Assembly (NCBI RefSeq): GCF_003259675.1
Contig: NZ_PZJG01000003.1
Coordinates: 1 to 64,000 of the forward strand
DNA from: Macrococcoides bohemicum
GTDB taxonomy: Bacteria > Bacillota > Bacilli > Staphylococcales > Staphylococcaceae
Length of the DNA stretch: 64,000 bases
Reading direction: 5' to 3'
Program-made: the position numbers and the translations under genes
Notes under the pieces: model-generated
Databases searched by the model: none
What the model was told of the DNA's origin: nothing
What the model saw: the letters and a program-made list of their open reading frames with translations, nothing else
Part shown: positions 1 to 64,000 of the stretch, one piece after another
Numbering within the stretch: the first letter of the stretch is position 1
Layout: every line of letters begins with the position of its first letter

Positions 1-112
1 TTCCCAACTTCGGTTATAAGATCCCTCAAAGATGATGAGGTTAATAGGTTCGAGGTGGAAGTACAGTAATGTATGGAGCTGACGAATACTAATCGATCGA
101 AGACTTAATCAA
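1..112 (+). rRNA. 23S ribosomal RNA, 3' end (partial)
   Basis: The first bases match the conserved 3' end of Firmicutes 23S rRNA, including the GACGAATACTAATCGATCGA stretch just before the mature end. The gene begins outside the window. The 3' boundary is estimated to a few bases from the usual staphylococcal ending. Confidence 0.93.
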
Positions 113-205
113 TTTTATAGATTTTTTGCACGGTGATGTTTGGTACATCATATTTCTTCTTAAGTTTATCTAGTTTTGAAGGTACAATACCTTTAATATA
201 CTTTG

Positions 206-320
206 TCTGGTGACGATGGCAGAGAGGTCACACCTGTTCCCATACCGAACACAGAAGTTAAGCTCTCTAGCGCCGATGGTAGTTGGTCTTACGATCCGCG
301 AGAGTAGGACGTTGCCGGGC
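206..320 (+). rRNA. rrf: 5S ribosomal RNA
   Basis: A 115-base 5S rRNA starts at TCTGGTGACGATGGC and ends at GTTGCCGGGC, with the conserved CACACCTGTTCCCATACCGA loop region. It lies about 93 bases after the 23S end, as expected for an rRNA operon, and is followed at once by tRNA genes. Confidence 0.96.
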
Positions 321-334
321 AATTTTTATATTTA

Positions 335-409
335 TCCACAGTAGCTCAGTGGTAGAGCTATCGGCTGTTAACCGATCGGTCGTAGGTTCGAGTCCTACCT
401 GTGGAGCCA
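335..409 (+). tRNA. tRNA-Asn (GTT)
   Basis: Cloverleaf with acceptor TCCACAG/CTGTGGA, anticodon loop CTGTTAA (GTT), T-arm GGTTCGAGTCC and an encoded CCA end. First tRNA after 5S. Confidence 0.96.
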
Positions 410-413
410 TTTA

Positions 414-488
414 GGCCCCTTGGTCAAGCGGTTAAGACACCGCCCTTTCACGGCGGTAACACGGGTTCGAATCCCGTAGGGGTCACCA
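414..488 (+). tRNA. tRNA-Glu (TTC)
   Basis: Acceptor GGCCCCT/AGGGGTC, anticodon loop CTTTCAC (TTC), T-arm GGTTCGAATCC, encoded CCA. Confidence 0.96.
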
Positions 489-491
489 TTT

Positions 492-567
492 GGAGGATTA
501 GCTCAGCTGGGAGAGCATCTGCCTTACAAGCAGAGGGTCGGCGGTTCGAGCCCGTCATCCTCCACCA
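492..567 (+). tRNA. tRNA-Val (TAC)
   Basis: Acceptor GGAGGAT/ATCCTCC, anticodon loop CTTACAA (TAC), T-arm GGTTCGAGCC, encoded CCA. Confidence 0.96.
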
Positions 568-595
568 TTTTTGGAAACAATCAGCATACATATAC

Positions 596-679
596 GGAGG
601 GGTAGCGAAGTGGCTAAACGCGGCGGACTGTAAATCCGCTCCTTCGGGTTCGGCAGTTCGAATCTGCCCCCCTCCACCA
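596..679 (+). tRNA. tRNA-Tyr (GTA)
   Basis: 84-base class II tRNA with a long variable arm (CTCCTTCGGGTTCGG region), anticodon loop CTGTAAA (GTA), acceptor GGAGGGG/CCCCTCC and encoded CCA. Confidence 0.95.
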
Positions 680-685
680 TCTTAT

Positions 686-760
686 TGGGCTATAGCCAAG
701 CGGTAAGGCAACGGACTTTGACTCCGTCACTCGTTGGTTCGAATCCAGCTAGCCCAGCCA
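686..760 (+). tRNA. tRNA-Gln (TTG)
   Basis: Acceptor TGGGCTA/TAGCCCA, anticodon loop CTTTGAC (TTG), encoded CCA. Confidence 0.96.
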
Positions 761-767
761 TTTTTTA

Positions 768-840
768 GAGCCATTAGCTCAGTTGGTAGAGCATTTGACT
801 TTTAATCAAAGGGTCAGAGGTTCGAATCCTCTATGGCTCA
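768..840 (+). tRNA. tRNA-Lys (TTT)
   Basis: Acceptor GAGCCAT/ATGGCTC, anticodon loop CTTTTAA (TTT), T-arm GGTTCGAATCC. Unlike the five upstream tRNAs its CCA is not encoded; the DNA reads TCA after the discriminator A. Last gene of the operon. Confidence 0.95.
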
Positions 841-845
841 TCATT

Positions 846-872
846 AAGCATCCTGATTAGGATGCTTTTTTT
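846..872 (+). terminator. rRNA/tRNA operon terminator
   Basis: Perfect 9-bp stem AAGCATCCT/AGGATGCTT with a GATT loop and a following T-run, directly after tRNA-Lys. Confidence 0.9.
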
Positions 873-1042
873 GTGGTCTTTTTTCTCATAAATTCATTAT
901 TATCAGTGTATAGCTTATCAATATTATACATAAATATCCATTTTATTCATTTATGCATAAAAATATTGTATATTCACTTTATGTTGTATAAAATTAAAGT
1001 AGTCAGATTATTTAAAAATTTATGGGATAAGGGGAATACATA

Positions 1043-1945
1043 ATGAATAAGACAATCGAGATTATTGGAGCGCCAAGTGCTTTTGGTCAACGTAAACTAG
1101 GGGTGAATATGGGACCAGATGCTATGCGCTATGCTGGATTAATTGAACGGTTAGAAAATATAGGTCATACAGTTATTGACCAGGGTAATGTGGAATCACC
1201 AGCAATTGATATGAAAAAATATAAAGCAGAACAAGGTGGTCTTCGTAATTTAGAAGAGGTTACAATATTCTGTGAATCACTTTGTGATAAAGTTGATGGG
1301 GTAGTACAAAAAGGTAATTATCCTGTTGTCATTGGTGGAGACCATTCAATTGCAATGGGTACTATCAGCGGTATTGCTAAGCATTATGAAAATTTAGGTG
1401 TAATCTGGTATGATGCGCATGGTGATTTAAATATCGATGAAACTTCACCTTCTGGTAACATTCATGGCATGCCACTAAGAGCTTTAATCGGAGATGGTCA
1501 TGAAGATTTAGTTAATATCGGTGGATACAAAAATAAAGTGAAAATAGAAAATATCGTATTAATCGGTATGCGTGATCTTGATGAAGGCGAGAAAGCATAC
1601 ATTAAAGAAGTAGGTATTCAAACATATACGATGGCTGATATCGATCGTTTAGGTATTGGTACAGTGATTGCGGAAACATTAGCTTATTTAGATAAATGTG
1701 ATGGCATCCATTTATCATTAGATGTTGATGCTTTAGATCCTGTAGAAACACCAGGAACAGGAACAACAGTGCCAGGTGGTATTACATATCGTGAAAGTCA
1801 CTTTGCATTAGAGTTATTAAATGATAGTGAAAAAATTACTTCATTTGAAATCGTAGAAGTGAATCCTTTAATCGATATTTATAACAAGACAGCAGAGCAA
1901 GCTGTTGGTTTAGTAGGGTCTTTCTTTGGTGAAAAATTATTATAA
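1043..1945 (+). CDS. rocF: Arginase
   Basis: Cytosolic manganese enzyme that splits arginine into ornithine and urea, the entry step of arginine catabolism. The 300-residue protein has the ureohydrolase metal-binding signatures in order: GGDHS near residue 98, WYDAHGDLN near residue 121, and SLDVDALDP near residue 225. Length matches Firmicutes arginases. ATG follows AAGGGGAA with good spacing. It stands alone after the tRNA cluster and ends at a bidirectional terminator shared with the convergent regulator gene. In S. aureus the arginase gene lies directly beside cdaA; here two regulator genes come between. Confidence 0.95.
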
Positions 1946-1955
1946 ATAAGTAAAA

Positions 1956-1996
1956 AAAATATTCCCTGCCAATTAATTTTGGGCAGGGAATATTTT
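1956..1996. terminator. Bidirectional terminator overlapping a CDS end
   Basis: A perfect 15-bp stem (AAAATATTCCCTGCC and its complement, loop 1971-1981) serves rocF and the convergent regulator. The distal arm lies inside the last codons and stop of the minus-strand gene, so the hairpin sequence also encodes that protein's C-terminus. Confidence 0.88.
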
Positions 1997-2416
1997 TATT
2001 TGGTAATTTGAGTCAGCATTTTTAGATGAAGCTTTTTTCACATACTTTTTAAGGTCTTTTTTAAATTCAGGAAATTCTTTTTCGTTGATTTGAAGCTTAA
2101 ATGATAGATTATCTTTCTTGCTATCTTCTTCTGCATATTTCAGTAAATCTAGCTTTGGAACAAGTTGTTTTGCAACAGGTGCATAAAATTTCTGAATAAT
2201 ACTATGCTTTTGTTCTGTTTTCACTAATTCTATAATGCCTTGTTTTTCAAGTTCTGCTAAGTGGTAATGAATTTTTGCACGTGGAATTTCTAATTCATCT
2301 GCGAGCTGCTGTCCAGTTTTCGCTTCAACTGCAAGTAATTCTAATAATTTAATACGAAAAGGGTCACTTACGCACTTTAACTGAGCAAGGTTTTCGATAA
2401 CTAAAATATCTAACAT
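1973..2416 (-). CDS. ArsR-type winged-helix transcriptional regulator
   Basis: A 147-residue DNA-binding protein. Residues 10-75 form an ArsR/HTH_20 winged helix: LKCVSDPFRIKLLELL, then the recognition region QLADELEIPRAKIHYHLAEL and a wing with KQGIIELV. The remaining ~70 residues are charged (KKDLKKYVKK) with no visible cysteine metal site, so metal sensing is not supported. ATG is preceded by AAGGAG. It converges on rocF and is divergent from the XRE-TPR regulator across about 390 bp. Target genes are unknown; an imperfect inverted repeat at 2471-2491 could be its own operator. Confidence 0.8.
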   Translation of the reverse strand: MLDILVIENLAQLKCVSDPFRIKLLELLAVEAKTGQQLADELEIPRAKIHYHLAELEKQGIIELVKTEQKHSIIQKFYAPVAKQLVPKLDLLKYAEEDSKKDNLSFKLQINEKEFPEFKKDLKKYVKKASSKNADSNYQIKIFPAQN

Positions 2417-2470
2417 TACGCTTCTCCTTAGTATTATTACTTATTTTATTTGGATAATTATATTATCGTT

Positions 2471-2491
2471 GTTAACATCAATTATGTCAAC
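2471..2491. promoter_or_regulatory. Candidate operator between divergent regulators
   Basis: Inverted repeat GTTAACAT-N5-ATGTCAAC with one mismatch, 55 bp upstream of the ArsR-type start. The half-site ATGTTAAC occurs again at 2751-2758 before the XRE-TPR gene. The rest of 2417-2803 is AT-rich and shows no gene; a TATAAT at 2731-2736 may be the -10 box of the downstream regulator. Confidence 0.3.
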
Positions 2492-2803
2492 GAATTACAC
2501 TAATTGTTTAATTTTAGCATTATACTAAATATCATTATTTTTCATGGATTTTTAGTTTTTGTTAAAAGATAAATAGACATGTTGGAAATATTAATGATAT
2601 TTATAATTTCTTGATATTTTTGTGATGCCAGTAAAAAGTGTTGTATATTTATATTATTGTTATCAAGTGGTTGTAATACTAACTTTTACTTTGATTTTAT
2701 CATTTAACAATGTCTTAAAATATCTATCTATATAATAAGTTACGTATGGAATGTTAACTTTATTTCGTTTATGATGATATTATATGAAAAAGAGGTGAAT
2801 CTC

Positions 2804-4072
2804 GTGGTTGGTCAAAGAATAAAAGAATTACGTAATCAGGCAAATTTAACACAACAGGAATTAGCTGATGGTATTATTTCAAGAACATATTTAAGTTTAA
2901 TAGAAAAGAATTCGGTACATCCTTCTACCAATGTCCTAAAGAAATTGAGTGTGCGTTTAAATTGTACATTGGAGGATTTTACAAATACATCTGAAGATCG
3001 TAATTTAAGTTTATTAGAGATTAAAAAAGAGATTAAATGGGCTGAGAATCATGTTTTGATGAATGATTTCAAAAACCTTGGAGCGTTTATCAATAAGAAT
3101 TACGAAACGCTTGAGAGCATTACAGAAGCTGAACGTGGAGCTATCAGCTGGGTAACAGCCAGTTATTATTTTCACCAAAAAGACTATGATAATGCCCGTA
3201 AGTATGTAGAGAAGGCGATAGCTATCGTTAAGAAGATGCGTGAAGTTACTATTTATTTACGTTCATTAGAGCTATTAGGCAGGATTGAATATGAAGTTGG
3301 CAATGTTATGGAGGCAATTAATCAATTAACTAAAGCAAATAATATTACAATCGTTGAGAATGTGGTAAATATTACGCGTGTCTCTATCCTTTACCATTTA
3401 GGTAAGTATTATTCACGTGTCGGTGAATTTTACGTTGCAATTAAACTGTGTGAAGAAGCAATCGATCTAAATATGAAGCTTAATACGTATCATATGGCGT
3501 TAAATATCGAGAATACATTAGGCCGTTCTTACCATGCAACGAAAGATTTTGAACAGGCTGAATATCATTATCGCAGAGCAATTAGTTATGCTGAACTGCG
3601 CCCAGTCTCATTTGATCTAATAGGTAGTTTGAGTAATCTCGCGATGCTCTTAATGGAGCTGAATCGTACAGATGAAGCATATGAAATCATTTTAAAATGT
3701 AATAAAATGCTTGATAACTATCGATTTGATCATCCTTATGCAGTTAATATTCGCCTGCACTTAGCTGAGGTGATGATTTGCAAAGGTAATTATGAAGATG
3801 CAAGAGCGATAATCGCAGAAAATATTAAAAATGATGATACTGGATATGGTGAAGAGTTGATGGGTGACCTCGAATATCAACTGGAGAACTATCAAGGTGC
3901 ATTAACTTACTACAAAATTGCGTTAAATGGTAATGAGCATGTGTACTATTTTGGTAGAATTTCGAAAAAGATTGCAGAAATTTATGTGAAACTTGGAGAT
4001 TTAGAACAATCCAATGAATATTATAAAAAATGCATCAATCTATACGAAGATTCCCTGCCATACATGGTATAA
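2804..4072 (+). CDS. XRE-family regulator with C-terminal TPR repeats
   Basis: 422-residue protein: an N-terminal Cro/C1-type helix-turn-helix (IKELRNQANLTQQELADG, then SRTYLSLIEKNSVHPS) followed by about 350 residues of helical tetratricopeptide-like repeats (for example NTLGRSYHATKDFEQAEYHY and LGDLEQSNEYYKKC). This layout is that of RRNPP/PlcR-NprR-like regulators, which in known cases bind a short secreted peptide. GTG at 2804 is chosen over ATG 2771 because GAGGTG sits 7 bases before it. It ends 31 bp before cdaA on the same strand, so it may be co-transcribed with the c-di-AMP operon. No obvious peptide gene was seen beside it. Confidence 0.82.
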   Translation: MVGQRIKELRNQANLTQQELADGIISRTYLSLIEKNSVHPSTNVLKKLSVRLNCTLEDFTNTSEDRNLSLLEIKKEIKWAENHVLMNDFKNLGAFINKNYETLESITEAERGAISWVTASYYFHQKDYDNARKYVEKAIAIVKKMREVTIYLRSLELLGRIEYEVGNVMEAINQLTKANNITIVENVVNITRVSILYHLGKYYSRVGEFYVAIKLCEEAIDLNMKLNTYHMALNIENTLGRSYHATKDFEQAEYHYRRAISYAELRPVSFDLIGSLSNLAMLLMELNRTDEAYEIILKCNKMLDNYRFDHPYAVNIRLHLAEVMICKGNYEDARAIIAENIKNDDTGYGEELMGDLEYQLENYQGALTYYKIALNGNEHVYYFGRISKKIAEIYVKLGDLEQSNEYYKKCINLYEDSLPYMV

Positions 4073-4103
4073 TTATTTTTAGCATGAATATGGAGGAGAT
4101 ACA

Positions 4104-4913
4104 ATGCAGCTCTTTAGTGTACTTGATAATTTAAGTACTGTTAAGATCATTACGGGCATCTTAGACTTGCTGATTGTATGGTATGTTATTTATTTGCTAA
4201 TCAATGCAATTAAAGGCACGAAAGCCATCCAATTATTAAAAGGTATCTTCTTTATTCTGATTGGTAGAACACTGAGTAATCAGCTGGATTTAACAACAAC
4301 GACGAAAATGTTTGATATGGTTATGGAATGGGGTTTCTTAGCCATCATTGTTATCTTTCAACCAGAATTAAGAAGAGCTTTAGAACAGCTCGGACGAGGT
4401 AGTTTATTTAAACGCAATGCAGCAAATTTAAAGGTTAACCAGGCAAAGCTTACAGATGCCATGGTAAAATCAGTACAGTACATGGCGAAACGTCGTATTG
4501 GTGCGTTAATCGTCTTTGAAAAAGAAACGGGTTTACAGGATTATATAGAAACAGGTATACCAATCAATGCAGATATATCATCTGAATTATTAATTAATAT
4601 ATTTATTCCTAATACGCCTTTACATGATGGTGCGATGATTGTACAGGGTGATAAGATTGCTGTTGCAGCAAGTTATCTTCCTTTATCAGATAGTGCTAAG
4701 ATTCAAAAGAGTTTAGGAACACGTCACCGTGCCGCAGTAGGTATTTCTGAAGTATCAGATGCTTTTACTGTAGTTGTTTCTGAAGAGACAGGCGACATTT
4801 CAGTGACATATAACGGCAGATTACGAAAAGATGTATCATTAGAAGTGTTTGAGGCCTTGCTTACGGAACATTGGTTTAGTACACATGTCACGAAGAAAGG
4901 TGTTGAAGAATAA
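4104..4913 (+). CDS. cdaA: Diadenylate cyclase CdaA (DacA)
   Basis: Membrane enzyme that makes the essential second messenger c-di-AMP from two ATP. 269 residues: three hydrophobic segments in the first ~95 residues, then the DAC domain with the catalytic motifs LHDGAMIV (DGA, near residue 174) and GTRHRAAVG (RHR, near residue 208). Start ATG follows GGAGGAG. It heads the conserved cdaA-cdaR-glmM operon; its stop overlaps the cdaR start as TAATG, implying translational coupling. Confidence 0.96.
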   Translation: MQLFSVLDNLSTVKIITGILDLLIVWYVIYLLINAIKGTKAIQLLKGIFFILIGRTLSNQLDLTTTTKMFDMVMEWGFLAIIVIFQPELRRALEQLGRGSLFKRNAANLKVNQAKLTDAMVKSVQYMAKRRIGALIVFEKETGLQDYIETGIPINADISSELLINIFIPNTPLHDGAMIVQGDKIAVAASYLPLSDSAKIQKSLGTRHRAAVGISEVSDAFTVVVSEETGDISVTYNGRLRKDVSLEVFEALLTEHWFSTHVTKKGVEE

Positions 4914-5848
4914 TGCTTGAGAATAAATGGGGACTGAGATTTATTGCATTTGTGCTTGCTTTGTTTTTATTTTTATCAGTCAACGATGTCTTCGCACTTT
5001 TTGGTGATAATCAATTCAATCAGAAGGATCAGACGGTCATTGAAGATGTTCCGGTTAAAATTGTGTATGATGATAAAAACTTATATTTAACCGGTGCGCC
5101 GAAGACAGTAAATGTTCGAGTGAGCGGTCCACAGTCTATCGTAAAGAAGACGGAGAGTATGATGGACTTTACGGTGACGCTCGACTTGTCCAGTTCTAAA
5201 GTTGGAGAATATAAAAAGAAGTTTAAAGTAAAAGGAATTTCTGATAAATTAAATTATGAAGTAATTCCGAAATTTGCAAATATCACTTTATCTGAAAAGA
5301 TTAAAGATACAAGACAAGTAGAAGCAGAAGTGAGCAATTCTCGTATTGCGACGGGTTATGAATTAACAGGTAAAGAAGTTGATCCATCACAAGTTACCAT
5401 TACTGGTGGAGAAGATGAGATTAATAAGATTGCATATGTGAAAGCAACATTGCAGGATAATACGAAACTATCTAAGACAACAAGTGAAGAAGCAGAAGTT
5501 AATGTATTTGATTCTAATCTTAATAAACTTGATGTATCCGTAAAACCTGCTAAAGTAAAAGTTAACATCAAGATTGCACCGACTTCAAAGACGGTAGCGA
5601 TTAGTGTAAAGAAATCAGGAAAGTTACCTTCAAATCTAAAACTAAACAGTCTGGAACTATCTGAATCTGAAGTAGAACTATTTGGAAAGCGTTCGGTGTT
5701 AGATGGTATCGGTAGTTTAGCGATAGAAGTTGATTTATCGAAAGTAACAAAAGATACAGTCGTTAAGGAAAATATTCCTTTACCGAAAGACGTATCAAGT
5801 GCCAATCCAAAGCAAGTAGAAATTATGATAGATGTATCTAAAAAATAA
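4913..5848 (+). CDS. cdaR: CdaA regulatory protein CdaR (YbbR)
   Basis: Extracytoplasmic partner of CdaA that modulates c-di-AMP synthesis. 311 residues: one N-terminal transmembrane segment (FIAFVLALFLFLSVNDVFAL) followed by about three YbbR beta domains, each with the pattern VPVKIVYD...VNVRVSGP...TVTLDLSS. The translational overlap with cdaA fits a 1:1 complex. glmM follows after 26 bp. Confidence 0.94.
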   Translation: MLENKWGLRFIAFVLALFLFLSVNDVFALFGDNQFNQKDQTVIEDVPVKIVYDDKNLYLTGAPKTVNVRVSGPQSIVKKTESMMDFTVTLDLSSSKVGEYKKKFKVKGISDKLNYEVIPKFANITLSEKIKDTRQVEAEVSNSRIATGYELTGKEVDPSQVTITGGEDEINKIAYVKATLQDNTKLSKTTSEEAEVNVFDSNLNKLDVSVKPAKVKVNIKIAPTSKTVAISVKKSGKLPSNLKLNSLELSESEVELFGKRSVLDGIGSLAIEVDLSKVTKDTVVKENIPLPKDVSSANPKQVEIMIDVSKK

Positions 5849-5874
5849 CGATATGAATAAAAGGAGTTTAAAAA

Positions 5875-7221
5875 ATGGGTAAATATTTTGGGACAGACGG
5901 TGTAAGAGGTGTAGCTAATAGTGAGTTAACACCAGAATTAGCTTTTGAATTAGGCCGATATGGTGGTTATGTATTAGCACACGGCGGAACGGCTAAACCA
6001 ACAGTAGTTGTAGGTCGTGACACACGTGTTTCTGGTATTATGTTAGAGTCAGCACTTGTAGCAGGATTATTATCTACAGGTGCAGAAGTAATGCGCTTAG
6101 GTGTTATTTCTACCCCAGGTGTTGCTTATTTAACAAGAGAATTAAATGCACAAGCCGGCGTTATGATTTCTGCAAGTCATAATCCAGTACAAGATAATGG
6201 CATTAAATTCTTCGGTTCAGATGGTTATAAATTAAGTGATGCACAAGAAGCGAAAATCGAAGCATTATTAGATGCGAAAGAAGACACTTTACCACGTCCA
6301 ACAGGCGTTGACTTGGGCCATACTTCAGATTACTTTGAAGGTGGACAAAAGTATTTAAGCTTTATTAAATCAACGATCGATGGTGATTTAGAAGGATTAA
6401 AGATCGCATTAGATGGTGCACATGGTTCAACATATTCATTAGCGCCTTATTTATTCGGTGACTTAGAAGCTGATACAGTAACAATCGGCTGTAATCCAGA
6501 TGGCAACAACATCAATGACGGTGTAGGTTCAACGCATCCTGAAGGATTAGCAGAATTAGTAGTGGACTCTGGTAGTGACTTTGGTTTAGCATTTGATGGT
6601 GATGGAGACCGTATTATCGCAGTAGACGAAAAAGGACAAATTGTTGATGGCGACCAAATTATGTTTATTTTAGCGCAAAGTATGCATAATGAAGGCACTT
6701 TAAAAGACAACATGGTTGTTTCAACTGTAATGAGTAACTTAGGATTCTATAAAGCATTAGATGCATTTGATATTAAATCAAATAAAACTAAAGTAGGAGA
6801 CCGTTACGTTGTTGAAGAGATGAGAAACGGTAAGTACAACTTAGGTGGAGAGCAGTCAGGACATATTGTAATGATGGATTACAATACAACTGGTGACGGA
6901 TTATTAACAGGTGTTCATTTAGCGAGCATCATTAAGAAATCTGGTAAGACACTAAGTGAGTTAGCAGGACAAATGAAGAAATATCCACAACGTTTAGTGA
7001 ACATCCGCGTTTCAGATAAACATGCTGTTGAAGAGCACTCAGCAGTCGCTGAATCAATTGTAAAAGTTGAAGTGGAAATGAACGGTGAAGGACGCGTATT
7101 AGTACGTCCATCTGGAACTGAACCATTAGTACGTGTAATGGTTGAAGCGAAAACTGATGAAGATGCTGAACGTTTTGTAAACAGTATCGCTGATGTTGTA
7201 CGTGAACATATGGGGATTTAA
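5875..7221 (+). CDS. glmM: Phosphoglucosamine mutase
   Basis: Interconverts glucosamine-6-phosphate and glucosamine-1-phosphate for UDP-GlcNAc and wall synthesis. 448 residues with the family motifs: N-terminal [11 protein letters not shown], the phosphoserine loop [14 protein letters not shown] (near residue 100), the metal loop FDGDGDR (near 240), the substrate loop GGEQSGH (near 323), and the phosphate-binding [11 protein letters not shown] near the end. RBS AAGGAG. Third gene of the c-di-AMP operon, as in other Firmicutes, where GlmM physically regulates CdaA. Confidence 0.97.
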
Positions 7222-7237
7222 TAATATTATATAAGAG

Positions 7238-7265
7238 GACCAAATCTTCTGATTTGGTCTTTTTT
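7238..7265 (+). terminator. cdaA-cdaR-glmM operon terminator
   Basis: Stem GACCAAATC/GATTTGGTC with a TTCT loop and a T-run, 16 bp after glmM. Confidence 0.88.
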
Positions 7266-7468
7266 ATGGTTCTTAAATCTAAAAGATAATTATTTAATCT
7301 TTGTGAACTATAATAATTTCGAAATAATCTTCCAAATAATGACATTAAAAAAATAATTTAACTCATATTTATAGTGTAATAATATAAAATCTGAAGCTTG
7401 TATTGTTTTGATATATAAGACAAGTTGTATTAATAGTTCTATTTCCGAAAGATATAATCTTCTGATAC

Positions 7469-7498
7469 TTGTCTAATTTATATAAAATATAGTACAAT
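7469..7498 (+). promoter_or_regulatory. Probable glmS promoter
   Basis: TTGTCT, 18-base spacer, TACAAT, about 45 bp before the ribozyme core. The stretch 7266-7468 between the glmM terminator and this promoter is AT-rich with nothing else recognisable. Confidence 0.5.
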
Positions 7499-7545
7499 TA
7501 CAGAAGTTTGATTGAAAGTGAGGGTAGATAAAAACTGAATATACA

Positions 7546-7678
7546 GCGCCAGAACAGGAAACTGTTGACGAGGAAGATGGTTATCGAAAATTCGGCGGAT
7601 GCCATCACGGATAGTAGCTATTCGATAGTTGATGTAACAAACCACTTGGGCAACTGAGTGAACAAAAGACATCAGCAT
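7546..7678 (+). ncRNA. glmS self-cleaving ribozyme (GlcN6P riboswitch)
   Basis: The 5' leader of glmS holds the conserved glmS ribozyme core: AGCGCC at the cleavage site (cut expected between 7545 and 7546), then GTTGACGAGGA, GGTTATCGAAAATTCGGCGG and ATGCC. The outer helix GATGT (7631-7635)/ACATC (7669-7673) encloses the P4 hairpin CACTTGGG...GAGTG. In Firmicutes glucosamine-6-phosphate acts as cofactor, the mRNA cleaves itself and is then degraded, giving product feedback on glmS. Ends are estimated by comparison with the B. subtilis element from memory. Confidence 0.93.
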
Positions 7679-7747
7679 AGCACAAATAAACAATCTATTT
7701 AAATTAACTTATTTTAAATGCGCCAATGCGCTCAGGAGGAACTTATT

Positions 7748-9550
7748 ATGTGTGGTATCGTAGGTTATATTGGAACACAAGATGCAAAAGAAATTTTATT
7801 AAAAGGTTTAGAAAAATTAGAATACCGTGGTTACGATTCAGCGGGTATCGCTGTTCGTAATGGTGAAGATGTACGTGTTTATAAAGAAAAAGGTCGTATT
7901 GCTGAATTACGTAAAGCAGTAGATTCAACGTTTGAATCAACGACTGGGATTGGTCATACACGTTGGGCAACTCACGGTGTACCAAATCGTGAAAACTCTC
8001 ACCCGCATCAATCTGAAAGTGGTCGTTTCACTTTAGTACATAACGGTGTAATTGAGAACTATGAACAATTAAAGAAAGAATATTTAACTGGTGTAACTTT
8101 CAAATCAGAAACTGATACTGAAATCATCGTTCAATTAATTGAATGCTTCTCTAAGCAAGGTTTAGAAACTGAGAAAGCCTTCGTTGAAGTAATCAAATTA
8201 TTACATGGTTCATATGCATTAGGTTTATTAGATAGTAAAAACCCAGATGTTATTTATGTAGCGAAAAACAAATCTCCATTATTAGTAGGTTTAGGAGATG
8301 GATTCAACGTTATCGCTTCTGACGCGATGGCGATGTTACAAGTTACAGACACTTACGTTGAATTAACTGATGGTGAAATCGTTCTTGTAGAACAAGAAAA
8401 AGTTACAATTAAAGATCAAGACGGTAAAGAAATTAACCGTAAACCATACAAAGCTGAAATCGATGCAAGTGATATCGAAAAAGGTACGTATGCGCACTAT
8501 ATGTTAAAAGAAATTTACGAACAACCTGGTGTTATGCGTAAAATCATTCAAAAATACCAAGATGATAAAGGTAACTTAATCATCGATAAAGATATCATTA
8601 AAGCTGTACGTAAGTCAGACCGTGTCTATATCGTAGCTTGTGGTACTTCATACAATGCTGGTTTAGTTGGTAAAGAATACTTAGAGAAATGGGCAAACGT
8701 ACCTACAGAAGTACACGTTGCATCTGAGTTCGTATACAATATGCCATTACTTTCTAAGCAACCATTATTTATCTTTATTTCACAATCAGGTGAAACTGCA
8801 GATAGCCGTGCAGTATTAGTAGAAGCTAAAAAATTAGGACATACAGCATTAACAATTACTAACGTACCTGGATCAACTTTATCACGTGAAGCTGACCATA
8901 CATTAATCTTACATGCTGGACCTGAAATCGCTGTAGCATCAACTAAAGCTTACACAGCTCAAATTGCTGTACTTGCGATTCTTTCACAAGTTGTTGCAAA
9001 AGAATCAGGTATTGAAACAGGAATCGATTTATTACCTGAACTTGCAAAAGTTACTGCTGCAATGACTGCAGTTATCGACGATGCAGATAAAATGGAACAA
9101 ATCGCTACTGATTTCTTATCAACTACTCGTAATGCGTTCTTTATTGGACGTACAATGGACTACTATGTAGGTGTTGAAGGTGCGTTAAAATTAAAAGAAA
9201 TCTCTTACATTCAGGCTGAAGGATTTGCTGGTGGAGAATTAAAACACGGAACAATTGCTTTAATTGAAGAAGGTACGCCAGTAATCGCATTAGCGACTCA
9301 AGAAGCGGTGAACTTATCAGTCCGTGGTAACGTGAAAGAAGTTGTTGCGCGTGGAGCTCATCCATGTATCATTACAATGGACGGGTTAGAACAAGATGGT
9401 GATACTTATGTGATTCCTCACGTTCATGAAATGTTAGCACCATTAGTATCTGTAGTTACAACTCAATTTATCGCTTACTATGCAGCTTTACACAGAGGTG
9501 CAGACGTAGATAAACCACGTAACTTAGCAAAATCTGTTACAGTAGAATAA
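7748..9550 (+). CDS. glmS: Glutamine--fructose-6-phosphate aminotransferase (isomerizing)
   Basis: Makes glucosamine-6-phosphate from fructose-6-phosphate and glutamine, the committed step to amino sugars. The 600-residue protein must start at MCGIVGYIG so that Cys2 is the N-terminal nucleophile of the glutaminase domain; an upstream in-frame ATG at 7718 is not used, and CAGGAGG lies before 7748. Visible motifs: [14 protein letters not shown], then two SIS isomerase domains with CGTSYNAG and SQSGETAD, and the C-terminal [11 protein letters not shown]. Controlled by the ribozyme upstream and closed by a strong terminator. Confidence 0.98.
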
Positions 9551-9562
9551 TATCAATATATT

Positions 9563-9597
9563 AAGTGTCTAAACATCATTGTTTAGGCACTTTTTTG
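9563..9597 (+). terminator. glmS terminator
   Basis: 12-bp stem AAGTGTCTAAAC/GTTTAGGCACTT with one wobble pair, followed by a T-run. Confidence 0.9.
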
Positions 9598-9675
9598 TAT
9601 CAAAAATCACTATATTTTTAAACACTTATCTATATGCTTTTGTTATATAATGGAACTGATGAGAGGATGATGAAA

Positions 9676-10221
9676 ATGAAAAAACTAATGACTTGTTGTA
9701 TAGCTATGTTGTTACTGTTCACTTTAACAGTTGATGCAAATGCGGCATTAAAGAAACCTTCTGTTCCTAACTTAAAGAACAAGACGGTTGTTCAGGCGAT
9801 GAAAAAAGGGAATTATAAATTAAACGGTATTAAAATCGGTAACACGTACGGCTATGTGAAGCAAAAATGGGTGAAACCTTCTTTTAAAGTGACATCACTT
9901 TATCAACGTTATGATTTTGAATATCATTATTTTACAGAACGTGGTGATAATACGATTCTTTACTTTACAGGTAAACGTGGTGATAAACCGGAGCAATATC
10001 GTCTGCGTTCAATAAGTTTTGCAGGTATTCCGCAATACTTTACAGTAAGTGATATGAATAAATATTGGGGAGAAGGCGATCTTTATTATCCTCAGGCAGG
10101 TACGATTAATTACATTCAGGGTAATACATTATTATCATTTGATGTTAATGGGAGTATTGCTTATGTTGCACAATTACATCCTGAAGATATTAAAGAGATA
10201 CTAAGAAAATTTGCATTTTAA
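9676..10221 (+). CDS. Secreted protein of a local paralogous family (one repeat module)
   Basis: 181-residue protein with a Sec signal peptide (MKKLMTCCIAMLLLFTLTV, cleavage near DANA-A) and no lipobox at the cleavage site. The mature part carries one family module: MKKGNYKLNGIKIGNTYGYV, a beta-rich middle with YHYFTERGDNTILYF, and a second half with VSDMNKYWGEGD. The same pattern occurs at 19564, 22355, 22908 and in the remnant at 15929. The G-x-K-[IL]-x-x-T...V...LG.P core resembles BamE/SmpA-type (BLIP-like fold) modules, but this is inference and no function is known. ATG 9676 is chosen because GAGAGG precedes it and a TATAAT at 9646-9651 lies inside the longer reading. Confidence 0.72.
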   Translation: MKKLMTCCIAMLLLFTLTVDANAALKKPSVPNLKNKTVVQAMKKGNYKLNGIKIGNTYGYVKQKWVKPSFKVTSLYQRYDFEYHYFTERGDNTILYFTGKRGDKPEQYRLRSISFAGIPQYFTVSDMNKYWGEGDLYYPQAGTINYIQGNTLLSFDVNGSIAYVAQLHPEDIKEILRKFAF

Positions 10222-10240
10222 AATAAAAATTAAATATAGT

Positions 10241-10279
10241 AAATAACCACCAATAATAAGGTATTATTGGTGGTTATTT
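10241..10279. terminator. Bidirectional terminator
   Basis: Perfect 18-bp stem (AAATAACCACCAATAATA and its complement) with a 3-base loop, between the convergent genes ending at 10221 and 10318. Confidence 0.85.
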
Positions 10280-10317
10280 ACATGATTAAAGTTGATTAGT
10301 TGTTTTTCATTAGACAT

Positions 10318-10704
10318 TTATCGCTTGTTTTTTCCGTTTAATTGATTTATTCGTGTTCGTATTTCAAAAAATACCGATAAAATAAGCATGAATTGAACAA
10401 TCTTCGTTAAAATACCTAAGTCATAAATAAATATACCGATTAACACAATTAACCCGAATATAAATAGCAGAACTGCTGCTATAAGCTGTTGTTTAACCAT
10501 AGCAGTCGTCACAACTTTACCAGACTGCGTAAGCATTGCATTGTATAAATTAAATAGCATAAACAAACCAATTGACATTAAATAGAGCGCGTTGACGACT
10601 CTCTTCGAATCATTATGTGTAATCCCATCATATAAATTAAAAATTTGTGCCATAAAAAATAATAATGCAAAAAATCCAATTAAAATATTACCGAACTTCA
10701 TCAT
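10318..10704 (-). CDS. Small four-helix membrane protein, unknown function
   Basis: 128 residues with about four hydrophobic segments: ILIGFFALLFFMAQIFNLY, ALYLMSIGLFMLFNLYNAM, LIAAVLLFIFGLIVLIGIFI and TKIVQFMLILSVFF, then a basic tail (QLNGKNKR). Start ATG follows AAGGAGTAC. It converges on the secreted-repeat gene at 9676. A similar-sized four-helix gene (20633-21025) converges in the same way on another family member, so an association is possible. Not recognised. Confidence 0.65.
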   Translation of the reverse strand: MMKFGNILIGFFALLFFMAQIFNLYDGITHNDSKRVVNALYLMSIGLFMLFNLYNAMLTQSGKVVTTAMVKQQLIAAVLLFIFGLIVLIGIFIYDLGILTKIVQFMLILSVFFEIRTRINQLNGKNKR

Positions 10705-10824
10705 GTACTCCTTTTAAATGTATAAAATAATATAATATACAATTATCATACCATAAATGCGTTTTATCCAATCAATTTGAAGTTAGATTGATGTATTATG
10801 GATGATAAAAAGGAGGGATTTACG

Positions 10825-11931
10825 ATGAAAATTTTAATTGCACCTGATTCCTACAAAGAATGTTTAAGTGCAATGCGTGTGGCAGAATGCATAGCTAAGG
10901 GATTACAAGCATCAATACCTGATGCTGAAGTGATTCTTCGTCCGATGGCAGATGGTGGGGAAGGAACGGTTGATGCATTAATCTATGGATTGAATGGTAA
11001 GAAAGAAGAGATACATACTGTTGATATGTATAGCAGACCGTTGACGACATATTATGGCAAGCTTGATGACACAACTGCAGTGATTGAAGTGGCTAATATT
11101 ATCGGAATGGAAGTAACGCGAGCGCGTAATCCTTATCTTGCTTCAAGCTTTGGTGTTGGTGATGTCATACGTCAGTTAATTGAACGTGGATATAAGAAAG
11201 TATTTATCGGTTTAGGCGGTAGTTTAACGAATGATGGCGGTGCAGGTTTATTAGAGGCACTTGGATTACAATTTCTTGATAATAAAGGACGAATCCTTAC
11301 TATTAATGGTGGAAACTTATCTGAAATTAGATTGATAAAAGGCCACCTGATACCTGCGCTAAAAGAAATTGAACTTCATTTAATTTGTGATGTGACAAAC
11401 CCTTTAACCGGTGAGCATGGTGCAACATATACTTATGGTAAACAAAAGGGAATTGAAGAAGAAGAGATGAAAGCTTTTGATGAAAGTATTGCCTCATTTG
11501 CTGTTAAATTAGAACAGCATTTAAATGTACACTGTCATCATATAGAAGGTGCCGGTGCAGCTGGTGGTATAGGATATGGATTATTATGTGTTGGTGCTGT
11601 GATGCATAATGGTGCTGAATATATTGCAGATATTGTATTGAACGATCTTGATTTAAAGACATTCGATTATATCTTCACTGGTGAAGGGAAAAGTGACTTC
11701 CAGACACAGTACGGAAAGCTACCGGTTTGTGTTGCAAATAGAGGGAATGATGTGGGCGTGCAATCAATACTTGTGGCAGGGGGCTTAGGTACAAATTACG
11801 AAGCACTTTATGATCACTTCTTAAGTATCCACGCAATTACTGATGGACCGATGTCACTCGATGATGCGATGGATAATGCTGAAAGATTAATCAGTAACAC
11901 GTGCAGGAATATAGGAAGATTATTGAAATAA
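10825..11931 (+). CDS. glxK: Glycerate kinase
   Basis: Phosphorylates glycerate with ATP (GlxK/GarK family, glycerate 2-kinase type), feeding it into lower glycolysis. 368 residues with the family landmarks: N-terminal IAPDSYKECLSA, PMADGGEGTVDAL, the glycine-rich GLGGSLTNDGGAGLLEALG near residue 130, and the C-terminal TGEGKSDFQTQYGK near 290. ATG 10825 follows AGGAGGG; the in-frame ATG at 10798 has no ribosome site. Single-gene unit. Confidence 0.92.
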   Translation: MKILIAPDSYKECLSAMRVAECIAKGLQASIPDAEVILRPMADGGEGTVDALIYGLNGKKEEIHTVDMYSRPLTTYYGKLDDTTAVIEVANIIGMEVTRARNPYLASSFGVGDVIRQLIERGYKKVFIGLGGSLTNDGGAGLLEALGLQFLDNKGRILTINGGNLSEIRLIKGHLIPALKEIELHLICDVTNPLTGEHGATYTYGKQKGIEEEEMKAFDESIASFAVKLEQHLNVHCHHIEGAGAAGGIGYGLLCVGAVMHNGAEYIADIVLNDLDLKTFDYIFTGEGKSDFQTQYGKLPVCVANRGNDVGVQSILVAGGLGTNYEALYDHFLSIHAITDGPMSLDDAMDNAERLISNTCRNIGRLLK

Positions 11932-11942
11932 TTTTTTAAAAC

Positions 11943-11967
11943 AAAAAGAGCCAGCTAGGCTCTTTTT
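11943..11967. terminator. Bidirectional terminator
   Basis: 10-bp stem AAAAAGAGCC/GGCTCTTTTT with an AGCTA loop. The stop codon of the convergent CPBP gene (11955-11957) lies in the loop. Confidence 0.85.
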
Positions 11968-12857
11968 TGTGTACCGTATTTTTCAAGACTTAATTTAAGT
12001 AATAAAGTGATCACGAGAATTGAGATGACAGTGACAACAAGCCCACCTTCTAACCCGAAATGCCCACCATTAATAATAGACTGATCCATATTTGATTCAG
12101 TATTTAAGATGGTTGCTGGTAAAGCCTGCCCACTTACTTCATTACCTAAAAATACGCCAAGTGTAATATTCCAGAAGCTATGCGCAGCGCCTGTCAGCCA
12201 AATATTATCTGACCAGTAGAATAATAGTGAGAATACGATACCTGCCAGGAATAAATTAACAAAGCTAAGGATACTCGTATTCGGATTTAAGAAATGCAGA
12301 AATGAGAAGAATGCTGAATTGATGATTATACCAGCAGGCACACCGATTTGATAGCTGATTTTGTTCATCAAGAAACCTCTGGCAATCACTTCTTCAGTTA
12401 AACCTTGTATCATAAATAATCCAATCACCCATGTTAAAGTAAACCAAGGAATACTAGGGTTAACCGTGCTGTGCATTGCACCGAATAGTAGATTGATGAG
12501 GTAGACGATAATGATGATTGCCATCCCTAGAAGCAATCCAAATCCATATTTGGAAAATACTTTTTCTTGAAAGAAACCTAATGCCTGTACAGGATGACGA
12601 TAGGCAAATTTATTGATGATAAGACATGCAACGAGTAAGAAAGGAAAGATTAACAAACTGATGAGCGTACTCAACGGTTCTTCTTGTAATTCAGTAAGTG
12701 TTGCCGTTGGATTGAAAGCGAGAATAATTGGTACTAATATTAATCCAGCAATGATTTGAACGATAAAGAAAATCGCAAATGCAATAAGTAGTGTCGCATA
12801 CCATGGAATATTGCTCGGAGATTTTTTAGATAGCGATATACTTTGATTGAAATTCAT
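11955..12857 (-). CDS. CPBP-family intramembrane metalloprotease
   Basis: 300-residue polytopic membrane protein of the CPBP (Abi/CAAX protease, Rce1-like) family. Catalytic motifs are intact: EEVIARGF (Glu-Glu-x3-Arg) in the middle, FSFLHF (His) about 40 residues later, and the C-terminal AHSFWN (second His and Asn). About eight transmembrane segments. Family members cleave membrane substrates or give bacteriocin self-immunity; the substrate here is unknown. Start 12857 (MNFNQS) is chosen because GGAGGCGG precedes it; an upstream in-frame start has none. Its promoter faces the lipoprotein gene at 12968. Confidence 0.87.
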   Translation of the reverse strand: MNFNQSISLSKKSPSNIPWYATLLIAFAIFFIVQIIAGLILVPIILAFNPTATLTELQEEPLSTLISLLIFPFLLVACLIINKFAYRHPVQALGFFQEKVFSKYGFGLLLGMAIIIIVYLINLLFGAMHSTVNPSIPWFTLTWVIGLFMIQGLTEEVIARGFLMNKISYQIGVPAGIIINSAFFSFLHFLNPNTSILSFVNLFLAGIVFSLLFYWSDNIWLTGAAHSFWNITLGVFLGNEVSGQALPATILNTESNMDQSIINGGHFGLEGGLVVTVISILVITLLLKLSLEKYGTQKRA

Positions 12858-12967
12858 AAAGCCGCCTCCATATAATTTTACCACTAGTATAGCATAGAAA
12901 ATTTACCGTATATTGCGAATTTGTAGTATCATAGAATTTAGGTGGAATATAGAACGGAGATGAACAC

Positions 12968-13564
12968 ATGAACGTAAAAAAGATGAGTATTTTATTATCG
13001 GCAGCAATTATACTTGTAGCATGTGGTAAAGAAGATACTGCACCGAAAGAAAAAGTGAAAACTGAGCAAAAAGAAAGTGCTGCAGATATCGCCAGAAAGA
13101 AAATTAAAGCGAGTCGTGAAAAACATAAATCAAATAAAAATGATTCAAATACGAGTGAAATAGAAACAACTGAACCTGCAGCTACGACAGAAGAATTAAA
13201 TACAACTGAAGCGGTAACGACAGAAGAATTAAATACAACTGAAGCGGTAACGACAGAAGAATTAAATACAACTGAACCTGCAATGACAGAAGCTGTTGTC
13301 AAAGAGAATGTTAATAATATAACGAATATAAATACATTAAGCCAAATTATATATAGTAATGATTATACATATGATGAGAAAATGGCAGCATATCAAAGTG
13401 GTGTAGCCAACGGTCTGATTCCGCAAGGCACAAACACTTCATCACCAGCCGCTGCATTTGAAAGTGCGTTACAAGTAGAACGTACAGAAGCACAATCTAC
13501 GACAGAAGCTCCGGCAGCTTCACCGACAGTAGATCCGAATACAGGATTACCAGTGCAGCCTTAG
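12968..13564 (+). CDS. Lipoprotein with Thr/Glu tandem repeats
   Basis: 198 residues. Signal peptide with lipobox ILVAC predicts lipidation at Cys19. The charged region after it (KEDTAPKEKVKTEQK) leads to three 11-residue repeats of TTEELNTTEAV type (residues 73-105), then a module INTLSQIIYSNDYTYDEKMA and a low-complexity tail with TTEAPAASPTVDPNTGLP. It looks like a stalk-bearing surface lipoprotein. No enzymatic motif is visible. The partial lipoprotein at 63716 has the same layout and may be a paralogue. RBS GAACGGAGATG. Confidence 0.72.
   Translation: MNVKKMSILLSAAIILVACGKEDTAPKEKVKTEQKESAADIARKKIKASREKHKSNKNDSNTSEIETTEPAATTEELNTTEAVTTEELNTTEAVTTEELNTTEPAMTEAVVKENVNNITNINTLSQIIYSNDYTYDEKMAAYQSGVANGLIPQGTNTSSPAAAFESALQVERTEAQSTTEAPAASPTVDPNTGLPVQP
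13184..13282 (+). repeat. Three 33-bp tandem repeats inside the lipoprotein gene
   Basis: Unit starts ACGACAGAAGAATTAAAT. Copies at 13184-13216 and 13217-13249 are identical; the third (13250-13282) differs in its last two codons. The unit is a multiple of three, so copy-number change would keep the frame. Confidence 0.92.
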
Positions 13565-13641
13565 TGGAGTTTGTGATGAATGGGAAGTGTTGCTGAAGCG
13601 GCTGTAATCGGAAAATACAGCCGCATGCGCCATAAAAATAG

Positions 13642-13672
13642 AGAAACTGGCTTCTGAGCTGGTTTCTTTTTA
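13642..13672 (+). terminator. Terminator before the Z1 gene
   Basis: Stem AGAAACTGGC/GCTGGTTTCT with two wobble pairs and a T-run. Just upstream, 13599-13624 forms a perfect 9-bp hairpin (GCGGCTGTA/TACAGCCGC) without a T-run. Confidence 0.7.
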
Positions 13673-13694
13673 TTGTTAATTTTAGGAGAAGATT

Positions 13695-15848
13695 ATGGAT
13701 TTAAAACACGGTGTGTTTATTAATACACTTCAACATAAAAACAATTATTCAATAGATGAATTAAAAGTAATGCATGATACTATAAATAACTTAATAGAAA
13801 TATCTACAACAGAAAATAAGCCCGGTATGCTACTTGGTCGTATACAGTCTGGGAAGACACGTAGCTTTATGGGTTCGATGGCTTTAGGGTTTGATAATGG
13901 CTTTGAAGTAGTGATCATCTTAACAAAGAACTCTAACGCACTTGCACGACAAACGTATGAACGGCTGCACAAAGAATATGAAGCACTGATTGATCAGGAC
14001 TATATTTCAGCATATGACATTATGAGCCTTCCTGAAGATTTACGTAAGTTTGAACTAAATAAGAAAATTGTCATTGTCGTTAAGAAAGAAAAGAAGAATG
14101 TGGAACGATTAACGAAAGCTTTATTTGAAATGTATCCGGTACTCTCAAAGCGTCAGATGATGATTATCGATGATGAAGCAGATTATGCGTCAGTTGTTTA
14201 TGATAAAGATAAGGATAAGAACTTAACGGAACTCAAGGTCATTGCATCCCAACTCGATCAAATTAAAAGAGAAATTCCTACAGCAGCCTACTTACAAGTA
14301 ACTGCGACACCGTATTCACTATATTTACAGCCGGACAGTGAAGTGTTATCTGCACGTGGTTATCAACCGAAACGACCAGCTTTCACAGTGCTTGTGCCGA
14401 CGTATCAGTCGTATGTTGGTGGGAAGTTCTATTTCGAACAGTCTAAGCTTGAAGGTCCTGCAAGTCACGTCTATCAACCGGTAAGTGAAACCGAACTGGA
14501 GCTGTTACGTAAAGAAGATAACCGACGTGTAAAAGATGCATATGTACTTACTACTAAACAATTAAATGGGTTGCGCAATGCACTGATTAACTTTGTTGTC
14601 GGAGGCAAGATTCGTAACCTTCAACAAATAGCTCAACAGGAACGTCCTAAAAAGTATGCTTTTATTATGCATACCATTACGACAAAACGCGCGCATATGT
14701 GGCAATATCAGGTTGTGATGAAGATAGAACAGAAGCTCACACAACTGATCGAAGAAAACGAAGCTGCATTTAAATCAATTATTATGAAAGCATATGAAGG
14801 GTTTAAATTATCTTCAGAATCAAATTATTTTCCAGATGCAAGAGACGTTTATGAAGCGGTAAAATCAGCGTTTCTTGATGAAGAGTTGTTGATTACTATC
14901 GTTAATTCAGAACAAGATGTGAATCAATTGCTGGATAAACGGGGAGAACTGAAACTTCGAGCACCACTTAATTTCTTTATTGGGGGTCAAATTCTTGATC
15001 GTGGTATTACGATTGGCAACTTAATCGGTTTCTATTACGGACGAGATCCGAAGAAGTTTCAGCAAGATACGGTACTGCAGCATTCACGTATGTACGGGGC
15101 ACGACCGAAAGAAGATTTGTCTGTGACGAGATTTTATACTACAAATAGAATCTATGACGTAATGGAACGAATGCATACGTTTGATGAAGATTTAAGGAAA
15201 GCATTTGAAACTGGGCGTAATGGGGGAGAAGTTATCTTTATGATGCATGATACAAAGAAAGACATTGTACCATGTAACCCTAATAAGCTTCTGTTGTCGA
15301 AAGTCATTACGATTAAAGGAAAGAAACGTTTCTTACCAGTTGGATTTCAGACGAAAAGTCGCAGCGAGATGATGCGTCGCACAAAGAAGCTGGATACAAT
15401 GATTCAGGAATTATGTAAGTTTGCTATCGATCAAAATAACAAAGATGCACGTCATATACTCGTTCCTGTTCAGAAAGTAATTCCGATACTTAAAGAAATA
15501 ACAGAATGTCTCATCATGGAAGAAGGCTATGAGTGGAACGTTGAAACTTATAGCGCTATACTCAATTATTTATCAAGGCTACCAGGAAACAATACGGGAT
15601 ATGTCTGGATTGTTACACGTGAAAACCGAAATATATCACGCTTCCGTCAAGACGGTAAAAGATTTGCTGATCGACCAGATAACGGACAAGATGAACTTAA
15701 ACAAAGTTATCAGCTTGGTACGACACATCCAACTGTAATGCTGCTCAGACAAAACGGAAATGAGAATGAAGGATGGCGCGGTGGACCTTTCTACTGGCCG
15801 GTCATTGTCGCACCAACACAGATGAATACGATTGTATTTGAAGGATAA
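13695..15848 (+). CDS. Z1-domain superfamily II ATPase/helicase-like protein
   Basis: 717 residues. N-terminal P-loop GRIQSGKTRS (residues 48-57), Walker B IIDDEADYAS (157-166), SAT-like motif VTATPYS (202-208), and a second half typical of the Z1 domain: GGQILDRGITIGN then QHSRMYGAR with an arginine-finger-like R. Z1 proteins are usually found in restriction-like conflict systems together with a GHKL ATPase and a PD-(D/E)XK nuclease (Iyer, Abhiman and Aravind 2008). Here it is a single gene with its own RBS (TTTAGGAGAA). The nearest GHKL gene is 10 kb away. Role in DNA processing or phage defence is inference. Confidence 0.85.
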   Translation: MDLKHGVFINTLQHKNNYSIDELKVMHDTINNLIEISTTENKPGMLLGRIQSGKTRSFMGSMALGFDNGFEVVIILTKNSNALARQTYERLHKEYEALIDQDYISAYDIMSLPEDLRKFELNKKIVIVVKKEKKNVERLTKALFEMYPVLSKRQMMIIDDEADYASVVYDKDKDKNLTELKVIASQLDQIKREIPTAAYLQVTATPYSLYLQPDSEVLSARGYQPKRPAFTVLVPTYQSYVGGKFYFEQSKLEGPASHVYQPVSETELELLRKEDNRRVKDAYVLTTKQLNGLRNALINFVVGGKIRNLQQIAQQERPKKYAFIMHTITTKRAHMWQYQVVMKIEQKLTQLIEENEAAFKSIIMKAYEGFKLSSESNYFPDARDVYEAVKSAFLDEELLITIVNSEQDVNQLLDKRGELKLRAPLNFFIGGQILDRGITIGNLIGFYYGRDPKKFQQDTVLQHSRMYGARPKEDLSVTRFYTTNRIYDVMERMHTFDEDLRKAFETGRNGGEVIFMMHDTKKDIVPCNPNKLLLSKVITIKGKKRFLPVGFQTKSRSEMMRRTKKLDTMIQELCKFAIDQNNKDARHILVPVQKVIPILKEITECLIMEEGYEWNVETYSAILNYLSRLPGNNTGYVWIVTRENRNISRFRQDGKRFADRPDNGQDELKQSYQLGTTHPTVMLLRQNGNENEGWRGGPFYWPVIVAPTQMNTIVFEG

Positions 15849-15928
15849 TAATATATTAAAGGATAAACAATAATTATGTATTTTTAATATTAACTAAATA
15901 AAATAATACTTTTATTTTTTCTACCTTT

Positions 15929-16144
15929 ATGGTCGATTATGATTTTGCGAAACAATCATTAACTGATATTGAAAAAGTAGTCGGTAAACCAGATCGTTCT
16001 GAAAAGGGCAGCTATGTTGAAGAAGAGAACGGTGTGAAGGGTAAAAGAATTCCTACAGTAATGAATGAATATGGTCACTTAGTATTAAACGCTGAAAAGA
16101 TTAATGGTAAGTGGGATGTTGTAGATATTCAGTATGTGAGATAA
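15929..16144 (+). pseudogene. 3' remnant of a secreted repeat-family gene
   Basis: About 71 codons that align with the C-terminus of the protein encoded at 22908: VDYD...LTDIEKVVGKPD here against FDYD...FSKIESLVGKAD there, NEYGHLVLNAEKINGKWDVV against NTYGHLIAKGEYYKGAWRVT, and DIQYVR against EVQYKYIK. It has no ribosome site, no signal peptide and lacks the first half of the module, so I read it as a decayed gene end lying between the Z1 gene and the MMPL transporter. Confidence 0.72.
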
Positions 16145-16146
16145 CG

Positions 16147-16186
16147 AATAAGGACCACATGAAAATTGATTCATGTGGTCCTTATT
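16147..16186. terminator. Bidirectional terminator
   Basis: Perfect 16-bp stem (AATAAGGACCACATGA and its complement), 8-base loop, T-rich on both sides. Serves the remnant and the convergent transporter gene. Confidence 0.88.
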
Positions 16187-16187
16187 T

Positions 16188-18599
16188 TTAATTATTCATA
16201 TATTTTTCAATCAGAGTATTTAAATCTTTTATATTATTACTCTGTTGTTTTAATAAAGCTAATAATTCAGATTGACTCAATTTATCGACTTCTATTTCTT
16301 TAGTAGTCGCTTTATTTGTGTGGACGGTTGCTTCGAGTTGCGTTTCATTTATTGAATGTTTATTTGTGTCTTTAATATCTGCTGTCATTGCTTTTTGAGA
16401 TGGTGTATAAATTGTAGACACATTGCTTGTAGTTTGCTGCATTTCAACTTCGTCATGCATTAAATTATGTCCTTCTATATCTACAACAGGAAGGATACGA
16501 TCTAACCATTTTGGTAGATACCATGATGCTTTACCAAATAATAAAGTTAGCGCTGGAACTATCATCAATCTCACGATAAAAGCATCAAACAGCACACCGA
16601 ATGCTAAAGCAATTCCCATCGACTTAATCATGACATCATCCTGGAATACGAAACTGATGAAGACGCTGAACATAATTAGTGCAGCAGCAACAATTACTGG
16701 GCCACTTTCTTTTATTCCTACTTTTAACGAATGTAAATTATTTTTAGTTTTCGAATATTCTTCGTGTACACGCGACATTAAGAATACTTCATAATCCATA
16801 GCTAATCCGAATAATAATCCAATCGTGATAACTGGTAAGAAAGCTAGTAATGGCCCATTTGCATCTATACCAAATAATTCACTCATGACACCTTGCTGCA
16901 TTACTAATGTAGTAAAACCAAGTGTAGCTAAAAGTGATAATAAAAATCCGGTAACTGCAATTAATGGGATTAATAATGATCTAAACACAATCATAAGTAA
17001 TACGAAAGCTAAACATATAATAACACCTGCAAATAAAGGGATTGCATCATTTAGTTTCTTAGACATATCAATGTTAATGACAGTCAGGCCAGATATTTCT
17101 GTTTGATAATCAAATTTGTCTTTTGCATCTTTATTATAATCACGTAAATCTTTTGCAAGCTCATTCGTTGATTTTGCATTCGGTCCTTTTTCAGGTACAA
17201 TAGTAATCAATGCGTAGTTATTATCTTTCGTCATCTGTGGTGGAGATACAACATCCACATGATCCATATTATTAATATCATTTATAACTTGCTTAACATT
17301 ACTTTGAAGTGCTTTAGGATCGTCTTTATCAGCAGTAGTTTTTATTAACATTGGAATAACCCCGTTATAACCTTCACCGAATTCATCTGAAATGATCTGA
17401 TAAGCTTTTCTTTGTGTACTATCTTCAGACTTCATTCCATCATCAGGTATACCTAGACGCATATCATTTACAGGAATAATTAATCCACCTAGAAAAACTA
17501 AGCCTAAGAGTGCTGCAATCCATGGTTTGCCTAAAACAAATTTTGACCAGAAATTATCATAATTTTTCTCTTTAGTAACAATTGCTTTTGGTTCTATTTG
17601 CTTATGAAATACACTGATTAGCGTTGGTACTAAAGTTAAAGAAGTTAATACTGCAAATAAAACACTTAATGCAGAAGCAAGCCCCATTACTGATAAAAAC
17701 TTAATACCTACAAGCGATAGACCACATACAGCGATCATGACTGTAATACCTGCGAAGACGACAGCACCGCCAGCAGTTCCTAATGCAAGTCCGATAGCTT
17801 TGACATGATCTCTTTCATGTTTCTTGATTTCACGATAGCGATATAAAATAAATAATGCATAATCGATACCAAGAGCGAGACCAATCATTACAGCTAGCGT
17901 CATAGTGATATTGGGAATTTCAAAGATATGCGTGAGTAAACCGATAATCCCAACACTTGAAATTAAACCGATGAGAGCACTAATAATTGGCATACCTGCA
18001 GCGATTAGAGAAGCGAAAGTAATCATTAATATAATAAATGCAACACTAATGCCAATGACTTCACTCGTTACACCCAATTCATCTATTGCATTCATCCCAC
18101 TACCTGTTAATTCAATCTGTAAGGTAGTATCTTCTTTTAATTCCTTTACTTCGTCTTTAACTTTATCGATAGACTTCTTATTTAAATTAATTGGTTCAGT
18201 ATCAAAGGTGACATCTGCATATGTGGCAGATTGATCTTTGTTAATAAGTTTCATTTCATAAGGATTAGAAACTTTATCGACATGTTTATCATTTTTTTTA
18301 ATATCTTCCAACATCTTTGTAACCGCAGTTACATTATTTTTGTTTGTAATTTCACCATCTTCATTTGATTTTAAGACAATACGTATCGTTGCTTTACTAC
18401 CATCTATACCGTACTTATCTTCAATCTTTTCATTCGTATCAAGTGATTTGATACCATCCATCTTAATCTCGTTAGAGAAAGTTGGCGGATCTATAGCGAT
18501 AGGTGTAAGAATAGATGCGATGATGAGCACCCAGATAAATACACCTGCTAATTTATGCGTTGCCATAAAACGCCCTAGTTTGTTTAAGAAATTTGCCAC
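16188..18599 (-). CDS. farE: MMPL-family RND exporter, FarE-like
   Basis: 803-residue inner-membrane exporter. Two halves of RND/MmpL type, each one transmembrane helix, a large outer loop and five more helices (YdfJ-like), with ALGIDYALFILYRYREI and GLAMDYEVFLMSRVHEEY carrying the acidic/tyrosine signature of proton-coupled MMPL proteins. The last ~110 residues are a polar cytoplasmic tail (KATTKEIEVDKLSQSELLAL). Start is GTG at 18599 behind AGGAGGT. The divergent TetR-type gene matches the S. aureus farE/farR arrangement, where FarE exports antimicrobial fatty acids; the symbol rests on this context and recall. Confidence 0.75.
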   Translation of the reverse strand: MANFLNKLGRFMATHKLAGVFIWVLIIASILTPIAIDPPTFSNEIKMDGIKSLDTNEKIEDKYGIDGSKATIRIVLKSNEDGEITNKNNVTAVTKMLEDIKKNDKHVDKVSNPYEMKLINKDQSATYADVTFDTEPINLNKKSIDKVKDEVKELKEDTTLQIELTGSGMNAIDELGVTSEVIGISVAFIILMITFASLIAAGMPIISALIGLISSVGIIGLLTHIFEIPNITMTLAVMIGLALGIDYALFILYRYREIKKHERDHVKAIGLALGTAGGAVVFAGITVMIAVCGLSLVGIKFLSVMGLASALSVLFAVLTSLTLVPTLISVFHKQIEPKAIVTKEKNYDNFWSKFVLGKPWIAALLGLVFLGGLIIPVNDMRLGIPDDGMKSEDSTQRKAYQIISDEFGEGYNGVIPMLIKTTADKDDPKALQSNVKQVINDINNMDHVDVVSPPQMTKDNNYALITIVPEKGPNAKSTNELAKDLRDYNKDAKDKFDYQTEISGLTVINIDMSKKLNDAIPLFAGVIICLAFVLLMIVFRSLLIPLIAVTGFLLSLLATLGFTTLVMQQGVMSELFGIDANGPLLAFLPVITIGLLFGLAMDYEVFLMSRVHEEYSKTKNNLHSLKVGIKESGPVIVAAALIMFSVFISFVFQDDVMIKSMGIALAFGVLFDAFIVRLMIVPALTLLFGKASWYLPKWLDRILPVVDIEGHNLMHDEVEMQQTTSNVSTIYTPSQKAMTADIKDTNKHSINETQLEATVHTNKATTKEIEVDKLSQSELLALLKQQSNNIKDLNTLIEKYMNN

Positions 18600-18621
18600 A
18601 ATTTGACCTCCTATTTAATCT

Positions 18622-18644
18622 ACAATATAGTTTAAATATATTGT
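18622..18644. promoter_or_regulatory. Candidate operator before the MMPL gene
   Basis: Perfect inverted repeat ACAATATA-N7-TATATTGT, 23 bp upstream of the GTG start. Its left part lies in TAATCTACAATATAG, nearly the same as TAATCTACAGAATAG at 18717-18731 before the regulator, suggesting one protein binds both. Confidence 0.45.
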
Positions 18645-18706
18645 GTTGTTTGTGTGAATTATAATACTAAGGATTACGATATAGGAAAAGAGATAAAAAA
18701 TTTGTA

Positions 18707-18725
18707 CTGTATAGATAATCTACAG
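18707..18725. promoter_or_regulatory. Candidate TetR-type operator before the regulator
   Basis: Inverted repeat CTGTA-N9-TACAG ending 16 bp before the regulator start and overlapping the likely promoter/RBS region. Suits autoregulation by the TetR-family protein. Confidence 0.4.
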
Positions 18726-18741
18726 AATAGGAGAATTGTAT

Positions 18742-19296
18742 ATGAATGAGAATGATTTGAGAGTGAGAAGAACGAAAAAAATGTTGATTGATGCGTTAGG
18801 TAATCTTTTAGAAAAACATACCTATACCTCAATATCAGTCAATATGATATGTGATACAGCTATGGTACATCGAACAACATTCTATAAACACTTTTATGAT
18901 AAATACGATTTGCTAAGCCAGTGGGTGCATCAAATAGCTGGAGAATATGAGAAAATTCCTTTTGAGCGAAGAGTGAAATCACCCTTTCAATCCCTAAGTT
19001 TAGTGTTCTTGAAGAAATTTGAAGAAATCGATCGAAAGCAGGAAGAGGACCAACAATTTAGAGAGATAGTTATTAATGATTTCGTAAAGCTGTTTAAAGA
19101 AGACTTAGAAAAGAACATCGATAAAATTGAATACGAACAATCTATACCTGAAAGTCTTGTATTCTTTATGTTCAGTTCCAGTATACTATCAATTATTGTA
19201 TGGGTGAAGCACGAATCAATTGATTTACAACCTGAAGAATTGGACGCATTGTTTTTAAAGATTAACCAAATTAAATTAAAAGATTTAAAGTCATAA
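18742..19296 (+). CDS. farR: TetR-family regulator, FarR-like
   Basis: 184 residues. N-terminal TetR helix-turn-helix with the family signature: LEKHTYTSISVNMICDTA then VHRTTFYKHFYDKYDLL (residues 24-64); the rest is a helical ligand-binding half without clear motif. ATG 18742 is used (AGGAG 8 bases upstream); an in-frame TTG at 18736 is too close. Divergent from the MMPL exporter, as FarR is from FarE in S. aureus, so it probably represses or switches that gene in response to the exported compound. From 19297 to 19563 there is no gene, only two weak hairpins. Confidence 0.75.
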   Translation: MNENDLRVRRTKKMLIDALGNLLEKHTYTSISVNMICDTAMVHRTTFYKHFYDKYDLLSQWVHQIAGEYEKIPFERRVKSPFQSLSLVFLKKFEEIDRKQEEDQQFREIVINDFVKLFKEDLEKNIDKIEYEQSIPESLVFFMFSSSILSIIVWVKHESIDLQPEELDALFLKINQIKLKDLKS

Positions 19297-19563
19297 AAGA
19301 GAACCTATAATAAATATATTAACTTACCACAATTATAGGGCTGATTAATTGTGTTGCTAAACCATACTAATATATTAACGCTTAAAGCAAAGTATGGTTG
19401 ATAGAAGAGATAAAACAGAAAAACATGATGAATTCAATATATCATTCAAATCTAAGAAAAGTGTCAAACAGTAGTATTTGAAGGATAAATATTAATAAAT
19501 TTATCTTGTAAATGATATACAATTAATATACATTTAAGTAAATAAATTTATGAGGAAACCACC

Positions 19564-20616
19564 ATGAAGAAACTAATAGCAGGGGTATTGATTGCATCAT
19601 CATTAATATACGCACCACAAGTAGATGCGAAATCTAAATCACTTTGTAGCATACCAGGTAAGACGTACGACGCGATATCTATCCATAATGACAAAGATTT
19701 AAAAGCAATCAATGCTGGGAAGTACACATTTAAAGGTGTTAAAATTGGTAACACGATGAAATATGTAAAATCGAAGTTAGGTAAACCAGAATCATTCATA
19801 GTCACGAAAGATAAAACAGGAATTACCGGTTACTTAATGTACGGAGATTATACGTTAACATTCTATAGTCCGAAACGATTTGTAAGTGATGATACGTTAA
19901 GGTTAAGTGCGATATCTATTTTACTTGAAGAAGAAAAGCGTATACTGAAGCGAGACATTGAGTCAGTCGTTGGACCAGCTAAACAATCGAACGTTGAAAT
20001 AGAAGGTGAAAAGATTGATATATTCAATTATTTAGGTGTACAATACTCACCAATTTCTAAAGGAAAGATAGCAATAATGGCGCATATGATGAAACCTTCA
20101 TTATATCAATCAGATTCAGTTGTAAGTAAAGATAACTTAGTAGGAAATAAACTTAAAAATTTGAAACCAAAGAAACTTACGGTAGCAGAACTTAAAGTAT
20201 TAAATAATGGTAAGTTTAATTACAAAGGATTAAAGTTTGGTGCATCACCTGCTACAATTAAGAAAGCAGCTGGCAATTCTAATTCAGATGAGTATACGAA
20301 TGAAGAAGATACACATACTTTAACGCAGAGTTATGGTTATAAAGACTGGATTGAACTAGATTATACGGCAGATAAATGCGACGGAAAGTATATCTCGGAT
20401 TACTTAACATTCGATTATAGTAAGCTGAAAGTTACAGAGAAAGAAATGCGTGCAGCATTAGGTAAACCGTCAGACAGCTATAAAGATAGTTATGAAGATG
20501 ATGAAAAGCCAGGAAAAATGATTTATATGAAGACACTGGAATATAAGCACCTTGACGTTAACTTAGAGAAAGTTGGTAAGACGTATTACGTAGATTACAT
20601 CGATGTGTTTAGATAA
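19564..20616 (+). CDS. Secreted protein, two repeat modules (local paralogous family)
   Basis: 350 residues with a signal peptide (MKKLIAGVLIASSLIYAPQV, cleavage near VDA-K) and two family modules. Module 1: INAGKYTFKGVKIGNTMKYV, KSKLGKPESF, then DIESVVGPAK. Module 2 (from about residue 205): LNNGKFNYKGLKFGASPATI then EMRAALGKPSDSY and YYVDYIDVF. The repeated GK[YF]x[FY]KGxKxG...LGKP core links it to the genes at 9676, 22355 and 22908. Probably exported and free or wall-bound; no anchor motif. RBS GAGGAAACC. Function unknown. Confidence 0.72.
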   Translation: MKKLIAGVLIASSLIYAPQVDAKSKSLCSIPGKTYDAISIHNDKDLKAINAGKYTFKGVKIGNTMKYVKSKLGKPESFIVTKDKTGITGYLMYGDYTLTFYSPKRFVSDDTLRLSAISILLEEEKRILKRDIESVVGPAKQSNVEIEGEKIDIFNYLGVQYSPISKGKIAIMAHMMKPSLYQSDSVVSKDNLVGNKLKNLKPKKLTVAELKVLNNGKFNYKGLKFGASPATIKKAAGNSNSDEYTNEEDTHTLTQSYGYKDWIELDYTADKCDGKYISDYLTFDYSKLKVTEKEMRAALGKPSDSYKDSYEDDEKPGKMIYMKTLEYKHLDVNLEKVGKTYYVDYIDVFR

Positions 20617-20623
20617 TAAGAAG

Positions 20624-20650
20624 CACCGTGAATTATTTTTCACGGTGTTT
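20624..20650. terminator. Bidirectional terminator
   Basis: Stem CACCGTGAA/TTCACGGTG, 6-base loop, T-run. The stop codon of the convergent gene (20633-20635) lies in the loop. Confidence 0.82.
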
Positions 20651-21025
20651 TCTTTTGTCCGTCATAGTTAGCATGTATAGAGTAAATGTTATAAATAAAA
20701 TACTAATAATAAGAAACGCAATATAAAGTATACGACCAAATGTAGACGTTGCAATCATAATGCCAACCATACTTAAAATACCGACAAATAAATAACTGAA
20801 CATCATTAAACAATCGCTAATCAGTATAACCTTGCGCGTAGATCCGTTGTAGAATAGTTCTACTAAATCTTTAACAATAATAGCAAATAAATTCAGTGCA
20901 ATGAGGATGTAGATGAGATAATCCTCAAGCGGCGCATCAGCAGTATAATGTTTAAAAATATTCACTGATAGAAACGTAATAACAAAAATATTAATATAAA
21001 ATAGCAGTTTACTATTCTTAGTCAT
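20633..21025 (-). CDS. Small four-helix membrane protein, unknown function
   Basis: 130 residues, about four hydrophobic segments (LLFYINIFVITFLSVNIF, YLIYILIALNLFAIIVKDL, MFSYLFVGILSMVGIMIA, YIAFLIISILFITFTLYM) and a basic C-terminus (TDKRKHREK). RBS AAAGGAC. Same size, topology and position (convergent to a secreted-repeat gene) as the gene at 10318, though sequence similarity by eye is weak. Not recognised. Confidence 0.62.
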   Translation of the reverse strand: MTKNSKLLFYINIFVITFLSVNIFKHYTADAPLEDYLIYILIALNLFAIIVKDLVELFYNGSTRKVILISDCLMMFSYLFVGILSMVGIMIATSTFGRILYIAFLIISILFITFTLYMLTMTDKRKHREK

Positions 21026-21159
21026 TAATAAAGTCCTTTCTATTTTAAACCTTTATATTTCATTATAGATTTTAAATACAGTATACAGCAAACAAGGATT
21101 GGAGAATAGGTAAAGGGGAATAAAGAAAGATAATATTTGAAGGCATTGGAGTGAGCGGA

Positions 21160-21795
21160 ATGAAACTAACCATTCAGGAGTTATATGATAAACTGTATGA
21201 TAATCTCGGACCACAAGGCTGGTGGCCAGCTGATAATCCATTTGAGATTATTGTTGGTGCGATTCTTGTGCAGAATACAAATTGGCGCAATGTAGAGCGT
21301 TCTTTACATAACTTGCGAGAGAAGACGAAGTTTGATCCAGATAAAATATTGGCATTAAATATGGAAACGTTACAATCTTGTATTCAACCAAGTGGATTCT
21401 ATAAGAATAAATCAAAAGCAGTGCATAGTATCTTTCAGTGGCTAAAAGAACATGACTATGACTTTAAAGCGATTGATGCAATGTATGTGGAAAGACTGCG
21501 CAGTGAACTACTTGCCTTACCAGGTATCGGACCGGAAACCGCTGACGTGTTACTCGTCTATGTGTTTGACAAGGTCGTGTTTATTCCGGATACGTATACA
21601 CGTCGATTATTTAAATTATTAGGTCACGCTGGAAGTGATAGTTATAAAGCATTGCAGGAAGCTGTAAAATTGCCAGCAGACTTTACACCAGAACATGCGC
21701 AGGAATTTCACGGCTTGCTTGATGAATTTGGAAAACTTTATTTATCACCTAAAGGCTTGAAGAGTGAGACGTTTCTGGATGAGTATTTTTGTTAA
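21160..21795 (+). CDS. HhH-GPD DNA glycosylase, MagIII/COG2231-like
   Basis: 211-residue base-excision repair glycosylase related to endonuclease III. The helix-hairpin-helix reads LLALPGIGPETADVLLVYV (near residue 120) and the catalytic aspartate lies in FIPDTYTRRLF. Where bifunctional endonuclease III has the lyase lysine (GVGRKTAN), this has Glu, and the C-terminal four-cysteine iron-sulphur loop is missing (a single Cys is the last residue). Both traits point to a monofunctional glycosylase like Helicobacter MagIII, probably acting on alkylated bases. ATG 21160 is preceded by GGAGTG. Confidence 0.82.
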   Translation: MKLTIQELYDKLYDNLGPQGWWPADNPFEIIVGAILVQNTNWRNVERSLHNLREKTKFDPDKILALNMETLQSCIQPSGFYKNKSKAVHSIFQWLKEHDYDFKAIDAMYVERLRSELLALPGIGPETADVLLVYVFDKVVFIPDTYTRRLFKLLGHAGSDSYKALQEAVKLPADFTPEHAQEFHGLLDEFGKLYLSPKGLKSETFLDEYFC

Positions 21796-21818
21796 ATTAA
21801 TATACGGAGGAAAATATT

Positions 21819-22325
21819 ATGATAATCAACCCAACAGTAAAGGCGATGCCGTTATTTAGCGCAATACCAAAGGTTAAAGACATTGAAGCATCAAAAGCAT
21901 ACTGCAATGAAAACCCAATTTATTCATGGCACGCAAATTATTATACGGTGAATCGTAAGAAGATATTGTTTCTTGTAAATGATTTAACATTACTTACAAT
22001 TGTAATTCAGGATGTGAATGCTGAAAGCAAGAAATATCTGGATCATTTAATTCGTGATAGCATCTTTAAAATACTTATGAGTTGTGGCATAGCGCCAGAC
22101 AAAATAGAACGATATATGGATAATGCGAATGAAATACTTATAGGTAAAGGACATAAGAGAAATATAACGAGTATTGTCACTCAGAATATAATGATGGCTG
22201 AAACATTTGAATACCACGACTTATTATGGGCAGAACTTATGGACTTTTGTAATAACATGATATTTAGTACAACGAATTATGTGAAACCGATTGATAAGAC
22301 GATAGAAGTGTTTGAGGAGTTATAG
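21819..22325 (+). CDS. Conserved hypothetical protein, DUF6933-like
   Basis: 168-residue soluble protein. The stretch WHANYYTVNRKKILFLVND followed by LTLLTIVIQDV recalls the DUF6933 family as I remember it; no catalytic motif is visible. RBS GGAGGAAAA; 23 bp after the glycosylase gene and 29 bp before the signal-less repeat protein at 22355, all on one strand, so these three may be co-transcribed. Function unknown. Confidence 0.6.
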   Translation: MIINPTVKAMPLFSAIPKVKDIEASKAYCNENPIYSWHANYYTVNRKKILFLVNDLTLLTIVIQDVNAESKKYLDHLIRDSIFKILMSCGIAPDKIERYMDNANEILIGKGHKRNITSIVTQNIMMAETFEYHDLLWAELMDFCNNMIFSTTNYVKPIDKTIEVFEEL

Positions 22326-22354
22326 AAAAAAATAAATTTAAAGAGGTGTTTCCC

Positions 22355-22843
22355 GTGATAACGATGCCGGATATTTTAGACAAAAAGATAATTAAACGAT
22401 TAAAGAAAGGGAAATTTCATTATAAAGGTGCGAAGCTTACGATGACGTATAAACAGATCAAGGACAGATTAGGTGATGCACTGAATGATAAGCCAAGCTC
22501 TGATTACCCCGGAAATAAAATGTATACAGCAAAAGATTATCCTGAAGAAATTACCTTCGGGTTTGCCGGAAAACCTAAATGGAAGAAGAATCAATTAAAG
22601 TTAATCACGATTGATTATAATCATTTAGAGCGATTTTATGATTTGAAAGCGAAAGATATTAGAAAAGTCTGGGGAAATCCTGATAAGAAAAAGAAAAATT
22701 CTTTCGATTGGGATGATGAAGGTATATTCGATACGTACACATATCGTTATGGACATACATGGTTATGGTTTGATAAAGAAAAGAATCTTTTTGCGATGAC
22801 ATACTTAAATAGAAAGCTACAGAAGAAGTGGGGGGAGATATAA
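22355..22843 (+). CDS. Signal-less member of the secreted repeat family
   Basis: 162 residues, a single family module: LKKGKFHYKGAKLTMTYKQI, KDRLGDAL, IRKVWGNPDKKK and WLWFDKEKNLFAMTYL. Unlike its relatives it has no signal peptide; the N-terminus is ITMPDILDKKIIKR. GTG 22355 is taken as start because AAGAGGTG lies 4-8 bases upstream. It may be cytosolic, or a gene that lost its leader. The next family member starts 65 bp downstream behind its own promoter. Confidence 0.65.
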   Translation: MITMPDILDKKIIKRLKKGKFHYKGAKLTMTYKQIKDRLGDALNDKPSSDYPGNKMYTAKDYPEEITFGFAGKPKWKKNQLKLITIDYNHLERFYDLKAKDIRKVWGNPDKKKKNSFDWDDEGIFDTYTYRYGHTWLWFDKEKNLFAMTYLNRKLQKKWGEI

Positions 22844-22850
22844 GATATTT

Positions 22851-22896
22851 GTATTTATTTACAAAAATAATGCTATAATTGTAAATAAATACAAGG
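22851..22896. promoter_or_regulatory. Long perfect palindrome around the promoter of the 22908 gene
   Basis: Two perfect 14-bp arms, TTGTATTTATTTAC (22851-22864) and GTAAATAAATACAA (22883-22896), 32 bp apart start to start, flank a TATAAT at 22876-22881. The right arm touches the AGGAGG ribosome site. It could be a repressor operator or an RNA hairpin hiding the start. Confidence 0.6.
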
Positions 22897-22907
22897 AGGT
22901 TGTTGGG

Positions 22908-23975
22908 ATGAAGAAAGCGTTATTATCAGCACTATTGTTAGCAGGTCTTGTGGGTCAGGTCAATATCGCAGATGCACAGGGAGAAGTTAAGCCATGTTAC
23001 ACAGCGAGTAAAGTACAGGTTAAAGCACCAAATATGTTAGACAGTAAGACGATTAATGCAATAAAGTCAGGTCAATACAGCTTTGGTAGTATTAAATTAG
23101 ATATGACTTATTCAGCAGTGAAGAAAGCTTTAGGTAAACCAAAGATGGAAATGATACAGCAGGACCAATTTGGGAAGATGGTTACTTTAAAATACAATCA
23201 TTTGACACTTTCTTTATTCTCTAACGACCGCTATGCGAAGCCAGATACAATAAAAGTGATCGGCATCACTTATGATTTCCCGAAATATAATAGATTTGAT
23301 ATAAAACTATTACAATCAAAGTATGGCAAACCTGAAGATATTACAACGGGTGCAAATGATAAGGATGTTAATTACAATAACTACAACTTAAAATATAAAA
23401 AGTCCGGTAAATCATGGTTACTCAGTTCTATGGATCTAATGACAAAGCATGAGCCTGTGATTGACGAAACAACTATGGCTAAGAATCATAAAAAGACAAA
23501 AATAGCCCATACTGGCGAGTACACAATTACCAATTCAGATATTAAGAATATGGCTAAAGGAACGTTTGCATTAAAAGGTGCAAAGTTGAATATGACAGCC
23601 ACTGCTGCAACGAAAGCAATAGGACAGGCACTTGAAGATCGAACGATTATGACGCCAAATGGAACAGATGTATTTCAGGAATATGCGTTCGGCTCAGTGC
23701 ATGTAAGATATCAATCTAAAGATTGTGCCTCATCACCAGTGCTTAAACAAATGATATTTGATTATGATAAACGTGGTCTAACATTTAGTAAGATTGAAAG
23801 CTTAGTTGGAAAAGCAGATCAAACTGTGGATGGTAAAGTGGATACTACGTACGTTGGCAATAAAGAAATTAAAGTGAAAACAAGAACAAACACTTACGGC
23901 CATTTAATTGCAAAAGGTGAGTATTATAAAGGTGCGTGGCGTGTGACGGAAGTGCAGTATAAATATATAAAATAG
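22908..23975 (+). CDS. Secreted protein, two repeat modules (local paralogous family)
   Basis: 355 residues, signal peptide MKKALLSALLLAGLVGQVNI with cleavage near ADA-QG, then two modules. Module 1: IKSGQYSFGSIKLDMTYSAV, KKALGKPKME, LLQSKYGKPED. Module 2 (from about residue 207): MAKGTFALKGAKLNMTATAA, then FSKIESLVGKAD and a C-terminus WRVTEVQYKYIK that the remnant at 15929 matches. Strong RBS AAGGAGG. The promoter sits in a 46-bp palindrome, so expression is probably switched. No enzyme motif; function unknown. Confidence 0.74.
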   Translation: MKKALLSALLLAGLVGQVNIADAQGEVKPCYTASKVQVKAPNMLDSKTINAIKSGQYSFGSIKLDMTYSAVKKALGKPKMEMIQQDQFGKMVTLKYNHLTLSLFSNDRYAKPDTIKVIGITYDFPKYNRFDIKLLQSKYGKPEDITTGANDKDVNYNNYNLKYKKSGKSWLLSSMDLMTKHEPVIDETTMAKNHKKTKIAHTGEYTITNSDIKNMAKGTFALKGAKLNMTATAATKAIGQALEDRTIMTPNGTDVFQEYAFGSVHVRYQSKDCASSPVLKQMIFDYDKRGLTFSKIESLVGKADQTVDGKVDTTYVGNKEIKVKTRTNTYGHLIAKGEYYKGAWRVTEVQYKYIK

Positions 23976-23988
23976 TATAAATCGAATT

Positions 23989-24020
23989 TATCCTTCCTAT
24001 TTTAAGGAAGGATATTTTTT
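23989..24020 (+). terminator. Terminator
   Basis: 10-bp stem TATCCTTCCT/AGGAAGGATA, 6-base loop, T-run. Beyond it, to 24166, AT-rich DNA with no gene marks the left edge of the defence island. Confidence 0.88.
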
Positions 24021-24166
24021 TGAAAAAATAGAAATTACCGCTGTAATGTATTTATAGTTATTTATGAAAAGTTATATATTTGTAATAGAAAACAAACCAT
24101 TGAATTAGATTACTTTTTTATTGTGGAAATTTGCTTTTTTGATAAATATAAATGATAAATTGAAGA

Positions 24167-25840
24167 TTATTTTGACCAAATCTCTAAAGCAATTTTCGCT
24201 AAATTTTCTTGCCTTTTTTTGATATCATTAATTGACCAAGTTTGATGATTTATCAAATCATTAGTTATTTTTATTTGTGAGTTTGCGTATATCTCCTTTT
24301 TATATTCAAATGTTTTATTAGTGGCATTTCTATTATATTCATCACCCAGTAAAGTTAAATTACCTAACTTTTGTAAATTTTCTTCGTACTCGTCATTAGA
24401 TATTTTCCAACCTTTAGATAGTTTCTTAGGCATGATGTGTTCAATATGAACTTTACTATTATCATTGATAATTCTAGTTTCACTATTATAATAATTATTT
24501 ATTGCTCTCAGAATATATCTAATAACTGCAGCCTTCTTCACTGAGAACTGACTGAATGCGTAATAGAATTCATCATCTGAAATTGTTTCTTTTTTAATTT
24601 CAGATATTATTTCATTCACATTTTTATGTCGATCCTTAAATTCGTCCTTATTTATTTCAAAGGCAATTTTTGAGAATGACATTTCATATTTATTCGCTAC
24701 TTTTCCAGCTACAACAAAGTTTCTCACAACAAGACATTCGATTGAATTAAGGACTTTTAGTATATCTATTTCATCATAATCAGAAGCTACAAGAGATAGA
24801 ATTATTGGGAAATAAGATTTTGTTCCAAGCACACTCATTTCTTGTATTTTTTCATTCAACAGATTATTTGAAAAATAGATATTTTCTTTTGGATTGTTTA
24901 ATGTAACATAAACTTCTGATAAAATAGCTAATTCGTCAACGATACGTTTTGCATCTTCTGGTGTAGTAACTTTCCTTCTTAAAGATTTATATAAATCTTT
25001 CTCTCTTATGAATTTATATTGTGAATTCCAATAATGTCTAATGAATTTAGTTGGTTCGATTTTTCCAATCATATCTATCATAGAATTCCACTGTTCTTGT
25101 ATCTCGTTGATTTTATTTCCAGCAATCCTAAATACATGATTTTTTAATAAATCTGAGGTTTCTAAATCTTTTCCTCTTGCATTAAGTGTTTCAAATATAA
25201 TAAAAGCTTCATTTATATCATCTGTTTCAACATACATAACTAACATTTCTCTTATTAAAGATTCATAGAGTTTTTTTATAGAAATAAATTTTTTGTTAGT
25301 ATCACAGATATCATTTACATGTTTGTTAATTCTCTTTTTAAAATAATCACTAGCATCTATAATACGCTGTTCAGATTTCGAAAGTTTTTTTGGATTTACA
25401 ATTCTTTTCTCACTTGATTGAATATAATGTCTAAAGATCTCGAAATCACTCTTACCTAAATGAAGACGTAACTCATTTGTATTATTAGAATATCTTCCTA
25501 TATATTTTGAAGTGATGTCATCAACGGCATATTGCGCATCTTGATTTTTAAATTCTTTGAAAGCTGCTCTAAACGCATCTAATAGAATAATGATAGTTGA
25601 TGTTCTCTGCTGTCCATCGATAATATATTTTCTTTTATCCTCTTTATTTGAATGTATTACAATTTGCCCAAGAAAATGTGAATCTAATTCGGAGTCATCA
25701 TGCATTTGGATTAAGTCCTCCCATAAATCATCCAGTTGACTTTCTTCCCATGAATATCCCCTTTGATATTCATGAATATAAAATATATCTTCTTGTAAAA
25801 ATGATTCCACTTTTCTAAATGTAGCATTCTTAATACCCAT
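24167..25840 (-). CDS. DUF262/DUF1524 protein, GmrSD-like type IV restriction nuclease
   Basis: 557 residues in one chain. N-terminal DUF262 (ParB-like NTPase) has YQRGYSWEESQLDDLWEDL near residue 25 and the signature IIDGQQRT at 73-80. The C-terminal DUF1524 HNH-type nuclease has HIEHIMPKKLSKGW and NLTLLGDEYNRNATNK followed by EYKK. This fusion is the GmrSD/SspE/BrxU type, known in several cases to cut modified phage DNA or act with DNA-modification systems. RBS AAGGAG. Divergent from the GHKL operon across 200 bp; an inverted repeat at 25856-25873 lies in its promoter region. Confidence 0.9.
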   Translation of the reverse strand: MGIKNATFRKVESFLQEDIFYIHEYQRGYSWEESQLDDLWEDLIQMHDDSELDSHFLGQIVIHSNKEDKRKYIIDGQQRTSTIIILLDAFRAAFKEFKNQDAQYAVDDITSKYIGRYSNNTNELRLHLGKSDFEIFRHYIQSSEKRIVNPKKLSKSEQRIIDASDYFKKRINKHVNDICDTNKKFISIKKLYESLIREMLVMYVETDDINEAFIIFETLNARGKDLETSDLLKNHVFRIAGNKINEIQEQWNSMIDMIGKIEPTKFIRHYWNSQYKFIREKDLYKSLRRKVTTPEDAKRIVDELAILSEVYVTLNNPKENIYFSNNLLNEKIQEMSVLGTKSYFPIILSLVASDYDEIDILKVLNSIECLVVRNFVVAGKVANKYEMSFSKIAFEINKDEFKDRHKNVNEIISEIKKETISDDEFYYAFSQFSVKKAAVIRYILRAINNYYNSETRIINDNSKVHIEHIMPKKLSKGWKISNDEYEENLQKLGNLTLLGDEYNRNATNKTFEYKKEIYANSQIKITNDLINHQTWSINDIKKRQENLAKIALEIWSK

Positions 25841-25855
25841 AGTTATTATACTCCT

Positions 25856-25873
25856 TTGTTATGTATATAACAA
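25856..25873. promoter_or_regulatory. Candidate operator between divergent defence units
   Basis: Inverted repeat TTGTTAT-GTAT-ATAACAA just upstream of the DUF262 gene's ribosome site. No candidate regulator is encoded in the island. Confidence 0.4.
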
Positions 25874-26040
25874 AATTACCATAGTAAGTAATTATGATCA
25901 ATTTAATAATACATTGTGTAATGATAAATAGTTATTAATAAAAAAGTATAAATATATATAATTATATTGATCTTTTCCAATTTTATAATTAAATTATTTA
26001 TATACGTATAGATTATTTTATTTAAAAAAAGGGTGATAAT

Positions 26041-27942
26041 ATGGGGAATCAAATTCAGTTCGCATCAATAGATTATATGGAGGTAGCTACTTTTGATAAT
26101 TCATTAGAGCATTTTCATAGAAATGGAATAAAGGGTACTATTAAAGAAAATATACAAAATGCATTAGATGCTAGGTTAAATGAAAATAAGCCAGTAAAAG
26201 TAACAATTAGAATGAATGAAGTAGATAAATCTATTTTACCTGGTATTGACGAAATTTTTGAACATATAAATTCTTTAGAGGGACATAACAATTACACGAT
26301 AGAAACAATAAATTATATGAAAACAAAAATAGAGGATAAGACTGTACCAATTCTTTCTTTTGAGGATAGTAATTCAAAAGGATTAACTGGGGCCAAAAAT
26401 GGACAATCTAATAGTAAACAAGACACATATGGCATATATGCGTATAATAAAGGCGTTCATTTTGTAGAAGGTGATTCCACAAAAGAAATTAAACGTGGAG
26501 GATCTCATGGTATTGGAAAAATTGCTAATAATGCTGCCTCAGATATTCATTTAATGTATTTTGCCAATTGCGACAATGAAAATAATCAGCATCTAGGTGG
26601 CACTATACAATTAATAGAGCACAAACTAAATAATAAAAATTATAGAGCTACGGGATACTATTCGGATGTATCAGAAAATAATGGCAAGTTAATACCTTTT
26701 GAAAATATAGTGAAACATGAAGCATTTGAAAAAAAAACACGAGGTCTTAAAATAATTATTCCTTATGTCAGAGAAGAGTTTTTTAAGTTTGATGAAATTA
26801 TAACAGCGGTGTGTGATAATTTTTTCTTGGCAATTCTTGAACATAATTTAGCAGTAGAAGTTTTTGATGTTGATAATGAACAAACCATCATTAATCATGA
26901 AACAATAAAAGAACTAGTGCAAGATACAAGATTTTATAAAACAGATTATAGTGATATGAAAAAGATTTTTACACCTCTATATGTAAATACTTTGAATAAT
27001 AACAAACCTTTAAAATTTGAAGTATCAAATAATACTGATACATATCAATTTAAATTATATTTTGTTTATAATCCTGAAATTATAGTAGGAAGAGTAGCAA
27101 TCTTTAGAACAATAGGTATGAAAATAGAGGATTTCGGTGTAATAAACAATAAAAGGAAACCTTTTAATGCTGTATTAGTCGGTGGGGATAAAGAGGATGA
27201 ATATTTAAAGTCTTTAGAGAATGAATCCCATACCCAAATTTCATATGAAGATATTAGAGATGAATATGAAAAGAAAAATGCTAAAAAATTTATATCAAAT
27301 CTGCATAAGGAACTGTCTAGAATAATTGAAGAAAATTTTAATAAAAATAATCCTACAGATGGAAAGTTAGAAACAGACGATTTAATTTATGAAACTGAAA
27401 CTAGTTTTAGAAATATGTTAGAAAGTAGTTCAGAGAAAGTTACAATAAGCGGTGGGAAAACATTATTAAAAAGAAATGTGAAAGAAAAAAGAGAAAAAAA
27501 AGGTGGATCAACAAAGAATAAAAAAGTTGATAAAAATAAAAATAGAAAGCCACGTAAGATTAAAAGTGATGATGATTCTACCACAGAACTGTTTATAACT
27601 CCTACAGATGCTGTTTCGAGAATAACTATTGGCCAAGATGAAATTATTTCAATTGATTTAAGTAAAGTTGGAGTAGATTATACTGAAATTAATGGAGTTA
27701 ATTTGTGTAACCTTATTTTCAAAGTTGTAGATGGTAATGGTGAAATAGTAAAGGATATATTTGATTTCTCGAGATATGCTATAAGAATAAATGATCTAGT
27801 TTCTAACCGTACGTATCAGTACGATATGAATAAGGTAAAGAATATTAATATGAACAATCAGCAAATCCAAATAAGGATTGCATTGAAGAATAATTCTTTG
27901 AGTAGGCTTAAATTTACTTATGAAGTGGAAGTGGAGAAATGA
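26041..27942 (+). CDS. GHKL-type ATPase of a three-gene conflict-system operon
   Basis: 633 residues. The Bergerat ATP fold is clear: N-box KENIQNALDA (residues 35-44), LSFEDSNSKGLTG (105-117) as the Asp-x-Gly-like box, and RGGSHGIGK (152-160) as the glycine lid, followed by AASDIHLMYF and GTIQLIEHK. This belongs with MutL/MORC-like GHKL ATPases that recur in restriction-like operons. A lysine-rich linker (about 470-520) leads to a C-terminal beta-rich domain of about 110 residues. ATG follows AAAGGGTGATA. It overlaps the next gene by 4 bp. Base composition is visibly AT-richer than the core genes. Defence role is inference. Confidence 0.82.
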   Translation: MGNQIQFASIDYMEVATFDNSLEHFHRNGIKGTIKENIQNALDARLNENKPVKVTIRMNEVDKSILPGIDEIFEHINSLEGHNNYTIETINYMKTKIEDKTVPILSFEDSNSKGLTGAKNGQSNSKQDTYGIYAYNKGVHFVEGDSTKEIKRGGSHGIGKIANNAASDIHLMYFANCDNENNQHLGGTIQLIEHKLNNKNYRATGYYSDVSENNGKLIPFENIVKHEAFEKKTRGLKIIIPYVREEFFKFDEIITAVCDNFFLAILEHNLAVEVFDVDNEQTIINHETIKELVQDTRFYKTDYSDMKKIFTPLYVNTLNNNKPLKFEVSNNTDTYQFKLYFVYNPEIIVGRVAIFRTIGMKIEDFGVINNKRKPFNAVLVGGDKEDEYLKSLENESHTQISYEDIRDEYEKKNAKKFISNLHKELSRIIEENFNKNNPTDGKLETDDLIYETETSFRNMLESSSEKVTISGGKTLLKRNVKEKREKKGGSTKNKKVDKNKNRKPRKIKSDDDSTTELFITPTDAVSRITIGQDEIISIDLSKVGVDYTEINGVNLCNLIFKVVDGNGEIVKDIFDFSRYAIRINDLVSNRTYQYDMNKVKNINMNNQQIQIRIALKNNSLSRLKFTYEVEVEK

Positions 27943-28793
27943 TTTACAATAAAGATGCTGCATTTTCTTACCCTATTTTAACCAATAATTCTAATAGCTA
28001 TAAAAATAGTTCATTTTTATTAGATGTTAATTTGTTGGATGACAATGATAATTTTATATTTAATATTAGTTATGAAATTGAGAACAATTTTATTAAAGAG
28101 CTTATTAATAATAATAAAGCAGTATTAATTTTTATTGTTCAATCCAAGGATAATTATTTTACAAAGTTAAAAAATGGCCAAAAAACTATAATAATTCCTA
28201 AAAATAGAATCTCTATGTCAAATTCAACCGTTATACAATTACATATTCAATCATTAGAACAGGTAAGTTTCATAGATTGTAAAGAATTGACACAGTTTTA
28301 TGATAAATATAAAGATAGGTTATATATTAATAAACATATGCTACTTGGATACTCTAATATTGTAAAGTATCAAGGTTCTGAGAATAAACCTTTAACATTA
28401 TTTGAAACTTCTATTGCAAAGAATCAAGATGCTGCTTTTAAAGTTGAGTTGGGTTCAGAAACAATTATATTGAAATTTAATGACGAAAATTTACTTATGA
28501 GGTCATCTGTTCAGAATAAAAATATTATGAATATGTATTTATATAATGGTTTATATAGAGCAATTGAAAAGTTTATAGAGGTTAATAACTCTGATGAAGA
28601 ATATATAGATGTAGATACTATAAATACAAATCAAACTAATGGATTAAATCAAAAAATATTAGATCTTATAATAAATAAAGGTATTGAAGAAATTAATCCA
28701 GATGATATAGACGGACTAATTTCTAAAATATCTAATAAATTAGTTGAAAAATTTGTGAATAGCATTGAAGGGATTGTTAATTGTGGAGATTAG
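27939..28793 (+). CDS. Second gene of the GHKL operon, unknown function
   Basis: 284 residues, soluble. Start ATG overlaps the stop of the GHKL gene (ATGA), so the two are translationally coupled. The first ~110 residues look beta-rich (SSFLLDVNLLDDNDNFIFNI, VLIFIVQSKDNYF), the rest mixed, with an acidic helical C-terminus (INPDDIDGLISKISNKLVEK). I recognise no motif. As the coupled partner of an ATPase it is probably a structural or target-recognition subunit, but nothing in the sequence proves this. Confidence 0.7.
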   Translation: MIYNKDAAFSYPILTNNSNSYKNSSFLLDVNLLDDNDNFIFNISYEIENNFIKELINNNKAVLIFIVQSKDNYFTKLKNGQKTIIIPKNRISMSNSTVIQLHIQSLEQVSFIDCKELTQFYDKYKDRLYINKHMLLGYSNIVKYQGSENKPLTLFETSIAKNQDAAFKVELGSETIILKFNDENLLMRSSVQNKNIMNMYLYNGLYRAIEKFIEVNNSDEEYIDVDTINTNQTNGLNQKILDLIINKGIEEINPDDIDGLISKISNKLVEKFVNSIEGIVNCGD

Positions 28794-29520
28794 GTTGTTG
28801 AGCAAAGGATATAAAAATAATGAAGAACTATATAAAGACTTTATAAATGATTCTTTAGATTTTAATAAAGAGTATTTTTCGGAAGATAGTATTTTTATAA
28901 ATGATGTTGATGATTTTCCAATATATATTGCCAAAGGTACAGATAAAGAGAAGTTATTAGATTTTAAAGAGGCAATTCTTGCATTAAAAAAGTTTGTAAA
29001 TGAAACTGAACGAGATATCCATTTGAATGAGACTTTTTGGCATTCATTACTAATAACAAAAAAACGTAACTATTTAATAAATAAATATCCAAGCATCGAA
29101 GATTCAATTAAAGATTTTAATAATATTGTTATAAAGAAATTTGATTGGGAAAATTATATTTATAAATGTGTTCTTGCAGCTGAATATATAAACGACGCGA
29201 ATTTTAATGATAATGAAATAGATGAAAAATATATAAAATTAATTTATGAAAATTTAGATATTTATAATTACATAATTAAATATACTATTTTCCGTAATTC
29301 GGAATTTATTATTAAAGTATTAACTGTAATTGATGAAGAAGATTTATCTACTAAATTAAAAGCAAAAATCAAGAATAGAGATGATTTAGGAAATGATGAA
29401 AGATACGGTAGAAAAGTAATTTACGAATTGAACAAAAATTACCCAGTTATAATGTCACCATTCCTAGAAAAAGAAGAGTTAAAGAACGAGATTTATAATG
29501 CCTTAGCATTGTATGAATAA
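28783..29520 (+). CDS. Third gene of the GHKL operon, DUF6339-like (tentative)
   Basis: 245 residues, soluble and mainly helical. I take GTG 28783 as start: it overlaps the preceding stop by 11 bp and has GAAGGG about 10 bases upstream; an in-frame TTG at 28765 is possible. The central part (HLNETFWHSLLITKKRNYLI, then a helical half with IFRNSEFIIKVLTVIDEE) weakly recalls DUF6339 proteins, which I remember from neighbourhoods of ATP-binding conflict proteins; this needs a profile search. No nuclease or toxin motif is visible. Confidence 0.66.
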   Translation: MEIRLLSKGYKNNEELYKDFINDSLDFNKEYFSEDSIFINDVDDFPIYIAKGTDKEKLLDFKEAILALKKFVNETERDIHLNETFWHSLLITKKRNYLINKYPSIEDSIKDFNNIVIKKFDWENYIYKCVLAAEYINDANFNDNEIDEKYIKLIYENLDIYNYIIKYTIFRNSEFIIKVLTVIDEEDLSTKLKAKIKNRDDLGNDERYGRKVIYELNKNYPVIMSPFLEKEELKNEIYNALALYE

Positions 29521-29531
29521 GTAATAATAAA

Positions 29532-29580
29532 AAGACTGAGAAGATGTTTATAATTAACTAAATAACTCTTCTCAGTTTTA
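29532..29580. terminator. Bidirectional terminator inside the defence island
   Basis: Stem AAGACTGAGAAG/CTTCTCAGTTTT with a long loop, between the convergent GHKL operon and the DUF2075 gene. Confidence 0.7.
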
Positions 29581-29602
29581 CTGTTATTTTTAAAATAAAA
29601 AT

Positions 29603-31540
29603 TTAGTACTCCTCTAAATCTTCAGCTACGTAACTAATATCATATTTGGCTTCATAATTTTGAACTAAATTAATTACTTTATTAGCGATATAATTATTTA
29701 ACTCATTATTTACACAATAAATGTAGCAGCCCTTTTGTCCGCGAGTCATGAGCGTTCTATAAGTATTTCTGATGATTTCATCAGCGAGTTTTTCATAATG
29801 TTCTTTGTTTTCTTTAATACCTTTTTTAATGCCTTTTAAAGATTGATCGGTTTTGGCACGTTTCGTGTAATCAGTGATAATTTTGCCATTTTCCATTCTC
29901 AAATCATTACCTATAATAACACCAACATAATCAAATTCTAATCCTTGTGCAGTATGAATACAGCCTATTTCATGCACAGAATCTGTTCCTATTGCCCAAG
30001 GTCCTTTACTACTTAAATTCCAACTCATGCCAAAGTTAAATTCAGGAATTTCAATGTCTTTAACTTCAGACTTATCTTTTCCATCTTTCTTCCATTCCCA
30101 ACAGTAACCTGCCATCATTCTAGCTTTATTGTTACGTTGATTTAGGAGTTGAATAGATTCATACATTTTTTGTGGGTCATCAAAAACTTGTAATTTATAA
30201 TCAAAGCCTTCAAAGCCATCTTCATTAGCAGTTTCTCTTATTCCTAATAAGTCATCTAACCAAGCTAAATAACCATCGGAACCATTACATCTGAATTGTG
30301 ATTGAAGTTCCATTTCAGTAACCTCACTTCCTAGTAATTCAGTATATTTTTTAATTTCATCAATTGAACCTATATCTTTTAAGGTTACTTTCTGGTGTTC
30401 ATCAATAAAAAATAATGAGAATTTAGATGCAAAGATAATTTCTTTAATTTGGTTTTCTCCTAAATTCGAAAACAAGCCAGATTTTTCGTTTAATCGGTGT
30501 GATTCATCAACAATTAATGCATCGAATTCATTTTCAGGTGCATTAATATAACTTCCACTACCTTTAAATAAATTATCGATTTGAGTCTTTTTAAAATCTT
30601 GTTTTAATTTTATAGAGTATACATCACGTGGTGCTGCATTTTTGGTAACATACTGTGCTACCATAGATCTACGTGTCAATTCTACTAATAAATTTATTGC
30701 TAATACTGACTTCCCTGTTCCAGGACCTCCTTTTACAATTAGTGTTTGACGCGTATTTGTTCTTAAAGCTTTTTCTGCTAATTGAAGGGCGGTTTCATAA
30801 ACAACCTTTTGCTCATCAATCATTATAAACTCTTCATTACCTTGTAACATACTCAATAGAGTGTCTTGTAGAGATTTTGAAGGTCTAATTTTCCCGTTTT
30901 CAATTTTATAAATACCTTCTTTATTATCACCATATTTAATATATTTCTTGATGAAGTTTCGAAGTTTAGAAGATTGACCCTTAGTAAATATAGGAGCTTT
31001 TTCAACATAGAATGAATAACTCTTATCTAACAGAGGATCTCCTAGTTCAGCATCTGAAATGTAATTATGTAAATAGGCAGAAGGAATTATGTTAATATTT
31101 TCATTTTGAACAGTTTGATTATAGTCTTCTATTAAAGAAGCATATGACCAAGCTTGATAAGAAGGATGTGTTGTCTCAGCAAGACCATGTTGGAATCTCG
31201 TTCTTACAATACCTTCTTTGTCTACTTTTTCTACCGTGTTCCACTGTTTCAATTCTATAACGATAACGTTAGAATGCGTCTCGTCTTTACCACTAATTAA
31301 GAAATCCACACGTCTAGATGTATAGGGGATCTTAAATTCAATAGCAACACCTGAATCTTCGGGTATACCAGCATCTTGCATAACTCGATACATATACTGC
31401 ATAGAATTATCCCACGAACGAACTTCACGTTCATTGATATTACCAATTTTTGCTCTGTAATTTTTAATAATATTGTTGACAAGTGTTTCTTCATATACAT
31501 CATTGATAAATTCTTTCTTTGTAGCTTCATAAATAATCAT
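29603..31540 (-). CDS. DUF2075 helicase with N-terminal PD-(D/E)XK nuclease
   Basis: 645 residues. The N-terminal part holds a nuclease-like core: RRVDFLISGK (Asp79) followed by IVIELKQW (Glu96-Leu-Lys98). The P-loop GGPGTGKSV lies at 271-279, Walker B is LIVDESHRL, and later motifs include ELQSQFRCNGSDGY, IHTAQGLEFDYVGV and RTLMTRGQKGCYIY, which identify a superfamily I, DUF2075-type helicase. RBS AAGGGGGAA. Divergent by 61 bp from a MazG-like gene, a pairing I recall from other genomes. Probable DNA or RNA-targeting defence or repair factor. Confidence 0.88.
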   Translation of the reverse strand: MIIYEATKKEFINDVYEETLVNNIIKNYRAKIGNINEREVRSWDNSMQYMYRVMQDAGIPEDSGVAIEFKIPYTSRRVDFLISGKDETHSNVIVIELKQWNTVEKVDKEGIVRTRFQHGLAETTHPSYQAWSYASLIEDYNQTVQNENINIIPSAYLHNYISDAELGDPLLDKSYSFYVEKAPIFTKGQSSKLRNFIKKYIKYGDNKEGIYKIENGKIRPSKSLQDTLLSMLQGNEEFIMIDEQKVVYETALQLAEKALRTNTRQTLIVKGGPGTGKSVLAINLLVELTRRSMVAQYVTKNAAPRDVYSIKLKQDFKKTQIDNLFKGSGSYINAPENEFDALIVDESHRLNEKSGLFSNLGENQIKEIIFASKFSLFFIDEHQKVTLKDIGSIDEIKKYTELLGSEVTEMELQSQFRCNGSDGYLAWLDDLLGIRETANEDGFEGFDYKLQVFDDPQKMYESIQLLNQRNNKARMMAGYCWEWKKDGKDKSEVKDIEIPEFNFGMSWNLSSKGPWAIGTDSVHEIGCIHTAQGLEFDYVGVIIGNDLRMENGKIITDYTKRAKTDQSLKGIKKGIKENKEHYEKLADEIIRNTYRTLMTRGQKGCYIYCVNNELNNYIANKVINLVQNYEAKYDISYVAEDLEEY

Positions 31541-31601
31541 ATATTTCCCCCTTAGTCTCTTACTATTTATTATATAATAATAGAAAAAGGATGTGGCAGA
31601 A

Positions 31602-31895
31602 ATGAATCAAGAAATTATAGAATTAATTAATGAATTTCGAGAAGAACGTGGTTGGAAACAATATCATAACCCTAAAGATCTTGCTTTATCACTTACGCTA
31701 GAATCATCTGAGTTGTTAGAGAATTTTCAATGGATTTCTAGTGATGAAGCGGTACAAAAGAATAGACAAAATATTGCTGAAGAACTAGCAGATGTATTTA
31801 TTTATGGTATTCAACTAGCAGAAGAAATGAATTTTGATATTGAAGAAATTATTAGAATGAAAGTTAAAATGAATGGAGATAAATATCCTAAATAA
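31602..31895 (+). CDS. MazG-like nucleotide pyrophosphohydrolase
   Basis: 97-residue all-alpha NTP pyrophosphatase. Metal-binding motif LTLESSELLENFQW (ExxE) near residue 30 and EELADVFIYGIQLAEEM (ExxxD) near residue 63, ending in the typical KVKMNGDKYPK. Family members hydrolyse (d)NTPs to monophosphates and pyrophosphate. ATG 31602 gives the usual family N-terminus MNQEIIELINEFREERGW; the upstream in-frame GTG 31593 is too close to AAAGG. Divergent from the DUF2075 gene; the promoters must share 61 bp, suggesting joint expression. Confidence 0.9.
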   Translation: MNQEIIELINEFREERGWKQYHNPKDLALSLTLESSELLENFQWISSDEAVQKNRQNIAEELADVFIYGIQLAEEMNFDIEEIIRMKVKMNGDKYPK

Positions 31896-31901
31896 TAATG
31901 A

Positions 31902-32705
31902 AACAGGTCAACGGATAGATATATAGCGTATCAAACTACGGATCAGGCGATTCGTGGAGCAATGTCTAATCTTGATTCCTCAGTATATTACTATGATAGT
32001 GTTAATGTTTCAAAAGGCTACACAATGTTAAGTACAGGACAAATGTCTTACAGAGGAACTTCAAGTGATATTACTATTAATGTAAAAGCTTATGTGGATT
32101 ATAATAAACCTGTGGTAGTTGATAGACCGACGACAGAAAGACCGACGACAGAGAAACCAACTACAGAGAAACCAACTACAGAAAAGCCAGTCTCATCTGT
32201 GAAACCTAAACCTGTAAAAAATTCAAAGCCAGTTGTTAATCCTATAGATGACAATGATATTAAAATTACAGGTAAAGCAAAGTCTGGTAGTACGGTCTAT
32301 GTACTTGTGAAGAATAAAGTTATAGGTAAAGGGAATGCTAAAAACGGAAAGTATAGTATTTCGGTGAAAAAACAAAAAGCAGGAACTACAGTTAGTATCT
32401 ATTCTGTTTATAAAAAGGTAAAAAGTTCAACAGTAACTACCAAGGTGCTAGATAAAACACCTCCAAGCTTTACGAAATTAAATAAGGTTACAACAAAATC
32501 AAGAGCGGTTACAGGAAAAGGTGAAAATTCTGCATTTGTAACAGTAATTAAGAATCGTAAAGTGATTGCTAATGGCAAAGTGAATTCTAAAGGAACGTTC
32601 AACTTAAAAATTAAAGGTCAAAAGAAAGGGACTGTATTAACTGTATATCTGAAAGATAAAGCTGGTAATAGTAGCAAGAAGTCGATAAAAGTTACAGTAA
32701 AATAA
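31902..32705 (+). pseudogene. 5'-truncated Ig-like repeat surface protein
   Basis: An open frame starts right after a stop (31899-31901) without start codon, RBS or signal peptide, and its first codons already read as protein (YIAYQTTDQAIRGAMSNLD). The visible product has an N-terminal fragment, a linker of four PTTE[KR] repeats, then two bacterial Ig-like modules (DIKITGKAKSGSTVYVLVKN and TKSRAVTGKGENSAFVTVIK) ending KKSIKVTVK. Such modules are wall/surface protein spacers. The N-terminal part is absent: the break lies at the edge of the defence island, 7 bp after the MazG-like stop. An internal ATG at 31962 might still give a cytosolic product. Confidence 0.72.
32127..32186 (+). repeat. Four 15-bp repeats encoding PTTE[KR]
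   Basis: Four in-frame copies (CCGACGACAGAAAGA type) make the threonine/proline linker between the N-terminal fragment and the Ig-like modules. Confidence 0.85.
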
Positions 32706-32727
32706 TCTAAAAGTTTTATAAATAGTA

Positions 32728-32768
32728 ATGCCATCTTTTGTTGTAAACAACAAAAGATGGCATTTTTT
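32728..32768 (+). terminator. Terminator
   Basis: Perfect 16-bp stem ATGCCATCTTTTGTTG and its complement, TAAA loop, T-run. Confidence 0.9.
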
Positions 32769-32812
32769 AATTATAAATAAAAGATCAAATATTAGAAAAA
32801 GAAAGGGCCATT

Positions 32813-33073
32813 ATGTCTAAATTAAACAAGAATTTCCTAAGGGGTGGTGCTAGTGAAGGTGCATTTCGTATAGAATATAGCCTAGGTCAACAAATGCTAT
32901 CACCTGTAGATTATCGTTTCGAAGACATCGCAGTACCTTTATGGAATGAGGTGAATCCAGGCATGGAAATAGAATCAATATATGATGGATATGATGATGC
33001 TATGGAAGCGATATCAGAAGATTTAAAGGCAATGAATTTTGATAAGTACATTTATACATGGGATAAATTATAA
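32813..33073 (+). CDS. Small hypothetical protein
   Basis: 86 residues, soluble, acidic (MEIESIYDGYDDAMEAISED), with an N-terminal LRGGASEGAFRIEYSLG. ATG preceded by AGAAAGGG. Own unit between two hairpins. Not recognised; no motif. Confidence 0.5.
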   Translation: MSKLNKNFLRGGASEGAFRIEYSLGQQMLSPVDYRFEDIAVPLWNEVNPGMEIESIYDGYDDAMEAISEDLKAMNFDKYIYTWDKL

Positions 33074-33103
33074 GGGATACTGAGGTTTGTTTAAACAAAT
33101 TAA

Positions 33104-33137
33104 AAAGCAAGATTTCTATATGTAGAAATCTTGCTTT
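33104..33137. terminator. Hairpin, probable terminator
   Basis: Perfect 15-bp stem AAAGCAAGATTTCTA and its complement, TATG loop. The T-run is weak, so termination strength is uncertain. Confidence 0.6.
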
Positions 33138-33240
33138 AAAATACGTAACTTAACTAAAAGTTTCGACTTTTGTGTTCACTCTAGACAGGTGAACTTTTTT
33201 TATCACTAAAAGGTTTGGTTTTACAGAATATATTTTAATA

Positions 33241-33342
33241 TTAATATTCTATGTTTGGCATTGCGTTTACTTGTTTTTGATAACGCTTAAGCGCATAAAA
33301 ACCAGCACCACTAATAATTGTTACGATTAATAATTTTTTCAA
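33241..33342 (-). CDS. 33-residue single-helix membrane peptide downstream of mqo
   Basis: Reads MKKLLIVTIISGAGFYALKR then YQKQVNAMPNIEY and stop: a lysine-rich start, one short hydrophobic segment and a polar tail. TTG 33342 is used with AAGGA upstream; an in-frame ATG at 33351 directly touches the AAAGGA. It begins 23 bp after the mqo stop on the same strand, so it is likely co-transcribed. Too short to assign; it resembles the many small membrane peptides of staphylococci. Confidence 0.5.
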   Translation of the reverse strand: MKKLLIVTIISGAGFYALKRYQKQVNAMPNIEY

Positions 33343-33364
33343 GCTCACCATTCCTTTATTTTAG

Positions 33365-34864
33365 CTATTTATTATTTTGGTAATAATTCAGTTCTAAATC
33401 TTTTGATGTTTGTTGACGAATTTTTTTCATCAATTCTGTGTCATCAATAAGTGATTGACCATATGACGGTATCATTTCTTTAATTTTAGGTGTCCATTCA
33501 GATTCATATTCAGGGAAGTTTTTCTCAAGCACTTCTAATGCGACTGAAACCGAAGTTGATGCTCCTGGAGATTCTCCTAATAGTGCAATCACTGTATGAT
33601 CTTTAGAGTTAACAACTTCTGTACCGAATTGAATAAATCCTTTACCATATTCCGGTGTGTCTTTAATGACCTGTACACGTTTACCTGCTGTATATAATTC
33701 CCAATCTTCATCACGTGCTTCTGGGTAGAATGTACGTAAATGGTTCATACAACCTTCTTTAGTCATTAAGATTTGGTCGATAGAATACTTGATTAAAGGT
33801 AAATTCTTAACTGCAGAAGATAATAATGTTGCAATATTATATGGTTTAACAGATTTAAATAAATCTAAATTAGAACCATTTTTTAAGAATTTAGGGCCAA
33901 TACTTGCGAATGGACCGAATAGTAATGTACGTTCACCATCAATATAACGTGTATCTAAGTGTGGTACAGTCATTGGTGGTGTCCCATGTGGCTCTTTACC
34001 ATAGACTTTCGCGTCATGTTGCGCGATGATGTCTGGATTAGTACAAATTAAGAATTGACCTGTAATCGGGAAGCCGCCTAGATTTTTACTTTCAGGAATA
34101 CCTGTTTTTTGTAAAAGTGGGATTGCACCGCCACCAGCACCGATAAATACATAATCAGCAATTTCAGTTTGAACGCCACCACTATTAAGTTGACGTACTT
34201 TTACTTCCCATTTGCCATCTTGTCTTTGATTAAAATCGATAACTTCGTGATTGTACTGAACATCAGCATTTGGGTGCTGTTCAATATTTTGAGCCATTTT
34301 ACGTGTTAGCTCTCCAAAGTTCACATCCGTACCTTCATTGATTTTACTAGCGGCCATAATATCACTTGGACTGTGACCTTGCATCATTAATGGAATCCAT
34401 TTTCTCATTTCTTCGATATCTTCTGTAAATTCGATATTATCGAACATTGGAGATTCTTTCATCACATGATAACGATCTTTTAAGAATTGGACGTTATTTT
34501 TACCTCTAACAAAACTAATGTGAGGTAATGGTTGAATGAAGTCTTTAGGGTCTGAAATATTTTTACTTTTAACTAAATGTCCCCAAAACTGTTTTGAAAT
34601 TTCAAATTGTTCATTAATTTCTTTTGCTGTTTCAATGTCGATTGACCCATCAGGTTGTTTCACTGTATAGTTCAATTCACATAGGGCAGCGTGACCTGTT
34701 CCTGCGTTATGACGCTCATTTGAACTTTCGAGACCAGGGCGGTCTAAACGTTCATAAAGTTTTATATTCCAACTTGGTTCTAATTCTTTAAGCATAGAAC
34801 TAAACGTTGTACTTAAAACCCCAGCGCCAATAACAACAACTGTTTTTGACTCTTGTTTATTCAT
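33365..34864 (-). CDS. mqo: Malate/lactate:quinone oxidoreductase
   Basis: 499-residue FAD-dependent peripheral membrane enzyme passing electrons from malate or L-lactate to menaquinone. N-terminal dinucleotide fold VVVIGAGVLSTTFSSML, then the Mqo signature YERLDRPGLESSNERHNAG and TGHAALCELNYT; C-terminal LLGESPGASTSVSVALEVL. In S. aureus one of two Mqo paralogues works as lactate:quinone oxidoreductase (Lqo); sequence alone does not decide here. ATG 34864 follows AAGGAG; the longer in-frame start has no RBS. Confidence 0.9.
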   Translation of the reverse strand: MNKQESKTVVVIGAGVLSTTFSSMLKELEPSWNIKLYERLDRPGLESSNERHNAGTGHAALCELNYTVKQPDGSIDIETAKEINEQFEISKQFWGHLVKSKNISDPKDFIQPLPHISFVRGKNNVQFLKDRYHVMKESPMFDNIEFTEDIEEMRKWIPLMMQGHSPSDIMAASKINEGTDVNFGELTRKMAQNIEQHPNADVQYNHEVIDFNQRQDGKWEVKVRQLNSGGVQTEIADYVFIGAGGGAIPLLQKTGIPESKNLGGFPITGQFLICTNPDIIAQHDAKVYGKEPHGTPPMTVPHLDTRYIDGERTLLFGPFASIGPKFLKNGSNLDLFKSVKPYNIATLLSSAVKNLPLIKYSIDQILMTKEGCMNHLRTFYPEARDEDWELYTAGKRVQVIKDTPEYGKGFIQFGTEVVNSKDHTVIALLGESPGASTSVSVALEVLEKNFPEYESEWTPKIKEMIPSYGQSLIDDTELMKKIRQQTSKDLELNYYQNNK

Positions 34865-35045
34865 ATGAATCTCCTTCCTATTACACATAAATGTTATTGT
34901 AATACAATCATTTTGAAAATTAAAATACTTAGCTTGAAATAAAGTACTAAATTTTATTTTATAAATTTAGTACTTAATGGTTGTAGTATAGATACCTTGT
35001 GAGTAGTAACGATAAAAATTTTAACGAGAAAGTGACCTATCGTAA

Positions 35046-35177
35046 CACTTGGAGGCCAATGTGCCAGGTATTATCGCAGCTTTATTTGTAAAATATTTTG
35101 TATTTGAGACAAGAGGGTATACATTAGAAGAAATAGAACAGGCACTTGTTACAAACAATACAAAATCTCTTAATTAA
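35046..35177 (+). pseudogene. 3' remnant of an MFS sugar porter
   Basis: An open stretch reads GIIAALFVKYFVFETRGYTL followed by EEIEQAL: the end of helix 12 and the hallmark (P)ETKG-x-[ST]LEEIE of sugar porters (XylE/GLUT family). Only about 43 codons remain and a stop lies just upstream. It ends 12 bp before galM, so a sugar transporter once preceded the mutarotase. Confidence 0.7.
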
Positions 35178-35189
35178 GGTGTGAACACA

Positions 35190-36158
35190 TTGAACAATAA
35201 AGAATACAAAACCTACACAATTTCCAGTAACAATATAACCATTGAATTAACAAATCTCGGCGCAATTATGAAAAGAATTTTAGTTCAACACAATAATCAA
35301 AAACTCGATATTGTCCTGGGGTTTGATAATGAACAGGACTACCTCGAAAACGATTCAACTTATTTTGGTGCAGTTATTGGTAGAAATGCTAATAGAATAG
35401 AGGATAGTATTTTTAACATAGAAGGTACACAATTTCATGTTGAATCTAATGAAGGAAATCATAACCTGCATAGTGGTTCAAGCGGTTTTCATACTAGAAA
35501 ATGGGATGTTGTATCTCATAATGAATATAGCATCACTTTTTCATTACTTAGTCCGCACTTAGATCAGGGATTTCCCGGGGAATTAAAGATGGAAGTAACA
35601 TACGCACTTACTGACGATAATGCGGTAGAAGTGACTTACAAAGGTCGAAGTGATAGATTAACTGTGTTTAATCCAACGAATCATAGTTATTTCAATTTAA
35701 ATGGGCATGATTCAGGTGACGTATTAGATCACAATCTATGGTTGAATAGTGATAAATATAGTGAATTAAATGATGAGAGTATTCCTACGGGTAAACAGAT
35801 AGAAGCGACGGATACGAATATGGACTTTACAGAAATGAGAAAGATCTCAGAAGATAAGACGGTTGAATATGATGATAATTTTATCTTAAATAGTAATGAC
35901 ATTCATCAGAAAGCAGCAATGCTTATAGGGGATGTTACTGGAATACAAATGGATGTTTATACGAATAGTCCATGTATTCAGCTTTATACCGGAAATGGTT
36001 TGGATAATGTATATGGTAAAAAGGGTACGGTTTATAACAAACATGCTGGTGTTTGTTTAGAAACTCAATTTGAACCGAATAGTATAAATTCAAATCATCC
36101 ACCGTTAATTGATGGTGAGAAAGAATATAAAACGATTTATAGATTTTCAGAATTTTAA
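35190..36158 (+). CDS. galM: Aldose 1-epimerase (mutarotase)
   Basis: Interconverts alpha and beta anomers of hexoses such as galactose or glucose. 322 residues with the family features GAVIGRNANRI, NHNLHSGSSGFHTR (first His), NPTNHSYFNLNGHDSGD (catalytic His) and VCLETQFEPNSIN (catalytic Glu). TTG 35190 is preferred since AAGGTG lies 7 bases upstream; the in-frame GTG 35181 overlaps that site. It now lacks a neighbouring functional sugar gene on the left, where only a porter remnant remains. Confidence 0.9.
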   Translation: MNNKEYKTYTISSNNITIELTNLGAIMKRILVQHNNQKLDIVLGFDNEQDYLENDSTYFGAVIGRNANRIEDSIFNIEGTQFHVESNEGNHNLHSGSSGFHTRKWDVVSHNEYSITFSLLSPHLDQGFPGELKMEVTYALTDDNAVEVTYKGRSDRLTVFNPTNHSYFNLNGHDSGDVLDHNLWLNSDKYSELNDESIPTGKQIEATDTNMDFTEMRKISEDKTVEYDDNFILNSNDIHQKAAMLIGDVTGIQMDVYTNSPCIQLYTGNGLDNVYGKKGTVYNKHAGVCLETQFEPNSINSNHPPLIDGEKEYKTIYRFSEF

Positions 36159-36172
36159 TAAATGAAAGAAAT

Positions 36173-36212
36173 AAAAAAGTGAGCAATCCATCATCGGATT
36201 ACTCACTTTTTT
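36173..36212. terminator. Bidirectional terminator
   Basis: AAAAAAGTGAG-type stem with one mismatch and an inner AATCC/GGATT, A/T runs on both sides, between convergent galM and the ornithine cyclodeaminase-like gene. Confidence 0.8.
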
Positions 36213-37146
36213 ATGACTTTTTCAACACGTCATACGCCCCGGCTGTTACTGCCAGGTCATAATATGCGGCGCCGACTGATTTGAAGATGGTGATGCCTTC
36301 TGATGCTGTCTTATCTGTTACATCTTTTAATAACGTTGCCTGAATGAAATCAAAGTGTCCGTCTTTTTCAGCCTCTATAAATTCTCCTGCTTCATGCATT
36401 GCACCGTGTAGATCATCTAAGACGATTGTGTCAGCGTGCTTGATTGAAGCTGTATCGATTTCTCGCATTTCAGGTAAGTAAGATCCGACACCATTAATAT
36501 GGGTATGAGCCTGAAGGTCTTTATGGTCAAAGACACTTTTCTCTGAACGTGTTGCACAGTTAATAATATCGGCATTTTTAACAGCTTCTGAAACACTATC
36601 AAACACTTGAATGTCACTCGTAACACCAAAGTCTTCGAGTCGTTGTTTAAAGTCTTTCGCTTTCTCATGTGTTCTGTTATAAAGACTAATCTTCTTTATA
36701 TTCCTTACTTCAATAACACCTAATACTTGTTCGAATGCCATTCCGCCAGTTCCAATAACGCATATCACTTCAGCATCTTGCTTAGATAACTTATCCGTAG
36801 CAATGGCACTCATCGCACCTGTTCTAAGGCGGGTTAAGTAGCTGCTTTCAAGATTTGCGATATGCGTTCCATCTGTTAAATCACTAAGTAATGTGACACC
36901 TTGCGATACCGGCTTGGATGTATTTTCCGGAAATATCGAAATCGTCTTTAGAATAGAGTAGTTACTTTTTGTATTGATACAAGGCATATACAGCATTGTA
37001 TTGTGTGTACCTGATACTTCAAGTACAGTTCGTTCTTTCATGATTATTTTATCATCATTTAAATCATTGAGGATTGATTTCACATCCTCGATGGCATGAC
37101 GCATCTTGTAGACTTCTTCAATTGCTTCATCACTATAGAATTGCAT
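36211..37146 (-). CDS. Ornithine cyclodeaminase/mu-crystallin family protein
   Basis: 311 residues, NAD(P)-binding. N-terminal dimer part with LEVSGTHNTMLYMPCINT, then the Rossmann site VICVIGTGGMAFEQVLG and the family segment LRTGAMSAIATDKLS. Members make proline from ornithine or act as amino-acid/imine dehydrogenases, so the substrate is open. RBS AGGAGG overlaps the stop of the preceding transporter remnant (37156), suggesting transporter and enzyme formed an operon before the transporter was broken. Confidence 0.85.
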   Translation of the reverse strand: MQFYSDEAIEEVYKMRHAIEDVKSILNDLNDDKIIMKERTVLEVSGTHNTMLYMPCINTKSNYSILKTISIFPENTSKPVSQGVTLLSDLTDGTHIANLESSYLTRLRTGAMSAIATDKLSKQDAEVICVIGTGGMAFEQVLGVIEVRNIKKISLYNRTHEKAKDFKQRLEDFGVTSDIQVFDSVSEAVKNADIINCATRSEKSVFDHKDLQAHTHINGVGSYLPEMREIDTASIKHADTIVLDDLHGAMHEAGEFIEAEKDGHFDFIQATLLKDVTDKTASEGITIFKSVGAAYYDLAVTAGAYDVLKKS

Positions 37147-37155
37147 AACTTCCTC

Positions 37156-37377
37156 CTAATTGATTGAAGTGTGCATTAAATCTTCAGCTTTCTTATTCTT
37201 AATTGATAATACTGAAATAATTGAGATGACTGCAATGATCATGATGTAGATGGCAACTGGTACATATGAGCCATTAAATTTACCCATCAAGTATTCCGCA
37301 ATCATCGGTGCAGTTCCACCGGCTAGTGCAGCACCAATTTGATAACCTAACGTAACACCAGTATAACGTACTGTCAA
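37156..37377 (-). pseudogene. 3' remnant of an MHS-family MFS transporter
   Basis: About 73 codons match the C-terminal end of metabolite:H+ symporters (ProP/ShiA type): VRYTGVTLGYQIGAALAGGT, PMIAEYLMGKF and VAIYIMIIAVISIISVLSI. A stop codon sits directly before the first homologous codon and the N-terminal ~350 residues are missing. The break (about 37378) is where the disaccharide operon region begins, so it probably marks an insertion or deletion joint. Confidence 0.75.
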
Positions 37378-37470
37378 TTAAATTTAAGAATTATTAGAAA
37401 GATTACGTTGGTTAGTTCGTTGTTGTTCTTGCTCTTATAACGCATAGAAAAAATTAATGTATCAAAAGTT

Positions 37471-37486
37471 ATGCAATCGTTTGCAA
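37471..37486. promoter_or_regulatory. LacI-type operator / cre site 1
   Basis: ATGCAATCGTTTGCAA fits the catabolite-responsive element consensus WTGNAANCGNWNNCWW at every fixed position and is near palindromic around CG. It lies just upstream of the -35 box TTGCAC (37494-37499). Confidence 0.72.
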
Positions 37487-37535
37487 AAAAATATTGCACT
37501 GACAAGAATAATGTGATAATCTTTAGATGTATTAA

Positions 37536-37551
37536 ATGAAAACGTTTTCTT
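37536..37551. promoter_or_regulatory. LacI-type operator / cre site 2
   Basis: ATGAAAACGTTTTCTT also fits the cre consensus. It lies after the -10 box (GATAAT 37515-37520 or TAATCT 37517-37522), near the transcription start, where a bound CcpA or the local LacI regulator would block transcription. 65 bp from site 1. Confidence 0.75.
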
Positions 37552-37578
37552 AAAAAACTAAACAAAAGGAGATTGACG

Positions 37579-38871
37579 ATGAAGAAAAAGACGTATTTAT
37601 CGTGGGTAGCATTAATCGTATTAACACTTGTATTAGCGGCTTGTGGTAACTCAGGCTCAGGCGGAGGTACTGCAAAAGATGGAGACAAAACAACAGTAAA
37701 TGTATTCCAGTTCAAAGTAGAATTCAAACAACAGTTTGAAGATATGGCCAAAAAATACATGGCTAAACATCCTGATGTTCAAATCAATATCGACACTGTT
37801 GGTGGTGGTAACGACTACGGTCAAGCTTTAAAAGCAAAAATCGCTTCAAAAAATGAACCAGATATTTTCAATATCGGTGGTCCTGAAGATTTAGAAGTTC
37901 ACAAAAATCGTTTAGCTGATTTATCAGATATGAAAGCTACTAAAGCAGTAATTAACGAAGATTTATTAGCACCTGTTCAAAAAGATGGCAAATCTTACGG
38001 TATCCCAATGAACCAGGAAGGATATGGTTTAATCTACAACAAAGAAATCTTCGAAAAAGCTGGTGTTAAAGCTGAAGATATTAAAACTTTAGATGATCTA
38101 GAAAAAGTTGCGGAAAAAATCGATGCTAAAAAATCGGAGCTAAAACTTTCTGGCGTATTCGCTTTACCTGCAAAAGAGAAATGGGTGTTAAGTGACCATG
38201 CTTCAAGCATGTTCTTAGCAACTGACTTTGATAATGATATTAAAAAAGCTTCTGAAGCAAAAACGTTAACATTCTCTAAAGCTGATCAATTAAAACAATA
38301 CTTAGATATTCAAAACAAATATTCAAAACAACCTGTTGCATCTTTAGATTACTCTCAACAAGTTGAAGAATTATTCTCAACTGGTAAAGTTGCAATGATT
38401 CAACAAGGTAACTGGGCATATCCTACAGTTGAAGGGGTAAACCCAGAACTTGCGAAAAATATTGGTTTAATCGCAGTTCCAACTGGTGATAAAGAAGTTA
38501 CAATGCCAGTAGGGGTTGCAAACAACTGGGCAGTTAACAAAAAATCAGATGAAAAAGTTCAAAAAGCAGCAAAAGATTTCTTAGACTGGTTATATACTTC
38601 TGAAGAAGGTAAGAAAATCGTTGTAGAAGATTTCAAATTTATTCCTGCTTATAAAGACTATGATACTGATAAGATTGCTGATCCATTATCAAAAGAAATC
38701 TACAAATATTCACAAGAAGGTAAAACTTCTGCTTGGGTATTTAAAGGTTATCCAACTGGATACACTGATGACGCTTTAGGTGCTTATTTACAAGATTATT
38801 TAACTGGTAAATTAACATTTGATGAAGCAATTAAAAAATCACAAGATGCTTGGGCAAAAGCACGTAAATAA
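37579..38871 (+). CDS. Sugar ABC transporter substrate-binding lipoprotein (MalE-like)
   Basis: 430-residue family 1 solute-binding protein. Signal peptide with lipobox VLAACG gives a lipid anchor. Mature part has VNVFQFKVEFKQQFEDMAKK, GIPMNQEGYGLIYNKEIFEK and VGVANNWAVNKKSDEKV, typical of oligosaccharide binding. ATG 37579 behind AAAGGAG. First gene of the operon, under two LacI/cre operators, and followed by a partial terminator that should keep it in excess over the permeases. Substrate probably an alpha-linked disaccharide, from the GH13 and ThuA genes downstream. Confidence 0.9.
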   Translation: MKKKTYLSWVALIVLTLVLAACGNSGSGGGTAKDGDKTTVNVFQFKVEFKQQFEDMAKKYMAKHPDVQINIDTVGGGNDYGQALKAKIASKNEPDIFNIGGPEDLEVHKNRLADLSDMKATKAVINEDLLAPVQKDGKSYGIPMNQEGYGLIYNKEIFEKAGVKAEDIKTLDDLEKVAEKIDAKKSELKLSGVFALPAKEKWVLSDHASSMFLATDFDNDIKKASEAKTLTFSKADQLKQYLDIQNKYSKQPVASLDYSQQVEELFSTGKVAMIQQGNWAYPTVEGVNPELAKNIGLIAVPTGDKEVTMPVGVANNWAVNKKSDEKVQKAAKDFLDWLYTSEEGKKIVVEDFKFIPAYKDYDTDKIADPLSKEIYKYSQEGKTSAWVFKGYPTGYTDDALGAYLQDYLTGKLTFDEAIKKSQDAWAKARK

Positions 38872-38877
38872 AAACTT

Positions 38878-38911
38878 AAGGGAGAACGCTTCGGTGGTTC
38901 TCCCTTTTTTA
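38878..38911 (+). terminator. Intra-operon attenuating terminator
   Basis: 10-bp stem AAGGGAGAAC/GTTCTCCCTT with a loop GCTTCGGTG and a T-run, between the binding protein and permease genes; such hairpins commonly set a high binding-protein ratio. Confidence 0.82.
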
Positions 38912-38928
38912 AACAAAGGAGTGAGCAT

Positions 38929-39795
38929 ATGAAGACGAAAAGTTTAGCTTTCTGGTTATTTTTATTACCGGTTTTAGTAGCTTTATTTATGGTAATTATT
39001 ATTCCGTTTATTTACGGTATTTACTATTCATTTACCAATTGGAATGGAGACATTAGTCAAACACCTGGATTTGTTGGGTTTCAGAACTATGTAGATTTAT
39101 TGAAGGACGATACATTTATCAATGCATTGATGTTTACATTTAAATATTCGATTGCAGCGATTTTCGTCATTAACTTTATCGGTTTAAGTTTAGCGTTAAT
39201 TGTAACAAGTAAGATTAAATCAAAGAATTTACTAAGAACAGTATTTTTCATGCCCAACTTAATCGGTGGATTAATTCTAGGGTTTATCTGGCAGTTTATC
39301 TTTACGAAAGTATTTGCAATGATCGGTGAAGCAATCGGTTCTACTGCGTTGCAAGGTTGGTTAAGTGATACGCATACAGGTTTCTGGGGAATGGTCATCC
39401 TTTCAACATGGCAAATGGCAGGGTACATTATGATTATCTACATCGCATATTTAGAAAATGTACCAGATGATTTACTGGAAGCGGCAGAAATTGATGGTGC
39501 GAATGCTTGGCAACGTTTCAAAAATATTACCTTCCCAATGGTAGCACCTGCATTTACAGTATGTATGTTCTTAACGTTATCAGGTGCATTTAAAATTTAT
39601 GATCAGAACTTATCTTTAACAAATGGTGGTCCAGGTAACTCAACGAAAATGTTAGCGATGGATATTGTAGATACAGCATTTAAGATGAATCACATGGGTG
39701 AAGCACAAGCGAAAGCGGTTGTATTCTTCCTTATCGTAACAGTGATTAGTTTAACGCAAGTATACTATAACAAGAAACGTGAGGTGGAAATGTAA
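38929..39795 (+). CDS. Sugar ABC transporter permease (MalF-type)
   Basis: 288 residues, six transmembrane segments. The EAA loop that docks with the ATPase reads LLEAAEIDGANAWQRFKNIT with FPMVAP after it. RBS AAAGGAG. Stop overlaps the next permease start (TAATG), so the heterodimer halves are coupled. Confidence 0.92.
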   Translation: MKTKSLAFWLFLLPVLVALFMVIIIPFIYGIYYSFTNWNGDISQTPGFVGFQNYVDLLKDDTFINALMFTFKYSIAAIFVINFIGLSLALIVTSKIKSKNLLRTVFFMPNLIGGLILGFIWQFIFTKVFAMIGEAIGSTALQGWLSDTHTGFWGMVILSTWQMAGYIMIIYIAYLENVPDDLLEAAEIDGANAWQRFKNITFPMVAPAFTVCMFLTLSGAFKIYDQNLSLTNGGPGNSTKMLAMDIVDTAFKMNHMGEAQAKAVVFFLIVTVISLTQVYYNKKREVEM

Positions 39796-40607
39796 TGGCT
39801 AAAGTCAGAAGATGGGGACTCGAAATATTAGCAATTATTTTAGGAATAATTTGGTTATCACCATTTTACCTGATGATTGTAAATGCTTTTAAGACAAAGT
39901 TAGAAATTTTTGATAATACTTTAAAGCTTCCGGCAAACGTTACTTTCCAGAATTTTAAAGATGCTTTTGAACAGTTATCGTTTTTACGTACATTCTTTAA
40001 TTCAGTGCTTGTTTCAGTGATAGCAGTGACATTAATTATCATTTTCTCAAGTATGGCAGCATATGCTTTAAATCGTAATAAAAGTAAGGTTTCAGGTATC
40101 ATATTCTTCTTATTTGTTGCAGCGATGCTGATACCTTTCCAATCAGTAATGATTCCACTTGTTAAGATATTCGGTGATTTACAAAGCTTAAATATCAGTG
40201 GATTAATCTTTATGTACTTAGGTTTCGGTGCAAGTTTATCAATTTTCTTATATCACGGGGCATTACAAAGTATCCCGAAATCACTAGATGAAGCAGCTAT
40301 GATTGATGGTGCAAGTAAATGGCAGATTTTCTGGTATATCATCTTTCCGATGTTAAAACCAATTTCAGTTACAGTAGGTATTTTAAATATTATTTGGATC
40401 TGGAATGACTACCTATTACCAAGTTTAGTATTAGGTGCTGGTCAGGAAACGATTCCACTTAAATTATTCTTCTTCTTTGGACAGTATACGAAACAGTGGC
40501 ACTTAGCTTTAGCAGGATTAACATTATCTATTATACCGGTTGTTATTGGTTACTTCTTTGCACAAAAACACATTATTAAAGGTGTATCGGATGGGGCTGT
40601 GAAATAG
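39795..40607 (+). CDS. Sugar ABC transporter permease (MalG-type)
   Basis: 270 residues, six transmembrane segments; EAA loop LDEAAMIDGASKWQIFWYII with FPMLKP. Pairs with the preceding permease. Its stop TAG directly abuts the TTG start of the LacI regulator. Confidence 0.92.
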   Translation: MAKVRRWGLEILAIILGIIWLSPFYLMIVNAFKTKLEIFDNTLKLPANVTFQNFKDAFEQLSFLRTFFNSVLVSVIAVTLIIIFSSMAAYALNRNKSKVSGIIFFLFVAAMLIPFQSVMIPLVKIFGDLQSLNISGLIFMYLGFGASLSIFLYHGALQSIPKSLDEAAMIDGASKWQIFWYIIFPMLKPISVTVGILNIIWIWNDYLLPSLVLGAGQETIPLKLFFFFGQYTKQWHLALAGLTLSIIPVVIGYFFAQKHIIKGVSDGAVK

Positions 40608-41618
40608 TTGGTAACAATCAAGGATGTAGCTAAAAGAGCGAGTGTATCACCTTCAACTGTATCGCGTGTGATTAGTAACCATAGCGGTATCAGTAGTGAG
40701 ACAAAGAAGAAAGTACAGAAAGTGATGGACGAAATAGGTTATACACCAAATTTATCTGCACGTTATCTTGTAACGAAACAAACGAAAACAATATTACTCG
40801 TGTTAAAGACTGCTTCGATTGAAATGAGACAGAACCCCTTTTTCACTGACGTATTAATCAGTGTTTCAAAGGTCTGTAAAGAGAATGGATATTCAACGAT
40901 TACGACAACAAGTATCGATGAACAAGCACTATTTAAAGAAGTTAAGAATTATATAGATAGTCGTATGATTGACGGTGTTATTTTACTATACTCAAAACAA
41001 GACAAAGTAACAGATTATCTGAAGGCGAAATCTTTTCCGTTTGTAGTGATCGGTAAAGCACTTGATGACAATTATCCAGTTATGTATATCGATAATGATA
41101 ACGTAAAGGCAAGCGAACAGTTAACTGAATATATGGTAGATCTTGGTCACAAAAACCTATTATTTATTCGTGAACAAGGTGATTATGAAGTAAGTAAAGA
41201 TAGAGAATTGGGATTCATCAATGTTTGCAGAAAACACGGTATTGATTATGAAGTATTAGAAGGCACGCTTGAATTAAAAGAAGCTCAATCCATATTGAAA
41301 GAAATTAATATTGAAAGATTTAGTGGTTTGATTACATCAGACAGTATGATGAACTTGTTAGTATTAAATATACTTTATCAGAAGAAGATTAATGTGCCTG
41401 AAACAATACAGACCGCAACATTTAATGACTCATTTCTAAGTGAAACTGCATGTCCGTCACAAACTGTCGTCAATATTTATCCAGAATCACTAGGCAAAGT
41501 AGCAGCAACGAATTTAATTGAACTATTATCAGATAAAGCATTTCCAATATATAACGTGATTATTCCTACAACAATAATTGAAAGAAACTCAACACAAATG
41601 ATTGGAGCGAGAAGATGA
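40608..41618 (+). CDS. LacI-family regulator of the disaccharide operon (MalR-like)
   Basis: 336 residues. N-terminal LacI helix-turn-helix [20 protein letters not shown] and hinge [11 protein letters not shown], then a periplasmic-binding-protein-like sensor domain. Starts with TTG immediately after the permease stop, so it is translated by coupling and probably made in small amounts. It lies inside the operon it likely controls through the palindromes at 37471 and 37536. MalR of staphylococci has a very similar N-terminus as I recall it. Confidence 0.87.
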
Positions 41619-42328
41619 ATATTACAGTATGGAATGAATATAGACACGAAAAAGAATCAGAAAAAGTGAGACTTCATTATCCAGAAGGCATTCATAAAGT
41701 TATTGCAGACTTTCTGGAAGGTGATGTAACGACCGCAACACTTGATATGCCTGAACATGGTTTAACAGAAGAAGTCTTAAATCGAACAGATGTATTAATT
41801 TGGTGGGGACATAAAGCACATGATGAAGTCAGTGATGAAATTGTTGAGAAAGTGCATCAAAGAATATTAGAAGGTATGGGGTTTATCGCCTTGCATAGTG
41901 CGCATTTCTCAAAAGTATTTAAGAAACTCATGGGTACAGGCTGTGATTTGAAGTGGAGAGAAGCAGGAGAAAAAGAAAGAATCTGGGTAATCAACCCTGC
42001 ACATCCTATCGCCGAAGGTCTGCCAGAATACTTTGAACTTGAAGAAGAAGAGATGTACGGTGAACATTTTGATATTCCAGCACCAGATGAATTATTATTC
42101 TTAAGTTGGTTTGAAGGTGGAGAAGTATTTAGAAGTGGTGCTACTTTTACACGTGGCAACGGCAAGATATTCTACTTCCGACCTGGTCATGAAACGTATC
42201 CGACATACCATAACGAATATGTTCAAAAAGTCATTAAAAATGCAGTGAATTGGGTGAAACCAACGCAATCAACATATCCGACGTATGGTAATCATCAACC
42301 GATAGAATCGATACAGAAAGGTGAATAA
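41615..42328 (+). CDS. ThuA-like protein
   Basis: 237 residues of the ThuA (trehalose utilisation) family, a class I glutamine amidotransferase-like fold: [55 protein letters not shown] and [15 protein letters not shown]. In rhizobia ThuA and the dehydrogenase ThuB process trehalose through 3-keto derivatives. ATG overlaps the LacI stop (ATGA). With the two dehydrogenases after it, a 3-keto-disaccharide route is the likely job. Confidence 0.85.
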
Positions 42329-42329
42329 T

Positions 42330-43346
42330 ATGGCACAATTAAATGTAGGTATTATTGGAGTAGGTAGCATTGCTACACATAGACATATCCCTGAATATCA
42401 GCTTTTGGAAGATGTAAATATTGTTGCATATTGTGATATTGTACAGGAGCGTGCTTCTGAATATGCAGAACAATTTGGTGGCAAAAGTTACGATAACTAT
42501 AAAGCATTACTACAAGATGATTCTATTGATGCAGTTAGTATCTGTACACCAAACTATTTACATGCTGAGATTGCGATAGAAGCTTTAACAGCAGGAAAGC
42601 ATGTACTGTGTGAAAAACCGATGGCAACAACGATTGAAGATGCAAAACGTATGATTGAAGCAGCAACCAACTCAGGAAAACAATTAATGATTGCTCAAAA
42701 TCAACGATTTACAGAAGCACATGAACTAGCTCGTGAAAAACTTTCACAAGGTAAGCTAGGTAAAATTTATTCATTCAAAACAACCTTTGGCCATGCTGGT
42801 CCGGAGTCATGGAGTGTGGACGGTGCTAATAGCTGGTTCTTTGACAAAAGACGCGCTTTTATTGGTGCTATGGGGGATTTAGGTGTTCATAAAATTGACT
42901 TAATGCATTACTTATTGAATGAAACGTTCACAGAAGTTGGTGCGATGATTGAAACAAGTGAAAAAGAAGGTACTGTTGATGATAATGCAGTCTTTATTCT
43001 GAAAACTAAAAGTGGTGCTATTGGAACAATGAGTGCTGCATGGGTATACAAGGGTGAAGAAGATAACAGTACAATTATTTATGGTGAAAAAGGCATATTA
43101 AAGCTTAACACAGATTCTGAATTTAACTATATCTTTATTGATGAAGAAGGCAATAAAGAAGCATATAAATTAGGCAAGATACAAACAAATGACGCACAAA
43201 CGTCAACAGGTACGATAGAGCGATTTATTGAAGCGATTCAAGGTGGTCAACCTGTACCAGTAAACGGGCAGGATGGATTAGCATCATTAAATGTAATCGT
43301 AAAAGCTTTGCAATCAGCACAAGAGAAAAAAGTGGTGAAGATTTAA
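42330..43346 (+). CDS. Gfo/Idh/MocA-family dehydrogenase 1
   Basis: 338 residues. NAD(P) fold GIIGVGSIATHRHIPEYQLL, the family CEKPMATT loop (near residue 95) and FIGAMGDLGVHKIDLMHYLL with the catalytic-type His. Acts on a sugar hydroxyl, probably carbon 3 of a disaccharide (ThuB-like). ATG 42330 follows AAAGGTG; an in-frame GTG 42321 overlaps that site. Confidence 0.88.
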   Translation: MAQLNVGIIGVGSIATHRHIPEYQLLEDVNIVAYCDIVQERASEYAEQFGGKSYDNYKALLQDDSIDAVSICTPNYLHAEIAIEALTAGKHVLCEKPMATTIEDAKRMIEAATNSGKQLMIAQNQRFTEAHELAREKLSQGKLGKIYSFKTTFGHAGPESWSVDGANSWFFDKRRAFIGAMGDLGVHKIDLMHYLLNETFTEVGAMIETSEKEGTVDDNAVFILKTKSGAIGTMSAAWVYKGEEDNSTIIYGEKGILKLNTDSEFNYIFIDEEGNKEAYKLGKIQTNDAQTSTGTIERFIEAIQGGQPVPVNGQDGLASLNVIVKALQSAQEKKVVKI

Positions 43347-44393
43347 ATGGAACAATTAAAGATTGGTATCGTTGGAGCAGGAGGAATCGCAACAGGTAGA
43401 CACATCCCTACATTCCAGCAGTTCCAGGAAGTTAGTGTAAGTCATATTTATGATATCGATGCTGAGAAAGCAAAGATTGTGGCAACTGAGTTTGGTATAG
43501 AATATGTTTGTGATACGTATGAAGAAATGCTTGAAGCAGTAGACGCAGTAATCATTACTACTCCGAACAAATTTCATGCACCATATACAATCCAGGCACT
43601 CAATCGAGATGTTCATGTGATGTGTGAAAAACCGATGGCATTATCAAGTGAAGAGTGTGATGCGATGATTGGAGCAGAGGAACGTAGTGAAGGCGTATTA
43701 CATATCGCATATCATTATCGTTTCATGAAAGAAGCAATAGCAGCCAAACAAATCATTGATCAAGGCGTTATCGGCGAACCTCTTGTAATTAACGTAAAAG
43801 CAATGCGACGTCGTAAAGTACCTGGTTGGGGTGTGTTTACGAATAAAGAGCTACAAGGTGGCGGTTCATTGATTGATTATGGTTGTCATCTACTAGATTT
43901 AGCGATGTGGTTAGCAGGAGATGTTAAACCTATTGAAGTAAATGGAACGACTTATAATCGTTTAAGTAAAGACAACCATGACATCGTTAATGAATGGGGA
44001 AATTTTGATGCATCCACTTTTGAAGTAGATGACCATGTTACAGCATATGTTAAGTTTGATAATCAGGCTTCAATGTTATTTGAAACAAGTTGGGCGGCAA
44101 ATATTGAACACGATGAAGAATTCATTAGTATAGCAGGTACTAAAGGCGGCATTAATGTATTTGATATGAAATACAATACAGCTTCAGAAGGTTTGATGAC
44201 GACAACCATGATAGATTACGTGCAGGAGAAAAATACTTTCGAGTATTTACAGGCTAGCAATTTTATTAGAACAATCTTGCATGATTCAGTATTAAAAGTG
44301 AAGTCTGTTGAAGCACGTAACGTATCTAAAATTATTGAAGCAATTTACTTAAGCAGTGCACAAAACAAAGCGATAAAAATTCAAAATAGTTAG
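43347..44393 (+). CDS. Gfo/Idh/MocA-family dehydrogenase 2
   Basis: 348 residues, paralogue of the preceding gene: GIVGAGGIATGRHIPTFQQF, CEKPMALS and GGGSLIDYGCHLLDLAMWLA. Starts directly at the previous stop. Two successive dehydrogenases suggest oxidation and later reduction of a keto-sugar, or different sugars. S. aureus has the same pair after malEFG, as I recall. Confidence 0.88.
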   Translation: MEQLKIGIVGAGGIATGRHIPTFQQFQEVSVSHIYDIDAEKAKIVATEFGIEYVCDTYEEMLEAVDAVIITTPNKFHAPYTIQALNRDVHVMCEKPMALSSEECDAMIGAEERSEGVLHIAYHYRFMKEAIAAKQIIDQGVIGEPLVINVKAMRRRKVPGWGVFTNKELQGGGSLIDYGCHLLDLAMWLAGDVKPIEVNGTTYNRLSKDNHDIVNEWGNFDASTFEVDDHVTAYVKFDNQASMLFETSWAANIEHDEEFISIAGTKGGINVFDMKYNTASEGLMTTTMIDYVQEKNTFEYLQASNFIRTILHDSVLKVKSVEARNVSKIIEAIYLSSAQNKAIKIQNS

Positions 44394-44405
44394 GAGAAGA
44401 TCACG

Positions 44406-45374
44406 ATGAAATTAGGCGTATTCAATCCTTTATTTAATGATTTATCATTTACAGAAATGTTAGATTATGCACATAAAGCAGGTTTAGAAGCGGTTGAAGT
44501 AGGAACAGGAGGAAATCCTGGTAGTGCACATATTGATGTAGATTTACTACTGGAATCAGAAAGTGCGCGTGAAGAATATTTAGCAGAATTCTCAAAAAGA
44601 GGATTGATGATCAGTGCATTTAGTTGTCACGGTAATCCGATTTCACCAAATGAAGCTGAACGCGTTGATTCAGATAATGCTTTAAGAAATTCAATTAAAC
44701 TAGCATCATTGATGAATGTTCAAGTTGTGAACTGCTTTAGTGGTACAAGTGGTGCAGATGATAATAGCAAATATCCAAACTGGCCGGTAGTAGCATGGCC
44801 AACCGAGTATAAAGATATTTATGATTGGCAATGGGAACAAAAACTTATTCCATATTGGAAAGAAATAGCGGAACTTGCAAAAGCGCATAATGTAAAGATT
44901 GGTATTGAGTTACATGGTGGATTTTTAGTGCATTCACCATACACTATGCTGAAATTACGTGAAGCTACAAATGAATATATTGGTGCAAATTTAGATCCGA
45001 GTCATATGTGGTGGCAAGGGATTGATCCCGTAGCAGCAATTAAAATTTTAGGTAAAGAGCATGCGATTCATCATTTCCATGCTAAAGATACATATATTGA
45101 TCAGGATAATGTCAATATGTATGGATTGTTAGATATGCAGCCGTACGGAGATGTTCTAACACGCAGCTGGACGTTTAGAAGTGTGGGTTGTGGACATGAC
45201 AAATTCGTCTGGTCAAATATGATGAGTGCATTAAGAACTTATGGCTATGATTATGTAGTCAGCATTGAACATGAAGACCCATTAATGAGTGTCGATGAAG
45301 GATTTAGCACAGCAGTTAAGAACTTAAAAGAAGTATTAATAAAAGAAACGCCTGCAAACATGTGGTGGGCATAG
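44406..45374 (+). CDS. Sugar phosphate isomerase/epimerase-type TIM barrel protein
   Basis: 322 residues of the AP-endonuclease-2-like fold. Metal ligands are visible: Glu in IGIELHGGF, Asp/His in [10 protein letters not shown], His in HHFHAKDTY, Glu in VVSIEHEDP. Such proteins epimerise or dehydrate keto-sugars; the pairing with Gfo/Idh/MocA enzymes is common. RBS AGGAGAAG. The reaction here is not determined. Confidence 0.86.
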
Positions 45375-45384
45375 GAGTGATATC

Positions 45385-46494
45385 ATGGCAAATATTAAAT
45401 TAGAACATATTAAAAAGACATATCCAGGTGGCAATACAGTCGTTAAAGATTTCAATCTTGAGATCCAGGATAAAGAATTTATCGTATTCGTTGGACCTTC
45501 AGGGTGTGGGAAATCAACAACATTAAGAATGATTGCAGGTTTAGAAGATATTACTTCAGGTGAATTTACAATTGATGGTGTAAGAATGAATGACGTTGCA
45601 CCGAAAAATCGTGATATCGCAATGGTATTCCAAAATTATGCGTTATATCCACATATGACGGTATTTGATAATATGGCATTCGGTTTAAAATTAAGAAAGT
45701 TACCGAAAGATGAGATTAAACGCCGTGTACATGAAGCAGCTGAAATATTAGGACTTACAGAATATTTAAATCGTAAACCAAAAGCATTATCTGGTGGACA
45801 ACGCCAAAGGGTTGCATTAGGTCGTGCAATTGTCCGTGATGCAAAAGTGTTCTTAATGGATGAACCTTTATCTAACCTGGATGCTAAATTACGTGTTCAA
45901 ATGAGAGCGGAGATTTCAAAATTACATGAAAGAATTCAGACAACGACTATCTATGTAACACATGACCAGACAGAAGCGTTAACGATGGCATCACGTATTG
46001 TCGTATTAAAAGATGGAGATATTATGCAAGTTGGAACACCGCGTGAAGTATATGATCATCCAGAAAATATATTTGTAGCGGAGTTTATCGGCTCCCCACC
46101 AATGAATATCTTTGATGCAACACTTACTGAAAATGGTATAGTTATCGGCAATAAAACATTTGAAGTTCCAGGTGGTATTATGAAATCTTTAAAATCTCGT
46201 GGATACGTGGGGAAAAATATTAAATTTGGTATCAGACCAGAAGATATTCATGATGAGACTTTATTTATCAATGCTTCATTAAAAACTTCATTTGATTCAA
46301 CTGTGACAGTAAGTGAGTTACTTGGTTCTGAAGTGATGATCTATTCTCAATTAGAAGGACAGGAATTTATTTCTAAAGTAGATGCGCGTAATGATTTATA
46401 TGCAGGAGATAAGATTACATTAGCATTTGATATGAACAAAGCACATTTCTTTGATGCAGAAACAACAGCAAGAATAAAAAATGTAAACGAGTAA
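45385..46494 (+). CDS. Sugar ABC transporter ATP-binding protein (MsmK/UgpC/MalK type)
   Basis: 369 residues: Walker [12 protein letters not shown]-loop [10 protein letters not shown], signature [14 protein letters not shown], Walker [12 protein letters not shown]-loop VTHDQ, then the C-terminal OB/TOBE regulatory part found in CUT1 sugar ATPases (RPEDIHDE). It powers the transporter at 37579-40607. RBS AGGAGTG. Confidence 0.94.
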
Positions 46495-46515
46495 ATGTGC
46501 ACGAAGGAGAAAGCG

Positions 46516-48171
46516 ATGAAAAGACAATGGTGGAAAGAAGCAGTTTGTTATCAGGTTTATCCAAGAAGTTTCAAAGATTCTAATGGTGATGGTATTGGTG
46601 ATATTAATGGCATCACTGAAAAGTTAGATTACTTAAAGGCATTAGGTATAGACGTCATCTGGGTATCTCCAATCTATGATTCACCAAACGATGATAATGG
46701 GTATGATATTAGTGATTATCAAAATATTATGAGTGACTTCGGTACGATGGAAGACTTTGATCGATTATTACTTGAAACGCATCAACGTGGTATGAAACTT
46801 ATTATGGATCTTGTCATTAATCATACAAGTGATGAGCATCCTTGGTTTATAGAAGCAAAGACATCAGAAAACTCAGCGTATAGAGACTGGTATATTTGGC
46901 AGGATAGTAAAGAGGGAAAAGAACCGAATAACTGGGCAAGTATCTTTGAAGGATCTGCATGGGAATATGAGCCGGTATCTGAACAATATTATTTCCATAC
47001 GTTCAGTAGAAAACAACCCGATTTAAACTGGGATAATCAAGAGATGCGTCATGCAATTTATAATATGATTAACTGGTGGCTGGATAAAGGAATTGACGGA
47101 TTCAGAGTAGATGCTATCAGTCATATTAAGAAATCATTTGATAAAGGTGATATTGAAAACCCAGAAGGATTAGAGTATGTTCAATCCTTTACAAGGCATA
47201 TGAATCAGCCTGGCATACAGACGTACCTTGAAGAATTAAAGAGAGAAACATTTGAGAAGTACGATATAATGACTGTTGGTGAAGCAAATGGTGTTACAAT
47301 TGAAGACTCAAATGAGTGGGTTGGAGAAGAAGATGGCAAGTTTAATATGGTCTTCCAGTTCGAACATCTTAAACTTTGGGAGGTTCATGACAAGAAACTC
47401 AACATCTTAAAATACAAAAATGTATTGAATAACTGGCAAGTTGGACTTCATAACAGTGGATGGAATGCGCTGTTCATAGAAAATCATGATAGACCAAGAA
47501 TACCATCTACATGGGGTTCTGAAGACTATCGTATGGAAAGTGCGACTGCTCATGGTGCAGTATATTTCCTTCAGCAAGGTACACCGTTTATTTACCAGGG
47601 TCAGGAAATTGGCATGACGAATTATCCGTTTACCGATATAACTGAGTTTGATGATGTACATGCGAAAAATATCTATAATGTGGATCTTGCTGCCGGTAGA
47701 GAAGCAGATGACATTATTGCCGACCTGCAACTCAATTCTAGAGATAATTCAAGAACACCGATGCAATGGGACAATAGTGAAAATGCTGGATTTACAGAAG
47801 GTACACCATGGATGAAAGTTAATCCGAACTATACTATGATTAACGTGCAGGAAGAAGAAAGAAATGAGCATTCAGTATTAAACTTTTACAAAAAAATGAT
47901 TCAATTTAAAAAATCACATGATATTGTTACTTATGGTGACTTCAAATTAGTTTATGCAGAAGATGAACATGTATTTGCATATGTACGAACATTGAATAAA
48001 GAAAAGTTATATGTTATCGGAAATTTAACTGATCAGGAAGTGACATTACAATCAGAAAATATTCAATATAACTCAGAAGATATCGTTTTAAATAACTATG
48101 CAATTGAAGCACACAATGACACATCATTATCATTAAAACCATTCGAAACAAGAGTATATTATGTGAAATAA
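46516..48171 (+). CDS. GH13 alpha-glucosidase / oligo-1,6-glucosidase
   Basis: 551-residue cytosolic glycoside hydrolase. GH13 regions: DLVINHTSDEHPWF, the nucleophile in GFRVDAISHI, acid/base Glu in VGEANGVT, and IENHDRPRIPS; N-terminal WWKEAVCYQVYPRSFKDSNG. It resembles MalL/oligo-1,6-glucosidase more than a phosphotrehalase, but the substrate (maltose, isomaltose, trehalulose, sucrose isomers) cannot be fixed by eye. ATG 46516 follows GAAGGAG; the in-frame ATG 46495 abuts the previous stop without RBS. Last gene of the operon. Confidence 0.9.
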   Translation: MKRQWWKEAVCYQVYPRSFKDSNGDGIGDINGITEKLDYLKALGIDVIWVSPIYDSPNDDNGYDISDYQNIMSDFGTMEDFDRLLLETHQRGMKLIMDLVINHTSDEHPWFIEAKTSENSAYRDWYIWQDSKEGKEPNNWASIFEGSAWEYEPVSEQYYFHTFSRKQPDLNWDNQEMRHAIYNMINWWLDKGIDGFRVDAISHIKKSFDKGDIENPEGLEYVQSFTRHMNQPGIQTYLEELKRETFEKYDIMTVGEANGVTIEDSNEWVGEEDGKFNMVFQFEHLKLWEVHDKKLNILKYKNVLNNWQVGLHNSGWNALFIENHDRPRIPSTWGSEDYRMESATAHGAVYFLQQGTPFIYQGQEIGMTNYPFTDITEFDDVHAKNIYNVDLAAGREADDIIADLQLNSRDNSRTPMQWDNSENAGFTEGTPWMKVNPNYTMINVQEEERNEHSVLNFYKKMIQFKKSHDIVTYGDFKLVYAEDEHVFAYVRTLNKEKLYVIGNLTDQEVTLQSENIQYNSEDIVLNNYAIEAHNDTSLSLKPFETRVYYVK

Positions 48172-48173
48172 AG

Positions 48174-48202
48174 AAAATCCCTTGAGTTTTCAAGGGATTT
48201 TT
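48174..48202. terminator. Disaccharide operon terminator
   Basis: 11-bp stem AAAATCCCTTG/CAAGGGATTTT, 6-base loop, short T-run; also serves the convergent DUF2188 gene. Confidence 0.82.
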
Positions 48203-48219
48203 ACTATATATTATAAAAG

Positions 48220-48630
48220 TTATTCACCCTTCTTATGCTCAATTACTGTACTACCTTTATTCGCAGCAATTTCTTTTGCACGGACAACTGCTTCTTTTTT
48301 CGTATCGAACGTTTGAGATGCACGTTTAGAACCTTTTGTTTTCACTTTCCATGACTCGTCTTCGAAATACACTTCAACGTCATTATCCATTAAATCAACA
48401 TTCACTGAATCGTTTTTCTTATGCTGTGTAATCTTTTTATTCTTTAATTCATCCAGTTCATCTTTTGTCGCATCTTTATACCAGTCTTGAGCTTGTTTCG
48501 TAGCGATAGGGATCAAATCTTCCTCTTTGTAACCTTGTTTCAACATTGCGTTACCGATATCAATGGCTTTCTTACGCTCGAGTTCATCAAAGTTCTTCCA
48601 GCTGTTAGGATAATCTTTCATTGTCCACAT
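48220..48630 (-). CDS. DUF2188 stress-type protein (YdaT-like)
   Basis: 136 residues. N-terminal WTMKDYPNSWKNFDELERKK resembles YdaT-like proteins; the C-terminal half (WKVKTKGSKRASQTFDTKKE, then a short helix and TVIEHKK) is DUF2188. Members are associated with general stress in Bacillus. RBS GAGGAGGT. Confidence 0.78.
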   Translation of the reverse strand: MWTMKDYPNSWKNFDELERKKAIDIGNAMLKQGYKEEDLIPIATKQAQDWYKDATKDELDELKNKKITQHKKNDSVNVDLMDNDVEVYFEDESWKVKTKGSKRASQTFDTKKEAVVRAKEIAANKGSTVIEHKKGE

Positions 48631-48748
48631 ATCGAAACCTCCTCAAAAATTATATTCATTTTATATATAACCTGTAATAAATTTCTTAAGCATTTGATAT
48701 TAAAAAAATTATTTTCCTAACAAATATAGATATATTAATTATGATAAT

Positions 48749-49072
48749 GTGATTACAGTAAATATTTATTACTCAGGAAATAAAGGCAATGCACGAAAGT
48801 TTGCAGAGGAAATGAATCGTACAGGGATAGTAGACAGAATTAAAGCACAACCAGGGAATACCCGTTATGAATATTTTATACCCGTTGATGATCCTGAAAC
48901 AATATTGTTAATCGATAGCTGGGAGAACCAAGAAGCAATTGATAAACATCATGCTTCTGAAATGATATCAGAAATAACAGAGCTGCGAGAGAAATATGAT
49001 TTACGCATGAAAGTTGAGCGCTATGTTTCGGATGAATTAGGAGAACATGATGCGAAGTTTATAAGAGAGTAG
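48749..49072 (+). CDS. Antibiotic biosynthesis monooxygenase (ABM) domain protein
   Basis: 107-residue ferredoxin-like dimer of the quinol monooxygenase YgiN type: VNIYYSGNKGNARKFAEEM, RYEYFIPVDDPETILLIDSW and ENQEAIDKHHAS (conserved His). GTG 48749 gives the usual N-terminus but has no ribosome site; a TATGATAAT-like box abuts the start. Either translation is leaderless or the 5' signals were lost. Confidence 0.8.
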   Translation: MITVNIYYSGNKGNARKFAEEMNRTGIVDRIKAQPGNTRYEYFIPVDDPETILLIDSWENQEAIDKHHASEMISEITELREKYDLRMKVERYVSDELGEHDAKFIRE

Positions 49073-49185
49073 CTGGGATTCTTTTTTATCTTCTTCTTTT
49101 ACACAACTTTTTATTTCGTCTATGTACTTTTAATTTAGAAACTATGATATCATTTTATAGAGATTATTTAAAGGGTAACTGAAAT

Positions 49186-49392
49186 TTGACTGTTAAAATT
49201 ATGACTTTATGGAATGGCAGATTAGATAGTGCTTATGCGCCTGGTGTCAGTGCACCTGCTGTATTTGGTATGACACCATTTCAGCTCGAATGTATCGTTC
49301 AAGCGGTGCTTCATACGACTAATATAAATTCAGTCAGTATTGGTGAAATGAATCCACAATATGATGTAGATAATCGCACAAATTATGCATAG
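49186..49392 (+). pseudogene. 3' remnant of formimidoylglutamase (hutG-like)
   Basis: About 68 codons match the C-terminal end of ureohydrolases: LDSAYAPGVSAPAVFGMTPF, then VSIGEMNPQYDVDNRT. Normal enzymes have ~310 residues, so the first three quarters, including the metal-binding loops, are missing. It precedes the glutamate transporter gene; histidine breakdown by HutG yields glutamate, so a hut/gltS neighbourhood may once have existed. Confidence 0.7.
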
Positions 49393-49419
49393 AATTATTT
49401 ATTAATAAGGGGGATAAAT

Positions 49420-50610
49420 ATGACGATAACATTAAATGAAATTACGACAGTTTTATTAGCTTTTTCAGTTTATTTTATTGGTGAATTTTTAATTAAAAAA
49501 TTGGATTTATTATATCGATTTGCAATACCAGCTCCGGTGATAGGCGGTTTATTATTCGCTTTAATTGCCTGGCTTTTATCAAGCTTTAATATTTTAACGT
49601 TCAAAATGAATACAGAGTTTCAATCGTTGTTTATGTTAGCCTTCTTTACGACAATTGGATTAGGCGCAAGCTTTGCATTAATTAAATTAGGTGGAAAGAT
49701 ATTAATAATTTACTGGCTTGCTTGTGGTTTCTTAGCATTGTTACAAAATGTAATCGGTGTGGGCATGGCAAGTATGTTCGGTATGAATCCTTTAATGGGT
49801 GTTGTAATGGGAGCGGCATCTATGGAAGGTGGCCATGGTGGTGTAACAGCCTATGGTACGACGATTGAAGAAATGGGTGTTAATGGTGCGTTGTCTATAG
49901 GTTTAGCGTCAGCGACATTAGGATTAATTTCCGGTGGTCTTGTAGGTGGTCCGGTTGTTCAAAACTTAATTAGAAAGTACAATTTGAAACCAACCGACTC
50001 AGTAGTAACAAGTAAAAGTTCAGTAGACATTCCGGAAGAAAGTATAGATGCAAATCAATTTATAAGAACATCAGCGGTTATTGTGTTCTGTATGGCGATT
50101 GGTTCATTATTAGGCGATTGGTTTACAAATGCTACTGGATTCGCATTGCCAGGGTATGTTGGTGCGATGTTCTTAGCGGTCATCGTCCGTAATGTTATAG
50201 AAGGTGTTAAGCCTGAGGTGATCAATTTGAAAGTAAACGGAATTATTGGTGATATCACGTTAGCTGTCTTCTTATCAATGGCATTAATGAGTATTAACTT
50301 TGCTGAAATTACTGGTAATGTGGTTCCGATTATTGCAACATTAATTGTACAAGTAATTGCGATTGTATTATTCGGTCGATTTATATTATTTAAATTATTA
50401 GGAAAATCTTATGACAGTGCAGTGATGGTAGCTGGTTTCTTAGGTCACGGTTTAGGTGCAACACCTAACGCCATGGCAAACATGGACTCTGTTACAAAAT
50501 TATTTGGCCCTTCACAAAGAGCGTTTCTCATTGTACCTGTTGTAGGAGCATTCTTAATAGACGTATTTTCAGTACCAATCATTATTATGACGATAAATTT
50601 ATTCAGTTAA
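49420..50610 (+). CDS. gltS: Sodium/glutamate symporter
   Basis: 396-residue GltS-family carrier with about ten transmembrane helices. Both inverted-repeat halves carry the glycine-rich motif: GAASMEGGHGGVTAYG and GFLGHGLGATPNAMANM. Imports glutamate with sodium. RBS AAGGGGGAT. Single-gene unit closed by a terminator. Confidence 0.93.
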   Translation: MTITLNEITTVLLAFSVYFIGEFLIKKLDLLYRFAIPAPVIGGLLFALIAWLLSSFNILTFKMNTEFQSLFMLAFFTTIGLGASFALIKLGGKILIIYWLACGFLALLQNVIGVGMASMFGMNPLMGVVMGAASMEGGHGGVTAYGTTIEEMGVNGALSIGLASATLGLISGGLVGGPVVQNLIRKYNLKPTDSVVTSKSSVDIPEESIDANQFIRTSAVIVFCMAIGSLLGDWFTNATGFALPGYVGAMFLAVIVRNVIEGVKPEVINLKVNGIIGDITLAVFLSMALMSINFAEITGNVVPIIATLIVQVIAIVLFGRFILFKLLGKSYDSAVMVAGFLGHGLGATPNAMANMDSVTKLFGPSQRAFLIVPVVGAFLIDVFSVPIIIMTINLFS

Positions 50611-50621
50611 TACAAATATGT

Positions 50622-50652
50622 AAAAGCTCAGAATTTTTTCTGGGCTTTTTTT
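50622..50652 (+). terminator. gltS terminator
   Basis: Stem AGCTCAGA/TCTGGGCT with one wobble pair inside an A/T-flanked hairpin and a T-run. Confidence 0.82.
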
Positions 50653-50800
50653 GATGGCAATAATTTATTTGCTAAATAGTGATTTTATATTAGTGGGTGA
50701 TTATTTCTCATCGCATATAGTTAATATTGTTGCATATTATTACGATATGTGGGAATGTATAAGTATTAATGTGTGAATGCACAAAGGGAGTGTGTGTATT

Positions 50801-51559
50801 GTGACTGTTGATGAGAGATATAATGAAATTTTAAATTTATTGTTAAAGCATAAGAAACTTCGCTCTAAAGAAACTGCGCATTTATTGAATGTGTCTTTCG
50901 AAACGATACGCCGTGATTTTGAAGCATTAGAATTGCAAGGGAAGTTAAAGCGAGTACATGGTGGTGCTGAATATATTGAACCGAAGTCGGATGTGGAGAA
51001 GAATTTCATAGAGCGTGAGAATTTATATGCAGAAGAGAAGAAAGAGATTGCCAGAAAGGCAACGCAGTTTGTAAAAGAGGGAATGTCCATTGCATTAGAT
51101 GTGAGTACGACAAATACAGCGATTGCGAGACGTCTTACCAGGAAGTTTAACCGCTTAACCATTATTACCAACAGTCTTCCCATCATAGAGATTGTTGCTA
51201 AAATAACAACTTTCACAGTTATTGTGCCAGGTGGCGTGTTATATAATCAGGAACGTTGTATTATTGGGGATGTTGCGATTGAGCATATTAGCAAATATAA
51301 TATTGATTTATTCTTTATGAGTTTAAGTGGTATTGATATGCACAAAGGTTTTACAGATTACGGTATGGAAGAGGTAAAGATCAAGAAGGCATTTCATTCT
51401 CATGCGCAAACTGTTGTGGCTGTTGCCGATCATAGTAAGTTTGATAATGTGTCCCTAATTCATCTGGGGGATGATTGTTTATGTGGTGTAATAATTACTG
51501 ATGAGCAATTGGATGAAAATATAAAAGAGAAATATACGAGTAAATATAAAATTATATAG
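50801..51559 (+). CDS. DeoR-family regulator of the Ugp-like operon
   Basis: 252 residues. DeoR helix-turn-helix LRSKETAHLLNVSFETIRRD followed by FEALELQGKLKRVHGGAEY, then the DeoR sensor domain (SIALDVSTTNTAIARRL, LTIITNSLPI, FMSLSGID). DeoR sensors usually bind phosphorylated sugars. GTG 50801 follows AAGGGAG by 10 bases; ATG 50777 lacks a site. It lies upstream of the ABC operon, separated by a terminator, and probably regulates it. Confidence 0.88.
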   Translation: MTVDERYNEILNLLLKHKKLRSKETAHLLNVSFETIRRDFEALELQGKLKRVHGGAEYIEPKSDVEKNFIERENLYAEEKKEIARKATQFVKEGMSIALDVSTTNTAIARRLTRKFNRLTIITNSLPIIEIVAKITTFTVIVPGGVLYNQERCIIGDVAIEHISKYNIDLFFMSLSGIDMHKGFTDYGMEEVKIKKAFHSHAQTVVAVADHSKFDNVSLIHLGDDCLCGVIITDEQLDENIKEKYTSKYKII

Positions 51560-51570
51560 ATAGATTGATT

Positions 51571-51602
51571 AAACACACAAATTTATTTGTGTGTTTTTTA
51601 TG
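51571..51602 (+). terminator. deoR-type gene terminator
   Basis: Stem AAACACACAAA/TTTGTGTGTTT with a short A/T loop and T-run. The promoter of the ABC operon must lie in 51603-51678. Confidence 0.85.
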
Positions 51603-51678
51603 TATTTACACATAATTTACATACTATTAACACTGAATACATAATTACCTTGTATATTAGCAATGAAAGGAGATCAAC

Positions 51679-52569
51679 ATGAACAAGAATAAGAAGTTAT
51701 TAAAAAGCAATTGGCTGACTTTATTATGTTTTATTCTGCCTTGTTTAATTCCATTAACAGCATTCTGGATTTTTCCGATGTTCTATAGCTTTTATATCAG
51801 CTTTACAGATTGGGATTTTATGAGTGAAGAATACAATATGGTTGCATTAGGTAATTATCAAAGTATTTTAACTGATGAGCAGTTTTACAAAGTACTATGG
51901 AATACATTTTACTTTGTAGTTGGAACAACAATTCCTACTTTAGTAATGGGGTTATGTTTCGCGTTGCTCGTTGTGAAGAAGATTCATCTTGGTGGCATTT
52001 ACAGAACATTACTATTCTCGCCCTGGATTACTCCGATGGTTGCTGTGTCAATCGTCTGGTCATGGATCTTTGAACCGAAAGTAGGTGTTCTCAATCAAGT
52101 ATTAGGGATGTTTCATTTAGGGCAACCAGGTTGGTTGCAATCTTCACAGTGGGCGATGGTAGCAGTCATTATCGTTACGGTGTGGAAAGGTATTGGGTGG
52201 GCGATGATTTTTTATTTAGATGCATTAAAGAAAGTGCCTAAAGAACTTTATCAGGCAGCTTCAATTGATGGTACACCACCATTTAGGCAACTGATGAAGA
52301 TTACATTACCAATGATCTCACCTACGACATTTTTCTTAGTAATTATTCTGGCAATTGATGCTTTGCAAGCTTATGACCAGTTCCAGATATTAACGCAAGG
52401 TGGCCCTGCTGGTTCAACGCGAACGATATTGTACATGTATTATCAGATGGCCTTTGAAGAATACAATATGGGCCGTGCGACAGCACTTGCTACGATATTA
52501 ATTATTATTACAGCGATACTTTCATCAATACAGTTCTATGTTTCTAAGAAGTGGGTGCATTATCAATGA
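51679..52569 (+). CDS. ABC transporter permease (UgpA-type)
   Basis: 296 residues, six transmembrane segments; EAA loop ELYQAASIDGTPPFRQLMKI with TLPMISP. It most resembles permease A of glycerol-3-phosphate/sugar (CUT1) transporters. RBS AAAGGAG. Its stop overlaps the next start (ATGA). Confidence 0.9.
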   Translation: MNKNKKLLKSNWLTLLCFILPCLIPLTAFWIFPMFYSFYISFTDWDFMSEEYNMVALGNYQSILTDEQFYKVLWNTFYFVVGTTIPTLVMGLCFALLVVKKIHLGGIYRTLLFSPWITPMVAVSIVWSWIFEPKVGVLNQVLGMFHLGQPGWLQSSQWAMVAVIIVTVWKGIGWAMIFYLDALKKVPKELYQAASIDGTPPFRQLMKITLPMISPTTFFLVIILAIDALQAYDQFQILTQGGPAGSTRTILYMYYQMAFEEYNMGRATALATILIIITAILSSIQFYVSKKWVHYQ

Positions 52570-53390
52570 GGAAATTAAATTTAACGATTAGACATATAAT
52601 ATTAGCACTTGCAAGTTTTCTGATGTTCTTTCCGTTCCTATGGATGATTCTCAGTGCGTTAAAGACAAAAGACGAAATTTTCCAGGTGCCATTCAAGTTA
52701 TTTCCGGCATCCCCGCAATGGGAGACATTCAATAGTGCATTCCATTCAGCACCTTTTGCAACTTATATTTGGAATAGTACGTATACATCCATTGCTATCG
52801 TATTAATTCAAACTGTAACATCAGCATTATTTGCGTATGCACTTACACAAATGCAGTGGAAAGGTAAGCATACATTGTTCTCAATCGTTATGGGAACGTA
52901 TATGTTGCCGGCAGCTGCAACTTACGTACCGAGCTATGTCATTTTAAGTAAATTAAATTTAATTGATAGTCATATCGGATTAATTATTTCGAGTGCAGCG
53001 AGTGTGTATGGCGTATTTTTATTCAGACAGGCATTTAAACAGATTTCTAAAGAAGTGATTCAAGCGGCACTCATTGATGGTGCGAGTCACTTCAAGATTT
53101 TATTTAGAATTATGTTTCCATTAACGAAACCTACTTTTGTTACGTTTATGTTGATCAGTTTTGTACAGAATTACAACAGTTATTTATGGCCTTCGTTAAT
53201 CTTGCAATCACAAGAGAAAATGTTGATTACCAATGGTTTGAGACAGTTCTTTATTGAAGGTGGGGCATATGGCGTGAAGTGGCCGGAAGTTATGGCAGCT
53301 TCAACGTTTACAATCTTACCTTTACTCATCTTGTTCTTTGCGATTCAAAAGGTATTTGTAAGTGGTATTTCAGACAATGGTATTAAATAA
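52566..53390 (+). CDS. ABC transporter permease (UgpE-type)
   Basis: 274 residues, six transmembrane segments; EAA loop VIQAALIDGASHFKILFRIM with FPLTKP. ATG 52566 overlaps the previous stop; an in-frame GTG 52551 is less likely. SFVQNYNSYLWPSLIL is the usual UgpE/MalG-type segment before the last helices. Confidence 0.9.
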   Translation: MRKLNLTIRHIILALASFLMFFPFLWMILSALKTKDEIFQVPFKLFPASPQWETFNSAFHSAPFATYIWNSTYTSIAIVLIQTVTSALFAYALTQMQWKGKHTLFSIVMGTYMLPAAATYVPSYVILSKLNLIDSHIGLIISSAASVYGVFLFRQAFKQISKEVIQAALIDGASHFKILFRIMFPLTKPTFVTFMLISFVQNYNSYLWPSLILQSQEKMLITNGLRQFFIEGGAYGVKWPEVMAASTFTILPLLILFFAIQKVFVSGISDNGIK

Positions 53391-53419
53391 ATTATCATAA
53401 TTTAAGGGAGAATGAAAAA

Positions 53420-54742
53420 ATGAAAAAATTTATTTATGCAGGTTTATCTTCTATTGTATTAGCAACAACATTAGCAGGTTGCGGTGGTACTTCAAATGGT
53501 GGATCTAATGGTAAGATTGTAGAGTTAAAAAAAGGTGAAAAGGTAGAAATCGAGTTCTGGTATGGTCTAGGTGGTAAATTAGGAGATCAAATGAAGAAGA
53601 AAATCGATGCCTTTAATAAATCACAAGATAAAGTAGTAGTAAAAGGAGTTCAGCAAGCAGATTATGATGAAACGTATAAGAAATTACAAGCTGCTGTAGC
53701 AAGTGGTAAGACACCAGCTTTAATCTTAACAACAACGGATACCGGTAAGATTATGGCGAAGAAAAAGATTTTAACAGAGTTAACACCATATATTGATGTA
53801 AAAGATGATTATGAAACGAAAGATATTATTGAGACATTCTTAAAAGATGGACAGTTTGAAGATAAGCAATTCACGTTACCAGCATACGGTACAACACAAT
53901 TAATGTACTACCGTAAAGATGCTTTAAAGGAAGCAGGATTAACTGAAGATATCTTTAAAGACTGGACGAAATTTGAAGAAGCAGCAAAGCAATTAACTAA
54001 GAAGTCTGGGAATAAAGTTGAGCGTTACGGCTGGTCACCGATGTGGGGTGCTGATAACTTAATGGATATGGCATACTCTAACGGAGGTAAAGTAATTGAC
54101 GAATCAGGTAAGAAAGTAATGATTAACTCTAAAGAGTGGGTTGAAGCATGGTCAATTATTGATCGTGGTATTAATAAAGATAAGACGATGAAAATCAACT
54201 CAGGTGGCCAAGGCTGGGAATATTGGTATAAAACGATTGATGAAGTAATGCAAGAGAAATCTGCAGGTTACATCGGTTCGTCAGGTGACCAGGGAGATCT
54301 TGACTTTAAGCAATTAGGTGCAGCTGAACAGCCAGGATTTAATGGTAAAGAAGGAACACCTTCAGCATCAAGTCAGCAGTTAGCGATTCCGTCTAAAGCT
54401 GAAGCGAAACAAAAGGCAGCGGCATTTGAATTCATTAAGTTCTTTGAGAAAGCTGAAAATACTGCTGACTGGTCAATGAACACTGGTTATATTGCAGTAA
54501 GAACTTCAGCGAAAGATGATGCGAAGTTTAAAGCATTTGCTAAAAAAAATCCTCAAATCTTAAAGCCGATTGAACAAGCAGAGCATGCAGTACCAACGTT
54601 TATCGATCCAACTGGCGGTAAGATACAAGATGCTATCAAAAAAGCAGCTGACAAAATGGAAATTGAAGGTAAACCAGCGAAAGAAGTGTTAGATGAAGCA
54701 CAAAAAGAAGCACAAGCTGCATTAGACAATACTGTGAAATAG
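53420..54742 (+). CDS. ABC transporter substrate-binding lipoprotein (UgpB-type)
   Basis: 440 residues. Lipobox TLAGCG after a short signal peptide. Mature part EIEFWYGLGGKLGDQMKKKI, then FTLPAYGTTQLMYYRKDALK and aromatic segments GYIGSSGDQGDLDF and SASSQQLAIPSKAEAKQKAA, as in UgpB-like family 1 binding proteins. RBS AAGGGAG. Likely binds a glycerophosphate-like or sugar phosphate compound, judged from the downstream hydrolases. Confidence 0.88.
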   Translation: MKKFIYAGLSSIVLATTLAGCGGTSNGGSNGKIVELKKGEKVEIEFWYGLGGKLGDQMKKKIDAFNKSQDKVVVKGVQQADYDETYKKLQAAVASGKTPALILTTTDTGKIMAKKKILTELTPYIDVKDDYETKDIIETFLKDGQFEDKQFTLPAYGTTQLMYYRKDALKEAGLTEDIFKDWTKFEEAAKQLTKKSGNKVERYGWSPMWGADNLMDMAYSNGGKVIDESGKKVMINSKEWVEAWSIIDRGINKDKTMKINSGGQGWEYWYKTIDEVMQEKSAGYIGSSGDQGDLDFKQLGAAEQPGFNGKEGTPSASSQQLAIPSKAEAKQKAAAFEFIKFFEKAENTADWSMNTGYIAVRTSAKDDAKFKAFAKKNPQILKPIEQAEHAVPTFIDPTGGKIQDAIKKAADKMEIEGKPAKEVLDEAQKEAQAALDNTVK

Positions 54743-54758
54743 GTTAGGAGTTTATCTA

Positions 54759-56081
54759 ATGAATAAAGTTACAGGTAAAATTTCAATAAGAGGATTTCAA
54801 TATCCTCTTATTACTTTAAATATACAATGTGAGTTTTGGACTTATGTCCGTCTTTACCAAGGTGATGCTTTAATATATCAGTATATCGGTAGAGATTCTG
54901 AGTTAGTGGTTGATTTGGTAGATGTATCGTATGGTCAATCGCAATTATTTGATGATAGTGATCTTACTTATGTAGTAATGGATGTACAGAAGTTTACAAC
55001 ACCGATTGTCAATGTTGAAGTAACTGATGGTAAGCCTGCTTATATAGAAGAGCATCATCATTTTATTCAGAATATGGCAGATAGAAGTAAAACAGATAAA
55101 CGTTATTATAAAGGTGATTTACATGCCCATACGAATCTTTCTGATGGCAGCTTAACACCAAGCGAACTTGTTGCACATGCAAAGGAAGTAGGGTTAGATT
55201 TCTTCTTTATTACGGACCATAACTTCTACCATACTATATGGCCAAAAAGTGATATGTTAATACTCCCAGGTGTTGAGTTTACGGGTAATACAGGACACTG
55301 GAATGCATTAAATCTTCAAGATGCAATCGATATGTATTCTGAAGACTATAATATCGAATCTATTGAAGGTACGCATAAATTGATGGATAGAATGTGTGAT
55401 AATGATACGTTAGTAAGCGTTAACCACCCTTTCTTAACAATTTGGTCATGGTTGCATGACGAACTGGATTTAACGAAAGTTGATAGTCTTGAATTATGGA
55501 ATGATCCAAGTTACAAAGACAATCCTAAAGCAACGGAAGAAGCTTTAAAGTTCTGGCATGCTTCACTTGTAACAGGTCATCGCATTACAGCAGTTGGTGG
55601 TAGTGACTTCCATCATTTAATTGATGTGAAAGATAACAATAGAACGAACGCCTTAAATGATCCGACAACACATGTTTATTGTGAAGGACTAAATAAAGAT
55701 AACTTACTTGAAAGCATAAGAAGTGGTCATGTATTTGTAACGAGATTTATTAATGTTGAAGCATTTAATGTTACTGTCAATGATAAAGCAGTGATGTTTG
55801 GCGACACAATGAGTACAGGCGGTAACGCTAAAGTGGCATTTGAAGTTAAAGGTGAACCTGTAACAGCAGATGTAACGCTATATACGAAAGATAAGCGATA
55901 CGTTAGTAGTTTAGAAAATAATGTTGCTACATTTAATGTTGAAGTTGAGGCAAATGATTTCTTAAGATTTGAACTAAGGAATGAAGAGCTAATCGCATTT
56001 ACAAATCCAATTTATCAAGGTGCAATCGAACGTACTACAACAACATATAAAGAAGTCAAGGCATTGATGTATGAAATATAA
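54759..56081 (+). CDS. PHP-domain phosphoesterase, CehA/McbA family
   Basis: 440 residues. A beta-rich N-terminal part (about 110 residues) precedes a PHP domain: GDLHAHTNLSDGSLTPSEL (metal His), FFITDHNFYH, LPGVEFTG and SVNHPFLT, with GGSDFHHL near residue 290. PHP proteins hydrolyse phosphoesters with two or three metals; no signal peptide, so it acts in the cytosol on what the transporter brings in. RBS TTAGGAG. Overlaps the HAD gene by 11 bp. Confidence 0.86.
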   Translation: MNKVTGKISIRGFQYPLITLNIQCEFWTYVRLYQGDALIYQYIGRDSELVVDLVDVSYGQSQLFDDSDLTYVVMDVQKFTTPIVNVEVTDGKPAYIEEHHHFIQNMADRSKTDKRYYKGDLHAHTNLSDGSLTPSELVAHAKEVGLDFFFITDHNFYHTIWPKSDMLILPGVEFTGNTGHWNALNLQDAIDMYSEDYNIESIEGTHKLMDRMCDNDTLVSVNHPFLTIWSWLHDELDLTKVDSLELWNDPSYKDNPKATEEALKFWHASLVTGHRITAVGGSDFHHLIDVKDNNRTNALNDPTTHVYCEGLNKDNLLESIRSGHVFVTRFINVEAFNVTVNDKAVMFGDTMSTGGNAKVAFEVKGEPVTADVTLYTKDKRYVSSLENNVATFNVEVEANDFLRFELRNEELIAFTNPIYQGAIERTTTTYKEVKALMYEI

Positions 56082-56787
56082 ATTAGTCATATTTGATAAA
56101 GATGGAACCTTGCTGAGGTTTGAATCAGTGTGGGTGAAAATTGGTCATAATATTGTAGATAGCTTTATAAATACGTTCGATGTACAAATTGACAAACAAG
56201 ATATATTACAAGCATTAGGCTTAGGTGCAGATTACATCGAACCTTCTGGAATACTATCGAGTGGTACGACTAACGATATTATTAAAGTGTTCAATAAATA
56301 TGTACAAGATGACAATGTTGAAATGTGGACTCGAAAAAATATGGATGCACTCGCCAATCAATATGAACATCAGCTTGAAATGATAAAAGGGACTGATGTA
56401 GTTCTAAAAAGGCTAAAAGATAGCGGCTATTTGCTTGCTGTAATAACGGCGGATGATTATATTAGTACGGATAATTTCTTAAGAAAGTTTGATATACGTG
56501 ATTACTTTAATGAGATTATCACGAGTGACAGAGTCCCTGTTCAAAAACCTAATCATTTAATACTGGATTCACTTATAGAAAAATATCAAATAAAGACGAG
56601 TGAAATGATTATGGTTGGTGATACACCTATCGATATGCAGTTAGGTAAGAATGGCAATATAGGACTTACTATAGGTGTATTAAGTGGGACGAGTAAGCAT
56701 GAACATTTACACGAGGCCGATATTATATTAAATGATGTGACAGAATTAATTAAAGACGACCAATTGATTTGGGAAGAGGGATTTTAA
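56071..56787 (+). CDS. HAD-superfamily phosphatase (Gph-like)
   Basis: 238 residues. Motif I FDKDGTLL (Asp9/Asp11), motif II VITADDY, motif III Lys in VPVQKPNH, motif IV MVGDTPIDMQLG. Resembles phosphoglycolate-type phosphatases with an alpha cap. It probably removes the remaining phosphate after the PHP enzyme. Starts 11 bp inside the PHP gene and ends TAATG with the ATPase gene. Confidence 0.86.
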   Translation: MKYKLVIFDKDGTLLRFESVWVKIGHNIVDSFINTFDVQIDKQDILQALGLGADYIEPSGILSSGTTNDIIKVFNKYVQDDNVEMWTRKNMDALANQYEHQLEMIKGTDVVLKRLKDSGYLLAVITADDYISTDNFLRKFDIRDYFNEIITSDRVPVQKPNHLILDSLIEKYQIKTSEMIMVGDTPIDMQLGKNGNIGLTIGVLSGTSKHEHLHEADIILNDVTELIKDDQLIWEEGF

Positions 56788-57821
56788 TGCTGAAAGTAGA
56801 AAATATAAATAAAAGATATCACAAAGAGCAATGGGTTTTAAAAGATATTAACTTTGAAGTAGCTGCTGGCGATTTCTTTGTACTTGTAGGACCTAGTGGT
56901 TGTGGGAAAAGTACTCTGCTTAAGATGATTGCAGGATTAGAAGATATTACTGAAGGTAAGTTATTTATAAATGATACGTTAGCAAATCATTTACACCCGA
57001 AAGATAGAAATTTATCTATGGTCTTTCAAAACTACGCACTTTATCCTCATATGACGGTAGAGAAAAATATATTATTTACCCTGGAAAATAGAAAAGTGCC
57101 TAAAAATGAACGTCAACAAAAGATGATGGAAGCGGCAAAGCTTGTAGGACTAGAAAGTTATTTAAAGAAGAAGCCAGGTGAGCTCTCAGGAGGACAACGT
57201 CAACGTGTAGCACTTGCACGTGCAATTGTAAGTGAATCAAAGATATGTCTGATGGATGAGCCATTATCTAACTTAGATGCAAAGCTGCGAGGTCAAATGC
57301 GTGCAGAATTACGTCAGTTACAACAACGACTAGATATGACGATGATTTATGTTACACATGATCAAGTGGAAGCGATGACGATGAGCGATCGCATCATGGT
57401 CTTAAATGACGGTCACATTCAACAAATTGGCACACCGCTGGAAATATATAATAACCCTGCGAATAAGTTTGTAGCAAACTTTATGGGAAGTCCAGCAATG
57501 AATATTGTAAAGGGACACTTAATAGACAATGCGATTAAATTTGGCAATTTTAGTCTGCCAGCTACGCATTATCATCAGACAATTGATGTTGGGTTTAGGC
57601 CAGAAGATATTTATCTTTATAAAAATGGTACTGCTGTTAGTGTTACTGCTTGCGAAATATTAGGGGACACGACGATTGTGAACTTTGATATTAGCGGTGA
57701 ACAATGTATTGCTAAATTTAATGAACAGCTTCCATTGAACATAGGAGATGTCATTAATATTAGTATTAAGCGGGATAAAGTTAAATATTTCGATTCAGAA
57801 CATGGAAATGTTATCGAATAG
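56787..57821 (+). CDS. ABC transporter ATP-binding protein (UgpC-type)
   Basis: 344 residues: Walker [12 protein letters not shown]-loop [24 protein letters not shown], Walker [26 protein letters not shown]-terminal TOBE with GFRPEDIYLY. ATG 56787 overlaps the HAD stop; GAAGAGGG is the RBS. Completes the second ABC system, so it need not borrow the ATPase at 45385. Confidence 0.93.
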   Translation: MLKVENINKRYHKEQWVLKDINFEVAAGDFFVLVGPSGCGKSTLLKMIAGLEDITEGKLFINDTLANHLHPKDRNLSMVFQNYALYPHMTVEKNILFTLENRKVPKNERQQKMMEAAKLVGLESYLKKKPGELSGGQRQRVALARAIVSESKICLMDEPLSNLDAKLRGQMRAELRQLQQRLDMTMIYVTHDQVEAMTMSDRIMVLNDGHIQQIGTPLEIYNNPANKFVANFMGSPAMNIVKGHLIDNAIKFGNFSLPATHYHQTIDVGFRPEDIYLYKNGTAVSVTACEILGDTTIVNFDISGEQCIAKFNEQLPLNIGDVINISIKRDKVKYFDSEHGNVIE

Positions 57822-57823
57822 CT

Positions 57824-57854
57824 ACCGAACAAAGTTAATTTGTTCGGTTTTTTA
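57824..57854 (+). terminator. Ugp-like operon terminator
   Basis: 10-bp stem ACCGAACAAA/TTTGTTCGGT, GTTAA loop, T-run. Confidence 0.9.
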
Positions 57855-57880
57855 ATTAAACAATACGTGACGTATTGATA

Positions 57881-58217
57881 AGGCCACTGAAAATCTCACG
57901 ATTTTTTAATCTTCAATAAAAAATTATGAAAAAATCCCAATATATATTTAAAAATTTCAAATTTATTTTCTTCTTTTCTATAGCCATGGGTAACAGAAGG
58001 ATTAAGCTTTGAAACTAAATCAATTTTCTAAGCTCATTATCTTTTGGCACCACAATATCATGTAGTTTACTATATTCACTTAATATCATCTCATCTTATT
58101 TTCTCAACAAAGGAATTACCCATCAATTTACGTAAAAAAGAAGGTATGAAATTAATCATACCTTCCTAGAACAGCCATTTAATTTTTAAGCGAAGATTGA
58201 GACTTTTTCAGTGGCCT
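57881..58217 (-). mobile_element. Deleted IS1182-like element (337 bp, MITE-like)
   Basis: Flanked by perfect 13-bp inverted repeats AGGCCACTGAAAA (57881-57893) and TTTTCAGTGGCCT (58205-58217), the ends I know from staphylococcal IS1182-type elements (…GACTTTTTCAGTGGCC). Inside, the minus strand at about 58088-58020 reads YSKLHDIVVPKDNELRKLI, the start of that transposase family, and is then broken by a stop and shift. A hairpin GAAGGTATGA/TCATACCTTC (58140-58165) lies between end and coding remnant. No target duplication is evident. Confidence 0.72.
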
Positions 58218-58237
58218 CATTTAAATTGTGCTGTTTT

Positions 58238-58690
58238 TTATCTTCTTATAATCTCAATGTTCTTTACTTGTAATGGATCAATCCTGACAATCTGTTTTAG
58301 GAATGGATGTCTCGCTTCAATATTAATTTCTTTGCTATTCCAATTTGATTCAATACTTTTACCTTTAATGACAGTACCATCTATTAAAGTTATGATACAT
58401 TTTATATGGTTGTACGTAGTGATGTATTCATGATGATAACTGATATAACCGTGATCGACGGAGATATTATCATAGACTTGTTCGAAATCTTTTTTCATTG
58501 CTGCAATTCTAGGGATTTGTTTTATCTCATCTGGATTGAATAAATAACCAAACTCATTGTAGAGTATTTGGTCATATGCATCCATGAGTTCTCGAATAAT
58601 CTCGCCTGAATCATAATCTATTTCTAAGAGATCTACTTTATATTTTCTTAGTGTTGCTTTGTCTTCTTCCTTTAATATCACCGTATCCAT
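58238..58690 (-). CDS. Hypothetical protein with small C-terminal beta domain
   Basis: 150 residues, soluble. Helical acidic N-terminal part (ELMDAYDQILYNEFGYLFNP) and a C-terminal beta segment CIITLIDGTVIKGKSIES...IVRIDPLQVKNIEII that resembles the SH3-like/YolD-like pattern. RBS GAGGTG. Not recognised; the ISremnant lies directly downstream. Confidence 0.55.
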   Translation of the reverse strand: MDTVILKEEDKATLRKYKVDLLEIDYDSGEIIRELMDAYDQILYNEFGYLFNPDEIKQIPRIAAMKKDFEQVYDNISVDHGYISYHHEYITTYNHIKCIITLIDGTVIKGKSIESNWNSKEINIEARHPFLKQIVRIDPLQVKNIEIIRR

Positions 58691-58786
58691 TCAATCACCT
58701 CATTTTTGATAGTATAGCAAATAAATTGTATATGGAACGTGTCATTTTTAAAGTATTTCGTTATGATAATTTTAAGAGGTGAGTAT

Positions 58787-58987
58787 ATGATATATGTTAT
58801 CGGAAGTATGTCTGTAGATTTAGTTGTGCAGGCAAACAGGTTACCAAAGAGAGGTGAAACGATCTTAGGAGAATCCTTCTTTATGACTGAAGGAGGAAAA
58901 GGTGCGAATCAGGCAGCTGGTCTTTCTGTTGGAGGATTAGGAGCACAAGGTGGCATGCCGTTTAGATATGATATTAAGGATAAATAA
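58787..58987 (+). pseudogene. rbsK: Ribokinase with large in-frame internal deletion
   Basis: The N-terminus is a normal ribokinase (IYVIGSMSVDLVVQANRLPK, then FFMTEGGKGANQAAG), but residue ~45 runs straight into a ribokinase-like C-terminus (LSVGGLGAQGGMPF). About 240 residues including the ATP site and catalytic Asp are gone. RBS AAGAGGTG and the stop are kept. Only 67 codons remain, so it cannot be an active kinase. Confidence 0.75.
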
Positions 58988-58989
58988 AA

Positions 58990-59030
58990 AAACACCGGTG
59001 AAAGTAATCGATTAACTTTCACTGGTGTTT
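58990..59030. terminator. Bidirectional terminator
   Basis: 16-bp stem AAACACCGGTGAAAGT with its near-perfect complement, 9-base loop. Confidence 0.82.
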
Positions 59031-59071
59031 TAAAGTTTACCGTAAAAAGACTTAATTTATGATACATCATT

Positions 59072-59500
59072 CTATATGATCTTTCCTTCTTTCATTTCAC
59101 GACGAAACTCATAATAGCGTAGCCATTTGAACAGGACATACAATATAAAGATAATGATTGTCGTGTAATGCATTCCGCTACCTGGAATATTTGGTGGTGA
59201 GAAATGCACTACAATATATCCAAGAGATAATATGATTGCCAGGACTGCACTATATGTGAGGCAGTCTTTTAAATACCACTGAGCAACGAGCCAGTCTTTA
59301 GCATTATTGGTTTCTAGATATCTTTTAATTTGTGTAATCGTATCTGCATAGCAAATTAATAACATCATCGTAAATGCATAGACTGCAAATAAAGTATATT
59401 TCGGATAATATATAAAGAGTAATACAAAAGCTACGATGATAAGAGCAATCATACTCATAATATAAAATTTTTTATTGTGTTTAATATACCACGATATCAT
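59072..59500 (-). CDS. Small multi-pass membrane protein, unknown function
   Basis: 142 residues with four hydrophobic segments (FYIMSMIALIIVAFVLLFIY, YTLFAVYAFTMMLLICYA, YSAVLAIILSLGYIVVHF, TTIIIFILYVLFKWL) and a charged tail YEFRREMKEGK. ATG 59500 follows AGGGGTGG; longer readings lack a site. Not recognised. Confidence 0.6.
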   Translation of the reverse strand: MISWYIKHNKKFYIMSMIALIIVAFVLLFIYYPKYTLFAVYAFTMMLLICYADTITQIKRYLETNNAKDWLVAQWYLKDCLTYSAVLAIILSLGYIVVHFSPPNIPGSGMHYTTIIIFILYVLFKWLRYYEFRREMKEGKII

Positions 59501-59641
59501 GTTACCACCCCTTTTGTTCAATATACTTATTATAAACCACAAATTAGGAAAGTTGAATAAAATGGTATATATTTTCCGGGAAATTTTATGATTAATTGAT
59601 GGAACTGTTATAAAATGAATTTAATGAAGGTAGGTGTGCTT

Positions 59642-60538
59642 ATGAAGTGTTTAATTATTGGATCAACTGTTGCTGATATTATGATTTATATGGATAAATT
59701 ACCGACGAGTCAAGGTGATGAACATATTAAAAAGCAGATGATGGCAGTAGGTGGGTGTGCGTTTAACGTTGTTAATGTATTGCATCGGATGGGAGTAGAT
59801 TATACTTTTATATCGCCAGTAGGAACAGGTATGTATGGTGATTTTGTGAAGAAAGAATTAAATCGTTTAGATATACAAAGTGAAATACATCTGAGTGGTG
59901 CGAATGGATGTTGTTATTGTTTCGTTGAAGAAAATGGTGACAGAACATTCTTGTCCCATCATGGCGTGGAGTATTCATTTAATCCGGAATGGGTAACGGA
60001 TTTAGAGATAACTTCATTTGATTATATTTATGTGTGTGGATTAGAGATTGAAGAAATAGATGGTGATAAGATTATAGATGTATTAAAGCATGTAACTGGT
60101 CAAATTATCTTCTGTCCTGGACCACGAGGTAAATTAATTAAACAGAGGAAGATGGAAGCACTCTACGCGTTGTCACCGATTATCCATTTAAATGATCAGG
60201 AAATAAAAGAGTTGACTGGGTTAGAAAATTTAGAAGAAGCGGTACAAAAAATGTATGACTGGACGCATAACACAGTTATTGTGACGACTGGTGCAGACGG
60301 TGCAATTTACTATGATGGTCAAATGCACAGTGTAACAGGATATAAAGCTACAGTGGTTGATACAATTGGCGCTGGAGATAGTCATACTGGCGGTGTAATA
60401 GCAGCATTAAGTACCGGGAAAACGTTACATGAAGCAGTTGATTTTGCGAACCTGGTATCGAGTAAAGTGGTTGGTGTGAATGGCGTGCATTTAGAAGAAG
60501 GAATATACGAAGAGCTTCGACAATCTTTGAGAAGATAA
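59642..60538 (+). CDS. PfkB-family carbohydrate kinase
   Basis: 298 residues, ribokinase-like. N-terminal CLIIGSTVADIMIYMDKLP, the sugar-binding glycines AVGGCAFNVVNVLHRMG, and the PfkB signature 2 with catalytic Asp VVDTIGAGDSHTGGVIAAL near residue 245. Substrate (ribose, fructose, nucleoside or pseudouridine) is not clear. ATG 59642 follows AGGTGTG. A separate gene from the ribokinase remnant 650 bp upstream. Confidence 0.88.
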   Translation: MKCLIIGSTVADIMIYMDKLPTSQGDEHIKKQMMAVGGCAFNVVNVLHRMGVDYTFISPVGTGMYGDFVKKELNRLDIQSEIHLSGANGCCYCFVEENGDRTFLSHHGVEYSFNPEWVTDLEITSFDYIYVCGLEIEEIDGDKIIDVLKHVTGQIIFCPGPRGKLIKQRKMEALYALSPIIHLNDQEIKELTGLENLEEAVQKMYDWTHNTVIVTTGADGAIYYDGQMHSVTGYKATVVDTIGAGDSHTGGVIAALSTGKTLHEAVDFANLVSSKVVGVNGVHLEEGIYEELRQSLRR

Positions 60539-60650
60539 AATCAAAAATGTATTGTTATTTTCTGTAAAACAGAGTATCGTTTAGTTATATTGAATTACAA
60601 TATGAATTTTATTCGTATAACTAATAACTTATTTCTTAAAGGAGATTTTT

Positions 60651-61421
60651 ATGAAAAAATTAATTTGTGCAATAGCTGTGAGTGCATTACTTTTAACTCC
60701 AATGAACGTTGCGGATGCAAAGCGTTACAAGACGATAAGAGTGCATACAGTGCAGTCGAATGATACTGTCACTTCAATTGCTAAGAAATATAATATTACG
60801 CCTACAAACGTTAAGAAGTGGAATGCATTAGTTCTTGATGCAACGTATCCTGGAGATCACTTGGTTACATCTAATCCGAATAAGACCAAACCTATTTATA
60901 AACGCAGTGTGCCAAGCAAAGATGTAATGGTTCAATGGTTCTACGATCGTATGGGTAAGACACGTTATCAATCTTATGCAGGACGATGGGGTAAAGATAC
61001 TTGGGATTGTTCGAGTGCTGTTTACGCAGCAATGATTGAAGCGGGTTACTTACCAAAGCAGACAGTACTTGGTGATACCACAACGATGTTTGCTCAGGAG
61101 AATCGTTTGTTTATACCGATAAAGAAAAAAGATGTGCGTTACGGAGATATATTCGTATTAGGTAGTAAAGTGAATAGTCGCGGTGCATTGGGTCATACGG
61201 GTGTAATTCTGAATAAGAATCAGATCATCCACATGGGCTATAAAACTGCATATGACAATGGCATCATGATTACAGGTTATCAAGGATTTGCTGAAAAACC
61301 TGGTGTTCCAACGTATTATTATCGTATTAATGAAGATTTTGTTAAAAAGATAAAAGCTAAAGACGTATTTGAAAATAGTTTAGGTAAACCTGTATTTAAA
61401 TATAAATTGCCCTCAAGATAA
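60651..61421 (+). CDS. LysM peptidoglycan hydrolase with cysteine amidohydrolase domain
   Basis: 256 residues. Signal peptide (MKKLICAIAVSALLLTPMNV, cleavage near ADA-K), one LysM domain (HTVQSNDTVTSIAKKYNITP, KKWNALVLDATYPGDHL), and a catalytic domain with WDCSSAVYAAMIEAGYLP (Cys) and GALGHTGVILN (His), as in NlpC/P60-like or phage Amidase_5 peptidoglycan hydrolases. Exported, binds and cleaves peptidoglycan. RBS AAAGGAG. The terminator begins before its stop codon. Confidence 0.85.
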   Translation: MKKLICAIAVSALLLTPMNVADAKRYKTIRVHTVQSNDTVTSIAKKYNITPTNVKKWNALVLDATYPGDHLVTSNPNKTKPIYKRSVPSKDVMVQWFYDRMGKTRYQSYAGRWGKDTWDCSSAVYAAMIEAGYLPKQTVLGDTTTMFAQENRLFIPIKKKDVRYGDIFVLGSKVNSRGALGHTGVILNKNQIIHMGYKTAYDNGIMITGYQGFAEKPGVPTYYYRINEDFVKKIKAKDVFENSLGKPVFKYKLPSR

Positions 61422-61440
61422 TCATCTTGAAGGCAGTTTT
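61409..61440. terminator. Terminator overlapping the LysM gene stop
   Basis: Stem GCCCTCAAGAT/ATCTTGAAGGC with one mismatch, AATC loop, T-run, between convergent genes. Confidence 0.82.
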
Positions 61441-63510
61441 TTATTCTCCGGCCCCCGTATTCACAAGTGCGAATGGATACACAGCTTTTGCATGAACTAA
61501 AAGTTTTGATGCAACGACTGTCATCGTCCAGCGTGTATTAACGGTATCGTCAATGAGTAGTATGTGTTTGTCTTTTAATAAATCTTCGTTTTGAATAGCA
61601 ATGGTTTCCTCTACATTTCGTTCCTGCACAATTGAGTTATGCATCTCGCTTTGTTTGTTACCCGGCTTTATTTTTACGACTGCATCGATATATTCGATAT
61701 GGTTAGACTCAGCTACAGCTTGTGCAAGTTTGTTAGTGAGCTTAGGTCGTCTAAGACTTGGAACTGCTACGATAGCATCAATCTGATGTTCTAGTATCAT
61801 GTCTTTAAGGAATTGACTAATCTGTGTTGTCGTCTGTTCTGAGAACTGATTGATATCACGTTCATACATAAATTTACGACCAACTGGTGAGTATGCATCG
61901 GTTGTATACGTCCATCCTGTATTAAATTGTAATGATTCATCAATCTTTTTATTATTCGACCAGCGTTTACGTGGTGAGATTTCTCCGTGCAGTTTATTTT
62001 TATACTGGCTTGCGATAGATATCATTGGATGATTTTTATCTATGGTTATGAATTCACGATTTCTGCAATGTGCACAAATACCACACTTTTCCTGTTTGTC
62101 TGGTGCATCAAGTTCATCGGCGATATACTTCATATAACAACCGTCGTAATTGATAAATCGCTTTAAATGCTCGAGTTCCTGTAAACGTGTTACGTTTAAC
62201 TGCTGCTGTAATTGTGCATTCTCTTCAGCATTAAAGTGTTTATCTGGATTAATGACGTATTTTCGCTTATCCATTAATATATATTCATGGACGAATAAGT
62301 ATTTAAGTACCGACCCAAGCTTTGTGACATTCATATTGAAGTGAGGCAGAATATCGTTTCTGGACATACCTTCAGGATGCTGGCTAATGAGTGTTAATAT
62401 TTCAGATAGTAATTTTGGGTCTTTATTCGCACCTTCTATAAATGCGTTGATGATAGCTTCATCTTCATCACCATGAAGTAGAATTGCAAGTGCAGGTTTA
62501 CCATTACGTCCTGCACGTCCAATCTGTTGATAATATGAGATTAAGTTTTGTGGCAGCTGGAAATGAATAACGAATCCGATATTTGATTTATCGTACCCCA
62601 TACCAAGCTTCACTGTCGCAACAATCACTCTGAAGTCACCGTTATGAAATGCTTCAAGTGTAGTCTCTGTAGTATCTTCTCCGAATGCATTCTGCATGCC
62701 TGAATAATAAGGAGCGGCCGAGATACCTTGTTCAATTAAGAACTGTGTAACAGATTCACACTCTTTCTTTGTAAGACAATAGATAATACCTTGTTCTTTG
62801 TTCAGAAAAGGATGTTCTGTGAGTGAAGCTGCTAAGAAAGCAAGTCGTTCCGCTTTCGATTGCGCTGGATTCACTTGAATCGAAATATTTGAACGGATTA
62901 AATCACCACGGAATACCTGGAGATTTCCGAGTTGCGATTTAATATCTTCAATGACACGATCGTTTGCTGTTGCAGTTGTACCAAGAATTGCGATTGAGTC
63001 TGGTAAATCTTTAACGAGGTTCACAATACGCTGATAATCAGGTCTGAAGTCATGCCCCCAGTCTGAAATAGAGTGTGCTTCGTCTACTACAATAAGCTCG
63101 ATATCATTCACTTGTGATAATGCTTCAATAAATCTTGCATCAGATAATTTCTCGGGAGAAACGATAATGGCATCAACCGCACTGAGACGAGCATAAATAT
63201 CATCCCATTCATCTTTGTTGTTACTATTGATCGTAACGACATCTAAACCGAGTTTAGCAGCAGCATCAATTTGGTTATGCATTAAAGCAAGTAAAGGACT
63301 GATGATAACAGCTGGACCACTACCATTTTCTCGTAATAACTTGGTAGCAATGAAGTATACAATTGATTTCCCCCAGCCCGTCTTTTGAATCACCAGCGTC
63401 TTCTGTTTATTTACTACTGCTAATATTGCTTCCAGCTGACCTTCTCGAAAGTTAGCTTCAGCTCCGTATGTTTCATGTAACATCTCTATCGCGCGCTGTT
63501 TGAAATCCAT
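61441..63510 (-). CDS. RecQ-family helicase fused to a phosphoribosyltransferase-like domain
   Basis: 689 residues. RecQ core: FREGQLEAI (motif 0), Walker A QKTGWGKSIVY (42-52), DEAH box VVDEAHSISDWGHDFR, SAT motif GTTATAND, motif VI QQIGRAGRNGKPA, and a zinc-binding CGICAHC after the helicase core. The last ~170 residues read as a type I phosphoribosyltransferase: DAIVAVPSLRRPKLTNKLAQ and the PRPP-loop signature HILLIDDTVNTRWTMTVVA. A RecQ-PRTase fusion of this kind is not the housekeeping RecQ with HRDC. Probably repair or phage conflict. RBS GGAGGT. Confidence 0.88.
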   Translation of the reverse strand: MDFKQRAIEMLHETYGAEANFREGQLEAILAVVNKQKTLVIQKTGWGKSIVYFIATKLLRENGSGPAVIISPLLALMHNQIDAAAKLGLDVVTINSNNKDEWDDIYARLSAVDAIIVSPEKLSDARFIEALSQVNDIELIVVDEAHSISDWGHDFRPDYQRIVNLVKDLPDSIAILGTTATANDRVIEDIKSQLGNLQVFRGDLIRSNISIQVNPAQSKAERLAFLAASLTEHPFLNKEQGIIYCLTKKECESVTQFLIEQGISAAPYYSGMQNAFGEDTTETTLEAFHNGDFRVIVATVKLGMGYDKSNIGFVIHFQLPQNLISYYQQIGRAGRNGKPALAILLHGDEDEAIINAFIEGANKDPKLLSEILTLISQHPEGMSRNDILPHFNMNVTKLGSVLKYLFVHEYILMDKRKYVINPDKHFNAEENAQLQQQLNVTRLQELEHLKRFINYDGCYMKYIADELDAPDKQEKCGICAHCRNREFITIDKNHPMISIASQYKNKLHGEISPRKRWSNNKKIDESLQFNTGWTYTTDAYSPVGRKFMYERDINQFSEQTTTQISQFLKDMILEHQIDAIVAVPSLRRPKLTNKLAQAVAESNHIEYIDAVVKIKPGNKQSEMHNSIVQERNVEETIAIQNEDLLKDKHILLIDDTVNTRWTMTVVASKLLVHAKAVYPFALVNTGAGE

Positions 63511-63715
63511 TTAGGTGACCTCCGTAGTTAATGATATTTATATTATAACATTTGTGATATTTGATTTTGTTTGTGCAGCCATTGTAGAGATTGAGTATAC
63601 AGAATTTATGGAAATTAATATTTTAATTTTTATTAATAATAATATAATTTTAAATCGTCTAATTAATATTTATAAGATATAATTACACTAAATAATATAT
63701 GAATCGAGGACGAAG

Positions 63716-64000
63716 ATGAGAAAATTAGTATCTATTATAGGCGTTACGATAATCATGCTTGCAGGTTGTGGAGAGGAAGAAGTCAAAGAAAAAGGTGCAA
63801 CAAAGATAGAAAGCAATACAACTTCAAATAGTGATACGTCGAATCAAAAAACATCGAATAGTCAAACGAAAGAAAAATCTGAACAAAAAGAAATCGTTGA
63901 ACAAACTACTGAAAATAAAGAAACAGTTGAAACGACAACTGAAGGAAAGGCATTAGAACAAAGTAACAACTACTCAAAAAGAGAGTTTACTCAGGAAGAA
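63716..64000 (+). CDS. Lipoprotein, 5' part only (runs off the window)
   Basis: First 95 residues of an exported protein. Lipobox MLAGCG predicts a lipid anchor, followed by a long Ser/Thr/Glu/Lys linker (TTSNSDTSNQKTSNSQTKEK, VEQTTENKETVETTTEGK). Layout resembles the lipoprotein at 12968. RBS CGAGGACG. The region 63511-63715 before it is AT-rich and shows no other gene. Confidence 0.7.
   Translation, partial: MRKLVSIIGVTIIMLAGCGEEEVKEKGATKIESNTTSNSDTSNQKTSNSQTKEKSEQKEIVEQTTENKETVETTTEGKALEQSNNYSKREFTQEE

Follow-up and report, generated by a model that had tools for sequence, protein, structure and literature searches.

The 64,000 nucleotides of Macrococcoides bohemicum DNA analysed here (the window, positions 1 to 64,000 of contig NZ_PZJG01000003.1) carry four genes, P1 to P4, and a remnant, P5, that are homologous and of common descent as judged by sequence comparison. 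P1 to P4 probably belong to a Macrococcus-lineage family that gains and loses members and consists of non-enzymatic, mostly exported binding proteins. All five are open reading frames on the forward strand, at 9676 (P1), 15929 (P5), 19564 (P2), 22355 (P3) and 22908 (P4). A search of the genome with P4 as query recovered P2 (4.8e-17), P5 (3.7e-7), a sixth member, Q, on a separate contig (7.2e-7), P3 (8.3e-6) and P1 (6.4e-4), and matched nothing else at E<=10. When all proteins were compared against each other with phmmer (database of eight proteins), P1, P2, P3, P4 and Q were linked in every pairing; P5, which covers the last part of one module only, was linked to P2, P3 and P4 and not significantly to P1 (0.45) or Q (0.18). 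P1 matched the family profile, which contains P1 itself, at 1.2e-33. The genome search and the phmmer comparison thus confirm the homology of the four genes and the remnant proposed in an earlier note on this DNA. The same note called the family local, which holds for the cluster in the window but not for Q or for the relatives that are present in other genera too. A mobile-element origin was rejected, as P4 had no match in plasmids and P3 none in phages.

The family is built from a module of two related halves. Half 1 aligned with half 2 with an hhalign probability of 93.8% and a score of 31.5, compared with a maximum score of 9.2 for 30 column-shuffled profiles. P1 (9676 to 10221, located 3' of glmS; module 9772-10191) and P3 (22355 to 22843; module 22373-22819) have one module each, while P2 (19564 to 20616; modules 19681-20079 and 20179-20613) and P4 (22908 to 23975; modules 23034-23444 and 23526-23969) have two, in agreement with the one or two two-part modules per protein read earlier from the letters. 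The motif first proposed, G-K-x-[FY]-x-[FY]-K-G-x-K-[IL]-x-x-T, has one residue too many and matches none of the 173 open reading frames of the window. Corrected to GK[FY]x[FY]KGxK, the motif is found in three modules, namely the two of P2 and the one of P3 (0.0 per shuffle), and in a looser form it is found in five, the two of P4 being added (0.02 per shuffle). P1 fits neither and is joined to the family by profile and phmmer only.

Judged by eye, P1, P2 and P4 start with a signal peptide of the MKK-hydrophobic-AxA type, at which no lipobox was seen, and P3 has none, so that the earlier count of three signal peptides and one protein without stands. Q, like P3, is leaderless. P3, whose start is either GTG 22355 or ATG 22364, forms a leaderless clade with relatives in loci L034, L035, L074, L076 and L078. 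In 8 of 13 aligned two-module members a disulfide is predicted between module B and the segment that directly follows the signal peptide; the predicted bonds are C28-C272 in P2, with Cys codons at 19645-19647 and 20377-20379, and C30-C273 in P4, with Cys codons at 22995-22997 and 23724-23726. One relative, in L089, is fused to an Excalibur calcium-binding domain. The conserved columns of the family are chiefly Gly, Tyr, Lys and Pro and include no catalytic-type residue set, which supports a non-enzymatic binding role. Purifying selection acts on P1 (dN/dS 0.06-0.07), P3 (0.22-0.26) and P4 (0.16-0.20).

Looking at the locus, we found that family genes have been lost by deletion. P5 (15918 to 16145; open reading frame 15929-16144) is the 3' remnant of a two-module gene, and its DNA is 97% identical to the 3' end of an intact gene of L034 (L034:13643-14713). 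The window is collinear with L034 up to 15922, and 2.3 kb corresponding to L034 12188-14489 are lost, with a 5-base overlap at 15918-15922; P5 is thus a deletion scar. Insertion of the Z1-domain gene into P5's gene was rejected because relatives have the Z1 gene in collinear order too and P5 arose by deletion. The block from 16146 to 21144, delimited by blastn, contains an MMPL-type transporter (identified by eye), a TetR-like regulator (TetR_N, 23.7 of 24 bits), P2 and a small membrane protein. In the seven loci compared, blastn (E<=1e-8) gave no match between 16146 and 21144; L034 carries a different 1 kb stretch at this place, and the flanks of the block match L034 at 97% and 92%. P3 and P4 are separated by 64 bases.

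None of the five window proteins reaches any cut-off in a scan of Pfam and NCBIfam, and the earlier statement that the family is not a described one is right for the family itself; its neighbourhood, however, is already described, as DUF4309, CAP_assoc_N, IsaB, SA0570 and the published BLIP-like superfamily. We surveyed 108 Staphylococcaceae genomes, counting the family at E<=1e-10. In three genera the family is present in 12 of 16 genomes, and in 0 of 16 does an SA0570 protein pass its cut-off of 125 bits; in two other genera the family is found in 0 of 92 genomes and SA0570 in all 92. The two are complementary across the survey. The flanks of SA0570 (1.5 kb, 29 loci) gave no BLAST match to the family's loci at E<=1e-8, and the two had no shared neighbours.

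Profile comparison makes the family akin to IsaB and SA0570. The module profile matched CAP_assoc_N with a probability of 95.8%, SA0570 with 93.6% and IsaB with 93.0%, whereas 15 shuffled profiles and one unrelated domain gave at most 0.7%; with different alignments the IsaB link was again 91.5%. This comparison left out CAP proteins drawn in by the iterated search, exact duplicates, modules that matched at E above 1e-10, and the loci L060, L121 and L128 (no open frame of 140 residues), while L091, the CAP row of this genome, was restored to the CAP set. Since the CAP proteins compared were partly drawn in by the family's own profile, the CAP link is not fully independent. In genome searches the family profile reached SA0570 at a best E of 2.6e-6, IsaB2 at 7.5e-6 and CAP proteins at 6.8e-7. 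Neither P4 nor profiles A1, A2 and A3 gave anything usable when searched by sequence against the PDB, and for IsaB no solved relative was found.

The predicted fold of P4 is close to YjgB (DUF4309) and CAP_assoc_N. The AlphaFold model (pLDDT 84.2, pTM 0.80) has four plus four strands and then four plus five, and its best VIA-align 2 match is YjgB of B. subtilis (4ygt; Z 7.3, 3.4 A over 123 residues), followed by two CAP proteins, 4h0a with Z 6.9 and 4ifa with Z 6.5, ahead of a further match at 5.5; this tool terms Z values of 6.5-7.4 middling. Foldseek gave 4ygt a probability of 1.00, but only rank 36 by E-value. Sliding clamps, which had the lowest Foldseek E-values, were rejected (TM about 0.1, rmsd about 19), and no BLIP chain is among the VIA-align matches listed for P4. 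A separately built IsaB model also had YjgB as its best VIA-align match; it matched 3d4e at Z 4.1, with no other BLIP-type chain among the matches listed. In Foldseek the IsaB model had no match at E<=0.001, and 4ygt was not among its best 50 matches listed. Because the best matches of P4 are YjgB and CAP proteins of the CAP_assoc_N type, the earlier guess of a BamE/SmpA or BLIP-like fold appears largely right, on the strength of the P4 model and of the Pfam scores of relatives, the folds across genes having been compared through profiles. As a whole, the earlier interpretation is partly supported.

The neighbouring families differ from this one in several ways. Each YjgB match spans a single module (123 of the 355 residues of P4), whereas proteins of the family have one module or two, with a predicted disulfide; P2 falls just short of DUF4309 (PF14172; 23.8 of 25 bits, 4.3e-5), the other four window proteins have no match, and L076, a relative in the clade of P3, passes with 27.1 bits. 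For BamE (PF04355, 23.2 bits) no window protein passes and the relative in L085 does (25.3 bits). E. coli BamE matched half 1 with a probability of 49.6% and half 2 alone with 0.25%, that is, no link; moreover, BamE is an outer-membrane lipoprotein of the BAM complex, whereas the relatives come from Gram-positive Macrococcus and show no lipobox by eye. The relative L034:13667 comes near DUF3862 (22.6 of 25 bits, 1.1e-4), the family to which 3d4e, a 'putative beta-lactamase inhibitor' of S. mutans, belongs. CAP_assoc_N (PF14504; SAV1118, PDB 4h0a) resembles the module in profile and structure but precedes a CAP domain in its proteins, while the family's modules occur singly or as pairs. IsaB (NF047686) is likewise exported and of similar size and layout; it differs in having one module, no first-half helix in its model and its own conserved Y-D-Q motif, and its cut-off of 45 bits is not reached by P1 (14.4) or P3 (12.4), with no match for P2, P4 and P5. 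SA0570 (NF047391, 125 bits), also a single module, is not reached by P1 (22.3) or P2 (12.3); P1 nevertheless matches the first 90 positions of the NCBIfam SA0570_fam model at 9.7e-5, below the cut-off. The BLIP-like superfamily (BLIP, SmpA_OmlA/BamE, DUF2874, PepSY, DUF3192) has a two-part layout of helix and antiparallel strands, as in the family, and its members are described as bacterial periplasmic proteins, BLIP itself being secreted by Streptomyces (PMC2954215). The homologous halves and the strand layout of the P4 model agree with a tandem repeat of a helix plus four strands.

How might these proteins act? The signal peptides would export P1, P2 and P4, which may then remain close to or at the cell wall and bind a macromolecular partner through the sheet of each module; leaderless proteins of the P3 kind would have a comparable task in the cytosol. 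The likeliest class of partner would be either extracellular polyanions, for instance DNA, which IsaB binds, or a wall or partner protein, on the example of the BLIP-like proteins. By analogy, protein binding and nucleic-acid binding offer equally good precedents, and we take IsaB-like nucleic-acid binding as the leading, unproven version. IsaB is described as secreted, wall-associated and binding DNA and RNA with no sequence preference; its deletion did not reduce biofilm, which counts against the binding view (PMC2670837). One protein of the SA0570 family and one of the IsaB family were both highly abundant in the S. lugdunensis biofilm matrix, according to a report whose Discussion, against this view, names the SA0570-family protein a Clp protease (PMC12648618). 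The view is also weakened by the low identity to IsaB, the first-half helix missing from the IsaB model and the lack of a Foldseek match for that model, as well as by the leaderless P3 and Q and the missing link of half 2 to BamE. Basic charge was dropped as evidence for DNA binding: the median pI of 26 family proteins (9.49) did not differ from that of 24 other signal-peptide-like proteins of the same loci (9.13; p 0.30), these being the 24 of 39 with <40% hydrophobic residues, three of them IsaB by position.

The paralogues could instead be strict secreted inhibitors of the BLIP type, each blocking a particular enzyme (a protease, beta-lactamase or wall hydrolase), with the copy number reflecting an arms race. 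The sequence similarity of relatives to BamE and DUF3862, the match of the IsaB model to 3d4e, the gain and loss of genes at the locus and the inhibitory role proposed for the BLIP-like superfamily (PMC2954215) would all fit. We nevertheless consider this unlikely: with dN/dS far under 1, the three genes examined show no sign of rapid adaptive change, and no enzyme gene was seen kept beside the family across genera, neighbours being compared with the window genes only. Equally doubtful is a part in envelope assembly or wall anchoring with no free ligand role, like that of the CAP-associated N-terminal domain. CAP_assoc_N gives the strongest profile link and two CAP proteins the second and third structural matches of P4, but a CAP domain is absent from P1 to P5 and from the 20 relatives scanned.

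Rather less probable still is that the similarity to IsaB and SA0570 reflects convergence on a simple helix-plus-sheet layout and not descent. The alignment of IsaB with the module (about 100 columns) has an identity of 10-16%, IsaB has no significant Foldseek match, and direct comparisons gave probabilities of 15% for IsaB and SA0570, 1.6% for IsaB and CAP_assoc_N and 0.7% for SA0570 and CAP_assoc_N. In contrast, the family profile links each of the three separately and the controls do not, the links recur in genome searches, and YjgB comes up again for the separately built IsaB model. A role in immunity, with BamE-like modules neutralising the toxins of rivals and leaderless ones protecting the cytosol, is very unlikely: rapidly evolving BamE-like immunity proteins have been described (PMC12419801), P3 adjoins a DUF6933 gene matching the defence candidate PDC-S63 (5.9e-13) and the locus borders a defence-like island, but the neighbours scanned have no polymorphic-toxin look, DUF6933 is absent from the seven neighbours scanned for the P3 relatives of L074, L076 and L078, P3 itself has no PADLOC match and the family genes are under purifying selection.

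Returning to the surface-binding role, we tentatively propose, at somewhat less than even chances, that IsaB, SA0570, CAP_assoc_N, YjgB and the Macrococcus family derive from one secreted BLIP-like module, that SA0570, carried by all 92 genomes of two genera, is in staphylococci what the family is in the Macrococcus-type genera that expanded it instead, and that all are wall-zone binders of DNA or other polymers. If this is true, IsaB would gain a first fold and a place in a superfamily, the Macrococcus family being the bridge that makes its kinship with SA0570 visible. IsaB and SA0570 are widespread secreted staphylococcal proteins, and this bridge would offer a fold to model and indicate where to seek the binding face. 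The paralogues, which vary naturally in having one or two modules, in being exported or leaderless and in the presence of the cysteine pair, would provide a test set for binding by the module.

Four intact genes and one remnant form a single family at this region, as the earlier note had proposed. P1 (9676-10221, forward strand) lies directly after glmS, P2 (19564-20616, forward) is preceded by a TetR-like gene, and P4 (22908-23975, forward) starts 64 bases past P3 (22355-22843, forward), with a DUF6933 gene upstream of the pair; the remnant, P5, is a short frame (15929-16144). A search of the window's own genome with P4 recovered P1, P2, P3, P5 and a sixth member, Q (E 4.8e-17 to 6.4e-4), with no additional place at E≤10. 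Q, on contig C23 (locus L004, 1408-2331), is leaderless and consists of about 145 N-terminal residues, in which no Pfam domain was recognised, followed by one family module. With phmmer, P1, P2, P3, P4 and Q were joined in every pairing, the E-values being local to a database of eight proteins. The core motif first put forward fits nothing as written because it has one position too many; its corrected form fits five modules, in P2, P3 and P4. None of P1-P5 exceeded the cut-off of any Pfam or NCBIfam model, in agreement with the earlier note, which recognised no described family. Upstream of glmS lies a glmS ribozyme (7534-7685), and positions 1-840 carry a 23S rRNA end, a 5S rRNA and six tRNAs.

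As claimed before, the proteins contain one module (P1, P3 and also Q) or two (P2, P4). The columns conserved among 40 modules from 11 genomes are, in order, G-T-[YF], G-V-K-x-G-x-T, a lone G, Y-G, G-K-P and a second Y-G. The proposed two-part build was borne out: hhalign matched half 1 to half 2 at 93.8% with a score of 31.5, above all 30 shuffled versions (mean 6.7, maximum 9.2), and on this profile evidence the two halves are homologous. In a tree of 61 modules, one starred set of 17 rows held 15 second modules and two second-module fragments, and first modules were scattered over several places; we therefore read the two-module form as old and not remade gene by gene. The first module of the L034 gene at 12212 is labelled single in this tree, its second module, identical to another, having been dropped. 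Alignment A2 contains 13 two-module proteins, of which 8 have exactly two cysteines and the other five none; as its rows are related, we attach no probability to the pattern. One cysteine stands directly past the signal peptide and the other inside module B, and a disulfide between them is predicted. In the P4 model, residues 1-26 have pLDDT below 50 (block 21-30 averages 48).

We then compared the family with named families. When the 61-module alignment was compared profile against profile, CAP_assoc_N was matched at 95.8%, SA0570 at 93.6% and IsaB at 93.0% (91.5% for IsaB against another module alignment), and controls, five shuffles per family and the CAP domain proper, reached at most 0.7%. 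The IsaB and SA0570 sets were gathered by NCBIfam searches and are thus independent of the module profile; the CAP_assoc_N link is partly selected, since most CAP loci were retrieved by that profile, the domain being Pfam-confirmed in one locus. Direct comparisons gave no link (IsaB-SA0570 15%, IsaB-CAP_assoc_N 1.6%, SA0570-CAP_assoc_N 0.7%). With these three not joined directly and each joined to the family, the profiles point to the Macrococcus-type family as the bridge between them. A genome search with a 40-module profile also matched CAP, SA0570 and IsaB2 proteins (E<1e-4), identified by overlap with places located earlier. P2 scored 23.8 of 25 bits against DUF4309, short of the Pfam cut-off, and P1 matched SA0570_fam at E 9.7e-5, but with 22 of 125 bits. 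Among 20 relatives scanned, 17 reached no Pfam cut-off; L076 exceeded that of DUF4309, L085 that of BamE, and L089 (3124-3861) carries an Excalibur calcium-binding domain C-terminal to the family module (L090 2680-3405 is almost the same sequence). E. coli BamE matched half 1 at 49.6% with a score of 22.2 (30 BamE shuffles at most 13.9) and half 2 at 0.25%.

The family fold was modelled on P4 (AlphaFold, 13 sequences; mean pLDDT 84.2, pTM 0.80), to which P1, P2 and P3 are tied by profile: their modules were each matched at 1e-29 to 1e-42 by the iterated family profile, which itself contains them. Module A runs helix, helix, four strands, helix, four strands; module B has the same layout, but five final strands. 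The best VIA-align 2 match was the DUF4309 protein YjgB (4ygt; Z 7.3, 3.4 Å over 123), followed by the CAP proteins 4h0a (SAV1118, Z 6.9) and 4ifa (Z 6.5), after which the next row drops to Z 5.5; the tool itself rates a Z of about 7 as middling. Foldseek gave 4ygt a probability of 1.00, but by E-value (2.2e-3) it came 36th, and most of the entries above it were sliding clamps (TM about 0.1). For a model of one IsaB of the same genome (16 sequences, pLDDT 77), VIA-align again placed 4ygt first (Z 7.4 over 115 residues, ahead of a next row at Z 5.1), with 4h0a (Z 4.7) and 3d4e (Z 4.1) lower; Foldseek gave nothing at E≤0.001, and 4ygt was absent from the 50 rows that it listed. We give the IsaB-4ygt match weight because the P4 model picks the same protein and the sequence links agree.

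Among 108 Staphylococcaceae genomes of five genera (g1 to g5: 9, 6, 8, 1 and 84), the family was found at E≤1e-10 in 6/9 of g1, 5/6 of g2 and 1/1 of g4, and in 0/92 of g3 and g5, the last of which we infer to be Staphylococcus. The weaker matches in g3 and g5, so far as they were placed, belong to CAP and SA0570 proteins. SA0570 exceeded its cut-off in 92/108 genomes (g3 and g5 92/92, remaining genera 0/16) and IsaB in 103/108. A class-wide draw of 398 genomes gave matches at E≤1e-6 in nine, six being Staphylococcaceae. In L079, a 147-residue frame (9017-9457) close to two family genes matches the module weakly (7.9e-4).

The window is collinear with L034 of genome G006 in two stretches (10805-15922 with 7136-12187, and 15918-16145 with 14490-14717), the second of which holds P5. 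L034 holds two intact two-module genes (12212-13282 and 13643-14713). Since just the end of the second is retained in the window, P5 is the leftover of a 2.3 kb deletion; five bases are shared at the join. For the segment 16146-21144, which encodes P2 and a small membrane protein along with an MMPL-type transporter (by eye) and the TetR-like regulator, none of the seven loci compared offered matching DNA. P2 shares 41% identity with the L034 gene at 12212, against 84-97% for the surrounding genes. The small membrane protein gene (20633-21025) is convergent with P2 and has a 41-43% relative near a P2-type gene in L034, L035 and L037. Purifying selection acts on P1 (dN/dS 0.06-0.07), P3 (0.22-0.26) and P4 (0.16-0.20); P4 is broken into two frames in G007, presumably M. 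goetzii.

Several neighbours resemble defence genes. The Z1-domain protein at 13695-15848 (PADLOC: Helicase_II, 9.7e-58; MzaC, 3.2e-17) is kept at the same place in relatives, as two frames in L034 (9948-10625, 10629-12107), and the DUF6933 gene immediately upstream of P3 (21819-22325) has a partial-length match to the defence candidate PDC-S63. Adjoining P4, a defence-like island (24167-31540) encodes a GmrSD protein matching HEC-06 (7.6e-181), a PDC-M33A/B-like pair (26041 and 27939), a weakly DUF6339-like protein below cut-off (28765) and a PDC-S41-like one (29603).

Nothing in the conserved columns of the 40 modules points to catalysis, so binding is the natural reading of the family's role. 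By analogy, we lean towards proteins that would bind polymers in the wall zone. IsaB is secreted and wall-associated and binds both DNA and RNA irrespective of their sequence, although its deletion did not reduce biofilm (PMC2670837). One SA0570-family protein and one IsaB-family protein were both highly abundant in the S. lugdunensis matrix according to PMC12648618, whose Discussion terms the former a Clp protease. The main rival is that the targets are proteins instead, for which there is precedent: BLIP-like proteins bind enzymes, and an inhibitory theme has been proposed (PMC2954215). Basic charge was dropped as a pointer to DNA binding, the median pI of 26 family proteins (9.49) being no different from that of 24 other signal-peptide-like proteins (9.13, p 0.30), three of which are IsaB proteins.

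This kind of protein is already known, and the Macrococcus-type family is a new member of it. No proposal linking the family, IsaB, SA0570, YjgB and CAP_assoc_N was found among 5.39 million papers, covered in part for the broader IsaB, BamE/BLIP and Macrococcus fields. The interest of the family lies in the bridge that it would form to IsaB and SA0570.
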